The notes under the pieces are model-generated. The model ran no database searches and was not told the origin of the DNA. It saw only the letters and a list, made by a program, of their open reading frames with translations. From NCBI GenBank assembly GCA_019745275.1, contig JAIETJ010000012.1, forward strand, positions 1 through 64,000: 64,000 nt of DNA. Reading direction: 5' to 3'. Of this stretch, positions 1 to 64,000 are shown one piece after another (position 1 is the first letter of the stretch; every line of letters starts with the position of its first letter). Source of the stretch: Pseudomonadaceae bacterium (GTDB lineage Bacteria > Pseudomonadota > Gammaproteobacteria > Pseudomonadales > Pseudomonadaceae). The translations under genes were made by a program, and so were the position numbers.

Positions 1-1
1 G

Positions 2-535
2 GGCTGGTGGGCCTCGGACACCGCCGAGTTATTCTTTGATGATTGCCGAGTGCCGGTGGAGAACCTAATTGGCGCCGAGAACATGGGCTTTGCCGGGATC
101 ATGGCGAATTTCCAGAGCGAGCGTTTGTCGTTGGCGATCATGGCCAACATGACTTCGCAGCTAGCGCTCGAAGAAGCTTTGCGTTGGGCCAAAGAGCGCG
201 AGGCTTTCGGTAAACCGATCGGCAAATTTCAAGTGCTCAAGCATCGTTTGGCGGAGATGGCCACCCAGCTGGAAGTGTCGCGCGAATTCACCTATCGGCA
301 AGCGGCGAAGATGGCCGCCGGTAAAAGTGTGATTAAAGAAATCTCCATGGCCAAGAACTTTGCCACCGATGTGTCGGATCGCATTACCTATGACGCCACG
401 CAAATTCTCGGTGGCATGGGTTTTATGCGCGAAAGCTTGGTCGAGCGGCTGTACCGCGACAATCGGATTTTGTCGATTGGCGGCGGCTCGCGCGAGATCA
501 TGAACGAGATCATCAGCAAGCAAATGGGCTTGTAA
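2..535 (+). CDS. Acyl-CoA dehydrogenase, C-terminal part (5' truncated by window start)
   Basis: Frame open from base 2 (GWWASDTAELFFDDCRVPVENLIG...); ACAD C-terminal motifs (EREAFGKPIGKFQ, QILGGMGFMRE, YRDNRILSIGGGSREIM). Confidence 0.93.
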   Translation, partial: GWWASDTAELFFDDCRVPVENLIGAENMGFAGIMANFQSERLSLAIMANMTSQLALEEALRWAKEREAFGKPIGKFQVLKHRLAEMATQLEVSREFTYRQAAKMAAGKSVIKEISMAKNFATDVSDRITYDATQILGGMGFMRESLVERLYRDNRILSIGGGSREIMNEIISKQMGL

Positions 536-575
536 TGCCGCTTGTTACGCTATGCAGCGGCTTGCTGCAAACCGC

Positions 576-3500
576 TTAACACAGAGCGAGCAACTCGCTG
601 AGCGGCCGAGGCCGCTCGACGGCGTAGCCTTGCACATAATCGACACCCATTTCGGCCAAATGTTGGCGAATACTCACGGTCTCGACATATTCAGCGATGG
701 TTTTACGCCCCAGGACATGGGCGATTTCGTTGATCGAGCGAACCATGGCCAGGTCGCTCGGCGAGCGTTCGATCTCTTTAACAAAACCGCCGTCAATTTT
801 GACGAAATCCACTGGCAGGCGTTTCAGGTATTCGTAGGAGGAAAACCCGGTGCCGAAATCGTCGATCGAAAAGGTGCAGCCAAATTTTTGTAAGTGACGG
901 ACAAAATCGGCGGTTTTAGTTAGGTTGGCCACGGCCGTGGTCTCGGTTAACTCAAAGCAAATTTTCTCCGGCGGCAGCGGGTATTGGACAAACAGAGCTT
1001 CGATAAAGCCGAGCAGTTTGTCGTCATTCAGACTGCTGCCGGACAAATTGATCGATACTCCACTGGAGTGCTCCCAGAATTTTGGATGCAGCGCCAAGTT
1101 GCTGAAAATGGTTTTTAGCACCCAACGATCAACCTTGGTCATGCGGTTGTAGCGCTCGGCGGCGGAGATAAAGTCCAGCAGGTTGAGGTCGTTCTGCATC
1201 ACCAGCAACACTTCGTAGTGCGGTAACTGGTCATGTTCAAGTGGCGCGGGGGCAATTTGTTGCAGGCGTAAACTCAGTTCGCCACGCTCGACAATCCCAT
1301 CGACCCGCCCGGCAATCGCCATTAGCCCGGTGCCCGCACCGTCGTTTTCTTCTTCGTAAATATGCACCCTATTACGTCCCGCTTCTTTGGCGGCATTGCA
1401 GGCCATTTGCAGGTCACAGAACACGTTAATCACATCATGCCGCTCACTGGTGAGCACCAGCCCCACGCTCATGGTTACCCCGTGGCTATGGCCCTGCCAG
1501 TCAAAGGCTTGGTTTTCGATGCTGGCGCGCAATTGCTCAGCCAACTCAAAGGCGTGGCCGCCGTCGGTTTTATTCAGTGCTATAGCGAAATCGGCGCCGC
1601 TAATGCGGGCAATCACTGAATTTTCGGGCATTTGCAGGTGTAACAGAGTGGCCACTTGTTTGAGATAACTGTCGCCGGCCAAGTGACCGCAGCTGGAGTT
1701 GAGCAAGCTAAACTGGTCGATATGCGCATAGATAAAAGCGTAGTTGTCGGCCCCTGCGAGTATTTGCGCAACGCTGGCTTCGAAGCTGCGGCGGTTAAAT
1801 AGCCCGGTGAGATCGTCATGGCTGCGCACGTGGGCAATGTCGCGATACAGCTTGCCGACGATGCCCTCTAAGTGGTCTTGAATTACCCCTTGAGCATCTG
1901 GGGCTGGTGCGCCGATCCAACCGTTAGCCAGGTGCTGCATCAGTTGCTGGCCAGTGAAGGTGCCGGCTTCGCGGCCTTGGCGGTCGGCTAATACATAATG
2001 CTCAGTGGCGGGATTGGCCCAAATCAATTGCAGGTGCTGGCCGGTGTCGGTCATCAGCCAGTCGCCGGTAACCAACTGTTGCACCCGCTCATGCCAGCGT
2101 TGTTGGCTCGGGTCAACGTGTGGCTGCTGTTTGCGGATGGCGAGCGGGGTGCAAGGCAGCATTTCAACGGGTAGCTCACCGTGCAGTTGGCGCTGCAGTT
2201 TTTGCAAGATTGGGGTGTGCCGATATTGCCCGGGTAGCAAACTTTCGGTGCGCCGGCGCAAGAGATCAAGCACATGGTCGACTTCATAATCGCGCTCAAT
2301 ATGGTCAGTCGCGCCGCTGGTTTCCGCCAATAGCCAAGTGTGCAGTTGGCGAATGATGTCGAAGTCATCTTGCCATTCAGTGCCGTGTTGGCCTTGGCGT
2401 AACAGTTCATGCACCAGCAATTCACGCCAGCCGGCGTCGAGCCACTCTAACAGCACTTGCGGGGCCTGCTGGCCGAATAACTGTGCCAGTTCTACGGCCA
2501 CTTGTTCGCGGGCGACGTCTAGTTTGTCGCGACCACGGTGGTACTGCATGACTCGCTCAGCATTGTTGCTATAGGCGCGCTGCTGGATGGCTAAGAGTTG
2601 TTCTAACTGCTGGTCACAGGCGCTAAACACCGTGCTGTCGCCGCGATAGTTGCTGACGATACCATCAATTAATTGCTCAACACGCTGTTCCAGTGCCGGG
2701 TTGCTGGGCTCGGAAAAGTCGCACAAGCGCATAAGTTTGTCTAAGGTCGCCCGCACCGGATGACTCGGATCGGCGAAGGCGGCGGGTTCCAGTATGGCGG
2801 CTTGGGCGACGGGGGCCATTAAGCGGCGTAACGCCGGCTTTACCCCTGTGGCGATCACCGCTTGCTGTTCTAAGTGCTCAAACAGTTCAGCGACTAACCC
2901 GGCGTCGGTGTATTGGCGTGGCGAGAGTTGCGCGCCAGCTTGATGCAGTTGCTGGACAAACCCTGTGGCACTCCAGCCGCGTTGTGGGGGCGTTACCGCC
3001 TGCACGCTGGCAATGGCGCGTTGTAATGTACTCAGGTCAATGTACTCGGGCTTGAGCGCAGCACCCCCACTGTTTGCATCTACTGCTCGCAGTTGTTGAA
3101 TGGCCTGATAGGGTGCGGCGGCAATGCTGTGGCTGCTCACCTCGGCGCGAGGGTGCGGGGTAACCACCGCACGCACTTCGGCCAGCGGCTCGATGTGCAT
3201 TTGCTTAAACAATGCGTCGAGTTGATTAAAGTAAGGCAGTAAGGTGCTGCCCAGCACACTGGCCGCGCTGTAAAAAACCTCGCGCACCGCCGCCGGTTGC
3301 AGCCGTAAGTGCAGGCGTGCTTGCAGGGTACGAACCAAAAACTCGAGTGACAGCGGATTCTCGAGGTCTTTGCTGACGTGATTATTGATGCGGTTCAGGC
3401 GCGCGCAGTTACGCCATTCAAGCGCGACCAGAGGCTCACGTAACACACGCACCAAGCGGCGCATGTCGAGTAGCTCGTCGACTTCGGCGTCGTCCACCAA

Positions 3501-3788
3501 GTTCCAGTCTTCATTGCTGGAGGAGGGCGTCGGCGTTTGGGCGCAAGGGTTGGCTAGGCGCAGTTGAATGGTTTTTAAAGTTTCGCTAATGATCCGTTCG
3601 CGCTGGCTGGTGCACAGGCGGATGAAGTCGGTGAAGGTTTGTTCTTCGCTATTGCTGTTGGCGCGGATGCGTTGCTCTTTTAAGGCTTGGGTAGTGGCGT
3701 CGAGTAAATCGGCCAAACAGGGCGGCAAGTGCCGGCTCATGACCTGATTTAAGGCGTCTAGCAGATCAACAGCTTGCTGTGTCTTCAT
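576..3788 (-). CDS. DUF1631 family protein with C-terminal degenerate GGDEF (SGADF) and EAL (EVLLV) domains
   Basis: Long ORF; GHLAGDSYLKQVA...ARISGADF and FELTET...DDFGTGFSSYEYLKRLPVDFVKID; likely start MKTQQAVDLL (ORF track extends to 3815). Confidence 0.85.
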   Translation of the reverse strand: MKTQQAVDLLDALNQVMSRHLPPCLADLLDATTQALKEQRIRANSNSEEQTFTDFIRLCTSQRERIISETLKTIQLRLANPCAQTPTPSSSNEDWNLVDDAEVDELLDMRRLVRVLREPLVALEWRNCARLNRINNHVSKDLENPLSLEFLVRTLQARLHLRLQPAAVREVFYSAASVLGSTLLPYFNQLDALFKQMHIEPLAEVRAVVTPHPRAEVSSHSIAAAPYQAIQQLRAVDANSGGAALKPEYIDLSTLQRAIASVQAVTPPQRGWSATGFVQQLHQAGAQLSPRQYTDAGLVAELFEHLEQQAVIATGVKPALRRLMAPVAQAAILEPAAFADPSHPVRATLDKLMRLCDFSEPSNPALEQRVEQLIDGIVSNYRGDSTVFSACDQQLEQLLAIQQRAYSNNAERVMQYHRGRDKLDVAREQVAVELAQLFGQQAPQVLLEWLDAGWRELLVHELLRQGQHGTEWQDDFDIIRQLHTWLLAETSGATDHIERDYEVDHVLDLLRRRTESLLPGQYRHTPILQKLQRQLHGELPVEMLPCTPLAIRKQQPHVDPSQQRWHERVQQLVTGDWLMTDTGQHLQLIWANPATEHYVLADRQGREAGTFTGQQLMQHLANGWIGAPAPDAQGVIQDHLEGIVGKLYRDIAHVRSHDDLTGLFNRRSFEASVAQILAGADNYAFIYAHIDQFSLLNSSCGHLAGDSYLKQVATLLHLQMPENSVIARISGADFAIALNKTDGGHAFELAEQLRASIENQAFDWQGHSHGVTMSVGLVLTSERHDVINVFCDLQMACNAAKEAGRNRVHIYEEENDGAGTGLMAIAGRVDGIVERGELSLRLQQIAPAPLEHDQLPHYEVLLVMQNDLNLLDFISAAERYNRMTKVDRWVLKTIFSNLALHPKFWEHSSGVSINLSGSSLNDDKLLGFIEALFVQYPLPPEKICFELTETTAVANLTKTADFVRHLQKFGCTFSIDDFGTGFSSYEYLKRLPVDFVKIDGGFVKEIERSPSDLAMVRSINEIAHVLGRKTIAEYVETVSIRQHLAEMGVDYVQGYAVERPRPLSELLALC

Positions 3789-3981
3789 CCCTTCCCCCAA
3801 CGAGGCGCCCTCCACGGCGCACGCCCAGTAACTATAGACCAGCTACTCGAGCCTGCTCGGCGCATTCGCAGCGGGTCGCGACGGGGTCGTTGGCCTCGCG
3901 GCAAAAATACGATAGACACACAACAGCTGACGGTTGCCACAACCGTCGGCCACGGCGAAAGCCTAACTAAAGGGGTTTGGC

Positions 3982-4869
3982 TTACTCGGCTGCCTGCCCA
4001 GGGTTGTTGGCATGCTGGTGTTTAGGCGCAAAACGCGCCGCCAGACGCATGGAACCGACCACCAGACGTTGGTAAAACGCTGGCATTAGCCGCTGCATAA
4101 AGTCACTGGCGTACGCATCACCGCCAATCAGAATCCGCCGTTTATTGGCTAGCACGCCCTGGATAATGACCTTGGCGGCATGGTCGGGGCTGGTGCGCAG
4201 TAACTTGTCGTTGAACTGCTGACGGGCTTGCTCGGCATTTTGTCCGGTAATGCTGGCCAAGCTGGCATTCATCCGCGCAGTGCTGGCGATATTGGTTTTG
4301 ATCCCGCCCGGATGCACGCAGCTGGCGGAAACCCCGCAGGCGGCCATGTCGAGCTCTTGGCGCAGCGACTCGGTAAAACCGCGCACGGCAAACTTGCTGG
4401 CGTTATAAGCGCTCATGGCCGGTTGAGCAAACAAGCCGAAGATGCTTGAGGTGTTGATGATATGGCCTGCGCCGCTGGCTTTAAGGTGCGGTAAAAACGC
4501 TTTGGTGCCGTTCACCACACCCCAAAAATTGATGTTCATCACCCACTCGTAGTCGCTGTAATCATTGCCCTCCACGGTGCCACCTTGGGCTACGCCGGCG
4601 TTGTTGAAAATCGCGTTAACCTGGCCGTAGTCGGCCATCACCTGGTCGGCCCAGGCCTGTACCGCCGTCCGGTCGGCGACGTTAACCAAGGTCTGCGAGG
4701 CTTTAATCCCGAGTTTGCGGGCCATCTCGGCAGTTTCGTTGAGGCCTGTTTCATTCACATCGGATAACGCCAGGTGACAACCCTGACGCGCTAACCCCAA
4801 CGCCAGTGCGCGACCGATGCCAGAACCAGCACCGGTGATGGCGGCGACTTTATTCTCAAAGGATTTCAT
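3982..4869 (-). CDS. Short-chain dehydrogenase/reductase
   Basis: TGAGSGIG Rossmann motif, NNAG, YNASK active site; overlaps upstream gene by 4 bp. Confidence 0.92.
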   Translation of the reverse strand: MKSFENKVAAITGAGSGIGRALALGLARQGCHLALSDVNETGLNETAEMARKLGIKASQTLVNVADRTAVQAWADQVMADYGQVNAIFNNAGVAQGGTVEGNDYSDYEWVMNINFWGVVNGTKAFLPHLKASGAGHIINTSSIFGLFAQPAMSAYNASKFAVRGFTESLRQELDMAACGVSASCVHPGGIKTNIASTARMNASLASITGQNAEQARQQFNDKLLRTSPDHAAKVIIQGVLANKRRILIGGDAYASDFMQRLMPAFYQRLVVGSMRLAARFAPKHQHANNPGQAAE

Positions 4870-6422
4870 AGGCTGATCTCGACTGGTGAGGCGTTGTTGA
4901 GGGCGAAATTTTGTGCCGGGTGGGCTGGGTTAAGCCGACTGAAATGATAGGCCGCCGGATCAAAATGGCGAGTGATCAGCCGATAACGCCAGGTGAAATC
5001 GGGCCATAACAGGTTGTTGCGCCCGCTTACCGGGTGCAGGTACCAACTGGTGCAGCCACCGGCGTTCCACACGGTATTGCTCAAGCCACTTTGCAGCTTG
5101 CGGTTAAAGGCTTCTTGCTCCTCGAGCTTGGGCTCAAGGCTGTCGATATTGCGTTCTTTGAGTAGGCTTAACGCGCCGAGGATGTAGTGGATCTGCGACT
5201 CGATCATGTAAATCATCGAGTTATGCCCAAGCCCAGTGTTGGGGCCCATCAGGAAAAACAAGTTGGGAAAGCCGCTGGTCATGGTGCCTTTATAGGCTTG
5301 TGGACCTTGCGGCCAGCTGTCGATTAAGTCGATACCGTCACGACCGAACAACACACCGCGCGGCAGTGGATCGCTGGCGGTAAAACCGGTGCCAAAGATG
5401 ATCGCGTCGACCATGCGCTCTTGCCCATCGTTGCTGATGATGCTGTTGGCGCGGATCTCGCGAACGCCATCGCTGATGACGTTTACGTTGGCTTGCGCCA
5501 GCGCTGGATAGTAGTCGTTGGAGATCAGTACGCGTTTGCAACCCATGGTGTAGTGCGGCGTCACAGTGGCGCGCAAGGCTGGATCTTGGATGGATTTTTT
5601 GATGTGGGCTTTGCTGACTAGTTCGGCCAGTTTCATGACTCGAGGGACTAACGCGAAGCCAATTACCCGGCTTTCTAATACGGCATAAATCAACCCGCGC
5701 CAGAGCTTTTGCAGCATCGGAAAGCGCTGGAAACGCTGCTGCTCGCGAGCACTGATTTGCCGGTCAGGCTTGGGCATGATCCACGGCGCGGTACGCTGGT
5801 ACAGGTCGAGCTGGCTGACTTGTTTTTGGATCTGCGGGACAAACTGAATCGCCGAGGCGCCGGTGCCAATCACTGCCACCCGTTTGCCATTAAGGTCGTA
5901 GTCGTGGTTCCACTGCTGGGAGTGAAATACCTGACCGGTAAAAGTCTCGATCCCGGGTACTTTGGGGATGGCCGCGGTGGAGAGGGCGCCCATGCCCGAG
6001 ACCACGAACTGCGCGGTGAAATGTTCGCCGTGGACGGTATCAATTAGCCATAACTCACGGGCTTGATCCCAGCGCAGTTGGCTAACGGCGCTATTGAGTA
6101 GGGTTTTGTCTTGCAGGCGGTATTTGTTCCAGCAACCTTCAAGGTAAGCCTTGATCTCGGGCTGCGGGGCAAACATCCGCGTCCAGTTGGGGTTTGGCTC
6201 GAACGAAAACGAGTACAGGTGCGACTGCACATCACAGGCGCACCCTGGGTAGCTGTTGACACGCCAAGTGCCGCCCACCCCGGCTTCTTTTTCAAACAAC
6301 AAAAAGTCCTGCTCACCTTGTTGTTTGAGACGTATGGCCATGCCCAGGCCGGAAAAGCCGGTGCCGAGAATAGCAATCTTGCAATGCCGGGTACTTGAGA
6401 GGGGGGATGCGGGCGCATTCAT
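4866..6422 (-). CDS. Flavin-containing / Baeyer-Villiger-type monooxygenase
   Basis: GTGFSG FAD motif, second Rossmann GTGASA, BVMO-like fingerprint FTGQVFHSQQW. Confidence 0.88.
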   Translation of the reverse strand: MNAPASPLSSTRHCKIAILGTGFSGLGMAIRLKQQGEQDFLLFEKEAGVGGTWRVNSYPGCACDVQSHLYSFSFEPNPNWTRMFAPQPEIKAYLEGCWNKYRLQDKTLLNSAVSQLRWDQARELWLIDTVHGEHFTAQFVVSGMGALSTAAIPKVPGIETFTGQVFHSQQWNHDYDLNGKRVAVIGTGASAIQFVPQIQKQVSQLDLYQRTAPWIMPKPDRQISAREQQRFQRFPMLQKLWRGLIYAVLESRVIGFALVPRVMKLAELVSKAHIKKSIQDPALRATVTPHYTMGCKRVLISNDYYPALAQANVNVISDGVREIRANSIISNDGQERMVDAIIFGTGFTASDPLPRGVLFGRDGIDLIDSWPQGPQAYKGTMTSGFPNLFFLMGPNTGLGHNSMIYMIESQIHYILGALSLLKERNIDSLEPKLEEQEAFNRKLQSGLSNTVWNAGGCTSWYLHPVSGRNNLLWPDFTWRYRLITRHFDPAAYHFSRLNPAHPAQNFALNNASPVEISL

Positions 6423-6450
6423 GACCAGACTCCTATTATGATTATGGCTG

Positions 6451-6490
6451 GTGTATACAAGTGTCTATCAGCGTAGACGAGTGTATACTT
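6451..6490. promoter_or_regulatory. Four head-to-tail 10-bp repeats (gtgtatacaa/gtgtctatca/gcgtagacga/gtgtatactt), probable operator
   Basis: Read directly; located between divergent starts at 6422 (-) and 6533 (+). Confidence 0.6.
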
Positions 6491-6532
6491 GCCGGCAAGT
6501 AGCAGTATCACAAGCCAACTTTAGGTAGGGTT

Positions 6533-7252
6533 ATGCAGGCAGAGTTAGGCGCTACGCCGATTCGCGACAAACTTAATGATGCGCCAGGTAAGCGCCAGTT
6601 GATGGCGGCCGCCCTGCTCTTGAGCGCAAGCGGGCGTAGCTTGAACAGCATTGGTTTGCGCGAATTGGCGCGTGAGGCAGGGCTAAATCCGAATACCTTT
6701 TATCGACATTTTAGTGATGTTGATGATCTGGGCATGACGCTGATTGAGGAGATGTCCACTCAGTTGCGCCAACCCTTGCGTGACCTGCGTCGTGAAGCGG
6801 CGGCACGAGCGGTACGCGCCGGGGCAGGGGACGTACCGATGTTGTTCGGCATCGACATGCAGCGTGGCCGCCGCGTGACCCACGAAACGGTACAACTATT
6901 TTTCGATTTTGTTGATCGGCAGCCGGCGGTGTTTAGCCTTGGCGTGCGCGAGTTGCATGGTGCCTCTGCACTGCTACGGCAAACCTTGGTGCGGGTGATG
7001 GACGAGTTTGCTGATGACATGGCATTGGACATCCTGGAATTCAAGTTGCTGCCCAGCAACCTTGAACACACCCATGTGCGGCAGATATCCCACTTAGTTA
7101 GCCGCGGTTTGTTTGCCCAAGTGCTCGACTACTTAGCTCAGCCTGCGCGGCAAGCGACTATTCGCGCCTTGGCCGAGGAGCAAACTATCCTGCTGTTCAC
7201 GGGCGCTGCGGTGCTGCAGAGCCTTGGGCAATTGCAGTTGCCTGAGGGTTAG
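6533..7252 (+). CDS. TetR family transcriptional regulator, FabR/DesT-like HTH
   Basis: HTH LRELAREAGLNPNTFYRHFSDVDDLGMTLIEE resembles the FabR subgroup. Confidence 0.85.
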   Translation: MQAELGATPIRDKLNDAPGKRQLMAAALLLSASGRSLNSIGLRELAREAGLNPNTFYRHFSDVDDLGMTLIEEMSTQLRQPLRDLRREAAARAVRAGAGDVPMLFGIDMQRGRRVTHETVQLFFDFVDRQPAVFSLGVRELHGASALLRQTLVRVMDEFADDMALDILEFKLLPSNLEHTHVRQISHLVSRGLFAQVLDYLAQPARQATIRALAEEQTILLFTGAAVLQSLGQLQLPEG

Positions 7253-7267
7253 GCATCACGGTGTTGT

Positions 7268-7600
7268 TTAACAGAACAGCCCCAAGCACAGTTGTTGCGC
7301 CCGCAGCAGCAAGGCATAACCCAGCAGCAGTAACATCCACGCCAGTAACGGCCCGAACAACCAGCGCCAGACACGCTGGTACGGGTCGAAGCCAACGCCA
7401 TGCACGAAACCGCCGGCTACCCCAAGCATCACCAGCATCAGCAGGCTATGGCTGTAGTGACCCTGAGTATCGAGCATGGCCGCTGGGTGAATCAGCAAGA
7501 GTAAGGCCATCGGGCTGGCCAGCAGCAGTGACAGCCCCCGAGTCCAAGAGCGCTGCAGTAACGGGCGCGGCTCAGTCGTCACCGCTGCCGTCCTCGTCAA
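7268..7600 (-). CDS. ybgE: Cyd operon protein YbgE-like
   Basis: Small hydrophobic protein with HGVGFDPYQRVWRWLFGPLLAWMLL, at 3' end of cyd operon. Confidence 0.7.
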   Translation of the reverse strand: MTRTAAVTTEPRPLLQRSWTRGLSLLLASPMALLLLIHPAAMLDTQGHYSHSLLMLVMLGVAGGFVHGVGFDPYQRVWRWLFGPLLAWMLLLLGYALLLRAQQLCLGLFC

Positions 7601-7688
7601 GGTCTTGGGTGGTTTCTAGCCATAAGGCATTGATGATGCCAAAGCTACAAGCCAGCAATACGCCGAGAATCCAAGTGAAATACCACAT
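7572..7688 (-). CDS. cydX: Cytochrome bd-I oxidase small subunit CydX
   Basis: MWYFTWILGVLLACSFGIINALWLE, characteristic CydX sequence; internal start within the 7572..7814 track ORF. Confidence 0.9.
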   Translation of the reverse strand: MWYFTWILGVLLACSFGIINALWLETTQDLDEDGSGDD

Positions 7689-7740
7689 AACGGTGCCTCC
7701 TAAATAAAGTGGGCTATAGGCTGTGAGTGCCCGTTGCGAT

Positions 7741-8289
7741 TTATATCGCCGTGCGGTCCAGTCGCCAGCGCTTGAAGAGCCAGATGCAGCAAGTGCCAAT
7801 GCCCAGCCAGCCAAGCGCGGTTAGCTCTGCGGCTAAGCGGGTGTCGGCCTGCAGCCAGCCCCAGCGCGAGAGAATTTCCGTCCAGTCATGCTCGCCGCCG
7901 CCGACTAAGGGCAGCAGCTGGGCACGGGCATCGGCCATATAACGGGCAATGTTGAATAGGTTTTGCATCAGCCACACACAGCAGATGGCAAATGAGCCGG
8001 TGGCCCCCGTGCGCTTGAATTGCACGGCGGCTGCCACGGGGAAAATGAGTTGTCCGAGGGTGCCGCCATAGACCATCAGTTGCGCGGAAAACAGCCCGAC
8101 GAATGGATGACCAAACTCATGGAAAAGCAGGTTGGCACCATCCAACACGGGAAACCAACGCTGACCATGATTGCCGAACCATAATGCCAGCGCCGAAAAT
8201 AGCAGCACACCCAGCAACACCGGGGTGGTTACCGGTTGCCAAGCAGCTTGCTGGTCGTGCTTGCTAGTGTCGCCTAGGTCCATCGGCAT
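7741..8289 (-). CDS. Multi-pass membrane protein with HEFGH motif (putative M50-like metallopeptidase), inside cyd operon
   Basis: LDGANLLFHEFGHPFVGLF followed by several hydrophobic segments; same strand, between cydB and cydX. Confidence 0.65.
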   Translation of the reverse strand: MPMDLGDTSKHDQQAAWQPVTTPVLLGVLLFSALALWFGNHGQRWFPVLDGANLLFHEFGHPFVGLFSAQLMVYGGTLGQLIFPVAAAVQFKRTGATGSFAICCVWLMQNLFNIARYMADARAQLLPLVGGGEHDWTEILSRWGWLQADTRLAAELTALGWLGIGTCCIWLFKRWRLDRTAI

Positions 8290-8322
8290 GCTGGATTCTC
8301 GATAACTTTGTGCGAGGAGCTG

Positions 8323-9471
8323 TCAGTACAAGCTATGGGTGTTTTGTTCGATCTGTGCGGTGGTGACCTTGCCCCACATCTTCACGTAGCCCCACAGGGT
8401 GTAGCAGAGGATCAGTGGGATAAAGATGCCGGCCACGATCAGCATGATGCCCAGGGTTTTCTGGCTGGAGACGGCGTCCCAAATGGTCAGGCTGGAAGCT
8501 GCATCGATGCTGGACGGCATGATGAACGGAAACAAGGCAAAACCTGCGGTACACAGGGTGCCGATAATCGCCAGGCTGGAGCCGAGAAACGCCAGCCCGG
8601 CCCGTTGGCCCGAGGCGGCAGCCAGTGCCAGCAGAGCGCCGAGGATGCCGCTCAGCGGCGCCAGTTGGCTCAGTGGGTAGCGGGTGTAATTGGCCAGCCA
8701 GCCGGGGTTGCTCTGGGTCACGGTCTTGGCCAGCGGGTTAAGGGCGGCACTGGCCTCGAAGCTGGAGCTGATCACCCAACCCTGGATATTGCCCAGCCAT
8801 AGCCACAGGCCGGCGCCGCTAAAGCAGAGCAGAAACACCAGGGCAAACAGCTGCGCGGCGCGGCGACTGCGGCGCGCCACGTCGCCATCGGTGCGCATCA
8901 TTAGCCAGGTGCCGCCGTGCAGCAGCAGCATACTCAGGCTGACCAGCCCGGCCAGCAGGCCGAAAGGGCTGAGCAGTTGCCAGAAGTTACCCTGATAGCT
9001 GCTGCGCAGGGTGTTATCCAACTCAAACGGCACGCCCAGCAACAGGTTGCCGAAGGCCACACCGAACACCGGTGCCGGCACAAAACCGCCGACAAACAGC
9101 GCCCAGTCCCAGGCCAAACGCCAGCGCGGGTCGGCCACCTTGCTGCGGTAGTCAAAACCCACCGGGCGGGTGAACAGGGCAAACAGCACCAGCAGCATGG
9201 CCCAGTAGAACCCCGAGAAGGCCGTGGCATACACCAGCGGCCAGGCGGCAAACAGCCCGGCGCCGGCGGTGACCAGCCAGACCTGATTACCCTCCCAGTG
9301 CGGCGCTATGGTGTTGATAACCACCCGCCGTTCGCTGTCGGTCTTGCCGACAAAGGGCATCAGTGCGGCGGCGCCCAGATCAAAACCATCGGTCAGGGCA
9401 AAGCCAATCAACAAGACGCCGACCAGCACCCACCAAATCAGCTTGAGGCTTTCGTAATCCAACATGGTCAT
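8323..9471 (-). CDS. cydB: Cytochrome bd ubiquinol oxidase subunit II
   Basis: DYESLKLIWWVLVGVLLIGFALTDGFDLGAAAL N-terminus typical of CydB. Confidence 0.96.
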   Translation of the reverse strand: MTMLDYESLKLIWWVLVGVLLIGFALTDGFDLGAAALMPFVGKTDSERRVVINTIAPHWEGNQVWLVTAGAGLFAAWPLVYATAFSGFYWAMLLVLFALFTRPVGFDYRSKVADPRWRLAWDWALFVGGFVPAPVFGVAFGNLLLGVPFELDNTLRSSYQGNFWQLLSPFGLLAGLVSLSMLLLHGGTWLMMRTDGDVARRSRRAAQLFALVFLLCFSGAGLWLWLGNIQGWVISSSFEASAALNPLAKTVTQSNPGWLANYTRYPLSQLAPLSGILGALLALAAASGQRAGLAFLGSSLAIIGTLCTAGFALFPFIMPSSIDAASSLTIWDAVSSQKTLGIMLIVAGIFIPLILCYTLWGYVKMWGKVTTAQIEQNTHSLY

Positions 9472-9475
9472 CTCC

Positions 9476-11032
9476 TCAGGCGGCGATTTTTTCGAAATGA
9501 TAACGACCGGTGTGCAGGCTGCTAGGGCCGAGACGGGCGAACTTGATCATCAGATACATCTCGATCACCAGCAGCACGCTGTAGAAGGCCAGCAAGGCCA
9601 GCAGTGAACCCCAGACGTCGCCGACGCTGATACTCGATGCGGACAGATGCACCGGCAGCACTTCGGCAATCGACCAAGGCTGGCGACCGTGCTCGGCCAC
9701 TATCCAGCCGGTTTGCGCGGCAATCCAGGGCAGCGGCAGGCTAACTAGCGCCCACTTGAGCAGCCAGCGTTTCTGCTCTTCGTTTTTACGCGCTGAGGCC
9801 CAGAAAGCGCAGATAAACAAGCCGAGCATCAGGAAACCCGAGGCCACCATCAGGCGGAAGCTCCAGAACACCGTTGCGACATTGGGGATGGTGTCTAGCG
9901 CGGCTTGCTTGATGTGCGCTTCAGTGGAATCGACCACCGCAGGGTTGTATTTTTTCAGCAGCAGGCCGTAGCCGAGGTCTTGCTTGTGCTGGTTGAAGGC
10001 GGCGATGTTCTCGGCGGTTTTCTCGCCGTTACGCAGTTTTTCCAGCAAGGCATAAGCCACGATGCCGTTGCGGATACGCACTTCGTGCTGCTTGATCAGA
10101 TCTTTGATGCCGGTAACTTGGGTGTCCAGCGAGCGGGTGGCGATGATGCCCATTACATAGGGGATTTTCACCGCGTAATCGGTGCGTTGTTCGGCTTGGT
10201 TGGGCAAACCGAACAGGGTGAAGGCAGCCGGGGCCGGCTCGGTTTCCCATTCCGCCTCGATGGCGGCCAGCTTGGTTTTTTGCACGTCGCCGATCTCATA
10301 GCCGGATTCATCGCCGAGGATGATTACCGACAGAATCGAGGCCATGCCGAACGCCGAAGCGATAGCAAACGAGCGGCGGGCAAAGCCCAGGTCGCGGCCT
10401 TTGAGTAGGTACCAACTGGAAATCGCCAGCACAAAAATGGCGCCAGTAACGTACCCGGCGGCCACGGTATGCACGAACTTGACCTGAGCCACTGGGTTGA
10501 ACAACAAGGCACTGAAACTGGTCAACTCCATGCGCATGGTTTCAAAATTAAACTCAGCGCCCACCGGATTTTGCATCCAGCCATTAGCGATCAGAATCCA
10601 CAGCGCCGACATATTCGAGCCAATCGCCACCAGCCAAGTAACGGCTAAGTGTTGTACCTTGCTCAGACGCTCCCAGCCGAAGAAGAACAGGCCAATAAAG
10701 GTTGATTCCAAGAAGAACGCCATCATCCCTTCGATGGCCAGCGGTGCACCGAAAATGTCGCCGACATAGTGGCTGTAGTAGGCCCAGTTGGTGCCGAACT
10801 GGAACTCCATGGTCAGCCCGGTGGTTACGCCCAAGGCAAAGTTGATGCCGAACAACTTGCCCCAGAACTTGACCATATCCTGGTAGACCTGTTTGCCGGT
10901 GATCACATACACCGACTCCATGATCGCCAGAATAAACGCAAGGCCCAGAGTCAGCGGCACGAACAAGAAGTGGTACATGGCCGTCATGGCAAACTGCAGA
11001 CGGGATAGGTCGACGACGGTTTCCGAGATCAT
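9476..11032 (-). CDS. cydA: Cytochrome bd ubiquinol oxidase subunit I, long Q-loop (E. coli-like)
   Basis: [58 protein letters not shown]; long Q-loop. Confidence 0.97.
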
Positions 11033-11253
11033 CTCGGGGTCTCCTCAAGGGCAGGCAAAGGCGGGGCAGGCGGTGTGGCAAGCAGATGGGCGGTGACCTG
11101 AGCGGTGCCTTCGAGCGGCACTGTCGGGGCGTTGAACCAGATGGCTTTGATGGCCAGCAGCAGCGTCAGCTTGATCAGCAAAATCACCGCCAGTTCGCGC
11201 ACCAGCGGAATGCGCCAAGGGGAAGCGGGGCGGTGTTGCTTAACAACAGCCAT
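11029..11253 (-). CDS. cydP: CydP-like putative cytochrome oxidase small subunit
   Basis: Short single-TM protein ([25 protein letters not shown]) directly upstream of cydA with 4-bp overlap. Confidence 0.75.
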
Positions 11254-11295
11254 GGTCGTTCAGTTCCTATGGGTTTACGCCTTGATATAAGGCAA

Positions 11296-11350
11296 TAAAA
11301 AAAGCCGTTTGGGCAGTGACCCGATGTCGCACGGGTACTGCTCAAACGGC
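11296..11350 (-). terminator. Rho-independent terminator downstream of the 11383..12222 gene
   Basis: Inverted repeat gccgtttgggcagtgacccg/cgggtactgctcaaacggc with T-tract on minus strand. Confidence 0.8.
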
Positions 11351-11382
11351 CGGGATGGCGCGCGGTGGATTTTTCGGGTGTT

Positions 11383-12222
11383 TTATCCGTCGAAACCCAG
11401 GCGAGTACGCCAGCGGTTTTCCAAGGTTCGGGTGTCTTGTTGGGAGGGGTGAAAGCCGGGTTTGTAAAATTCGAAATACGGTCGGATTAGCCCGGTAAGG
11501 TAGCCATTGCGCAGGCCAAACAGGGTCTTGAGGCCGTATTTCCAGCTGCGCCAGTTGAACAGTTGACGGTCTTTAAACAGCAGGTCCAACTGGAACCAGG
11601 CGATGGTGCCAATAAAGGCAATCGAGATCAGCAACATGGTGCTGGTGCGCATCAAGTAGCCGCCGCCGACCGCCTGGTAGGCGTCATAGGCCACCGACTT
11701 GTGTTCGTTTTCTTCGATGGCGTGCCAGAGCCAGAGCTTGTACATGCGTGGGTCGGTCATCTGCATATTGATGTCTTCGCGCAGCAACAGTTGCTCGGCC
11801 ATGGTCGCGGTGAAGTGCTCAAAACAGCAGGTAGCTGCCAGCCGCCACTTCTTGCTGCTGACCTTGGTGAGCAGCTCCAGCGCCACCTTGACGCGCATAT
11901 CGAGTACATCTAGGTCGATACCGTGGGCCTGGGCGTAATCGTTGTAGGTCTGGTGCTCTTTGGAGTGCATGGCTTCTTGGCCGATAAAAGCACTGATGTC
12001 TTTTTGCAACTGTGGATCTTCGATCTGTTTACGCACGGCGCGCACGCTGTCGACAAAGAACTTCTCGCCATGGGGGAACAGTGACGAAAGGTTGTTCATA
12101 AAATGGGTCATAAAGGGGTCGCCACTCCACCAGTACTTGGCCGTATCGGTGAAACTAAAATCCATTCGGCGCACCGGAAATGCTGCTTTTAACAACGGTG
12201 CGGTAGTAGCCGTGCTCGACAT
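11383..12222 (-). CDS. Predicted metal-dependent hydrolase (PF10118-like)
   Basis: MDFSFTDTAKYWWSGDPFMTHFMNNLSSLFPHGEKFFVDSVR, EAMHSKEH; start chosen at MSSTATT (track ORF to 12279). Confidence 0.8.
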   Translation of the reverse strand: MSSTATTAPLLKAAFPVRRMDFSFTDTAKYWWSGDPFMTHFMNNLSSLFPHGEKFFVDSVRAVRKQIEDPQLQKDISAFIGQEAMHSKEHQTYNDYAQAHGIDLDVLDMRVKVALELLTKVSSKKWRLAATCCFEHFTATMAEQLLLREDINMQMTDPRMYKLWLWHAIEENEHKSVAYDAYQAVGGGYLMRTSTMLLISIAFIGTIAWFQLDLLFKDRQLFNWRSWKYGLKTLFGLRNGYLTGLIRPYFEFYKPGFHPSQQDTRTLENRWRTRLGFDG

Positions 12223-12456
12223 GGCGAAATCCTTATAGGTGGGGCAACTGTGCTGCGCCTCGATTATTTTGGCTGCCAAGGTGCTTTAGCAACTACTGCA
12301 GGAGCCATCACTATTGGATTTTATTCCGCGTATTACGAGGTCATATACGGCCATTTTGGCGCGTGGACGGCCAACTTTAGGTGGGCAAGTTGAGGGCTAA
12401 GAAAAAGGTGGGGCTCGGCTGCTTGCTCGGTAAAGTGGGCCTAGCAGCCAGCAACC

Positions 12457-12481
12457 ACGGGCCTGCGTTGCGCAGGCCCGT
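12457..12481 (-). terminator. GC-rich hairpin just downstream of anr, weak T-tract
   Basis: acgggcctgcg-ttg-cgcaggcccgt inverted repeat. Confidence 0.45.
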
Positions 12482-12489
12482 TAGTAGGA

Positions 12490-13224
12490 TCAGATTTCGG
12501 CGTTGCCACCGGCCAGTGCGCAGAGTTCGATTGGGTTGGTGATATCCACTTCTTTGCCTTCAGCGGCCAATAAGCCATTTTGCTGGAAACGGGTGAATAC
12601 CCGTGACACGGTTTCTACCGCCAAACCTAGGTAGTTGCCAATTTCGTTACGCGACATGGCCAGGCGAAACTGATGGGCAGAAAACCCCCGAGCGCGAAAA
12701 CGGGCCGACAAATTAACTAAAAAGGTGGCAATGCGCTCGTCGGCAGTTTTCTTTGACAGCAGCAGCATCATTTGCTGATCGTCACGAATCTCGCGGCTCA
12801 TGATGCGCATCAGTTGGCGGCGCAGTTGCGGCAGTTGCAATGCCAGTTCGTCTAAGCGCTCGAAGGGGATTTCACACACCGAGGTGGTTTCTAGGGCTTG
12901 CGCCGAAACTGGATAGCTTTCGCTGTCCATCCCGGACATGCCGACCAGTTCGCTGGGCAGGTGAAAACCGGTGATTTGCTCCTCGCCAGCATCGGTCACA
13001 CTAAAGGTTTTCAGTGCGCCGGAACGTACCGCGTACACCGAGTTGAAGGTGTCGCCTTGGCGGAACAAAAAATCACCTTTCTTGAGTGGGCGACCACGCT
13101 TGACGATCTCGTCCAGTGAGTCCATGTCTTCTGAATTCATCGCCAAGGGCAGGCACAACGAGGCAAGGCTGCAGTCTTTGCAATGAGCCTGGGGTAGAGC
13201 GCGAGCCTTGATGATCTCTGACAT
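12490..13224 (-). CDS. anr: Anr/Fnr oxygen-responsive Crp-family regulator
   Basis: N-terminal Cys cluster [44 protein letters not shown]; adjacent to hemN. Confidence 0.95.
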
Positions 13225-13367
13225 GGTTACATTCCTTAAGGGCAATACCGTTAAGGGTAACGCAGGTGCTCAAGCGCGGCTAGCTGAGCGTGAGTTGAGC
13301 GGCTGCTCAGGTTTGCCTGTGGTGGCTAGCGAGAGCAGTTGGCGCAGTGTTGCAGTCGCTCTGCGGG

Positions 13368-14756
13368 TTAGCTAACCCGCGACAGTCTCGGGCTGTTGGC
13401 TGCGCTTAAGTAGCTATCAAACAACATGCAAACGGCACGCGCCAGTAAGCGTCCGGCGGGACGGATGGTGATGCTGTGCGGGTTAAGTTCAATCAGGCCA
13501 TCTTTAGCCATTTGCTGCAGTTGCGGCCATATGGCGGCGAAGTAGCCGGCAAAATCGATATTGAATGTGCCTTCGATATGGGTGAAATCTAGGCGGAACT
13601 CACAAATCAATTGCTGAATAACGGCTCGCCGAATACGGTCATCGCCATTGCACTGCAGGCCTTTCCAAGTGGCCAGTTGGTTGTTGTCTAAACTTTGCTG
13701 ATAAAGGGCGATATCAGTGTTGTTTTGGCAGTACAGATCACCTATCTGACTGATTGAGGACGCGCCCAAGCCGATCAAGTCGCAATGCCCGTGGGTGGTG
13801 TAGCCCTGAAAGTTGCGCTGCAAGGTGCCGTCTTCTTGGGCGCTGGCCAGTTCATCGTCGGGCAGGGCAAAGTGGTCCATGCCGATATAGCGGTAACCGG
13901 CGTTGCTCAGTTGTTGAATGCTGTTGTGCAGAATGGCCAGTTTGTCGGCAGGGCTGGGCAGATCGTCCGGGTTGATTCGGCGCTGATGAGCAAAGCGCTC
14001 CGGCAGGTGCGCGTAATTAAATACCGAGAGTCGGTCGGGCTGCAGGGCGATGATGGTCTCTAGGGTTCGGGCGAAACTTTCCGGTGTCTGTTTGGGCAGG
14101 CCGTAGATTAAATCGATGTTGATTGAACGAAATTGCAGGGTGCGTGCCGCGTCAACAATAGCGCGGGTTTGATCGAGGCTTTGTAGGCGATTGACGGCGC
14201 GCTGGACGTCCGGGTCGAGGTCTTGAACGCCTAAACTTACCCGGTTAAAACCCAGCTCGCGGAGCAGCCCCATGGTTGCCCAGTCGGCTTCGCGGGGGTC
14301 GATTTCGATGCTGTAGTCACCGGAGTCATCGTCCAACAAATTAAACGTACTGCGCAGCTTTGCCATCAGCCGACGCAGTTCGGTGTGACTCAAAAAAGTC
14401 GGAGTGCCGCCACCTAAATGCAGTTGTTCAACGCTTTGCTTACGGTCGAGATGGCAGCTGACCAACTCGATTTCTTTTTCTAAACGTTCGAGGTAAGGCA
14501 GCGCCCGGCCACGGTCTTTAGTAATGATTTTGTTGCAGGCGCAGTAGTAGCAAATATTGGCGCAAAAAGGCACGTGCACATACACCGAGAGTGGCCGCTG
14601 GGCTTTGCGGCTTTCGCGCAATGCGTGCAGCAACTCAAATGAGCCAACCCCGTCATGCAGTTGTACGGCGGTTGGATAGGAGGTGTAGCGTGGGCCGGCT
14701 TGATCGTAACGACGGATCAGGTCGGTGTCCCAGAGAGTGGTGTCGAGCATGCGCAC
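13368..14756 (-). CDS. hemN: Oxygen-independent coproporphyrinogen III oxidase
   Basis: YIHVPFCxxxCYYCxC-type radical SAM motif (YVHVPFCANICYYCACNKI), LGGGTPTFL. Confidence 0.96.
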   Translation of the reverse strand: MRMLDTTLWDTDLIRRYDQAGPRYTSYPTAVQLHDGVGSFELLHALRESRKAQRPLSVYVHVPFCANICYYCACNKIITKDRGRALPYLERLEKEIELVSCHLDRKQSVEQLHLGGGTPTFLSHTELRRLMAKLRSTFNLLDDDSGDYSIEIDPREADWATMGLLRELGFNRVSLGVQDLDPDVQRAVNRLQSLDQTRAIVDAARTLQFRSINIDLIYGLPKQTPESFARTLETIIALQPDRLSVFNYAHLPERFAHQRRINPDDLPSPADKLAILHNSIQQLSNAGYRYIGMDHFALPDDELASAQEDGTLQRNFQGYTTHGHCDLIGLGASSISQIGDLYCQNNTDIALYQQSLDNNQLATWKGLQCNGDDRIRRAVIQQLICEFRLDFTHIEGTFNIDFAGYFAAIWPQLQQMAKDGLIELNPHSITIRPAGRLLARAVCMLFDSYLSAANSPRLSRVS

Positions 14757-14825
14757 GGTCCGTTTTTGTTTGGCGTGAAATCAGCCAACATGGACGGAGT
14801 GTAAGCAGCTTGGCCGATGGACAGT

Positions 14826-14839
14826 TTGACCTGTATCAA
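14826..14839. promoter_or_regulatory. Anr/Fnr box TTGACCTGTATCAA upstream of hemN
   Basis: 9/10 match to TTGATN4ATCAA, about 70 bp upstream of the hemN start. Confidence 0.75.
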
Positions 14840-14844
14840 CCGAA

Positions 14845-15549
14845 CTAGTGATGCATGCTCGGGCTGGCGTGGCCCATCAGCCAGGCTTGGTGTGGGCCGG
14901 GCAGAGTCCATAGACCAAAGACAATGACCAGCAGGCCGCCGGCCATGCGCACCGAGCGTTGCCGCAGCAGTTGGTTCAGACGCTGGGCAGCCAAACCGCT
15001 GGCGATCAAGATCGGCAAAGTACCAAGGCCAAAGGCGAACATCAGTAATGCGCTGTCGATTGCACTGCCTTGGCTGGCCGCCCATAACAGCGTGCTATAC
15101 ACCAAACCGCATGGCAGCCAGCCCCACAGCGCCCCGAGCAATAGGGCGCGCGGCAAACTGGTGACCGGCAGTAAACGGCTGGCCAGCGGTTGAATATGCC
15201 GCCACAGGCCGCGCCCGAGAGCTTCGATGCGTGTTAACCCGCTCCACCAGCCAGCCAGATACAGGCCCATGCAAATCAGCAGCAGGCCGGCGACTATGCG
15301 CAGCAGCATGGCGGCCGGGCTATTGGCCAGCGCCCAGCCACCCAGCCCGAGCAGTAAACCGGCGCAGGTATAACTGAAAATGCGTCCAAGATTGTAGGCC
15401 AGCAGCAACTGCAAACGACGACCCCGTTGCTCTACAGGAATGGCCATGGTTAAAGCGCCCATAAGCCCACCGCACATGCCTAAGCAGTGACCGCCACCGA
15501 GTAAACCGAGCACCACGGCGGAGAACAATAGCGGCAGCAGTTCAAGCAT
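14845..15549 (-). CDS. Sulfite exporter TauE/SafE family protein (COG2836-like)
   Basis: GGGHCLGMCGGLMGAL motif; multi-TM; downstream of ccoS. Confidence 0.9.
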   Translation of the reverse strand: MLELLPLLFSAVVLGLLGGGHCLGMCGGLMGALTMAIPVEQRGRRLQLLLAYNLGRIFSYTCAGLLLGLGGWALANSPAAMLLRIVAGLLLICMGLYLAGWWSGLTRIEALGRGLWRHIQPLASRLLPVTSLPRALLLGALWGWLPCGLVYSTLLWAASQGSAIDSALLMFAFGLGTLPILIASGLAAQRLNQLLRQRSVRMAGGLLVIVFGLWTLPGPHQAWLMGHASPSMHH

Positions 15550-15652
15550 ATAACGCGTCCTCTAGAGGCCCACCGCACATGCCTAAACAATGGCCGTCAA
15601 CGAGTAAACCGAGGACTACGGCGGAGGGTAATAGCGACAGCAGCTCAAGCAT
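15542..15652 (-). CDS. 36-aa ORF duplicating the N-terminus of the downstream SafE-like protein
   Basis: MLELLSLLPSAVVLGLLVDGHCLGMCGGPLEDALYA; ATGCTTGA overlaps at both ends with ccoS stop and safE start. Confidence 0.6.
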   Translation of the reverse strand: MLELLSLLPSAVVLGLLVDGHCLGMCGGPLEDALYA

Positions 15653-15854
15653 GGGGCGGGTCCTGCGGTTTGCTGGGCTGTTGGGCTTCTTGTACGCCGG
15701 CGCGGTGACCGGGGTCGTCATCATCAAACAAAATGCTGTGGGCGGGGCCTTCCATGTCGTCGTACTGACCGCTGTCTACGGCCCAAAACAACAGGCGAAT
15801 GGCGAGGGCGACAATCACTATGGCGATCGGGATCATGACATACAGGGCGTCCAT
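15645..15854 (-). CDS. ccoS: cbb3-type cytochrome oxidase assembly protein CcoS
   Basis: MDALYVMIPIAIVIVALAIRLLFWAVDSGQYDDMEGPAHSILFDDD; overlaps ccoI end. Confidence 0.95.
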   Translation of the reverse strand: MDALYVMIPIAIVIVALAIRLLFWAVDSGQYDDMEGPAHSILFDDDDPGHRAGVQEAQQPSKPQDPPHA

Positions 15855-18283
15855 CACAACTCCGAAAGGGGGGTAAGCGCTGGGCTTGCGCGGGTCAGGC
15901 GTAAGGCGTTGAGGACTACCAGTAATGAACTGAGTGACATCCCCAGTGCAGCCCAGAGCGGCGTTACCCAACCGAAGGCGGCAAATGGCAGAATTAAGCC
16001 ATTGTACAAGCAAGCCCAGAGCAGATTCTCGCGGATAATCCGGCGCGTGCGTTTGGCCAGGGCGAAGGCGTCAATCAGGCTGGTCAAACGGTTGGATAAC
16101 AGCACCGCGTCGGCACTGGTTTTGGCCAGGTCGGTGGCCGAACCCATGGCGATGCTGATGTCAGCAGCGGCCAGCACCGGCACATCGTTAACACCATCGC
16201 CGAGCATCAGTACTCGCCGGCCTTGCGCGTGTAATTGCTGCAGTACCGCGAGTTTGTCGGCAGGAGTTAAGCCGCCGCGAGCGTCGCTAATGCCCAGTTC
16301 AGCGGCCACTTGGGCAACCATCGGCGAGCTGTCGCCAGACAATAAAAGGGTCTGCCAGCCTCGGGCGCGGCAGGCGTCGAGCAAGGCGGGCGCATCGCTG
16401 CGTAAACGGTCATCGAGCACCAGCCACGCCAATGGCTCTTGCTCGTCGCCCAGCAAGAGCCATTGGCCTTGTTCACCGACAATTGCTGGTGCGGCATAGT
16501 CACTTAATGCGGCAACAAAAGCTGGCTGGCCGATACGCAGGCGCCGGCCATTAACCCAGCCTTCTAAACCTCGTCCTGGCTCGCTGATAACCTGCTCGGC
16601 GCTCAGGCTTGATTGGCCAAAAGCCCGGGCTATCGGATGCTCCGAGCGGTTTTCTAAGGCCGCCGCCAATTCTAAGCACTGCACGCTGTCGAGTGCGCCC
16701 AAGGTTTGCACGTGGCCTAAGGTCAGGCGGCCTTCGGTCAGCGTGCCGGTTTTGTCGAAAATTACCGTGTCGATTTGATTTAAACCGTCGAGCACGTGCC
16801 CGCGGGTCAGCAGCAAACCCAGCTTGTGCAGGCTGCCGGTCGCCGCGGTGAGGGCAGTTGGGGTGGCCAGTGATAGGGCGCAGGGGCAGGTGGCCACCAA
16901 CAAGGCCAGCACAATCCAAAAAGCTCGCTGCGGATCAAGTTGCCACCAGAGCAAACCGACTACGGCAGCGGTGCTCAGCACTATCAGTAAAAACCATTGT
17001 GCGACCCTATCGGCCAGTTGCGCCAACCGGGGTTTTTCGGCTTGTGCGCGCTCCAGTAAGCGGACAATGGCCGACAGCCGAGTGGCGTTGCCCAAAGCTT
17101 GGACTTGCACGGTTAGCGGGCCTTCGACATTTAAGGTGCCGGCGCTGACGTGCTCGCCGATGCCGCGCGGTAGCGGTAGGTATTCGCCGGTCAGCAGTGA
17201 CTCATCGATACTCGACTGGCCGCTGATAATCAGCCCGTCGGCCGCTAACATGCAGCCGGGTGGCACCAAAATATGCTCCCCAAGTTGCAGTTCGCTGATT
17301 AGTATCCGCGTGCTTTGCCCCTGCGCATCGAGCCGCAAACAGGACGCCGGCAACAAATTAACCAGTTGGGCGGTGGCCTCTGCCGTGCGCTCGCGGGCGC
17401 GGCGCTCCAAGTAACGGCCCGTCAGCAGGAACAAGGCAAACATGCCCACCGCATCAAAATACAACTCGCCATGTTGGAATACGGTGGACCAGATGCCGGC
17501 CACGTAGGCACCGCCAATTGCCAGTGAGACTGAAACGTCCATGGTTAGGTGGCGGGTGCGTAGATCGCGCAGTGCGCCTTTGAAGAAGTCACCGCAGCAG
17601 TAAAAAACAATCGGCGTGGTTAAAAACAAACTGACCCAGCGCAGGATGATATCCAGTTCGCGGCTCAGATCGAGATTGAACTCTGGCCAGGTGGCCATGC
17701 TGGCCATCATCACTTGCATCCACAACATGCCGGCTACGCCCAGTTGGCGCAGAGCACGGCGGTTCTCACTGGCCAGTTGGGCGCTGGCACGATCGGGCTG
17801 ATACGGGTGAGCGGCATAACCGATGTTGCGCAGGGTTTTTAGTAGCTGGCTGAGCGGCAGCTGTTCGGCGTTCCAACTCAGGTATAGGCGATGGTTGGAC
17901 AGGTTTAGATTGGCGGCACTGACGGCACTGAGACTGCGCAGGTGCTTCTCGATCAGCCAGCCACAGGCGGCGCAACTGATGCCCTCAATCAGCAAGCAGG
18001 TACTGCTCTGTTCGCCTTGATGCTGGACAAAGTCCTGCTGCACGTCACTGCGATCGTACAAGGCCAGTTCATCGGCCAGCGCCTGCGGGAAGGCGTCTGG
18101 GTTGGCGGAGGGTTCGCTGCGGTGCTGGTAGTAACTCTCTAAACCGCCGCTAACGATGGCCTCGGCTACCGCAGTGCAACCCGGGCAGCACATCGCGCGC
18201 ATCTCGCCAAGTACGCGCGCTTGAAAGCGCTCACCGGTGAGAACCGGCAAGCCGCAGTGGTAGCAGGGGGTCGGATAGGACAT
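15854..18283 (-). CDS. ccoI: Heavy-metal P-type ATPase CcoI/FixI
   Basis: CYHCGLP, ATCPCALSLATP, DKTGTLTEG, GDGVNDVPVLAAADIS. Confidence 0.96.
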   Translation of the reverse strand: MSYPTPCYHCGLPVLTGERFQARVLGEMRAMCCPGCTAVAEAIVSGGLESYYQHRSEPSANPDAFPQALADELALYDRSDVQQDFVQHQGEQSSTCLLIEGISCAACGWLIEKHLRSLSAVSAANLNLSNHRLYLSWNAEQLPLSQLLKTLRNIGYAAHPYQPDRASAQLASENRRALRQLGVAGMLWMQVMMASMATWPEFNLDLSRELDIILRWVSLFLTTPIVFYCCGDFFKGALRDLRTRHLTMDVSVSLAIGGAYVAGIWSTVFQHGELYFDAVGMFALFLLTGRYLERRARERTAEATAQLVNLLPASCLRLDAQGQSTRILISELQLGEHILVPPGCMLAADGLIISGQSSIDESLLTGEYLPLPRGIGEHVSAGTLNVEGPLTVQVQALGNATRLSAIVRLLERAQAEKPRLAQLADRVAQWFLLIVLSTAAVVGLLWWQLDPQRAFWIVLALLVATCPCALSLATPTALTAATGSLHKLGLLLTRGHVLDGLNQIDTVIFDKTGTLTEGRLTLGHVQTLGALDSVQCLELAAALENRSEHPIARAFGQSSLSAEQVISEPGRGLEGWVNGRRLRIGQPAFVAALSDYAAPAIVGEQGQWLLLGDEQEPLAWLVLDDRLRSDAPALLDACRARGWQTLLLSGDSSPMVAQVAAELGISDARGGLTPADKLAVLQQLHAQGRRVLMLGDGVNDVPVLAAADISIAMGSATDLAKTSADAVLLSNRLTSLIDAFALAKRTRRIIRENLLWACLYNGLILPFAAFGWVTPLWAALGMSLSSLLVVLNALRLTRASPALTPLSEL

Positions 18284-18294
18284 CTACAGAGCGA

Positions 18295-18795
18295 TCATTG
18301 ACCCAGTTGCACAGATGAGCCTGTCACTAGGGTTTCTTCTTCAAACAGGCGCCAATCTTTACCGCCTTCTTGGCCGATCAGTTCGACAAAACGGCGGCCT
18401 TGCACGCTGTCTTGCATATTGCCGCGATACAGATTGCCTTCGGCAGGCTGCATTACGATGCGTCGATCTTTTTCTGGCTGGGTCGGCGAGATCAGGCTCA
18501 AGCTCAATTGCGCTGGACGACTGTTGCCGGTCAGCGTTAGTTCGGCGATTCCCGACTCGTCATCAAAGCTGACGTTGGCAGTCAGTTGTAATTGTTTCGC
18601 GAGTTTTTCGCGGTCGAGTGCGGTGTTGATACCTTTGCCGGCATCGTAGTAGTTGTCGACCACCAAGCTGTCACCCTTGAGGATCGACACGGTTAGCAAT
18701 GACAGGCCCAAGACCACTGACAAGGCTAATAAAGAAATCATAAACCAAGGCCAAAACTGCTTGTACCAAGGTGTAACAGGGATTTGCGCGTGCAT
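18295..18795 (-). CDS. ccoH: FixH/CcoH family protein
   Basis: WYKQFWPWFMISLLALSVVLGLSLLTVSI...GDSLVVDNYYDAGKGIN. Confidence 0.93.
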   Translation of the reverse strand: MHAQIPVTPWYKQFWPWFMISLLALSVVLGLSLLTVSILKGDSLVVDNYYDAGKGINTALDREKLAKQLQLTANVSFDDESGIAELTLTGNSRPAQLSLSLISPTQPEKDRRIVMQPAEGNLYRGNMQDSVQGRRFVELIGQEGGKDWRLFEEETLVTGSSVQLGQ

Positions 18796-18823
18796 ATAGA
18801 TCTCTAATTAAAAGTGCGTAGAT

Positions 18824-20239
18824 TTAACGAACGCTGGGGCCGATAAAACGGCTATCTGCGTCGTTTCTGATTGTTGGAGCATCTATAGCCTGTACGCTAA
18901 AGCTGATGGCGTTGGCGCTGGAGGGGAGCTTCTCCGGTTCGATAGACAGCTCTACCGGAATCGACAGCACCTCGCCGGCCACGGCCAGTACTTCGCGTTT
19001 GCCGCTATAAATCAAGCCATCAATGCCGCTGGCTTCGATGCGGTAGCTATGGTCGGCTTGGTCCTTATTCATGATTTTTATGGTGTAGACGTTTTCAATC
19101 AAGCCTTCTTGGTTCTCGCGAAACAGCAGGCGGTCTTTAATCACATCCAGTTGTACCAACGGGCGGATGCTCACGGCGTAGGCAAACATGCCCATCATCA
19201 CCACCAGCGCGACGGCATAGCCAATCAATCGCGGGCGCAACAAGTGGGTTTTTTGCCCCGACAAGTTGTGCTCAGTCGTGTAACTAATCAGCCCTTTGGG
19301 GTAGTTCATTTTTTCCATGATGCTGTCGCAGGCATCGATACACGCGGCGCAACCGATACACTCAAATTGCAAGCCGTCGCGTATGTCGATCCCGGTTGGA
19401 CACACCTGAACGCACATAGTGCAATCGATGCATTCACCTAAACCCTCTGCCTTAAAATCGGCAGTTTTCTTGCGTGGGCCGCGATGTTCGCCGCGACGCG
19501 GGTCGTAGGAGACGATTAAGGTATCTTTATCGAACATCACGCTTTGAAAGCGCGCGTACGGGCACATATAAATACACACTTGCTCACGCAGCCAGCCAGC
19601 GTTGCCATAGGTGCCAAGGGTGAACAGGCCTATCCAGAAATACGCCCAACCATCTGCGCTGCCGTTTAACAACTCAGGAATAAGATCCTTGATTGGTGCG
19701 AAGTAGCCGACAAAGGTCAGTCCGGTGGCAAGGCCGATTAGTAACCACAAGGTGTGTTTGGCGGTTTTGCGCAATAATTTGTCTCGACTCATAGGTGCTT
19801 TGTCGAGCTTGATGCGTTGGTTGCGGTCGCCTTCGGTGACCTTCTCACACCACATGTAAATCCATGTCCAAACGCTTTGTGGGCAGGTATAGCCACACCA
19901 CACGCGGCCGGCATACACGGTAATAAAAAATAGGCCAAAGGCACAGATGATCAGTAGCCAAGACAGCAGCATGAAATCTTGCGGCCAGAACGTGGCGCCA
20001 AAAATATAAAATTTGCGACCAGGTAAATCCCACCAAATGGCTTGGCGGTCGCCCCAGTCGAGCCAAACGGTGCCAAAGTACAGAAGAAATAACCACGCCC
20101 CGCCGGCCATGCGGATGTTACGGAACAGTCCGGTAAAGGCGCGTGTGTAATTGGTCGCACGACTGGCATACAGGTCAATCGAAGTTGAGCCTTTCGCCGG
20201 CGTTGGGGTGACATCTTTGAGTGGGATTTGTTGGTTCAT
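18824..20239 (-). CDS. ccoG: Cytochrome c oxidase accessory protein CcoG (ferredoxin-like)
   Basis: CIDCTMCVQVCPTGIDIRDGLQFECIGCAACIDACD; start chosen at MNQQIPLK (track ORF to 20317). Confidence 0.95.
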   Translation of the reverse strand: MNQQIPLKDVTPTPAKGSTSIDLYASRATNYTRAFTGLFRNIRMAGGAWLFLLYFGTVWLDWGDRQAIWWDLPGRKFYIFGATFWPQDFMLLSWLLIICAFGLFFITVYAGRVWCGYTCPQSVWTWIYMWCEKVTEGDRNQRIKLDKAPMSRDKLLRKTAKHTLWLLIGLATGLTFVGYFAPIKDLIPELLNGSADGWAYFWIGLFTLGTYGNAGWLREQVCIYMCPYARFQSVMFDKDTLIVSYDPRRGEHRGPRKKTADFKAEGLGECIDCTMCVQVCPTGIDIRDGLQFECIGCAACIDACDSIMEKMNYPKGLISYTTEHNLSGQKTHLLRPRLIGYAVALVVMMGMFAYAVSIRPLVQLDVIKDRLLFRENQEGLIENVYTIKIMNKDQADHSYRIEASGIDGLIYSGKREVLAVAGEVLSIPVELSIEPEKLPSSANAISFSVQAIDAPTIRNDADSRFIGPSVR

Positions 20240-20380
20240 TGCGGCATACCACGGTAGTGGATAAATGCCCCAGCTCGATGCGGTTGGGGTCGTGAGCACT
20301 GGCTCAGAAATGATCATACGCCTGCGGCAAATAGGCCGCGATGCGACCTATGGTCACTTCTGGTGCATTGCTAACCATTA

Positions 20381-20413
20381 AAGCAAAACGGCGCCAGGTT
20401 TTGCCTGACGCCG
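20381..20413 (-). terminator. Terminator after ccoNOQP copy 1
   Basis: Minus strand CGGCGTCAGG-caaaa-CCTGGCGCCG followed by TTTTGCTTT. Confidence 0.75.
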
Positions 20414-20438
20414 CTCAATACTTCAGTCCGCGAATAGC

Positions 20439-21368
20439 TTACTTCGTGGCTTTTTCTGCATGTGAAAGGCTGTACACGTATGCCGCGAGCAAATGCACCT
20501 TGTCGTCACCGAGGAAGGTTTTTTGCGCGGGCATAACGCCTTGACGACCATAACGAATGGTTTGTTGCAGTTGAGCAAAGCTGGTGCCGTAGATAAACGC
20601 GGCTGGGTTGCTCAGGTTAGGTGCGCCCATAGCAGGTGTGCCGTGACCTTGTGGGCCGTGGCACGCAACACAGTTGCCAGCAAACAGCTTTTTACCGGCT
20701 TCGATGTCCGCTTTGTTGCCCTCTGGCAATTTACGGCCAGCTATTTCAGTCAGCACATAAGCCGAGACGTTGCTTACGCCAGCATCACCCAGCACTTCAA
20801 GCCAAGCCGGCATGACCGCGTGGCGACCCGCTAGAAGGGTGGTTTTGATGGTTTCGGGCTCGCCGCCCCAGCGCCATTCAGCGTCGGTTAGGTTGGGGAA
20901 ACCATAGGCGCCCTTGGCATCGGAACCGTGACAAACCGAGCAGTTGCTGGCAAACAGGCGACCGCCCATTTTCAACGCTTGCGGGTCTTTGGCTACTTCG
21001 CTGATAGGCATGGCAGCATATTTGGCGTACAGCGGACCGTACTCCTTATCGCCTTTGTCCATCTCGCGCTCGTACTGCTTAACCGCAGTCCAGCCGCCTT
21101 CATAGCCCGGGAAAATACCCGTCCACTTACCCATGCCCGGATACAGCACGAGATAACCAACAGCAAAAATGATGGTTAGGATAAACAGCATAAACCACCA
21201 CTTCGGCAGTGGATTATCCAGCTCTTGAATGCCATCAAATGAGTGCTCGAGGGTTTCCTCGGTGGCCTCAGGGCGTTGCCCTTTACGGGTTGAAAGCACT
21301 AACCAGATCAACCCAATAATGGTACCGCTGGTCAGCAGTGTTATGTACCAACTCCAAAAAGTGGTCAT
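20439..21368 (-). CDS. ccoP: cbb3 cytochrome oxidase subunit III, copy 1
   Basis: Two c-heme sites CSVCH and CVACH. Confidence 0.96.
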
Positions 21369-21550
21369 TCGCTCTTACTCCTGGAAGCTTGTTCTTCGCG
21401 TTTTTCAGCTTCGGTTTGGTCGGCAAAGGGCAAGTTAGCCGCTTCATCGAAGCTGGCTTTGCGTCTGCTGCTATAGGCCCAGAGGCAGACGCACGTGAAT
21501 GCGACTACCACCAGTACGGTTCCAATACCCCGGAGGGTGCCGATATCCAT
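21365..21550 (-). CDS. ccoQ: cbb3 oxidase subunit CcoQ, copy 1
   Basis: [44 protein letters not shown]. Confidence 0.93.
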
Positions 21551-21555
21551 ATGCC

Positions 21556-22170
21556 TTACCGCTTGTTCTTAATGATGGTGCCAAGAGACTGCAGGTAAGC
21601 CACTAGCGCTTCCATTTCAGTTTTGCCTTTAACGGCGTCTTTAGCTCCAGCGATGTCGGCGTCGGTGTATGGCACGCCTAAGGTACGCATAGCCTGCAAC
21701 TTGGTGGCGGTGTTTTCGCCATCTAGCTTGTGCTCAACCAGCCATGGATATGCCGGCATGATCGACTCAGGCACCACGTTGCGTGGGTTGTACAGGTGGG
21801 CACGATGCCAGTCGTCTGAGTAGCGACCGCCAACCCGAGCCAGGTCTGGCCCGGTACGCTTGGAGCCCCAAAGGAATGGGTGATCCCAAACGCTTTCACC
21901 AGCGACCGAGTAGTGACCGTAGCGCTCGGTTTCTGCGCGAAACGGGCGAATCATCTGCGAGTGGCAACCGACGCAGCCTTCACGGATGAAAATGTCGCGG
22001 CCTTCATGCTGAAGGGCGGTGCGTGGCACCATGCCTTCAACTGGGGTGTTGGTGACGTCTTGGAAGAACAGCGGGACGATTTGTACCAAGCCGCCGATGC
22101 TGACGGCCAACACCATTAATACGGCCATCAGGCCGATGTTTTTCTCAATGATCTCGTGCTTGCTACTCAT
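21556..22170 (-). CDS. ccoO: cbb3 oxidase subunit II, copy 1
   Basis: [13 protein letters not shown] heme c site. Confidence 0.97.
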
Positions 22171-23612
22171 CAGTGGCTCGCCTCTACAGTGAACTGGGCT
22201 GCGGCTTCACATTCAGCCGGTTTAGCCGCACGCACGGTGCGCCAGGTGTTGTAAGCCATAAACAGCATGCCGGAGAAGAAGATCGCGCCGCCTAGTGCAC
22301 GGACGATGTAGCCAGCATGGCTCGCCTCTACGGACTCAACAAAGGAGTAAGTGAGAGTGCCGTCTTCGTTGACTGCGCGCCACATCAGGCCCTGGGTAAT
22401 ACCGTTCACCCAAAGTGCCGCGATGTACAGCACGGTGCCGATGGTGGCTAACCAGAAATGCAGGTTGATCAGCGCAACGCTGTGCATTTGCTCGCGGCCA
22501 TAAACCTTCGGGATCAGGTGATAGAGCGCGCCGATCGAAATCATGGCTACCCAGCCCAAAGCCCCAGCGTGTACGTGACCAATGGTCCAGTCGGTGTAGT
22601 GCGACAGGGCGTTAACGGTTTTGATCGCCATCATCGGACCTTCAAAGGTCGACATGCCGTAGAACGCCAAAGACACGACCAAGAAGCGCAGGATCGGGTC
22701 GCTGCGCAGCTTATGCCAGGCGCCCGAGAGGGTCATCATGCCGTTGATCATGCCGCCCCAGCTCGGCGCCAGCAGAATCAATGACATGGCCATGCCCAAG
22801 CTTTGCGCCCAGTCCGGCAGTGCTGTGTAGTGCAGGTGGTGCGGGCCGGCCCAGATGTACACGGTGATCAGGGCCCAGAAGTGCACGATCGACAGGCGAT
22901 ATGAGTAAATCGGACGCTCTGCTTGCTTAGGTACGAAGTAGTACATCATCCCCAAGAAACCGGCAGTCAGGAAGAAACCCACTGCGTTATGGCCGTACCA
23001 CCACTGGATCATGGCATCGGTCGCACCGGCATATACCGAGTAAGACTTAAACATGCTAACCGGGATCGCCATGTTGTTGACGATGTGCAGCAGTGCCACG
23101 GTGAGTATGAAACCGCCGAAGAACCAGTTGCCCACATAAATGTGCGACATTTTGCGCTTAACGACAGTGCCAAAAAACAATATGGCATAGCTGACCCAAA
23201 CTACGGCGATCAGAATGTCGATCGGCCATTCCAGTTCGGCATACTCTTTCGATGAGGTAAGGCCCATCGGCAGGGTAATGGCAGCCAGCACAATGACCGC
23301 TTGCCAGCCCCAAAATACAAACGAGGCGAGGGTGTCGGAAATTAAGCGGGTTTGCGAGGTGCGTTGCACCACGTACAAAGATGTTGCCATCAAGGCGCAA
23401 CCACCAAAGGCGAAAATCACCGCGTTGGTGTGCAGGGGGCGGAGGCGGCCGAAGCTTGCCCAAGGTAAGTCGAAGTTAAGTTCTGGCCACACAAGCTGTG
23501 AGGCGATCAGAACACCCATACCCATACCCACGATTCCCCAAATCACCGTCATAATGGCGAATTGGCGAACCACCTTATAATTATAAGCAGTCGGACTTAT
23601 TGCTGAGCTCAT
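22170..23612 (-). CDS. ccoN: cbb3 oxidase subunit I, copy 1
   Basis: [52 protein letters not shown]. Confidence 0.97.
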
Positions 23613-23960
23613 GCGTTTTGTTCCACGGTTAATGGATTTTTCTGAGGACTAAAAATCGGCCGCAAGTATGGGCAAAGCGGTAGGTCATTGCAATGAGCAA
23701 GACCAGTAAAATCGGGCTTTACAGCCTTGCAGTATGAACTTTATAGGCTCGATTGATGTCCCTCGGTGGCGCATTCAACTCCCGAGTAACCCCGTAAAGG
23801 GCAGGGAATTGCCGCACAGTGCTGAGCATTGGCGACCTTGGTGAGCGTAGTCGATTTATGTGCAGGCAGGCGAGATGGTGCGACACTCTGTCGCATTATG
23901 GCGGGGATGAATATCCAGCTGACACTTCCTTGTGCCGTTGCTGTGGGGTTTAAACCATTA

Positions 23961-24902
23961 CTAGTGCGCTGAAGTTGTCTTTCCGTCAGCTATTGATAGG
24001 CTCAATACATAGGCCGCCAGTAGATGCACCTTGTCGTCACCGAGAAAGGTTTTTTGCGCTGGCATAACGCCTTGACGGCCATAGCGAATGGTTTGTTGCA
24101 GTTGCGCAAAGCTGGTGCCGTAAATAAACGCGGCTGGGTTGCTCAGGTTAGGTGCGCCCATCGCGGCAACACCGTGACCTTCTGGGCCGTGACAGGCAAC
24201 ACAATTAGTGGCGAACAACTTTTTACCAGCTTCGGTGTCAGCTTTGTTGCTTTCTGGCAGTTTACGGCCAGCAATTTCAGTCAGTACATAGGCTGAGACG
24301 TTGCTCACGCCGGCATCGCCCAACACTTCACCCCAAGCTGGCATTACTGCGTGGCGACCGCCGAGCAGCGTGGTTTTAATTGCTTCGGCATCGCCGCCCC
24401 AGCGCCATTCACCGTCGGTTAGGTTGGGAAAGCCATAGGCGCCCTTGGCATCGGAACCGTGGCAGACTGAGCAGTTGCTGGCAAACAGGCGGCCGCCCAT
24501 TTTCAGCGCTTGCGGGTCTTTGGCTACTTCGCTAATGGGCATGGCAGCATATTTGGCATAGAGCGGGCCGTACTCCTTGTCACCTTTGTCCATCTCGCGC
24601 TCGTACTGCTTAACCTGAGTCCAGCCACCTTCATAGCCCGGGAAGATGCCGGTCCATTTACCCATGCCTGGGTACAGTATTAGGTAGCCGATTGCGAAAA
24701 TAATCGTGCCGATAAACAGCATAAACCACCACTTAGGCAGTGGGTTGTCGTACTCCTCGATACCGTCGAAGGAGTGCCCCAAAGTTTGCTGGGTTTCGCT
24801 TTTGTGGGTTTCGCTCTTGCGCGTTGAAAACACCAGCCAGAGCAGCCCAATAATGGTGCCGCTGGTCAGTAGCGTTATGTACCAGCTCCAAAAACTACTC
24901 AT
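23961..24902 (-). CDS. ccoP: cbb3 oxidase subunit III, copy 2
   Basis: Paralogue of 20439..21368, CSVCH and CVACH. Confidence 0.96.
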
Positions 24903-25099
24903 GTGTTGTTACTCCTGCAAACGTGTGCTTGGCGTTTTTCAGCGTCAGTTTGGTCGGCAAAGGGCAAGTTAGCCGCTTCATCGAAGCTGGCCTTGCGTCT
25001 GCTGCTGTAGGCCCAGAGGCAGACGCACGTGAATGCGACTACCACCAGTACGGTTCCAATCCCCCGTAGGGTGCCTATGTCGATAAAAGAAGAGGGCAT
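24899..25099 (-). CDS. ccoQ: cbb3 oxidase subunit CcoQ, copy 2
   Basis: Core identical to copy 1. Confidence 0.93.
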
Positions 25100-25104
25100 A
25101 TGCC

Positions 25105-25719
25105 TTACCGCTTGTTCTTAATGATGGTGCCAAGCGACTGCAGGTAAGCCACTAGCGCTTCCATTTCAGTTTTGCCTTTGACGGCGTCTTTAGCTCCAGC
25201 GATGTCGGCGTCGGTGTATGGCACGCCTAAGGTGCGCATAGCCTGTAGCTTGGTGGTGGTGTTTTCGCCATCTAGCTTGTGTTCAACCAGCCATGGATAC
25301 GCCGGCATGATCGACTCAGGCACCACGTTGCGCGGGTTGTACAGGTGGGCACGATGCCAATCATCCGAGTAGCGACCGCCAACCCGAGCCAAGTCCGGCC
25401 CGGTACGCTTGGAGCCCCACAGGAAGGGGTGATCCCAGACGCTTTCACCGGCGACCGAGTAATGCCCATAACGCTCGGTTTCCGCGCGGAATGGGCGAAT
25501 CATCTGCGAGTGGCAACCGACGCAACCTTCACGGATGAAAATGTCGCGCCCTTCATGTTCCAGAGCGGTGCGTGGCACCATGCCTTCAACTGGGGTGTTG
25601 GTGACGTCTTGGAAGAACAGCGGGACGATCTGTACCAAGCCGCCGATGCTGACGGCCAACACCATTAACACGGCCATCAGGCCGACGTTTTTCTCAATGA
25701 TTTCGTGCTTGCTGCTCAT
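25105..25719 (-). CDS. ccoO: cbb3 oxidase subunit II, copy 2
   Basis: Nearly identical to copy 1 at the protein level. Confidence 0.97.
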
Positions 25720-27170
25720 CAGTGGCTCGCCTCTACAGTGAACTGGGCTGCGGCTGCACATTCGGCTGGCTTAGCTGCACGTACGGTGCGCCAAGTGTTG
25801 TAAGCCATAAACAGCATGCCGGCGAAGAAGAATGCACCGCCGATTACCCGCACCACATAGCCTGCATGGCTGGCTTCTACCGACTCAACAAAAGAGTAAG
25901 TGAGGGTGCCGTCTTCGTTGACTGCGCGCCACATCAGGCCTTGGGTAATGCCGTTCACCCAGAGTGCTGCGATGTACAGCACGGTGCCGATGGTGGCTAA
26001 CCAGAAATGCAGGTTGATCAGCGCAACGCTGTGCATTTGCTCGCGGCCATAAACCTTCGGGATCAGGTGATAGAGCGCGCCGATCGAAATCATGGCTACC
26101 CAGCCCAAAGCCCCAGCGTGTACGTGACCAATGGTCCAGTCGGTGTAGTGCGACAAGGCGTTAACGGTTTTGATCGCCATCATCGGACCTTCAAAGGTCG
26201 ACATGCCGTAGAACGCCAAAGACACCACCATAAAACGCAAAATTGGATCGCTGCGCAGCTTATGCCAAGCGCCCGAGAGGGTCATCATCCCGTTGATCAT
26301 GCCGCCCCAGCTGGGTGCCAGCAAAATCAGCGACATAGCCATGCCCAAGCTTTGCGCCCAATCCGGCAGTGCGGTGTAGTGCAGGTGGTGCGGGCCGGCC
26401 CAGATGTACACGGTAATCAGGGCCCAGAAGTGCACGATCGACAGGCGATACGAGTAGATCGGCCGCTCAGCTTGCTTGGGCACGAAGTAGTACATCATTC
26501 CCAAGAAACCGGCAGTCAGGAAAAAACCGACCGCGTTATGACCGTACCACCATTGGATCATCGCATCGGTCGCACCGGCATATACCGAGTAAGACTTGAA
26601 CAGGCTGACCGGCAACTCGAGATTGTTGACGATATGCAGCAGTGCCACGGTGAGGATGAAACCACCGAAGAACCAGTTGCCCACATAAATGTGCGACATC
26701 TTGCGCTTGATAACCGTGCCAAAAAACAAGATGGCGTAGCAGACCCAGACCACGGCGATCAGGATGTCGATCGGCCATTCCAACTCGGCATACTCTTTGG
26801 AAGAGGTAAGGCCTAGCGGTAGGGTGATAGCGGCCAGCACAATCACCGCTTGCCAGCCCCAAAATACAAAGGAGGCGAGCGCATCGCTCAGCAGTCGTGC
26901 TTGTGAGGTGCGCTGTACCACATACAGTGAGGTGGCCATTAGGGCGCAACCACCGAAGGCGAAAATCACCGCATTAGTGTGCAGGGGGCGTAGGCGGCCG
27001 AAGCTGGTCCAGGGTAGGTCAAGGTTTAGATCGGGCCACACCAATTGGGCGGCGATCAGAACACCCATTCCCATCCCTACGATTCCCCAAATCACCGTCA
27101 TAATGGCAAATTGGCGAACCACCTTGTAGTTATAGGCAGTACTGATAGTTGGGTTCATAGCGGGTTGCAT
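25719..27170 (-). CDS. ccoN: cbb3 oxidase subunit I, copy 2
   Basis: Paralogue of 22170..23612. Confidence 0.97.
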
Positions 27171-27209
27171 CCACGGTTATGGGCAGATTCTTATAAAAGC
27201 AGGTGAAGC

Positions 27210-27905
27210 ATGCTGAAACGTTCTATTGGCGATATTGATCTCGATCAATGCCGGCCTAGTCAGGTTTGGCCGGCGCAGTGGCTGTGCAACATGCCGAGCG
27301 GGCCGGTGAGCAGCCATTTAATTTTGGCCCATGGCGCCGGTGCACCGATGGACAGCCCGTTTATGCAGATCATGGCCGAGCTATTAGCCGCACGGGGCGT
27401 GGCTTTGCTGCGTTTTGAGTTTGCTTACATGGCGCAGCGGCGCAGTGGCGGCGGTAAGCGTCCACCTAATCCGCAGGCGCAGTTACTCGATGCGTGGCGC
27501 GCGGTGTATCAACAGGTGCGACAGCAAGTCACGGGGCCGGTGGCCATTGGCGGCAAGTCGATGGGCGGGCGGATGGCCAGTTTGTTGGCCGATGAGTTAG
27601 GTGCCGATGGGCTAATTTGTTTGGGCTATCCGTTTTATGCCGCTGGCAAACCGGAAAAACCCCGCGTGGCGCATCTGGCCGAGCTAACAACCCGCACCTT
27701 AATAGTGCAAGGCGAGCGCGATGCGCTGGGTAATAGACCCACGGTTGAAGGTTATTCGTTGTCGGCGGCGATCGAATTGCTGTGGCTAACGGCGGCCGAT
27801 CATGACCTCAAACCGTTAAAAAGCTCAGGCTTCACCCATGCGCAGCATCTCGCGCGGGCGGCTGATGCGATTGCCGCCTTGCTCCTGCCAAGAGCTAAAC
27901 CTTAG
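27210..27905 (+). CDS. Alpha/beta-hydrolase family protein (KANL3/Tex30-like)
   Basis: [34 protein letters not shown]-like aggtga upstream of the start. Confidence 0.85.
27235..27248. promoter_or_regulatory. Perfect Anr/Fnr box TTGATCTCGATCAA upstream of ccoN copy 2
   Basis: 10/10 match to TTGATN4ATCAA; centre about 71 bp from the ccoN2 start codon. Confidence 0.85.
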
Positions 27906-29467
27906 TGGTTAAACCGCTCAATCAAGGCATATTGATGATTCGCCGTTGCCGTTAAATCGGTACTTAGTTGCGCGCTTTGCTGGGCAGCGTCTGCGGTTTG
28001 GTCGGAGAGCAGGGCGATGGTGTTGATATTACGACTGATCTCCTCGGCGACAGCACTTTGCTCTTCGGCCGCTGCGGCGATTTGGTTGGTCATGTCGGTG
28101 ATATGTCCAACCGCCGTGCTGATGCCGGTTAGCGCCGCATCGGCAAGTAACGCTTGTTCGACGCCTTGGTCGGCTTGTGCGCGACCCTGTTGCATGGCGT
28201 AAACCGCTTCTTCTGCAGTTTTTTGCAGTTTGGCGATCAGCTGATGAATTTGTCCGGTGGATTCGCCAGTGCGTTGCGCCAAGGAGCGCACCTCATCGGC
28301 CACCACCGCAAAACCACGACCCATCTCGCCGGCACGAGCGGCTTCAATGGCCGCATTCAGTGCCAGCAAGTTGGTTTGGTCGGCAATGCCTTTGATTACG
28401 TCTACCACCCCGCCAATTTCGCTGCTGTCTTGCGCCAAGCGGGTAACGGTTTCGCCGGTGCTGGCGACCGCAGCGGATAGCCGCTCTATGGCCGCGCGGG
28501 TATCGGCGGCCACTTGTCGACCTTGATTGGTCAATTGATTGGCTTGGCGGGTGGCCTCGGCGGTTAGGGTCACGTTGCTGGCGACCTCTTGCGTGGCGGC
28601 GGCCATTTCACTGATGGCCGCCGCTACCTGCTCGGTTTCACTGCGTTGGCGATCAAGCCCGGATGAGCTTTGTTGCGCCAGTGCATGGCCGTGCTGCGCC
28701 TGCTGAGTGAGGTGGGCGGCGGTATCTTGCATGCGTGTCAGGCAGGTTTTAAGCCGCGCTTCTTGGCTGAGCATGGCCATTTCCAGGCGTGCTTCGGCAC
28801 CGTGACTGTCGGTATACATCTGCGCGATTAACGGGTCTGAGGTGGTGTGTTCGGCGAGCTTAAGCAAACGTTGTAATCCTCGTTGCTGCCAGCTTAAACC
28901 GGCTAAGCCTAGCGGCACCGCTAGCCCTGCGGCGAGCAAGAAGCCCCAGTGGGAGCTCTGCCAGCTGCCGATTAAAAAACCCAGTTGACTGATCAAAATA
29001 AACGGCAGCCAAGCTTGCAGCTGTGGCAACCATTGATCTTGACTCGGGATGGCCGGCTTGCCGGCATTAATGCGTTGATACAGCGCTTCTGCCCGACGGA
29101 TTTGTTCAAGATTGGGCTTAACCCGGACCGATTCGTAGCCCACTACTTTGCCGTTTTCCAGCACCGGCGTGACATGCGCGTTAACCCAATAGTGGTCGCC
29201 ATTTTTGCAGCGATTTTTAACGATGCCCATCCACGGTTTGTCGCGTTTTAGGGTGGCCCACATGTGCGCAAAAACAGCGGCAGGTACATCGGGGTGGCGG
29301 ACCAGGTTGTGCGGTGCGCGCATTAATTCTTCGGCACTGAATCCGCTGATATCAATAAAGGCCTGATTGCAGTAAGTAATCTGGCCTTTGAGGTCGGTGG
29401 TGGAAATCAGCCTTTGGCTTTCGGGAAAGCTGCGTTCACGCTGGGTAATCGGTTGGTTGTTGCGCAT
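27902..29467 (-). CDS. aer: PAS-domain methyl-accepting chemotaxis protein, Aer-like aerotaxis receptor
   Basis: N-terminal PAS ([22 protein letters not shown]) and MCP hairpin [32 protein letters not shown]. Confidence 0.9.
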
Positions 29468-29500
29468 GACGAAGATCCCGTAAATGTTAAAAGTGCTGAC

Positions 29501-29527
29501 CTATCGACCGCTTGGTCAGAAAGTTTA
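29501..29527 (-). promoter_or_regulatory. FliA (sigma28)-type promoter TAAA-N15-GTCGATAG upstream of aer
   Basis: Minus strand TAAA + 15 nt + GTCGATAG (6/8 of GCCGATAA). Confidence 0.55.
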
Positions 29528-29646
29528 ATGATTAATTGGTTTTGCCAGTGTAGACCCTGAACTTATTTATGCCGTCACTGGGCGCCGTTAGCGCAGGTAA
29601 CTCCGTTATCATGGCCGGCTTGAAGCCCAGCCCAGCAGGAACCCCG

Positions 29647-30711
29647 ATGAATACTGTATTGATGCACTGCCGCCCCGGTTTTGAGGGCGAGGTGTGTGCG
29701 GAAATAGCGGAACATGCGGCGCTTTTGCAGGTGGCCGGCTATGCCAAGGGCAAGGCCAGCAGCGCCTGCGCCGAGTTTGTCTGCACTGAAGATGGCGGTG
29801 CCCATGCCTTGATGCGTGGCCTGCGGTTTAGTCAGTTAATCTTCCCTCGGCAGTGGGCGCGTGGCGACTACGTGCAACTGCCTGAAACCGACCGCATCAG
29901 CGTGTTGCTCGAACAGTTGGCCAGCTATCCGGTGTGCGGCAGTTTATGGCTTGAGGTGCTGGACACTAACGATGGCAAGGAGCTGTCGAATTTTTGTAAG
30001 AAGTTCGAAGCGCCGCTGCGCAATGCTCTTAGCAAGGCCGGGCGGTTGCTCGATGATCCGAGCAAGCCACGCTTACTGCTGACGTTTAAGAGTGGTCGTG
30101 AGGTGTTTCTCGGGCTGGCCGAGGCGAATAACTCAGCGTTTTGGCCTATGGGCATTCCGCGCCTGAAATTTCCGCGCAACGCCCCGAGTCGCTCCACTTT
30201 AAAACTTGAAGAAGCCTGGCATCAGTTTATTCCGCGTGATCAGTGGGATGAGCGTTTGGCTCCGTCCATGACCGCGGTCGATTTGGGCGCCGCTCCCGGT
30301 GGTTGGACCTGGCAGTTGGTTAATCGGCATATGTTGGTGACCGCCATCGATAACGGCCCTATGGCCGAAAGCCTGATGGAAACCGGTTTGGTTGAGCATC
30401 TGCAAGCCGATGGTTTTACCTTTAAACCGCGCAAGCCGGTGGATTGGATGGTCTGCGACATTGTCGAAAAGCCAGCGCGTAACGCTGCGCTACTGGAAAC
30501 CTGGTTGGGTGAGGGCTTGTGCAGGGAAGCAGTGGTCAACTTGAAGTTGCCGATGAAACAACGCTACGCCGAAGTTAAACGCTTGCTGGCGCGTATCGAA
30601 GAGGGCTTTGTCGCTCGCGGTATTCGCGTGTCCATCGCCTGTAAGCAGCTCTACCACGACCGCGAAGAGGTTACTTGCCACCTGCGCCGGCTGGATAAGC
30701 GCGCACATTAA
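29647..30711 (+). CDS. rlmM: 23S rRNA C2498 2'-O-ribose methyltransferase
   Basis: MNTVLMHCRPGFEGEVCAEI; AVDLGAAPGGWTWQLV; start revised from 29569. Confidence 0.93.
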   Translation: MNTVLMHCRPGFEGEVCAEIAEHAALLQVAGYAKGKASSACAEFVCTEDGGAHALMRGLRFSQLIFPRQWARGDYVQLPETDRISVLLEQLASYPVCGSLWLEVLDTNDGKELSNFCKKFEAPLRNALSKAGRLLDDPSKPRLLLTFKSGREVFLGLAEANNSAFWPMGIPRLKFPRNAPSRSTLKLEEAWHQFIPRDQWDERLAPSMTAVDLGAAPGGWTWQLVNRHMLVTAIDNGPMAESLMETGLVEHLQADGFTFKPRKPVDWMVCDIVEKPARNAALLETWLGEGLCREAVVNLKLPMKQRYAEVKRLLARIEEGFVARGIRVSIACKQLYHDREEVTCHLRRLDKRAH

Positions 30712-30847
30712 GGAGCTACCTGCGCAAACACTACCAGCAACTGCATGGAGCGCGCGACAGCGCTTGCTGGTGTTGCTGTAGCGGCCTGTTGTGGATGACC
30801 TTCGGTGCGCTTTGCGCGACAATAGGGGACTGTTTTTGGAGCCTGTT

Positions 30848-31087
30848 ATGACCTTAGCCACCGATGCGATTCTGGATGCCAGCGGCCTTAATTGCCCTGA
30901 ACCGGTGATGATGCTGCACAACAAAGTCCGCGATCTGGCACCGGGTGCGTTGTTGAAGGTGATCGCCACCGATCCATCCACCCGCCGTGATATTCCCAAG
31001 TTTTGTATGTTTCTCGGCCACGAGTTAGTCGAGCAACAGGTTGAGGCGGGCACCTACCTGTATTGGATCAAAAAGAAACTCGTCTAA
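30848..31087 (+). CDS. tusA: Sulfurtransferase TusA
   Basis: [21 protein letters not shown]; start revised from 30791. Confidence 0.95.
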
Positions 31088-31122
31088 TCAGGTGTTAACG
31101 CCTAACCCACAGGCAGCGCGGG

Positions 31123-32502
31123 TTAGGCTCGCTCGTGTTGGCGAATCCGTCGTTTGCCGCTGCGCATCAGGCGGATGCCAAGCATGATCGCCGCGCAGGT
31201 TAAGCCGACAATCAAACCTTGCCACAACCCCCGCGGCCCCGAAGCCGGACCCCAGAAATCGGTTAGGCCCAAGCTGTAGCCGACGGGTAAACCGATCCCC
31301 CAATACGCAAACAGCGTTAGCAGCATGGTTACGCGGGTGTCTTGATAGCCGCGTAAGGCACCGGCGGCCGTGACTTGGATAGCGTCGGAAAACTGAAACA
31401 GCGCGGAAAAAATAATCAAACTGCTGGCCACGGCAATTACCGCTATGTCGCCGGTGTACAACCGGGCGATCGATTCGCGACCGAGAAACATCGCGCTGGC
31501 CGAGATGCAGGCATACGCCAGCGCCACCAACATGCCTACGCCGGCGGCGTAACGGGCTTGGCGTGGCTCGCCTCGACCGAGTGCTTGACCCACGCGCACA
31601 GTGACGGCCATGCCCAGCGCGTAGGGGATCATAAACACCATCGAGCTGAAATTAAGGGCGATTTGATGGCCTGCCACCACGGTGGCGCCCATGGCGCCGA
31701 TCAGCAGAGCGATCACCGAGAAAATGCTCGCTTCGGCAAAGATCGATACCCCTATGGGCACGCCAACCGACAGCAAGCGTTTAAGAATCGCCCAGTTGGG
31801 CCACTCAAAGTGGCTAAATAGTTTGCTGGCTTGGTAGTACGGCGCCCATTTCACCCACCACAGCATGGCCAGCAACATGCCCCACATGACGATGGCCGTG
31901 GCCCAACCACAACCGACCCCGCCCATTGCGGGTACGCCGAGTTTGCCGTAGATGAAAATGTAATTGGCCGGGATATTTATCAGCAGGCCAAGCAGGCCGA
32001 TCATCATGCTTGGGCGGGTGTGCCCTAGGCCGTCGCTGTAGCAGCGCAACACGTGATAAAGGGCCGCAGCGGGAAAACCACAAGCCACTGCGCGCAAATA
32101 GCCCATTGAGGGTTCAATCAGTTGTGGCTCAACATTCATAATTTGCAGGACGATTTGCGCGTGCCACAACAGTACACCGCAGACACTGCCCACCCATAAC
32201 GCCAGCCATGTGGCTTGGCGCACCAAGGGGCCGATTTCGTTGTGCAAACCACCGCCAAAGCGCTGTGCGACCTTGGGCGTGGTGGCCAATAAAATGCCGG
32301 TCATCAGCAAATACACCGGCACCCACAACGAGTTGCCCAAGGCCACTGCAGCGAGGTCGCGAGGGCTAACCCGGCCGGCCATTACCGTATCGACAAAGCC
32401 CATGGCGGTGTTCGCCAACTGCGCGATCATGATCGGTGCGGCAAGGGTGAGTAAGCTGCATAGTTCGGTGCGCAAGCGAGAGGCGCGCGAGAGGGTGGTC
32501 AT
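31123..32502 (-). CDS. norM: MATE family multidrug efflux transporter (NorM-like)
   Basis: AAPIMIAQLANTAMGFVDTVMAGRVSPRDLAAVALGNSLW; start revised from 32661. Confidence 0.9.
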   Translation of the reverse strand: MTTLSRASRLRTELCSLLTLAAPIMIAQLANTAMGFVDTVMAGRVSPRDLAAVALGNSLWVPVYLLMTGILLATTPKVAQRFGGGLHNEIGPLVRQATWLALWVGSVCGVLLWHAQIVLQIMNVEPQLIEPSMGYLRAVACGFPAAALYHVLRCYSDGLGHTRPSMMIGLLGLLINIPANYIFIYGKLGVPAMGGVGCGWATAIVMWGMLLAMLWWVKWAPYYQASKLFSHFEWPNWAILKRLLSVGVPIGVSIFAEASIFSVIALLIGAMGATVVAGHQIALNFSSMVFMIPYALGMAVTVRVGQALGRGEPRQARYAAGVGMLVALAYACISASAMFLGRESIARLYTGDIAVIAVASSLIIFSALFQFSDAIQVTAAGALRGYQDTRVTMLLTLFAYWGIGLPVGYSLGLTDFWGPASGPRGLWQGLIVGLTCAAIMLGIRLMRSGKRRIRQHERA

Positions 32503-32687
32503 CAAACTGTCCGGGCTGTTCAGCAAATCGAACAGTTTACGCGCCGAAGCCAAGCAGGGGAATGTAAAACTGACCGCTCGGCTTACTAATCCAAGGTGGC
32601 AAGCCGTTATGCGGTCGGCGCTGCCAGCGGGCAGGCAATGGCATAGAATGGCGCTGGACAACTTCCTAGAGCCGCATTGAGGCCTTT

Positions 32688-33839
32688 ATGCGCATTCTCG
32701 CCGACGAAAATATACCGCTGCTGGATGAGTTTTTTGCAGCCGACGCGAGCATTACTCGCTTGCCGGGGCGAGCTATTTGCGCCGCTGATGTACAGGCCGC
32801 CGACGTGTTGCTGGTGCGTTCGGTAACCCCGGTTGATCGGGCTTTATTGGCCGGCAGTGCGGTGCGTTTTGTCGGCACCTGCACCATAGGCACCGATCAT
32901 CTGGATCTCGAATATTTTGCTGAAGCTGGTATTCAGTGGGCCAGCGCGCCCGGCTGCAACGCACGCGGGGTCGTCGATTATATCCTCGGCAGTTTGTTGG
33001 CTTTGGCCGAGCGCACAGGCGCTGAGTTAAGCCAGCGCACCTATGGTGTGGTCGGCGCTGGTGAAGTCGGTGGGCGCTTGGTTAAGGCCATGCGCGCACT
33101 GGGCTGGCGGGTGCGGGTGTGTGATCCGCCGCGTGCGGCCGCTGAGGGCGGCGAGTATTGCAGCCTCGAACAATTGCTTAAACAGTGTGATGTCATCAGC
33201 CTGCATACCCCGCTAACCCTCGATGGCCCCCTGGCTACCCGGCATCTACTGGCCGCTGAGCAGTTGCAGGGGCTGTGCGCAGGGGCTTGGTTACTTAACG
33301 CCAGTCGCGGCGCGGTGCTGGATAACGCGGCGCTCTATCAGCTGCTGTTGCAGCGTCCAGATCTGCAAGTGGTGCTGGATGTCTGGGAGGGCGAGCCGTT
33401 AGTCGATGTGCCGCTGGCCGGCCTGTGTCAAATCGCTACCCCACATATCGCCGGTTACAGTTTGGATGGCAAATTACGTGGCACCGCGCAGATCTATCAA
33501 GCCTACTGCGCGTGGCGCCAGCAAGCCGCGACTGTGCAACTGGTCGACTTGCTCCCCGCCCCTTGGCTGGCCGCCGTTGAACTAGACCCGCGCGGCAGTC
33601 CTGCGTGGGCACTGGCCACCTTGTGCCGGGCGGTGTACGACCCGCGACGTGACGACGCCGATTTTCGCCGCAGTTTATTCGGCGATGCGCCCGCACGCCG
33701 CGCCGGCTTCGATGCCTTGCGCAAACATTATCCCCATCGGCGAGAAACAGATGGCTTACAGGTGCGTGTGCAACAACCGGCAGAGGCCATCTGCACGGTG
33801 GTCCAAGCCTTAGGTGCGAGCCTTAATAACGGCCAATAA
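32688..33839 (+). CDS. pdxB: 4-phosphoerythronate dehydrogenase
   Basis: [46 protein letters not shown]. Confidence 0.96.
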
Positions 33840-33871
33840 ACAGCCCGGCACTTAGCTGGACGAATGCTGGA

Positions 33872-34048
33872 TTAGGCTTTTTTCTGGGCCGCGACGTAGT
33901 GTCTGGCAAGGTCATGGCAGGCGCGTTGGATCATGCTTTCGGTGATGGCTATTTCGCGGCCTTGGGCGTCGATGAAGGCGCCACCGAACATGGCCTGCCG
34001 GGTCAGGTTGGTGCGGGTGATAGGGTTGCTAGCGGCTGGCAGGTTCAT
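33872..34048 (-). CDS. Small conserved-looking hypothetical protein (58 aa), not in the supplied track
   Basis: Manual translation MNLPAASNPITRTNLTRQAMFGGAFIDAQGREIAITESMIQRACHDLARHYVAAQKKA*; SD-like aaggaa upstream. Confidence 0.7.
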   Translation of the reverse strand: MNLPAASNPITRTNLTRQAMFGGAFIDAQGREIAITESMIQRACHDLARHYVAAQKKA

Positions 34049-34172
34049 GGTCGCGTTCCTTGGGAGCAGATGGTTGGCGCAGCTTAACGGGCCTTAATGA
34101 CCGGTCTATGACAGGGGCATAACGGCTGGGTATTTTTCCTCGCGCTACCGCTTCGGTGCGCACAGTAGGGCG

Positions 34173-35318
34173 ATGGTTATGAGTGTGTTTCACCTTGGGC
34201 TGATCATTAATCCACTGGCCGGTCTCGGCGGTTCGGTTGGTCTGAAAGGCAGCGATGGCGTGGCCGTACAAGCCTTGGCCTTGGGCGCCGAACCGCGTGC
34301 TGCGGCGCGCACCCGAATTGCCCTAGAGTGCTTGCTGGCGCAGTCCGCGCGGCTGGAATTTGCCACCTTCGCCGGTGCCATGGGCGCTGATTTATTAGCG
34401 GAAATGGGCTTTAACTATCGTGTGCTGGGCGAGTTAGCCGCGAGCAGCAGTAGCGCCATCGACACGCAAAACGCGGTGCTTGCCCTGCAAGACGCAGGCG
34501 TCGCGTTAATTATGTTTGCCGGCGGCGACGGCACCGCGCGGGATGTTTGCGCGGTGGCCAATAGCGCGCAGCCGGTACTGGGGATTCCGGCCGGGGTGAA
34601 GATCCATTCAGGGGTGTATGCCATCAGCCCGCGGGCGGCCGGTGAGCTAGCCAAACGTTTGCTCGAAGGCGGCTTGGTGCGCTTGGCCAGCGGCGAGGTG
34701 CGCGATCAGGATGAAGAGGCCTTGCGCGGCGGTAAGGTCGCGGCCCGTTGGTACGGCGAATTAACCGTGCCGGTGGAGGGCCACTATATGCAGCAGGTCA
34801 AGCAGGCCGGCATGGAGTCCGAAGAGCTGGTGCTGGTGGAAATCGCCGATTGGCTGCACGACAGCTGGGAGGCCGATGTGCGCTACGTCTTCGGCCCCGG
34901 TTCGACCCTGCATGGCATCGCCAGTAACCTCGGCTTGCCAACGTCGCTGTTGGGCATTGATGTAATCGAAAACGGCGCGCTAATCGCCAGTGATGTGACT
35001 GAGGCGCAGTTGTTCGAACTGGTGCACGGCTATCCGAGCCGCTTGCTGGTCACCGCTATTGGCGGCCAGGGGCATATTCTCGGTCGCGGTAATCAGCAAA
35101 TTAGCCCGCGAGTAGTGCGCGCCATAGGTCTGGAGCACCTGCGGGTGGTGGCGACTAAACGCAAATTGGCCACGCTGGCCGGGCGGCCGTTATTGGTCGA
35201 CAGTGGCGATGCGCAACTGGACAGTGCCTTCCCGGATGCCGTGCGGGTCTGGGCTGGCTACAAAGAAGAGTTGCTTTACCCATTGGGTTGGGGTGACGCT
35301 GCGCCCAGCAGCGACTAA
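34173..35318 (+). CDS. ATP-NAD kinase-like family protein
   Basis: HLGLIINPLAGLGGSVGLKGSDG; MFAGGDGTARDV. Confidence 0.85.
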   Translation: MVMSVFHLGLIINPLAGLGGSVGLKGSDGVAVQALALGAEPRAAARTRIALECLLAQSARLEFATFAGAMGADLLAEMGFNYRVLGELAASSSSAIDTQNAVLALQDAGVALIMFAGGDGTARDVCAVANSAQPVLGIPAGVKIHSGVYAISPRAAGELAKRLLEGGLVRLASGEVRDQDEEALRGGKVAARWYGELTVPVEGHYMQQVKQAGMESEELVLVEIADWLHDSWEADVRYVFGPGSTLHGIASNLGLPTSLLGIDVIENGALIASDVTEAQLFELVHGYPSRLLVTAIGGQGHILGRGNQQISPRVVRAIGLEHLRVVATKRKLATLAGRPLLVDSGDAQLDSAFPDAVRVWAGYKEELLYPLGWGDAAPSSD

Positions 35319-35343
35319 TAGCCTTAGCCATACGCGGCCAATA

Positions 35344-35596
35344 CAGACTGTGTGAAAACGTAGCGAGCGAAGGTTAGGCAAGGCAAAACAGGCGCAACGC
35401 AGCGAAGCGGAGTAACAGCCAAAGGCTGGCCCGCAGGGCGAGCGTAGCGAGTCAAAAGCGCAGTTTACGTGTTGTAAATGAGCATTTGATTCGCGTTGCT
35501 CACCCCTTCGGGGCCGCGCTAAAGCGCGTTCAGCCTGTGGCTGTGAGCCTGTTTTTAACGACGTATAACCGAGCGCAGTAGTTTTCACACGGTCTG
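35344..35596. mobile_element. MITE-like non-autonomous element with 16-bp terminal inverted repeats and AATA target duplications
   Basis: CAGACTGTGTGAAAAC ... GTTTTCACACGGTCTG (15/16 inverted); AATA at 35340-35343 and 35597-35600. Confidence 0.8.
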
Positions 35597-35609
35597 AATA
35601 GGAGGTTTT

Positions 35610-36038
35610 ATGCACAGCGCCGAGTCCGTTTTGCCCATCTTGGTTAACCAGCGCGTGGTGCTCTTTGATGGCGTCTGCAAGCTGTGTAACGGTTGGGCCA
35701 AGTTCTTAATTAAGCATGATCAACAACAGTTGTTCCGCCTCGCCTCGGTGCAGTCGGCTGAGGGGCAGGCGATTTTGCAATGGTGCGGTTTGCCTCTCGA
35801 TCATTTCGACACCATGGCCTATGTCGACAATGGCCAGCTGTTTGTGCGCTCGGCGGCGGTGCTGCAAATTGTCGCGCGACTGCCCGCGCCATGGTCTTGG
35901 CTGCGAGTCTTGCGAGTGTGCCCACGAGCGCTGCGCGACTGTTGTTACGACCGTATTGCGCTCAATCGCTACCGCCTGTTTGGCCGCTACGACAGCTGCT
36001 TGCTGCCGAGTGCCGATCACGCTAAGCGCTTTCTTTAA
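35610..36038 (+). CDS. Thiol-disulfide oxidoreductase DCC family (DUF393) protein
   Basis: VVLFDGVCKLCNGWAKFLIKHD motif; SD aggagg at 35600-35605. Confidence 0.92.
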   Translation: MHSAESVLPILVNQRVVLFDGVCKLCNGWAKFLIKHDQQQLFRLASVQSAEGQAILQWCGLPLDHFDTMAYVDNGQLFVRSAAVLQIVARLPAPWSWLRVLRVCPRALRDCCYDRIALNRYRLFGRYDSCLLPSADHAKRFL

Positions 36039-36193
36039 CGCCAGCTCATAGTTGGGCGTGGCTGCGGGTCCTTGATCCTGTCGTTGGCCGTCCCCATCTG
36101 TAGTGCAGACGCTCAGCGTTGCTTGAACTATCGGGCGGCACTGCCGGTGGTGTGCGGGCTAATCCGCTATGTGGTTCTGACCTGAGAGTACCT

Positions 36194-37972
36194 ATGCCGT
36201 CAATTTTGTCTGCCCGCCAACGTAATGCCTTGGGCATGGCCCAACGCTTCGTTGCGCCTTATCGTTGGCAAGTGCTGGGCGCTTTGTTGGCGCTGATGTT
36301 CACTGCTGCGATCACCCTATCGATGGGCCAGGGGATTAAGTTGCTGGTCGATCAGGGTTTGGCGACTCAGTCGCAGGCCGCTTTAAATCGCTCGATTGGC
36401 TTGTTTTTTGTGCTGGTGCTGGCGCTGGCAGTCGGTACTTTTAGCCGCTTTTATCTGGTCTCGTGGATTGGTGAACGCTTTGTCGCCGATATCCGTAAGC
36501 GGGTGTTCAACCATCTGATCAACCTGCATCCAGGCTTTTACGAGAGCAACCGCAGCTCGGAAATTCAGTCGCGGCTGACCGCCGACACCACCTTGCTGCA
36601 AACGGTAATCGGCTCGTCGTTGTCGATGGCGCTGCGCAATGTGCTGATGCTAATCGGCGGCATCATTTTGCTGTTTTTCACCAATGCCAAACTCACCGCC
36701 ATCGTCATCGTCGCCTTGCCGCTGGTGGTGGCGCCAATCTTAATCTTCGGCCGGCGGGTGCGCGCCTTGTCGCGGCAAACCCAGGACCGGGTGGCGGATG
36801 TCGGCAGCTATGTCGGTGAAACCCTCGGGCAGATCAAAACCGTGCAGGCCTACAACCACCAAGAGCAAGATAAAAGCCGCTTTAGTGCCACGGTGGAAGA
36901 TGCGTTTACCACCGCCGGTAAACGCATAAAACAGCGTGCTTGGCTGATCACCGTGGTGATTGTGCTGGTACTTGGCGCCGTCGGCGTGATGCTCTGGGTT
37001 GGCGGTATGGACGTGATCGCCGGGCGTATCAGTGGCGGTGATCTGGCGGCATTTGTGTTTTACAGCTTGATCGTCGGCATGGCCTTCGGCGCTATCAGTG
37101 AGGTGATTGGTGAGTTGCAGGCGGCCGCCGGTGCCGCCGAGCGAATTGCCGAGTTACTGCAGGCCGAAAACGCCATCACTGCGCCCGTTGCGGGTTTGCT
37201 GCAACTGCCAGCCCGGGCGAGTGGCCTCATTCAGCTAGAAAACCTAAGGTTTGCCTACCCGAGTCGGCCAGATAGCTGGGCCGTCGATGGCATTAACTTG
37301 CAGGTTGAGCCGGGGGAAACCTTGGCGCTGGTCGGGCCATCGGGTGCGGGTAAGTCGACGTTGTTCGATCTGTTGCTGCGCTTTTTCGACCCGCAAGAGG
37401 GGCGAATTCTGGTCGAGGGGCTACCGATCACCCAGCTTGACCCGCAGGATTTGCGTCGTTGCTTTGCCTTGGTGTCGCAAAACCCTGCGCTGTTTTACGG
37501 TTCGGTCGAGGACAACTTGCGTTACGGTAAACCAACCGCCAGTCATGCCGAAGTCGAGGCCGCCGCACGGGCGGCGCATGCCCATGAGTTCATCATGAAA
37601 ATGCCAGGCGGCTATCAGACTCGGCTCGGCGACGGCGGGCTGGGCTTGTCTGGCGGGCAGCGGCAGCGCTTGGCGATTGCCCGAGCACTGCTGGTCGATG
37701 CGCCGATTTTACTGCTCGATGAAGCTACCAGCGCGCTGGATGCCGAGAGCGAATACCTGATCCAGCAGGCCTTGCCACGCTTGATGAGTGGCCGCACTAC
37801 GCTGGTGATAGCGCACCGCTTGGCCACGGTAAAAAGCGCCGATCGCATTGCTGTGATCGAACACGGCAAGTTGCTGGCCATCGGTAAGCACGCCGAATTA
37901 GTCGCGAGCAATCCGCTGTATGCGCGATTGGCCGAGCTGCAATTTAATCACCACGATGACGCAGCGTTGTAA
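36194..37972 (+). CDS. ABC transporter, fused permease and ATPase
   Basis: GPSGAGKST Walker A, LSGGQRQRLAIARALL signature, ILLLDEATSALD Walker B; start revised from 36119. Confidence 0.93.
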   Translation: MPSILSARQRNALGMAQRFVAPYRWQVLGALLALMFTAAITLSMGQGIKLLVDQGLATQSQAALNRSIGLFFVLVLALAVGTFSRFYLVSWIGERFVADIRKRVFNHLINLHPGFYESNRSSEIQSRLTADTTLLQTVIGSSLSMALRNVLMLIGGIILLFFTNAKLTAIVIVALPLVVAPILIFGRRVRALSRQTQDRVADVGSYVGETLGQIKTVQAYNHQEQDKSRFSATVEDAFTTAGKRIKQRAWLITVVIVLVLGAVGVMLWVGGMDVIAGRISGGDLAAFVFYSLIVGMAFGAISEVIGELQAAAGAAERIAELLQAENAITAPVAGLLQLPARASGLIQLENLRFAYPSRPDSWAVDGINLQVEPGETLALVGPSGAGKSTLFDLLLRFFDPQEGRILVEGLPITQLDPQDLRRCFALVSQNPALFYGSVEDNLRYGKPTASHAEVEAAARAAHAHEFIMKMPGGYQTRLGDGGLGLSGGQRQRLAIARALLVDAPILLLDEATSALDAESEYLIQQALPRLMSGRTTLVIAHRLATVKSADRIAVIEHGKLLAIGKHAELVASNPLYARLAELQFNHHDDAAL

Positions 37973-37987
37973 TCAGGGAGTAGGCGG

Positions 37988-39097
37988 GTGATGGATAAGG
38001 ACTTCAATGTGCTGGTGCTCGGCGGCTATGGCAACTTCGGTAGCTTGATCGTCCGTCGGCTGCAGACTATTGCCGGTTTGCGGGTGTGGGTCGCCGGGCG
38101 TGATCTACACAAGGCGCAGGCATTGGCGGCGCAAACCGCGAGCCATGCCGTGCGACTGGATATCAATCAGGCCGATTTAGCCGAGCAACTGCGCGTACTT
38201 AACATCGATTTGGTGATTTCCACCGCTGGACCGTTTCAAGGCCAGGATTATCGGGTCGCGCTGGCCGCCATCAATGCCGGTGCGCATTACGTGGACTTGG
38301 CCGATGCCCGCGAGTTTGTCTGCGGCATCGGCGAGTTAGATGCACAAGCGCGGCAGGCCGGGGTGCTTATTTGCGCAGGCGGCAGCTCGGTGCCGGCCTT
38401 GAGTGCGGCGGTGGTTGATCAATTACTGCCGCGTTTTAGCCGGCTCGACAGCATCTGGCATGGCATTAGCTCGTCGGAGAAAACCCCCGGTGTCTCGACC
38501 CTTGCCGGCGTGCTCAACTACTGCGGTAAAGCTGTGCGGCAATGGCGTGACGGCGCTTGGAGTGAGGTTGTCGGCTGGCAGAGTTTAAGCGCTTATGACT
38601 TTCCCAAACCCCTCGGTCGGCGTTGGGTGAGCAACTGCGATATCCCCGATTTAGAGCTGTTTCCAGTGCGTTATCCGAGCGTGCGTGAGGTGCGTTTCTC
38701 TGCCGGTGTAGGTTTGCGCGCCACCCAGTTCGGCACTTGGTTGCTCAGTGGTCTGGTGCGCGCCGGACTGCTGCGCAGCGCTGTACCCTTGGCCCCGCTG
38801 CTGCGCCGTGCGGCGGTCATGCTCGAACCTTTGGGCGATGGCATCAGCGGCATGTTCGTGCGCCTGCAGGGGCTCGATCAACAAGGCCAGCCGCAAACCC
38901 TGTGTTGGGAGCTGCAAGCGCTGAATAATGATGGGCCGAATATCCCCTGCATGGCCGCCGTAGCGCTGGCGCGCAAGTTGGCGACGGGCAAGGTTAGCGA
39001 GCGTGGCGCTATGCCGTGCATCGGCCTGCTGACGGTGACCGAGTACTTGGCAGAGCTAGAGGGCATGGCGATTTCTGTGTCTGAGCGGCAATGCTAG
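37988..39097 (+). CDS. Saccharopine dehydrogenase NADP-binding domain protein
   Basis: VLVLGGYGNFGSLIVRRL; DLVISTAGPFQGQDYRVALAAI. Confidence 0.8.
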   Translation: MMDKDFNVLVLGGYGNFGSLIVRRLQTIAGLRVWVAGRDLHKAQALAAQTASHAVRLDINQADLAEQLRVLNIDLVISTAGPFQGQDYRVALAAINAGAHYVDLADAREFVCGIGELDAQARQAGVLICAGGSSVPALSAAVVDQLLPRFSRLDSIWHGISSSEKTPGVSTLAGVLNYCGKAVRQWRDGAWSEVVGWQSLSAYDFPKPLGRRWVSNCDIPDLELFPVRYPSVREVRFSAGVGLRATQFGTWLLSGLVRAGLLRSAVPLAPLLRRAAVMLEPLGDGISGMFVRLQGLDQQGQPQTLCWELQALNNDGPNIPCMAAVALARKLATGKVSERGAMPCIGLLTVTEYLAELEGMAISVSERQC

Positions 39098-39323
39098 CGG
39101 TGACTAATATTCAAGTGAGCGGTGAGTTCACCTATAAATCGTCGACACGTTGAAACTGGTCTAGCGTTATTTTATGGGGTTGGCGCCAACTTAGAGCACC
39201 TAGCCACGCCTTTGTGGGGGGGCAATTATTTTCCCTATCGCTGCATCCAAAACCGAATTGGTTACGTTATTCAGGTAGGTCAAATTTATGGCCGGCTTTT
39301 TAACTCCATGGTTTTAGGAAGGC

Positions 39324-39701
39324 GTGATGATAGTTAAATCAGTAAGTTTGTTAGTCCTGTTCGGTTTCTTTGCAGTTGGCGTGCAAGCGCAACCGGTTAT
39401 GCAGCCGGCCGCCCAAGGCGGCATCCTCACCGACTCGGCGGGCATCACTCTGTACACATACGATTCAGACCAGCCCGGCAAAAGTATTTGCCAAGGCTCC
39501 TGTCTGCAAGCTTGGCCTGCTTACGCCGCTGAGCCGGCGGCCGGCGAGGTCCTGGCCAGCGAGGCCAGCCGTTTAAAAAATGGTGGCGCGCAGCAGTGGG
39601 CCTGGAACGGCAAGCCTTTGTACTATTTTATCGGCGATAACAAACCGGGGGATCGTATCGGTGATGGCAGTGCTGATGTTTGGCATATTGTTAAGCCGTA
39701 A
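39324..39701 (+). CDS. Secreted COG4315-like repeat protein
   Basis: Signal peptide; LYTYDSDQPGKSICQGSCLQAWPAY. Confidence 0.75.
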   Translation: MMIVKSVSLLVLFGFFAVGVQAQPVMQPAAQGGILTDSAGITLYTYDSDQPGKSICQGSCLQAWPAYAAEPAAGEVLASEASRLKNGGAQQWAWNGKPLYYFIGDNKPGDRIGDGSADVWHIVKP

Positions 39702-39735
39702 GCGCCATCAATTGACTAAGTAACAACCAGTAGAA

Positions 39736-39767
39736 ATGCCAACGCCCCAGTTATGGGGCGTTGGCAT
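39736..39767. terminator. 13-bp perfect hairpin between convergent genes
   Basis: atgccaacgcccc-agttat-ggggcgttggcat; no strong T-tract. Confidence 0.55.
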
Positions 39768-39825
39768 GTGTGCAGCGGGTCTTTCAAGCGCTCAGGCGTA
39801 GGCTGAGCGCTAGTTGGCGCTTACC

Positions 39826-40107
39826 TTAGCGGTATTCGCACAGGTAGGCGGTGTCTTCGCTGACTTTTAGCTGAAACTTGCTGTTGGCCGGAACGGTGAA
39901 CTGGCTGCCGCTGGTGAAGGCTTCCCAACTGTCGCTGCCCGGCAATTTAACCGTAAGTGCGCCGGCGACTACGTGCATGATTTCCAGTTGGCTGGTGCCA
40001 AACTCGTATTCGCCAGCAGCCATAACGCCTATGGTGGCGGGGCCGGCGGTCATGCCGAAAGCAATGGATTTGACGCTGCCGTCGAAGTATTCGTTAACTT
40101 TAAACAT
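39826..40107 (-). CDS. ppnP: Pyrimidine/purine nucleoside phosphorylase (DUF1255)
   Basis: [48 protein letters not shown]. Confidence 0.94.
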
Positions 40108-40332
40108 GGCGGTATTCTCGTAAGGGTTAACAGCGGAAGGGTTAAAAAGGGGCGCTCAGTATGCCCAAGCCGATTGTGTGCGTCATCCGCTTTGCATGGC
40201 CGAAGGCGCTCGGTTACACAATTAAAAGGCTGGTGTGAGGGCGTGCCGACGTGGCAGCTTAGCCTGGCGCTGCCTCGGCACGCCGTTGCTGGGGCTGCTA
40301 GGCTCAGTGATGAACTTATTGGGAGCGAGCAA

Positions 40333-41205
40333 ATGGCTAAAGTGTGCTTTATCGGCCTAGGTGTTATGGGTTTTCCAATGGCCGGTCATTTGGCTTCGGA
40401 GGGGCATGAGGTGTGCGTGTACAACCGCACTCAGGCCAAAGCTGAAAGCTGGGTCGAACGTTTCGCCGGTGAATTTGCCGCAACGGCGCGAGAGGCCGCG
40501 GCGGGCGCTGAATTTGTATTCAGTTGCGTCGGTAATGACGAGGATTTACGCAGCGTGTTACTAGGTCCGGACGGGGCGATGGCGGGCATGGCCGCAGGCA
40601 GCGTGCTGATCGATCACACTACGGCATCGGCGACTGTGGCTCGAGAGTTGGCGTTGCTCGCCGCCGAGCGGGAGTTGGGTTTTCTCGACGCGCCGGTGTC
40701 GGGCGGGCAGGCAGGCGCGGAGAGTGGCATGTTGTCGATCATGGTTGGCGGCGAACCTGAGATTTATCAGCGCGCCCTGCCGGTGCTCGAGTGTTACGCC
40801 AAGATGGTTAGCCTGATGGGCTCCGTTGGAAGCGGGCAATTGACCAAGATGGTTAATCAGATCTGTGTAGGCGGGCTGCTGCAAGGCTTGTCTGAGGCGC
40901 TGCACTTTGCTCAGTGCGCAGGTTTGGATGCGCATGCGGCGATGCAGGTTATCCGCCATGGCGCTGCGCAGTCATGGCAGCTGGAGCATCGCCACGCCAG
41001 CATGCTGGCAGGCGAGTACAAACATGGCTTTGCGGTGGACTGGATGCGCAAAGACTTGGCAATTTTACTTGATGAGGCGCGCAATAACGGCGCGCAACTG
41101 CCGGTTACCGCCCTGGTCGATCAGTTTTATGCCGATGTGCAAAACATGGGTGGTGGGCGCTGGGATACTTCCAGCTTACTGGCGCGCTTAACTGAGACGA
41201 AGTAA
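40333..41205 (+). CDS. NAD(P)-dependent 3-hydroxyisobutyrate dehydrogenase family oxidoreductase
   Basis: VCFIGLGVMGFPMAGHLA; FLDAPVSGGQAGAESG; start revised from 39973. Confidence 0.9.
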   Translation: MAKVCFIGLGVMGFPMAGHLASEGHEVCVYNRTQAKAESWVERFAGEFAATAREAAAGAEFVFSCVGNDEDLRSVLLGPDGAMAGMAAGSVLIDHTTASATVARELALLAAERELGFLDAPVSGGQAGAESGMLSIMVGGEPEIYQRALPVLECYAKMVSLMGSVGSGQLTKMVNQICVGGLLQGLSEALHFAQCAGLDAHAAMQVIRHGAAQSWQLEHRHASMLAGEYKHGFAVDWMRKDLAILLDEARNNGAQLPVTALVDQFYADVQNMGGGRWDTSSLLARLTETK

Positions 41206-41367
41206 ATGTTGCGGATGTTGCTTCGCCGCATGCTCAGCTACTCGACACGCTAAAGACTTTCCGGCAGTAAGTGCGCGTGAGTAAGTAAGCGGGGGCGTCG
41301 GTGATTTCACCGATAGCGCTAGCTTGCAGGTAAAATCAGTTATCGATGATTTTAACGGCGCTTAATT

Positions 41368-41637
41368 ATGCAATGTCGTCCAGGTTGTGGTGCTTGCTGC
41401 ATAGCACCGTCCATTAGTTCGATGATCCCCGGCATGCCCAATGGCAAACTGGCCGGGGAGCGCTGCGTGCAATTGGATGCGGCCAATCGCTGTCTGATTT
41501 TTGGCCTGCCCGAGCGGCCAGCGGTGTGCTTGGCCTTTAGCGCTGATCCTTACATCTGTGGCGAGACAAACCAGCAAGCGTTACAGCAGTTGCACTGGCT
41601 TGAGCAGGCGACGTTGCAGTGCGTGAATATTTCTTAG
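41368..41637 (+). CDS. YkgJ family cysteine cluster protein
   Basis: CRPGCGACC, RCVQLDAANRCLIF. Confidence 0.88.
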   Translation: MQCRPGCGACCIAPSISSMIPGMPNGKLAGERCVQLDAANRCLIFGLPERPAVCLAFSADPYICGETNQQALQQLHWLEQATLQCVNIS

Positions 41638-41682
41638 CCCTTGAGGATTGGCCAGGGCGGTTTAGCTAAATAGGAGTGCTGC

Positions 41683-42288
41683 ATGAACAAGCTGCAACTA
41701 AGCCTAGCGCTGTGTGGGTTCAGTGTCTTAAGTGTCAATGCGCAGGCGGAAAACTGGCAGTTGGCCAAAGATGAAGCGGGCATCAAGGTGTACTTGAGTG
41801 ATATCCCAGGCTCGCAGTACAAGGCTTATCGGGCGGTTACTACGGTTAATGCCGATATAAAGCATTTGTTGGCGTTGCAGGCGGATGTAAAAGGCTCCTG
41901 TAAGTGGATATTTGAGTGCCAAGAGCAGTCTGTGCTCAAGACCGACGATGGGCAAAGCTGGCTTTATGCGCGGTTCTCTGCGCCTTGGCCCGTTACCGCG
42001 CGTGATTCGGTATTACACGTCACCACTAGTACCGCAGCCGACGGTACGGTGACTCGTTTGCTGCAGGCGCTGCCCGACTTCGTGCCTAAAGAACAAGATT
42101 TTGTTCGGGTCAGTCGAGTCGATGGTTTTTGGACGTTGCAGCCTAAGCCGGCTGGCAGCGTTGAGGTGGTCTATCAGGCCCATATGGAACCGGGTGGCAG
42201 CGTGCCTTCGTGGTTGGCGAACAGTTTTGTTATCGATGCACCGTTCAATACACTGCAAGCTTTTCGTCAGGCGGCGGAAAAGCACTAA
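41683..42288 (+). CDS. START-domain (SRPBCC) periplasmic protein
   Basis: Signal peptide; ENWQLAKDEAGIKVYLSDIPGSQYKAYRA. Confidence 0.8.
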   Translation: MNKLQLSLALCGFSVLSVNAQAENWQLAKDEAGIKVYLSDIPGSQYKAYRAVTTVNADIKHLLALQADVKGSCKWIFECQEQSVLKTDDGQSWLYARFSAPWPVTARDSVLHVTTSTAADGTVTRLLQALPDFVPKEQDFVRVSRVDGFWTLQPKPAGSVEVVYQAHMEPGGSVPSWLANSFVIDAPFNTLQAFRQAAEKH

Positions 42289-42300
42289 TATTAAGCCAAT

Positions 42301-42329
42301 AAAAAAGGCTGCCAGTGGCAGCCTTTTTT
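42301..42329. terminator. Bidirectional terminator between START gene and gltA
   Basis: aaaaaaggctgcc-agt-ggcagcctttttt. Confidence 0.9.
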
Positions 42330-42343
42330 ATTGCTCGCAACCC

Positions 42344-43633
42344 TTAGGTGCGGTCTTTCAGTGCCGACATGTCGCGTTGTGGATAGCCGGTGTAAAGCTG
42401 GCGTGGACGGCCAATTTTATATGGGCTAGAGAGCATTTCTTTCCAGTGCGAGATCCAGCCAACGGTGCGTGACATAGCGAAGATCACGGTGAACATGCTG
42501 GTTGGAATGCCGATGGCTTTGAGGATGATGCCCGAGTAGAAGTCGACGTTCGGGTACAGGTTGCGTTCGATAAAGTACGGGTCGGTCAGAGCGATTTCTT
42601 CGAGGCGCATGGCTAGAGCCAATTGCGGGTCGTTAGTAATGCCCAGTTCGCGCAGTACTTCGTCGCAGGTCTGCTTCATCACGGTGGCACGCGGATCGCG
42701 GTTTTTGTAAACGCGGTGACCAAAGCCCATCAATTTGAACGGATCATTCTTGTCTTTGGCTTTGGCGATGAAGGTGTCGATGTTTGAAACATCGCCAATT
42801 TCATCCAGCATGCTCAGCACGGCTTCGTTGGCTCCGCCGTGAGCAGGACCCCAGAGTGCGGCAATACCTGCGGCAATACAGGCGAACGGATTGGCGCCTG
42901 AAGAGCCAGCCAGACGTACTGTGGAAGTCGAAGCATTCTGTTCGTGGTCGGCGTGCAGGATAAAGATTTTATCCATGGCCTTGGCCAGTACCGGGCTGAT
43001 CGGTTTGATCTCGCACGGGGTGTTGAACATCATGTGTAAAAAGTTTTCTGCGTAAGTAAGATCATTACGCGGATACATCATTGGCTGGCCCATGGAATAT
43101 TTGTAAACCATGGCGGCAATGGTTGGCATCTTGGCGATCAGACGGATTGCGGATATTTCCCGGTGTTGTGCGTTATTGATATCCAGTGAGTCGTGATAGA
43201 ACGCCGAAAGTGCGCCTACAACGCCACACATGATCGCCATTGGGTGGGCGTCGCGTCGGAAGCCGTTGAAGAATGACTTCAACTGTTCGTGCACCATGGT
43301 GTGGTTCTTAACGGTGTTAACAAACTTTTCTTTTTGCGCAGCGTTGGGCAATTCGCCATTCAGCAGCAGGTAACAAGTTTCCAAATAATCTGACTGTTCA
43401 GCCAATTGCTCGATTGGATAACCGCGGTGCAACAGAATGCCAAGATCCCCATCAATATAGGTAATCTTAGATTCGCATGAGGCGGTCGACATAAAGCCAG
43501 GATCGAAGGTAAAGCGGCCCGTGGCGGTGAGCCCGCGCACATCAATTACATCGGGACCAACGGTGCCGGTTAAAACGGGCAGTTCGACGGGGGCGTTGCC
43601 CTCGATGATCAACTGCGCTTTTTTATCAGCCAT
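42344..43633 (-). CDS. gltA: Citrate synthase
   Basis: [59 protein letters not shown]. Confidence 0.98.
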
Positions 43634-43993
43634 GTGTGGCCTCCTAATTATGCTTAATATCATCAACTACCCCCCACGAAGGGCGTGCACCACTATAGTG
43701 GCATAAATTCTAAAGTCAATTTGCTCGAGCCTTGCTGGCAGGGCTTTGCAGCTAGGTTTGTTGTCTTTATTGGCGCCATTTACGGCATTTGCTCAATTAG
43801 CGCAATGCGCCTTTTGCAGTGGGCGTTTGCGTTGTCATTGCAATCTTGACTGTTTATACTGCTGGTCCGACCACCAGGGGCTTTAGCGCCTGTATTCTGG
43901 ATGTCGGCACTCCCTGGGTGGTGGGTAACTGACCTGCACACTTCCCGACAACTTTGCCCTGATTGTTAGGGGCTCTCAGTGTGAATATAAGCC

Positions 43994-44368
43994 GTGAAAA
44001 GCCAACGACCTGTAAATTTAGACCTTAGGACGATTAAGCTCCCCATCACTGCTTACACGTCTATCCTTCACCGCGCCTCTGGCATCATCCTGTTTGTTGG
44101 TCTTGCGATAATGCTTTATGCACTCGACAAGTCACTGGCATCAGAGGAAGGCTTCGCGCAGGTGAAAGCGTGTATGACCAGTCCAATCGCTAAGCTTGTG
44201 ATTTGGGGCCTGCTCTCCGCTCTGCTTTACCACTTGGTGGCTGGTGTGCGCCATTTGGTAATGGACATGGGTGTCGGTGAAACGCTGGAAGGCGGCAAGC
44301 TGGGCTCGCAAATCGTTCTCGCCGTTTCTGCGGTGATCATCGTGCTGGTAGGTGTGTGGATATGGTAA
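43994..44368 (+). CDS. sdhC: Succinate dehydrogenase cytochrome b556 subunit (GTG start)
   Basis: RPVNLDLRTIKLPITAYTSILHRASG. Confidence 0.96.
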   Translation: MKSQRPVNLDLRTIKLPITAYTSILHRASGIILFVGLAIMLYALDKSLASEEGFAQVKACMTSPIAKLVIWGLLSALLYHLVAGVRHLVMDMGVGETLEGGKLGSQIVLAVSAVIIVLVGVWIW

Positions 44369-44730
44369 CTAACGTCACGAATTTCTCACGCTCCGGTCTT
44401 TATGATTGGATGGCTCAGCGAGTTTCGGCAGTTGCCTTGGCAGCTTATTTCCTGTTCTTGATTGGCTTTATGTTGGCTAATCCAGGTTTGAGCTATGCCG
44501 ACTGGCATGGGCTGTTCTCCTCCACCTGTATGCGTATTTTCAGTCTGCTGGCTCTAGTGGCGCTTGGCGTTCACGCATGGGTTGGCATGTGGACAATTTC
44601 CACCGACTACCTAACGCCGATGGCGCTGGGTAAGTGGGCGACTGTTGTGCGGTTTCTCTTTCAAGGAACGTGTGGCGTTGCCATGTTTACGTTCTTTGTT
44701 TGGGGTGTGCAGATTCTTTGGGGTATCTGA
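44362..44730 (+). CDS. sdhD: Succinate dehydrogenase membrane anchor
   Basis: NFSRSGLYDWMAQRVSAVALAAYFL. Confidence 0.95.
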   Translation: MVTNVTNFSRSGLYDWMAQRVSAVALAAYFLFLIGFMLANPGLSYADWHGLFSSTCMRIFSLLALVALGVHAWVGMWTISTDYLTPMALGKWATVVRFLFQGTCGVAMFTFFVWGVQILWGI

Positions 44731-44733
44731 TTC

Positions 44734-46503
44734 ATGGCTAATTTAAGTACGCTTTCATTCGACGCCATCATCATTGGTGGTGGCGGTGCCGGCATGCGTG
44801 CCGCGCTGCAACTGGCTCAAGGCGGCCACAAGACCGCTGTGATCACCAAGGTCTTTCCAACGCGCTCGCACACCGTATCTGCTCAAGGTGGCATCACCTG
44901 CGCAATCGCTTCCGCCGACCCGCAAGACGATTGGCGCTGGCACATGTACGACACCGTTAAAGGCTCTGATTATATCGGCGACCAAGACGCCATCGAATAC
45001 ATGTGTTCGGTAGGGCCAGAAGCAGTGTTCGAACTTGAACACATGGGTCTGCCTTTCTCACGTACCGAGCAGGGTCGTATTTATCAGCGCCCCTTCGGTG
45101 GTCAATCAAAGGGCCCGGATAACCCGACTCAAGCAGCCCGTACCTGCGCAGCCGCTGACCGTACTGGTCATGCGCTTCTGCACACGCTGTATCAGGCCAA
45201 CCTGAAGGCCAACACGGTTTTCTTGAACGAATGGTACGCAGTTGACTTGGTAAAAAACCAAGACGGTGCTTTCGTTGGTGTTATTGCGATTTGCATTGAA
45301 ACCGGTGAGACCTCATTCATTCGCGCCAAGGCCACCGTTCTGGCTACCGGTGGTGCGGGTCGCATCTACTCATCTACCACCAATGCCCTGATTAATACCG
45401 GCGACGGTGTCGGCATGGCGCTGCGTGCTGGCGTGCCGGTGCAAGACATCGAAATGTGGCAGTTCCATCCAACCGGTATTGCTGGTGCGGGCGTACTGGT
45501 CACTGAAGGTTGCCGCGGTGAAGGCGGTTATCTGATTAATAAGCACGGCGAACGTTTTATGGAACGCTATGCCCCGAACGCCAAAGACTTGGCCGGTCGC
45601 GACGTTGTGGCTCGTTCCATGGTTAAAGAAATCATTGCCGGTAACGGTTGTGGTCCTGATGGCGATCACGTGTTGCTCAAACTTGATCACCTCGGTGAAG
45701 AAGCACTGCATCGTTTACTGCCAGGTATTTGCGAGTTGTCGAAGACCTTCGCGCACGTCGATCCAGTTAAAGCACCAGTGCCAGTAGTGCCTACTTGCCA
45801 CTACATGATGGGCGGTGTGCCGACCAATATTCATGGTCAGGCCATCACTCAGGTCGACGGCGAAGACAAAATTATTGACGGCCTCTTTGCTGTGGGTGAA
45901 GTGGCTTGCGTATCGGTGCACGGCGCTAACCGTTTGGGCGGCAATTCCTTGCTCGACTTGGTGGTGTTTGGTCGCGCTACTGGTCTGCACTTGGAAAAAT
46001 CCTTGCGCGAAGGTGTTGATCACCTAGCTGCCAGTCAAACCGATATCGACGCTGCCATGGCGCGTTTGAATGGTCTGAATACCCGTACTACCGGCGAAGA
46101 CGTAGCAACTTTGCGTAAAGAACTGCAAAGCTGCATGCAGAACTACTTCGGCGTTTTCCGTACTGGCGAATACATGCAAAAGGGTATCGCTCAGTTGGCC
46201 GACCTTCGTGTGCGTATTGCTAACGTGAAAATCAACGATAAGAGCCAGGCGTTTAACACCGCACGGATCGAAGCGTTGGAATTGCAGAATCTGCTGGAAG
46301 TAGCTGAAGCGACGGCCATTGCTGCTGAAGAGCGTAAAGAATCGCGCGGTGCTCACGCCCGTGAAGACTTCGAAGATCGTGATGATGTGAACTGGCTTTG
46401 CCACTCACTGTACTTCCCGGGCGATAAACGTGTCAGCAAGCGCGCAGTTAACTTCGCGCCGAAGATCGTGCCAGCATTTGAACCGAAGATTCGGACTTAT
46501 TAA
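44734..46503 (+). CDS. sdhA: Succinate dehydrogenase flavoprotein subunit
   Basis: [14 protein letters not shown]-attachment motif. Confidence 0.98.
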
Positions 46504-46514
46504 GGGTGGTAGCT

Positions 46515-47219
46515 ATGTTGTTAGTTAGTGTTTATCGCTACAACCCGGACCAAGATGCCGCACCCTTCATGCAGGATTTTCAAGTCGATACCGGTGGTAA
46601 AGACTTGATGGTGCTGGATGTGTTGGCACTGGTTAAGGAACAAGACGAAAGCATGTCCTATCGCCGTTCTTGTCGTGAAGGAGTTTGCGGCTCCGATGGC
46701 ATGAATATGAACGGCAAAAACGGCTTGGCTTGCGTCACGCCATTGTCCGACGTGGTTAAAGGCAACAAGCTGGTAGTGCGTCCGCTGCCTGGCTTGCCAG
46801 TTATTCGTGACCTAGCCGTCGACATGAGCATCTTCTACAAGCAGTACGAAAAAGTTCAGCCGTACTTGCAGAATGACACTCCGGCTCCTGGCATTGAGCG
46901 TCTGCAATCACCGGCTGAGCGGGAAAAGATCGACGGGTTGTACGAGTGCATTCTGTGCGCGTGCTGCTCAACTTCTTGCCCGTCGTTCTGGTGGAACCCA
47001 GATAAATTCCTGGGCCCAGCTGCGTTACTGCAGGCGTATCGCTTTTTGGCCGATAGCCGGGACACTAAAACTGAAGAGCGTCTAGCTGCTTTGGACGACC
47101 CGTTCAGTGTGTTCCGCTGCCGCGGCATCATGAACTGCGTAAGCGTTTGCCCTAAAGGTCTTAACCCGACCAAGGCAATCGGCCACATCCGCAACATGTT
47201 GCTGCAATCGGCTACCTGA
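46515..47219 (+). CDS. sdhB: Succinate dehydrogenase iron-sulfur subunit
   Basis: CREGVCGSDGMNMNGKNGLAC; CILCACCSTSCPSFWWN. Confidence 0.98.
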   Translation: MLLVSVYRYNPDQDAAPFMQDFQVDTGGKDLMVLDVLALVKEQDESMSYRRSCREGVCGSDGMNMNGKNGLACVTPLSDVVKGNKLVVRPLPGLPVIRDLAVDMSIFYKQYEKVQPYLQNDTPAPGIERLQSPAEREKIDGLYECILCACCSTSCPSFWWNPDKFLGPAALLQAYRFLADSRDTKTEERLAALDDPFSVFRCRGIMNCVSVCPKGLNPTKAIGHIRNMLLQSAT

Positions 47220-47465
47220 TTTTTTGCTTTAACCGTTACACACTGCGGATCTGCAGTTACTTGCAGGCCGCAGTTTAAATAGAGTGCAGCTCACAAAGCA
47301 GCGCTTTTATATGTCGACTATATGACGACCAGCAGGGGCATCCGGGCTGGTACCCGGGCTATCTGCAGGATCCGTGGTGGCACTACTTAGTCGCTACTTT
47401 GGGCTGAGTGTGTGCTTTGCTGCGTATCTACGCCGATGGTGTCCCCTTATCGAGGGTGACCGAGC
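47220..47465 (+). promoter_or_regulatory. Structured sdhB-sucA intergenic leader, candidate sucA-type cis-regulatory RNA
   Basis: Several inverted repeats (CTGCGGatCTGCA/TGCAGgCCGCAG; CCGGG-ctggta-CCCGG); sucA-II RNA is reported from Pseudomonas sucA leaders. Confidence 0.4.
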
Positions 47466-50297
47466 ATGCAAGAAAGCGTGATGCAGCGCATGTGGGACAG
47501 TTCCCACCTATCCGGTGGTAATGCGGCCTATGTGGAAGAGCTCTATGAGCTTTACCTGCACGATCCTAACGCTGTGCCAGATGAATGGCGCACCTATTTC
47601 CAGAAGTTGCCGGCGGACGGCAGTTCTGTCACCGACGTTTCGCACTCAACAGTGCGCGATCACTTCGTTCTATTGGCCAAAAATCAGCGACGCGCCCAAC
47701 CGGTATCGGCTGGCAGCGTAAGTTCGGAGCATGAAAAGAAGCAGGTAGAAGTCCTGCGACTGATTCAGGCTTACCGGATGCGTGGCCACCAAGCCGCAAC
47801 GCTTGACCCGTTAGGTTTATGGCAACGCACAGCGCCGGATGATCTGTCCATTGATCACTATGGCCTGACGGCTGCCGACCTAGATACCACCTTCCATACG
47901 GGCGGACTGTGTATCGGTAAAGAAGAAGCGAGCTTGCGTGAAATCCACGATGCGTTACGGCAAACCTATTGCCGGACCATTGGTGCTGAATTTACCCATA
48001 TTGTCGACTCTGAGCAGCGTAAGTGGTTTCAGCAGCGCCTTGAAAGTGTGCGTGGTCGGCCACAGATCCCCTCTGAGGCGCAAAGCCATTTGCTTGAGCG
48101 TTTAACTGCCGCTGAAGGTTTGGAAAAGTACTTGGGTACTAAGTATCCGGGCACCAAGCGTTTTGGGTTGGAAGGTGCGGAAAGTCTAATTCCGATGCTT
48201 GATGAAGTGATTCAGCGTTCCGGTTCGTACGGCGCCAAAGAAATCATCATCGGCATGGCGCACCGTGGTCGCCTGAACGTACTGGTGAACACCTTCGGTA
48301 AGAATCCGCGGGACCTGTTTGACGAGTTTGAAGGCAAGAAGAAAGACGATCTTGGCTCTGGCGACGTTAAATACCACCAAGGTTTCTCATCTAATGTAAT
48401 GACCACTGGTGGCGAAGTTCACTTGGCGATGGCTTTTAACCCATCGCACTTGGAAATCGTTTCGCCAGTAGTTGAAGGCTCGGTTCGCGCCCGCCAAGAT
48501 CGCCGTTTAGATGCTACTGGTGACAAAGTTTTGCCGGTGTCACTGCACGGTGATGCGGCATTCGCCGGTCAAGGCGTGGTGATGGAAACCTTCCAGATGT
48601 CGCAGACTCGTGGTTTTAAAACGGGCGGCACCATCCACATCGTGATCAACAACCAAGTTGGCTTCACCATCAGCAATCCGGAAGACTCGCGCTCCACCGA
48701 GTACTGCACCGACGTTGCCAAGATGATTCAAGCGCCAATCTTGCACGTCAACGGCGATGACCCAGAAGCGGTCCTGTTCGTTACCCAGCTGGCTGTCGAT
48801 TACCGCATGCAGTTTAAGCGTGACGTGGTCCTCGACCTGGTTTGCTACCGTCGTCGCGGCCACAATGAGGCCGATGAGCCAAGTGGTACGCAACCGATTA
48901 TGTATCAGCAAATCAGCAAGCAGCGCACCACGCGTGAACTGTATGCCGAAGCACTGATCGAGTTGGGTAGCCTCAATAATGAGGCCGTACAAACCAAGGT
49001 AGATGATTACCGCAATGCGCTGGATAACGGTTTACATGTAGTTAAAAGCTTGGTTAAAGAGCCTAACAGCGAATTGTTCGTCGATTGGCGCCCATATCTA
49101 GGTCACGCATGGAATGCCCGCCACGACACCCGCTTCGAACTGAAAACCATGCAAGATCTGGCCAACAAAATGTTGGAAACTCCAGATGGCTTTATCGTCC
49201 AGCGACAAGTTTCGAAGATCCTCGAAGATCGACAAAAAATGACTGCCGGCGCCTTACCGATCAACTGGGGTTACGCTGAAACTTTGGCGTATGCGACCTT
49301 GTTGTTTGAAGGCCATTCGATTCGCATAACCGGTCAGGATGTTGGTCGTGGCACCTTCTCGCACCGTCATGCGGCGCTACACAACCAGAAGGATGGCTCG
49401 ACCCATATTGCCTTGCAGCATTTGTTTAAAGATCAACCCCGTTTTGATCTGTATGACTCCTTGCTCTCTGAAGAAGCGGTACTGGCCTTTGAATATGGCT
49501 ATGCCACTACCACGCCAAGCGCGCTGGTCATCTGGGAAGCGCAGTTTGGCGATTTCGCCAACGGGGCCCAGGTGGTATTCGACCAATTCATCTCCAGTGG
49601 TGAGCACAAATGGGGCCGTCTCTGCGGTTTGACCATGCTGCTTCCGCATGGCTATGAAGGGCAGGGGCCGGAGCACTCCTCGGCGCGTTTAGAGCGTTAC
49701 TTGCAATTGTGCGCCGAGCACAACATGCAGGTGTGTGTGCCAACCACCCCGGCGCAGGTTTACCACATGCTGCGCCGCCAGGTGATTCGCCCGCTGCGTA
49801 AGCCTTTGGTCGCATTGACGCCTAAGTCGCTGTTGCGGCATAAGTTAGCCATCTCGACGCTAGAGGAGTTAGCTGAAGGTTCGTTCCAGACCGTTTTGGG
49901 TGAAATAGACGCGCTCGATCCGAAGAAAGTTGAGCGGTTGGTGTTGTGCAGTGGCAAGGTTTATTACGATTTGCTTGAGAAGCGTCGTAGCGAAGGCCGC
50001 GAAGATATCGCCATCGTGCGTTTGGAGCAGTTGTATCCGTTCCCAGAAGATGACCTCACCGACATCTTGGCACCGTACAAAAACCTCAAGCACATTGTTT
50101 GGTGTCAGGAAGAGCCAATGAACCAGGGTGCATGGTATTGCAGTCAGCATCACATGCGCCGCGTGGCTACAGCGCATAAGAAGGCGCTGTTCCTTGAGTA
50201 CGCAGGTCGTGACGCTTCGGCGGCACCGGCTTGTGGTTACGCCTCGATGCACGCGGAACAGCAGGCGAAACTGCTGCAAGATGCTTTTACTGTTTAA
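47466..50297 (+). CDS. sucA: 2-oxoglutarate dehydrogenase E1
   Basis: Full-length E1; GMAHRGRLNVLVN, HGDAAFAGQGVVMETF. Confidence 0.98.
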   Translation: MQESVMQRMWDSSHLSGGNAAYVEELYELYLHDPNAVPDEWRTYFQKLPADGSSVTDVSHSTVRDHFVLLAKNQRRAQPVSAGSVSSEHEKKQVEVLRLIQAYRMRGHQAATLDPLGLWQRTAPDDLSIDHYGLTAADLDTTFHTGGLCIGKEEASLREIHDALRQTYCRTIGAEFTHIVDSEQRKWFQQRLESVRGRPQIPSEAQSHLLERLTAAEGLEKYLGTKYPGTKRFGLEGAESLIPMLDEVIQRSGSYGAKEIIIGMAHRGRLNVLVNTFGKNPRDLFDEFEGKKKDDLGSGDVKYHQGFSSNVMTTGGEVHLAMAFNPSHLEIVSPVVEGSVRARQDRRLDATGDKVLPVSLHGDAAFAGQGVVMETFQMSQTRGFKTGGTIHIVINNQVGFTISNPEDSRSTEYCTDVAKMIQAPILHVNGDDPEAVLFVTQLAVDYRMQFKRDVVLDLVCYRRRGHNEADEPSGTQPIMYQQISKQRTTRELYAEALIELGSLNNEAVQTKVDDYRNALDNGLHVVKSLVKEPNSELFVDWRPYLGHAWNARHDTRFELKTMQDLANKMLETPDGFIVQRQVSKILEDRQKMTAGALPINWGYAETLAYATLLFEGHSIRITGQDVGRGTFSHRHAALHNQKDGSTHIALQHLFKDQPRFDLYDSLLSEEAVLAFEYGYATTTPSALVIWEAQFGDFANGAQVVFDQFISSGEHKWGRLCGLTMLLPHGYEGQGPEHSSARLERYLQLCAEHNMQVCVPTTPAQVYHMLRRQVIRPLRKPLVALTPKSLLRHKLAISTLEELAEGSFQTVLGEIDALDPKKVERLVLCSGKVYYDLLEKRRSEGREDIAIVRLEQLYPFPEDDLTDILAPYKNLKHIVWCQEEPMNQGAWYCSQHHMRRVATAHKKALFLEYAGRDASAAPACGYASMHAEQQAKLLQDAFTV

Positions 50298-50339
50298 CAT
50301 CCTCGCCCAGAACGAACCGAATTTAAGGAATTACAGACA

Positions 50340-51542
50340 ATGGCTATCGAAATTAAAGCCCCGACTTTCCCTGAGTCGATTGCTGACGGCACTGTCGCTA
50401 CTTGGCACAAACAACCGGGTGATGCGGTTAAACGTGATGAGCTGTTGGTTGATATCGAAACCGATAAAGTGGTTTTGGAAGTGGTTTCGCCGGCCGATGG
50501 CGTGCTGGTTAGCGTACTGAAAAATGAAGGTGACACTGTTCTTTCGGCAGAACTTATTGCCATGGTTGAAGCAGGCGCGGTAGCTGCGGCTCCAAGTGCT
50601 GCCCCGGTGGCCGCACAAGCAGCAGCCCCTGCGACGGCTGAGTTGTTGGCAGCGCCAGCGGCACGCAAGCTGGCCGAAGAAAATGGCATCGACATGAGCA
50701 CCATTGCCACCACCGGTAAAGATGGTCGCGTTACTAAAGAAGACGTAGTAGCCGCCATCGCGGCGAAAAAAGCCGCCCCCGTTGCTGCTGTTAAGGCACC
50801 TGCGGCTGCCGTTGTCGCCGTGCCAACCGAGGCCGGTGATCGGGTTGAGAAGCGCGTACCGATGACCCGTGTGCGGGCTACCGTTGCCAAGCGGCTGGTT
50901 GAAGCGCAATCGAACATGGCGATGCTGACCACCTTCAACGAAGTCGACATGACCGAAGTCATGGCCCTGCGCTCCAAGTACAAAGACTTATTCGAGAAGT
51001 CTCATAACGGTGTACGCCTAGGCTTTATGTCTTTCTTCGTGAAGGCGGCCACCGAAGCGCTGAAACGCTTCCCAGCGGTCAACGCTTCGATCGACGGTAC
51101 TGACATCGTTTATCACGGCTATGCCGACGTGGGTGTTGCCGTGTCCAGTGATCGTGGCTTGGTAGTTCCAGTTCTGCGTAACGCAGAACTCATGAGCTTG
51201 GCTGAAATCGAAGGCGGTATCGCCACCTTCGGCCAGAAAGCCCGCGACGGCAAACTGTCGATGGACGACATGACTGGCGGCACTTTCACCATCACCAACG
51301 GTGGTACTTTTGGTTCGATGATGTCGACGCCGATCGTCAACCCGCCGCAGGCAGCGATTTTGGGCATGCACAACATTCTGCAGCGGCCAATGGCAATCAA
51401 TGGACAGGTGGTCATTCGGCCAATGATGTACTTGGCGCTGTCTTACGATCACCGTTTGATCGATGGCAAAGAAGCAGTGACCTTCCTGGTTACTATCAAG
51501 AACCTGTTGGAAGATCCGGCGCGTTTGCTACTGGACATCTAA
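50340..51542 (+). CDS. sucB: Dihydrolipoamide succinyltransferase E2
   Basis: Lipoyl site [11 protein letters not shown]; catalytic [11 protein letters not shown]. Confidence 0.98.
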
Positions 51543-53042
<1,500 letters not shown>

Positions 53043-53104
53043 TCGCAAAACCGTAACTCGCAACTCGTAATTCGTAAAAAATAAAAATAATCGCGGCTAG
53101 CGGA

Positions 53105-53138
53105 CCGTGCTGAGTCTGGTTGGTAAGACTCAGCACGG
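53105..53138 (+). promoter_or_regulatory. 13-bp perfect stem-loop in the lpd-sucC intergenic region
   Basis: CCGTGCTGAGTCT-GGTTGGTA-AGACTCAGCACGG, no T-tract. Confidence 0.55.
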
Positions 53139-53242
53139 AATGATTGTCGTACTGTTCTGATCACGCAAAGTAGTCCCAGGTGGCGCCGCGTCACAAGCGC
53201 AGCGCCGTATGCGCAATACTTAAACGAAGACGGTAGATAAGC

Positions 53243-54409
53243 ATGAATCTCCACGAGTATCAGGGTAAACAGCTGTTCGCTGAGTATGGTCTGCCGGTGT
53301 CGATTGGTTTTGCTGTAGACACCCCAGAAGCAGCCGCCGAAGCGTGCGATAAAATTGGCGGCACCGAATGGGTGGTTAAAGCTCAGGTGCATGCTGGTGG
53401 TCGCGGCAAGGCGGGCGGCGTAAAGCTGGTTCGCAACAAGGAAGATGCCAAGGCATTCGCGCAAGCCTGGCTGGGTAAGCGTCTAGTCACTTATCAGACT
53501 GATGCCACAGGCCAGCCAGTAACCAAAATCTTGGTTGAATCCTGCACCGACATCGCCAAAGAACTCTATCTCGGCGCTGTAGTCGATCGCTCTAGCCGTC
53601 GTATTGTATTTATGGCCTCCACCGAAGGTGGCGTGGATATCGAGAAAATCGCCCACGACACGCCGGAAAAAATCCTCAAAGCCAGCATTGATCCGCTGGT
53701 TGGTGCGCAGCCTTACCAAGGTCGCGAACTGGCATTCCAATTGGGTCTGGTTGGCGATCAAGTTAAGCAGTTCACCCATATTTTTGTGGGCTTGGCTAAG
53801 TTGTTCCAAGACTACGATCTAGCCCTGCTGGAAGTGAATCCGCTGGTGATCAAGGCCGATGGCAATCTGCATTGCCTGGATGCCAAGATTAATATCGACA
53901 GCAACGCCATGTATCGCCAGCCGAAACTGCGCGCCATGCACGACCCTTCACAAGACGATCCGCGTGAAGCGCACGCCGCCAAGTTCGAACTGAACTACGT
54001 GGCTTTGGATGGCAACATTGGCTGCATGGTCAACGGTGCTGGCTTGGCCATGGGCACCATGGATATCGTCAATTTGCATGGCGGTAAACCGGCCAACTTC
54101 CTCGATGTGGGCGGCGGAGCCACCAAAGAGCGAGTAACCGAAGCGTTCAAGATTATTCTTTCCGACAGCAATGTGGCCGCGGTATTGGTGAATATCTTCG
54201 GTGGCATTGTGCGTTGTGACATGATTGCCGAAGGCATCATTGGCGCAGTGAAAGAAGTTGGGGTGAAAATTCCGGTGGTCGTGCGTCTTGAAGGCAACAA
54301 CGCCCAATTGGGCGCCAAGGTACTGGCTGACAGCGGTTTAAATATTATCGCGGCAACGAGTTTGACCGATGCGGCGCAACAAGTTGTTAAAGCTGCGGAG
54401 GGCAAATAA
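53243..54409 (+). CDS. sucC: Succinyl-CoA ligase beta subunit
   Basis: [20 protein letters not shown]. Confidence 0.98.
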
Positions 54410-55290
54410 TGAGCGTCCTGATCAATAAAGACACCAAGGTTATCTGTCAGGGTATTACCGGCTCGCAAGGTAGTTTCCACACCCAGCAAGCTATCGAGTA
54501 CGGCACCAAGATGGTCGGCGGCGTGACACCAGGCAAGGGCGGCACCACCCACCTTGATTTGCCAGTGTTCAACACCGTGAAAGACGCAGTAGCTGCAACT
54601 GGCGCCACGGCCAGCGTGATCTACGTCCCTGCACCGTTTTGTAAAGACTCGATCCTGGAAGCAGCGTTCGGAGGCATCAAGCTGATCGTCTGCATCACCG
54701 AAGGTATAGCCACCCTCGATATGCTGGAAGCCAAGGTCAAGTGCGACGAGTTAGGCGTAGTGCTGATCGGCCCTAACTGCCCAGGCGTGATCACTCCAGG
54801 CGAATGCAAGATCGGCATCATGCCCGGTCACATTCACTTGCCGGGCAAGGTCGGGATCGTTTCGCGCTCCGGCACCCTGACCTATGAAGCCGTTAAGCAA
54901 ACCACCGACGCAGGCTTTGGCCAGTCGACGTGCGTAGGCATTGGTGGTGACCCGATTCCGGGTTCGAACTTTATCGACATCCTCAAACTGTTCCAAGCCG
55001 ACCCTAAGACCGAAGCGATCGTAATGATCGGTGAAATCGGCGGTTCAGCTGAGGAGGAGGCCGCCGCTTACATCAAAGCCCACGTTACCAAGCCGGTTGT
55101 ATCTTATATTGCGGGTGTAACAGCACCTGCCGGTAAGCGCATGGGCCACGCCGGAGCGATCATTTCCGGCGGCAAGGGAACGGCAGACGAGAAGTTCGCT
55201 GCCTTGCAGGATGCCGGGGTTAAAACCGTGCGTTCGTTGGCCGATATTGGTTCTGCCTTGGCCGAACTAACCGGCTGGCCGGTTAAGTAA
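54409..55290 (+). CDS. sucD: Succinyl-CoA ligase alpha subunit
   Basis: [43 protein letters not shown]. Confidence 0.98.
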
Positions 55291-55306
55291 GACTGTGCAG
55301 TGACAG

Positions 55307-55334
55307 AAAAAGGCCACCCTCGGGTGGCCTTTTT
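55307..55334 (+). terminator. Rho-independent terminator of sucCD
   Basis: aaaaaggccaccc-tc-gggtggccttttt. Confidence 0.92.
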
Positions 55335-55478
55335 GATTTACAGGTAAAAAATATCGTCGGCCTCGTTGCTAGAGGCTCGCGTAGCTTTTTTGCGCAGCAG
55401 TCTTCAGCCTGCTTTTATGCCTGAGAGGTGGTTCAGCGGTTATGATGCGCGCCTGTTTTTGATCCTGAGAATTAATCT

Positions 55479-55946
55479 GTGAGTGATAACTCTATTGCTG
55501 GCCGCGCCCAGCAGTTCTTATCCGCTTTGCGCCATTGTCAGGTGTTGGGTATTCAAGTCCATGAAGCGCTGCCGAGTGGTTTAACCCTGCGCTTACCCTA
55601 CAGTGGGAAAATCATCGGCAATCCAGAGACCGGCGTTATTCATGGCGGAGCGCTCACCACGTTGATGGATACCACCTGTGGCATCGCAACGGTGTGTGTA
55701 CTCCCGGAGTTTGAAATCTGCCCGACCATTGATCTGCGTATCGATTACATGCGCGCCGCCGCACCCAATAAAGACGTGTTTGGCTTCGCAGAGTGTTATC
55801 GCGTGACGCCAACGATTATCTTTGTGCGTGGTTATGCCTACCAAGATGACCCGCTGGAGCCTATCGCCCACGTGGTGGGTACGTTTATGCGCATGGGTAA
55901 GGGTGCCCTGCCAAGTAAGCCGACACCTGCTGGGAGCCTCACATGA
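55479..55946 (+). CDS. PaaI-family hotdog thioesterase (1)
   Basis: NPETGVIHGGALTTLMDTTCGIA. Confidence 0.88.
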   Translation: MSDNSIAGRAQQFLSALRHCQVLGIQVHEALPSGLTLRLPYSGKIIGNPETGVIHGGALTTLMDTTCGIATVCVLPEFEICPTIDLRIDYMRAAAPNKDVFGFAECYRVTPTIIFVRGYAYQDDPLEPIAHVVGTFMRMGKGALPSKPTPAGSLT

Positions 55947-56413
55947 GCGATTTAAACTTCAATCAGTTGGTGCGCCAATCACAAGAGCAAAATGACTTTG
56001 CTGCACTGCTTCAGTTGATCCCCTATGCCCAGTTGATTGGCATCGAGTGCTTACGCCTGGGGGACGATTTGGTGTTTAAGTTACCCGTCAATCCGGACAA
56101 TATTGGTAATCCAATTCTGCCGGCTATTCATGGCGGGGTGATCGCCGGTTTTATGGAGCATGCGGCGATCCTGCATTTGTTGATGTTTATGGGGATTCCA
56201 CATTTACCTAAAATCATCGACTTCTCGATAGATTACCTACGAGCGGGGCATTATCGTGACACCTACTGCCAGTGCCGAGTGTGGCGTCAAGGTCGACGGG
56301 TGGCGAATGTGGCTATTACCGCTTGGCAAACCACGCAAACCGAGCCTATTGCCACTGCGCGTGGTCACTTTAAAGTCGATGAGCCTTATGTTGCGCCGGC
56401 AGATGCCGGCTAA
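55943..56413 (+). CDS. PaaI-family hotdog thioesterase-like protein (2)
   Basis: NIGNPILPAIHGGVIAGFMEHAAILHLL; 4-bp overlap with previous gene. Confidence 0.85.
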   Translation: MSDLNFNQLVRQSQEQNDFAALLQLIPYAQLIGIECLRLGDDLVFKLPVNPDNIGNPILPAIHGGVIAGFMEHAAILHLLMFMGIPHLPKIIDFSIDYLRAGHYRDTYCQCRVWRQGRRVANVAITAWQTTQTEPIATARGHFKVDEPYVAPADAG

Positions 56414-56440
56414 CCTAGGCGCAATTACAAGGAATTTTCG

Positions 56441-57694
56441 ATGGAAGCGCTGCTGATCCTCAGTGGTTTACTGCTAATGCTGTTTGGCCTGGTCTGGCTA
56501 ATCGTGCTGGCATTTGGCAGTAGTCTTTTTTGGGGATTGGCAAGTTTGTTGCCACCGTTAACGTTGCTGTATGTGGTTCGCCATTGGCGTATCGCACGCA
56601 AGGCGATTCTGCTTGCCGGTTTGGGAGCTATCCCTGTGGTGGTGGGTGTGGTGTTGTTAGCCAGCAATGATCCACTCCGTTTTGAGCAAATTGTAAGTTT
56701 GCGCTGGTGGTCGTCTGAACCCGTTAAAGCGCAACCACTGGCGATTAATTTGCGTGGTGAGTTAAACGCGCAAGCATTTGCACCGCAGCATGGCGAACTC
56801 ATTAATGGCATTTTAACCTTGCGCGAAGGTCAAGATTTTTATGCCAGCCGTGAAGTATCTATGCGGGTACCGCAAATGGCCGATGGCTCGGTACAGTTAA
56901 GTATTCTGCCTACCGATGCTCAGCCACTGCCTGAGATTGAAATCAGTTGGCTGCTGGCTGAGCATGAACTGCCAGAAGCGCGTCGGCTTAATCAGGGTTA
57001 TACCCTGTACCTGAATCTAAAACCGTTGGCGCCGAACAAGTTGCAGGGAGACTTCCACCTAGTCCTCCCGGCGAAATTCAACACTGTGTTGAATGGCAAT
57101 ATTGAGCTGTTTACCGATCAGTTGCGTTACGTTGACGGCCAAGTGGATCGACACTTTGACTCATTGGATACCATTACTTATGTACTGGAAGATTATCTGC
57201 AGAGGCGCTTTGCGAGCCGCGCCGTGCGGATATTGAAACTGCCTGCGTTGAACTTGCCCGCCACCCGTTTAGAGCTCGAAGTGACGGCGTTAGTCGATGG
57301 CCAGCCGCAACAACTGACGCTGTTTATGAGTAAGGCTGAGCCGATAGGCTGGTCGGTGCAGGACGATCATTTTCCCCGCATGCCTATCGCTATTGATGTT
57401 CAGAGTGCAGCGCCAATGCCGAGCAAAGCTGCCTTCAGCACTTTGGCGCCGGCACGCAGCACTGCCGATCGCCGGCTGCGCTTTTCGCTGGAACGCTTGC
57501 AGCGGGTTCCCCAACAGTACGTTAACGCGCTGATGCGCATCACAACTGTGAATGGCAGCGCCGCGCAAGGTCGCTTTGTTGAGCTTAACGGCAGTGGTCG
57601 GGTGGTCCTGCGCCGTGAAATCAACGGGCCGGGGGAGGCGAGCTATATTTTGCGCCCGGATGAAATTAGCCAAATTGAGTTACTGGAGCCTTAG
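56441..57694 (+). CDS. Membrane-anchored hypothetical protein
   Basis: N-terminal TM segments then long soluble region; no family recognised. Confidence 0.7.
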   Translation: MEALLILSGLLLMLFGLVWLIVLAFGSSLFWGLASLLPPLTLLYVVRHWRIARKAILLAGLGAIPVVVGVVLLASNDPLRFEQIVSLRWWSSEPVKAQPLAINLRGELNAQAFAPQHGELINGILTLREGQDFYASREVSMRVPQMADGSVQLSILPTDAQPLPEIEISWLLAEHELPEARRLNQGYTLYLNLKPLAPNKLQGDFHLVLPAKFNTVLNGNIELFTDQLRYVDGQVDRHFDSLDTITYVLEDYLQRRFASRAVRILKLPALNLPATRLELEVTALVDGQPQQLTLFMSKAEPIGWSVQDDHFPRMPIAIDVQSAAPMPSKAAFSTLAPARSTADRRLRFSLERLQRVPQQYVNALMRITTVNGSAAQGRFVELNGSGRVVLRREINGPGEASYILRPDEISQIELLEP

Positions 57695-57726
57695 CTCTCA
57701 GAGGCTTACCTGTTTCACCACAAGCG

Positions 57727-57754
57727 CTTGAAATCTAAGGCCAAGCCCCCATCT
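57727..57754 (+). promoter_or_regulatory. RpoH (sigma32) promoter of htpG: CTTGAAA-N13-CCCCATCT
   Basis: Matches heat-shock promoter consensus CTTGAAA-N11-16-CCCCATNT. Confidence 0.88.
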
Positions 57755-57807
57755 TTAAAGCATCCGCCGCAATTGCGGCTTGGCCATTAAGATGGAGTGC
57801 ATCGCGT

Positions 57808-59706
57808 ATGAGTGTCGAAACGCAAAAACAAACCCTTGGCTTTCAAACCGAAGTTAAGCAACTGCTGCAGTTGATGATTCACTCTTTGTACTCCAACAAG
57901 GAGATTTTTCTCCGTGAGCTGATCTCCAACGCCTCGGACGCCGCCGATAAATTGCGCTTCGAAGCCTTGGCCAAGCCTGAACTGCTCGAAGGCGGTGATC
58001 CGCTAAAAATTCGCGTCAGCTTCGATAAGGCCGCCAGAACCGTCACCCTCGAAGATAACGGTATCGGCATGAGCCGCGAGGATGTGATCGCGCACCTAGG
58101 TACCATTGCTAAGTCGGGTACCGCCGACTTTATGAAAAACCTGTCGGGCGATCAGAAGAAAGATTCGACCCTGATCGGCCAGTTCGGTGTGGGCTTTTAC
58201 TCAGCCTTTATCGTCGCGGACTTAGTTGAGGTCTTCACCCGGCGTGCCGGCTTGCCAGCTGAGTCTGGCGTGCATTGGAGCTCCAAAGGCGAGGGCGACT
58301 TCGAGGTAGCCACCGTTGAGCAGGCCACTCGCGGCACTCGCATCGTCATGCATTTAAAAACCGGCGAAGAAGAGTTCGCTGATGGCTGGCGTTTGCGCAA
58401 CATTATCAAGAAATACTCTGATCACATTGCCTTGCCTATCGAATTGCCTAAAGAGCAGCACGGCGAAGAGGCGGCAACTGAGGTCGAGTGGGAAACCGTT
58501 AACCGCGCCAGCGCACTCTGGACCCGTCCGCGCACCGAAGTGGCCGATGAGGAATATCAAGAGTTCTACAAGCACGTCTCCCATGACTTTGAAAACCCAC
58601 TGTCGTGGAGCCACAACAAGGTTGAAGGTAAGCTTGAGTACAGTTCACTGCTGTACGTGCCGGGTCGCGCACCCTTCGATCTGTATCAGCGTGAAGCGCC
58701 GCGTGGCCTGAAACTGTATGTGCAGCGTGTGTTCATCATGGATCAGGCCGATGAATTCCTGCCGTTGTACCTGCGCTTTATTAAAGGCGTGGTCGACTCC
58801 AACGATCTGTCGCTGAATATCTCGCGGGAGATTTTGCAAAAAGATCCAGTGATCGACTCGATGAAGTCAGCGCTGACCAAGCGTGTGCTCGACATGCTGG
58901 AGAAGCTGGCTAAGAGCCAACCCGAGCAATACGCAGGCTTCTGGAAGAACTTTGGCCAAGTGATCAAAGAAGGTCCGGCTGAAGACTTTGCCAACAAAGA
59001 GAAAATTGCTGGCCTGCTGCGTTTCTCGTCCACCCACGATGCATCGGGTGAGCAAAGTGTTGCGCTGGCGGATTACTTGGCCCGCGCCAAAGAAGGCCAA
59101 GACAAGATTTACTTCCTGTCGGGTGACAGCTACGCGCAAGTTAAAAATAGCCCGCACCTTGAGGTCTTCCGTAAGAAGGGCATCGAAGTGCTGTTGCTTA
59201 CCGATCGCATTGATGAGTGGCTGATGAGCTACCTCACCGACTTCGACGGCAAGAGTTTTGTTGACGTTACCCGCGGTGATCTGGATTTAGGCAAGCTTGA
59301 TTCCGAAGAAGACAAGAAAGCCCAAGAGGAAGTGGCTAAGAGCAAAGAAGGTTTGCTTGAGCGTTTAAAGGCCGCGCTTGGTGATGCAGTGAGCGAAGTT
59401 CGGGTGTCCCACCGCCTGACCGATTCGCCGGCTATTTTGGCCATTGGCGAGCAGGATATGGGCATGCAGATGCGCCAGATTCTCGAAGCCAGCGGGCAAA
59501 AAGTGCCTGAGTCCAAGCCGATCTTTGAGATCAACCCAGCCCATTCGTTGATTGAAAAACTCGATGCTGAGCAAAGTGAAGATCGTTTCGCCGACCTTAC
59601 GCATATCCTGTTTGATCAAGCTGCGTTGGCTGCTGGTGACAGCTTGAAAGATCCAGCGACCTACGTGCGCCGCTTAAACAAGTTATTGGTTGAACTGACC
59701 GTTTAA
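57808..59706 (+). CDS. htpG: Molecular chaperone HtpG (Hsp90)
   Basis: [44 protein letters not shown]-type N-terminus. Confidence 0.98.
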
Positions 59707-59722
59707 CCGACTAACTGCTACA

Positions 59723-59753
59723 ACCAACGGGGCCTGTATATGGCCCCGTTGGT
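59723..59753 (+). terminator. Terminator of htpG
   Basis: accaacggggcc-tgtatat-ggccccgttggt then gttt. Confidence 0.8.
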
Positions 59754-59861
59754 GTTTCTAGGTTTTATCCTCGGCTTGCTGGCAATCGCAGGCGTTACTG
59801 TCATCTGGCTGTCATGTCAGTGTCATACGCTGAGCATCTTTAATCCACATACAGTCGGGAA

Positions 59862-60332
59862 GTGAACATGCACTTAATTCGTTTGATAACCTTGGCCAGC
59901 AGTTTATTGTTTTGCTCGCTGGCGGGCGCTGATGTGCGCGTGGAAGGGCCGATTGAATACGGTGTTTTTAGCAGTCCACAGCACGACTTTGAACCGGGTG
60001 AGCGGGTGTTAAGTCACACCAATCAGACGATTGAAGCAACCACGCAAATACCGGCTAAGTTGGGTACCAAGTTTGGTATGCGTTATCGCTTGGCCGGCAA
60101 GACCGCTACTAACACGCCCTTGACCTTGCTCTATTTGACGCCCGGCGTGACGACCCCGGACGGTCTGCGGCATGACAAGTTTGTCGTTGAGCAGACGCTG
60201 TTACAAAACTCAGCGCAGGACTTAATGGCGTTTGAGTTCAGCGAAAATTATGAGCTGGTACCCGGCGAATGGCACTTTATGGTGTTCCAAGGTGATCGGC
60301 TGTTGGCCGAACAGCGCTTTGACGTTCGTTAA
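59862..60332 (+). CDS. Secreted DUF3859-like protein
   Basis: Signal peptide; VEGPIEYGVF...LVPGEWHFMVFQGDRLLAEQRFDV. Confidence 0.7.
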   Translation: MNMHLIRLITLASSLLFCSLAGADVRVEGPIEYGVFSSPQHDFEPGERVLSHTNQTIEATTQIPAKLGTKFGMRYRLAGKTATNTPLTLLYLTPGVTTPDGLRHDKFVVEQTLLQNSAQDLMAFEFSENYELVPGEWHFMVFQGDRLLAEQRFDVR

Positions 60333-60333
60333 A

Positions 60334-60383
60334 TTTCAGGCATAAAAAACGGCGCCCGCGAGCGCCGTTTTTTATGCCTGAAA
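60334..60383. terminator. Bidirectional terminator, 22-bp perfect stem
   Basis: tttcaggcataaaaaacggcgc-ccgcga-gcgccgttttttatgcctgaaa between convergent genes. Confidence 0.92.
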
Positions 60384-60438
60384 ATTCAGCTTTGCCAGCC
60401 TCTAGGGTGGGTTAGCCATAGGCGTAACCCCGTCACCA

Positions 60439-61656
60439 TTATGCCTGCCAGCGCTTCAGTACCAGCGAGGCGTTAGTGCCGCCAAAACCAAAGCTGTTGC
60501 TCATGACTACGTTCGCTTGGAAGTTCTCGCGGGTCTCGCGCAAGATCGGTAAGTCAGCCACCTCAGGGTCTAAGGTTTCGATGTTGGCCGAAGCCGCGAG
60601 GAAGTTGCCTTGCATCATTAGCATGCAATAGATCGCCTCATGCACGCCGGCGGCGCCCAATGAGTGGCCGGACAGGCTTTTGGTTGAGCTGATCAGCGGT
60701 GCCTTGTCGCCAAACACTTCACGCACACCACGGCTTTCGGCTAAATCGCCAACCGGTGTTGAGGTGCCGTGAGTGTTGAGGTAGTCGACTGGCTCGCTGA
60801 CGGTCTCCAGTGCTTGCTGCATGCAACGTACGGCGCCTTCACCGCTAGGCGCGACCATGTCGTAACCGTCGGAGGTGGCGCCATAGCCGATGATTTCGGC
60901 ATAGATTTTTGCGCCACGTTTGAGTGCGTGCTCTAGCTCTTCAACCACCACCATGCCGCCGCCACCGGCAATGACAAAACCGTCGCGGGTTGCATCGTAG
61001 GCGCGCGAAGCAGTTTCTGGTGTGTCGTTGTACTTGCTCGACAACGCGCCCATGGCATCAAACAAGAAGCTCTGGCTCCAGTGTTCTTCTTCGCCGCCGC
61101 CGGCAAATACGATGTCTTGCTTACCCAGTTGGATCAACTCCATGGCGTGGCCGATGCAGTGTGCACTGGTGGCACAGGCCGAGGAGATCGAGTAATTGAC
61201 GCCTTTGATCTTGAACGGTGTGGCCAAGCACGCCGAAACAGTGCTGCTCATGGTGCGTGGCACACGATAAGGGCCGACCCGTTTGACGCCTTTTTCGCGC
61301 AGAATATCGATGGCTTCCATTTGGTTGAGCGTCGAGGCTCCACCGGAGCCGGCCACCAAACCGATGCGTGGGTTAGACACCTCGTCGGCAGTCAGGCCTG
61401 CATCGCTAATCGCTTGTTCCATGGCCAAATAAGCAAAGGCCGCAGCGTCGCCCATAAAGCGGTAAACCTTGCGATCGATCAGGGCTTCTAGGTCGAGCTT
61501 AATCGAGCCGGAAACTTGGCTGCGCAGGCCCATTTCAGCGTAGGCCGGGTTGAAGCTAATGCCCGAACGGCCGGCGCGTAGGTTGGCGGAAACGGTGTCT
61601 TTATCAGTCCCCAAGCAGGAAACAATGCCCAGCCCGGTAATTACGACGCGACGCAT
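60439..61656 (-). CDS. fabB: Beta-ketoacyl-ACP synthase I
   Basis: [44 protein letters not shown]. Confidence 0.97.
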
Positions 61657-61667
61657 GCGGTATTCCT

Positions 61668-62183
61668 TTAGAAGCTGTCAGTAGAGGTGAACAGGCCAAC
61701 GCGTAAACCTTCGGCGCTGTAAATTTCGCGACCATCCACACTTACGGTACCGTCGGCAATAGCCAAGACGAGCGAGCGGTTGATGGTGCGTTTAATGTGG
61801 ATGTTGTAGGTGATTTTCTTAGCGGTTGGCAGTACTTGGCCAAAGAATTTTACTTCGCCTGAACCCAGTGCGCGCCCGCGCCCTAGGCAACCTTGCCAGC
61901 CGAGGTGAAAGCCCACCAACTGCCACATGGCATCAAGCCCTAGGCAGCCGGGCATTACCGGGTCACCTTCAAAGTGGCAGGCGAAAAACCACAGGTCGGG
62001 ATTGATATCCAGCTCGGCCACTAATTCGCCTTTGCCGTACTTACCGCCGGTCTCACTGATATGGGTGATGCGATCAACCATCAGCATATTAGGAGCGGGC
62101 AGTTGTGCGTTACCTGGGCCGAACAGTTCGCCGCGGCTGCAGCTCAGTAGATCTTCCCGAGTAAAGGCGTTTGCTTTGGTCAT
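61668..62183 (-). CDS. fabA: 3-hydroxydecanoyl-ACP dehydratase/isomerase
   Basis: [37 protein letters not shown]. Confidence 0.98.
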
Positions 62184-62300
62184 GCGAGCTCCTGGAAATC
62201 CCTGTGTGCGAGGGCTTTAAATGTGTATTTGCCAGCCTTGCCCAAGGCGGGTGCTGGCAGGCTAAGCGTAGACTGTTACGTTAGGGTGAAAGTCACACTG

Positions 62301-62318
62301 CGCGCACAGATGTACGCT
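62301..62318. promoter_or_regulatory. FabR/DesT-like palindrome CGCGCACAGATGTACGCT upstream of fabA
   Basis: Near-palindrome with full TGTACGCT half-site. Confidence 0.5.
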
Positions 62319-62392
62319 GAATTCGAGCTATTGTGCGGTCAAGTAGTAAGGTCAAACACGACATAGGACAAGTATCGGCCACTTTAGCACTG

Positions 62393-64000
62393 TTATTCAG
62401 GGCTTGAGGCTGAGTTGGCCAGCCAGCGCTGTAAGATTCGCTGCAGATCGACGCGTTTAAACGGTTTAGCCAGATAATCATCCATACCTGCCACCAAGCA
62501 AATCTCACGATCACCCTGTAGCGCGTTGGCGGTTAAGGCGATGATCGGCGTGTGTGGTTGGTTGGGTAAGTTACGAATCTGCCGAGTGGCCTCATAGCCG
62601 TCCATAATTGGTAAGCGGCAGTCCATTAGGATCGCCGAGAAAGCCATGTGCTCGACCTTGTGTACGGCCTGGGCACCATCGCCAACCAAACACACTTGGT
62701 AACCTAAGCTACGCAACATCGCCTCAATCACAGTCTGGTTGACGGGGTTGTCTTCGACCAATAAGACCAGATGGCCATTCGCGCTACTGCTCATCGGCGT
62801 TTCAATGACCGGTTTGGCCTCTTGCTGAGAGAATGCCAGCGGAATTTCTAAGGTAAATAGCGAGCCTTGGCCCTCAGTGCTCTCGGCACGCAGCGAGCCG
62901 CCCATGCGTTCGGCTAAGGTGCGGGCAATTGGCAAGCCCAGCCCCGTACCGCCATAACGTCGTGAGATCGAGTTGTCGGCCTGCTGAAAGGCATCAAACA
63001 TATGCTCAAGACGCTCGGCACAAATGCCAATACCCGTGTCTTGCACCGTGCAAATTAGCCATAACACATGGCTGTCCAGCGGATGCCACTGGATATTCAC
63101 GGTGATGCTGCCTTCATCGGTAAATTTAAGTGCGTTGCCGAGCAGATTGACCAAGATTTGTCGAATTCGTGTTGGGTCGCCTTGCACTTCAAACTGCTCC
63201 AGCCCGCTCTGCGTTTGCTGCAACAGTTGTAGGTCGCGTTGCTGGGCGCTGTGTTGGAACACCTGCACCGAGTTTTGAATCAGTTCCAGCAGGTTAAACG
63301 GGATACTTTCCAGTTCTAAGGCATCGCGCTCGATGCGCGAGAAGTCGAGGATATCGTTAATGACTTTGAGTAAATGCTCAGAGGACTCGGTGGCCAGCGC
63401 CGAGTATTCGGCTTGCTCGTGAGTCATTTCGGTGGTTTCGAGTAGCTGCAACATGCCCAGAACACCATTCATGGGCGTGCGCAGTTCGTGGCTCATCATC
63501 GCCAGAAAGTCGGATTTGGCCCGGTTGGCCTGCTCTGAGTCCTCACGGGTATGTACCAATAAATCGATGGCCTGTTGCTGCTCTTGGTTGGCTTGCTCAA
63601 GGCCCTTTGCCAAGCTGTTGATGTGGCGGGCCAGATCGCCAAGTTCGGCACTATCGGTTTGCGGTAACGGCGCGTTGAAATTACCGGCCTCGATTGACTT
63701 AACCGCTTGGGCCATGGCGCTTATGGGCTGTGAGATGCGTCGAGCTAGGCTGCGGGCTAAGACAAAAATCAGTAATAGGGCGCATAGGGTTAGCAGCGAA
63801 GCCGTGAATAAAATCAGCTGTTGGCGACTATTGAAGCTGTCGTTCGACATGCCTATGACCACTCGGCCGAGGTAGTTTTCGTCGCCTTGCTGAGTCCTTT
63901 TCGGGCTGCCTTGGCGGTGGATGGCGGAGTTGAATAGCTCGATTTGACTGCTGTCTTGATCGGCGCTGCCTACTTGCTCGGCATATACGATGATTTTTTC
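62393..64000 (-). CDS. Hybrid sensor histidine kinase/response regulator (HAMP-HisKA-HATPase-REC); 5' end beyond window
   Basis: MMSHELRTPMNGVLGMLQL; GGTGLGLPIARTLAERMGG; ILMDCRLPIMDGYEATRQIR; frame remains open past 63862 to window end. Confidence 0.95.
   Translation of the reverse strand, partial: EKIIVYAEQVGSADQDSSQIELFNSAIHRQGSPKRTQQGDENYLGRVVIGMSNDSFNSRQQLILFTASLLTLCALLLIFVLARSLARRISQPISAMAQAVKSIEAGNFNAPLPQTDSAELGDLARHINSLAKGLEQANQEQQQAIDLLVHTREDSEQANRAKSDFLAMMSHELRTPMNGVLGMLQLLETTEMTHEQAEYSALATESSEHLLKVINDILDFSRIERDALELESIPFNLLELIQNSVQVFQHSAQQRDLQLLQQTQSGLEQFEVQGDPTRIRQILVNLLGNALKFTDEGSITVNIQWHPLDSHVLWLICTVQDTGIGICAERLEHMFDAFQQADNSISRRYGGTGLGLPIARTLAERMGGSLRAESTEGQGSLFTLEIPLAFSQQEAKPVIETPMSSSANGHLVLLVEDNPVNQTVIEAMLRSLGYQVCLVGDGAQAVHKVEHMAFSAILMDCRLPIMDGYEATRQIRNLPNQPHTPIIALTANALQGDREICLVAGMDDYLAKPFKRVDLQRILQRWLANSASSPE

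Follow-up and report, generated by a model that had tools for sequence, protein, structure and literature searches.

A predicted membrane HExxH protein encoded between cydB and cydX belongs to an uncharacterised family with varied genomic contexts

What does a membrane protein with a HEFGH motif do between two genes of a bd oxidase operon? In the 64,000-nt stretch of Pseudomonadaceae DNA analysed here (the window), a minus-strand ORF with an ATG start (8289-7741) encodes a multi-pass membrane protein of 182 aa that carries HEFGH, and the forward frame of 7741-8289 has many stops. The minus-strand gene order is cydP, cydA, cydB, the HEFGH gene, cydX and ybgE, and the HEFGH gene is separated from cydB by 33 nt and from cydX by 52 nt. 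The Cyd genes were identified by NCBIfam and Pfam models (CydP, CydA, CydB, CydX, YbgE), and ORF and models agree with the original prediction of a 182-aa HEFGH membrane protein between cydB and cydX, on the same strand and with short gaps. The features of the operon are as follows:

11029-11253, minus strand: cydP (NF045611)
9476-11032, minus strand: cydA (NF011677, E 1.8e-274)
8323-9471, minus strand: cydB, 33 nt upstream of the HEFGH gene (TIGR00203, E 2.4e-148)
7741-8289, minus strand: HEFGH membrane protein gene, 182 aa (ORF; family alignment with invariant residues; AF2 helices)
7572-7688, minus strand: cydX, 38 aa, with an AGGAGG ribosome site before its start, 52 nt downstream of the HEFGH gene (TIGR02106 on an overlapping ORF)
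7268-7600, minus strand: ybgE, its start overlapping the cydX end (PF09600, E 2.5e-22)

The operon region around the HEFGH gene showed no sigma-70-like promoter, and the gene is therefore probably co-transcribed with the bd oxidase genes. Positions 11383-27170 form, on the strand that also carries the cyd operon, a low-oxygen respiration island with an FNR/Anr-type regulator (12490-13245), two cbb3 oxidase gene sets (CcoN-like genes at 22170-23612 and 25719-27170, CcoP-like genes at 20439-21368 and 23961-24902), a CcoG/FixG-like protein and a CcoI-like P-type ATPase. A predicted metal-dependent hydrolase (PF10118, 11383-12279) lies between the Anr-type regulator and cydP. A perfect FNR/Anr box, TTGATCTCGATCAA, is found at 27235-27248 near a CcoN-like gene, and the window has 43 such boxes with up to two mismatches vs about 20 expected; the one upstream of cydP is a two-mismatch match only and was given no weight. 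Elsewhere in the window, positions 576-3815 encode a DUF1631-GGDEF-EAL protein of 1079 aa.

The HEFGH protein had no significant match in Pfam, NCBIfam or PDB sequences, and a 67-member alignment of its relatives searched against the same libraries gave nothing beyond a zinc ribbon and scattered weak matches. Relatives were present in 26 of the 369 genomes of a class sample and in 6/400 same-genus genomes, and a profile search of a phylum sample found them in 10 of 389. A scan of GTDB contigs with six peptide patterns of the window protein, biased toward closer relatives, gave 41 relative loci, many of them in Gallionella, Rhodocyclales, Burkholderiales, Chitinilyticum and Comamonas. The loci retrieved are a sample in which MAG contigs may be misassigned; assignments to Nitrospirota, Myxococcota and Bdellovibrionota were taken from MAG titles alone. 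The relatives fall into two branches: short forms, to which the window protein belongs, and long forms that carry a CPxCG...CxxCG zinc ribbon at the N-terminus. On the tree, the window protein and that of Pseudomonadales bacterium RIFCSPLOWO2_12_59_9 (locus L059) are a fully supported pair. A plasmid origin of the gene was rejected, with no plasmid match obtained, none of the candidate stretches on viral contigs codes for a relative, and weak PADLOC matches to defence families, in 1-3 of the 67 members only, were taken as chance. No description of the family was found in the literature, for most papers in titles and abstracts. Judged from its sequences, the HEFGH protein is a member of a coherent, uncharacterised family of small, predicted integral-membrane HExxH proteins, with members in Pseudomonas-like bacteria, Gallionella, Rhodocyclales, Comamonas and other groups.

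Fifteen columns of the alignment are invariant in all 67 sequences (L54, H57, E58, G60, H61, G75, G76, Q80, P84, W106, Y117, D120, H134, D135 and W136). HEFGH is a full HExxH (H57, E58, H61), and F59 is replaced by Ala in 57 of the 67 rows, so that HEAGH is the family norm. HExxH, D120 and HDW dominate the invariant set, a pattern like that of an enzyme, and candidate ligands and general base (H57, E58, H61, D120, H134 and D135), as expected of a metal-dependent hydrolase in general, occur in every member. The proposed HExGH zinc-peptidase-like motif thus passed the conservation check, with H57, E58, G60 and H61 found in 67/67. A third ligand had also been suggested within NIARYMADAR; this segment does hold the invariant D120, while the HDW that follows (134-136) is equally invariant and had gone unmentioned. 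The predicted site maps to the window as follows:

8107-8121, minus strand: HEFGH (residues 57-61), the HExxH predicted to bind metal and act in catalysis (67/67 for H, E, G and H)
7930-7932, minus strand: Asp120, at the C-terminus of helix 97-119, a candidate for the third metal ligand (67/67; AF2 model)
7882-7890, minus strand: His134-Asp135-Trp136 (HDW), in a predicted periplasmic loop (invariant, 67/67)

Comparison of the window gene with that of L059 gave dN 0.158 and dS 1.36 (NG86), a ratio of about 0.11-0.12, and the gene is under purifying selection. A chance motif is ruled out by the invariance of H, E, G and H in the 67 homologues together with dN/dS of about 0.11. Between the same two genomes the neighbours have dS of 0.41 (cydA), 0.30 (cydB) and 0.75 (ybgE), and amino acid identity is about 77-78% for the HEFGH protein vs 96-97% for CydA/B. 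The higher synonymous divergence fits either a separate history of the gene (recombination or separate transfer) or constrained codon use in cydAB. Along the two operons (window 7268-9471, L059 894-3162), the jump in dS from ~0.3 in cydB to ~1.4 in the HEFGH gene, with 0.75 in ybgE, likewise suggests a recombination boundary or uneven codon constraint.

AF2 modelled the window protein, a short form, with pLDDT 93.2 and pTM 0.87, and a long member with pLDDT 92.2 and pTM 0.78. The window protein has predicted helices at 22-40, 47-65, 72-94, 97-119, 135-142 and 146-180; helix 47-65 holds HEFGH, and D120 comes just after helix 97-119. A PDB fold search with both models at E <= 0.001, run without an S2P model as positive control, returned no match. 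Averaged over members, the loop charges are strongly positive at the N-terminus of the long forms, positive in loop 92-98 and at the C-terminus, and negative in the HExxH segment and loop 119-145. By the positive-inside rule, these charges put both termini in the cytoplasm and the conserved site toward the periplasm, a predicted topology in which the N-in call is drawn from the long forms, the N-terminus of the short forms being slightly negative. Helix 47-65 would be re-entrant or interfacial in this topology, although it may also span the membrane.

The reading that we prefer, with middling confidence, is that the family consists of membrane hydrolases of general function that depend on a metal and are probably proteases, and not of oxidase factors. 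It is favoured because a Glu-containing HExxH in a helix and invariant Asp and His residues lie at the same predicted membrane face. H57 and H61 together with D120 (or H134/D135) would bind a metal, most likely zinc, and E58 would activate water, in an active site on the periplasmic side of the inner membrane; metal binding and hydrolysis are both predicted from conserved residues. The substrate may be a membrane-embedded or membrane-exposed chain that arises in general membrane upkeep, not specifically a bd oxidase subunit. In this Pseudomonas-like lineage the gene would have been inserted between cydB and cydX and would be expressed along with the oxidase. If this chemistry is right, the proteins constitute a membrane metallohydrolase family that is not described in any library searched.

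HExxH alone can occur in non-proteases, and a non-protease membrane metalloenzyme (e.g., a lipid or small-molecule hydrolase), or a metal sensor that relays its signal via the cytoplasmic zinc ribbon of the long forms, is the alternative that survives best, although we consider it somewhat unlikely. It draws on the invariant HDW and D120, which differ from the LDG signature of M50, on the CPxCG..CxxCG ribbon of the long relatives and on the lack of a match to any protease family searched. Against it, HExxH with its adjacent Glu is the classical water-activation motif of zinc hydrolases, and the short forms, the window protein included, have no ribbon.

The remaining alternatives tie the family to redox complexes, and the neighbourhoods of the relatives bear on them. 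Cyd genes, annotated with the window's Cyd proteins, were found around the relative in 1 of 66 loci, namely L059. In L059, cydB and the HEFGH gene are separated by a stretch with the GC-rich inverted repeat CCGCGCCGCCGCAACGGCGCGG (~2050-2085), which is a possible attenuator and is absent at the corresponding place in the window. In all 29 other same-genus cydB-cydX-ybgE loci retrieved (the window's own left out), the gap between cydB and cydX is 11-74 nt with no gene in it. A YbgE search found 58 of the 400 same-genus genomes positive, although its weakest matches may not be true YbgE; six genomes of this sample have the HEFGH gene, and both occur together in one vs 0.87 expected (Fisher p = 1). 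Co-occurrence with ybgE in the class sample gave Fisher p = 0.63; at each rank both searches apparently drew on one set of genomes. Among recurrent contexts aroC is the most frequent, adjacent or near in 15 loci and a few kb away in some of them. The order hypF-hypC-hypD followed by a relative, in operons for hydrogenase maturation, occurs in nine loci, with hypE directly after it in six (L064, L080, L083, L084, L086 and L092), and several hyp-linked relatives overlap the hypE start by 4 nt; hyp linkage is clustered on the tree (three changes). Other neighbours include UvrA, Fic, HPP-CBS, PnrA-like, DUF6159, C92 peptidase and GGDEF proteins, and most neighbours other than aroC, hyp and cyd are non-recurrent and give no functional lead. 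Contexts this varied (cyd 2, aroC 15, hyp 9 and many others) favour a general role, and we concluded that the place in the cyd operon is a recruitment, specific to this lineage, from a general enzyme family.

In some lineages the role may be more specific, as the repeated occurrence of relatives downstream of hypD hints. A factor that matures several membrane-linked redox enzymes (bd oxidase, [NiFe] hydrogenase) or controls their quality, and that was recruited beside each of them, would account for the hyp loci, those that overlap hypE included, and for the low-oxygen setting of the window with its two cbb3 operons and FNR/Anr-type regulator. We nevertheless think it improbable: aroC and the miscellaneous neighbours, from uvrA to GGDEF genes, fall outside such a role, and inheritance within a lineage explains much of the tree-clustered hyp membership. 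The original prediction of a bd oxidase maturation or quality-control protein fared worst: a dedicated factor, i.e., a protease or chaperone acting in CydAB maturation or in setting the CydX level, is plausible in kind, since E. coli CydX can be cut by the S2P intramembrane protease RseP in vitro and when tagged (PMC10470546) and the RseP of this genome also has HEFGH, and it would suit a same-strand gene with short gaps and no internal promoter found, but we regard it as very improbable given the 29 operons without the gene, the chance-level overlap with ybgE, the 65 loci with no cyd gene nearby and a divergence much faster than that of cydA/B. The neighbourhood survey proposed along with that role found a cyd link in the window and L059 only, two closely related genomes, and a general cyd factor was rejected on the basis of the gene-free operons, the lack of co-occurrence and the non-cyd contexts of the relatives. 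The preferred reading of a general membrane hydrolase can be extended, tentatively and with the extension being possible rather than probable, to a new group of small periplasm-facing membrane metalloproteases with a fold absent from the PDB and one zinc-ribbon branch, which would have entered operons (cyd, hyp, aroC) repeatedly and, in certain lineages, would help to assemble or turn over redox complexes. The locus is a warning against reading operon position as function, in that a textbook oxidase operon may hold a lineage-specific recruit.

HExxH is also carried by M48/M56 and other membrane peptidases (HtpX, Ste24, BlaR1). The HEFGH protein differs from M48/M56 in that it has no sequence or fold match to them, and the alignment contains no invariant downstream Glu of the gluzincin type. 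The M50 site-2 proteases (RseP, PF02163) resemble it more specifically: the RseP of this genome reads IHEFGHFWVARR, with HEFGH in a membrane helix; HEFGH 57-61 of the new protein lies in predicted helix 47-65, which may span the membrane or only enter it in part; and a later Asp (D120) is a candidate third ligand. The M50 clan, in which the original prediction had suggested searching by HMM and structure, was not recovered. None of the 67 members matched an M50 Pfam or NCBIfam model at E 0.1, with the control RseP matching PF02163 at 2e-76, and hhalign of the family to the genome's own RseP aligned 11 columns around HEFGH with a probability under 5. In place of an LDG-type motif after HExxH, the family has an invariant YxxDA with D120, and its own LDG precedes HExxH (residues 49-51) and is not invariant. 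The S2P core fold was not found either, two confident models having no PDB match in a search that lacked an S2P positive-control model. With sequence, profile and fold tests negative and three of four tested defining features absent, M50 membership is not supported. S2Ps typically act nearer the cytoplasm, whereas the predicted site here faces the periplasm; the HEFGH protein also has no PDZ domain, and only 63 residues separate H57 from D120. In its position just after cydB the protein is like CydX/CydY/CydZ and YbgE. CydX/Y/Z are small and accompany cydAB in many taxa (PMC4325964), whereas the HEFGH protein is multi-pass, carries HExxH and is linked to cyd in two genomes only.
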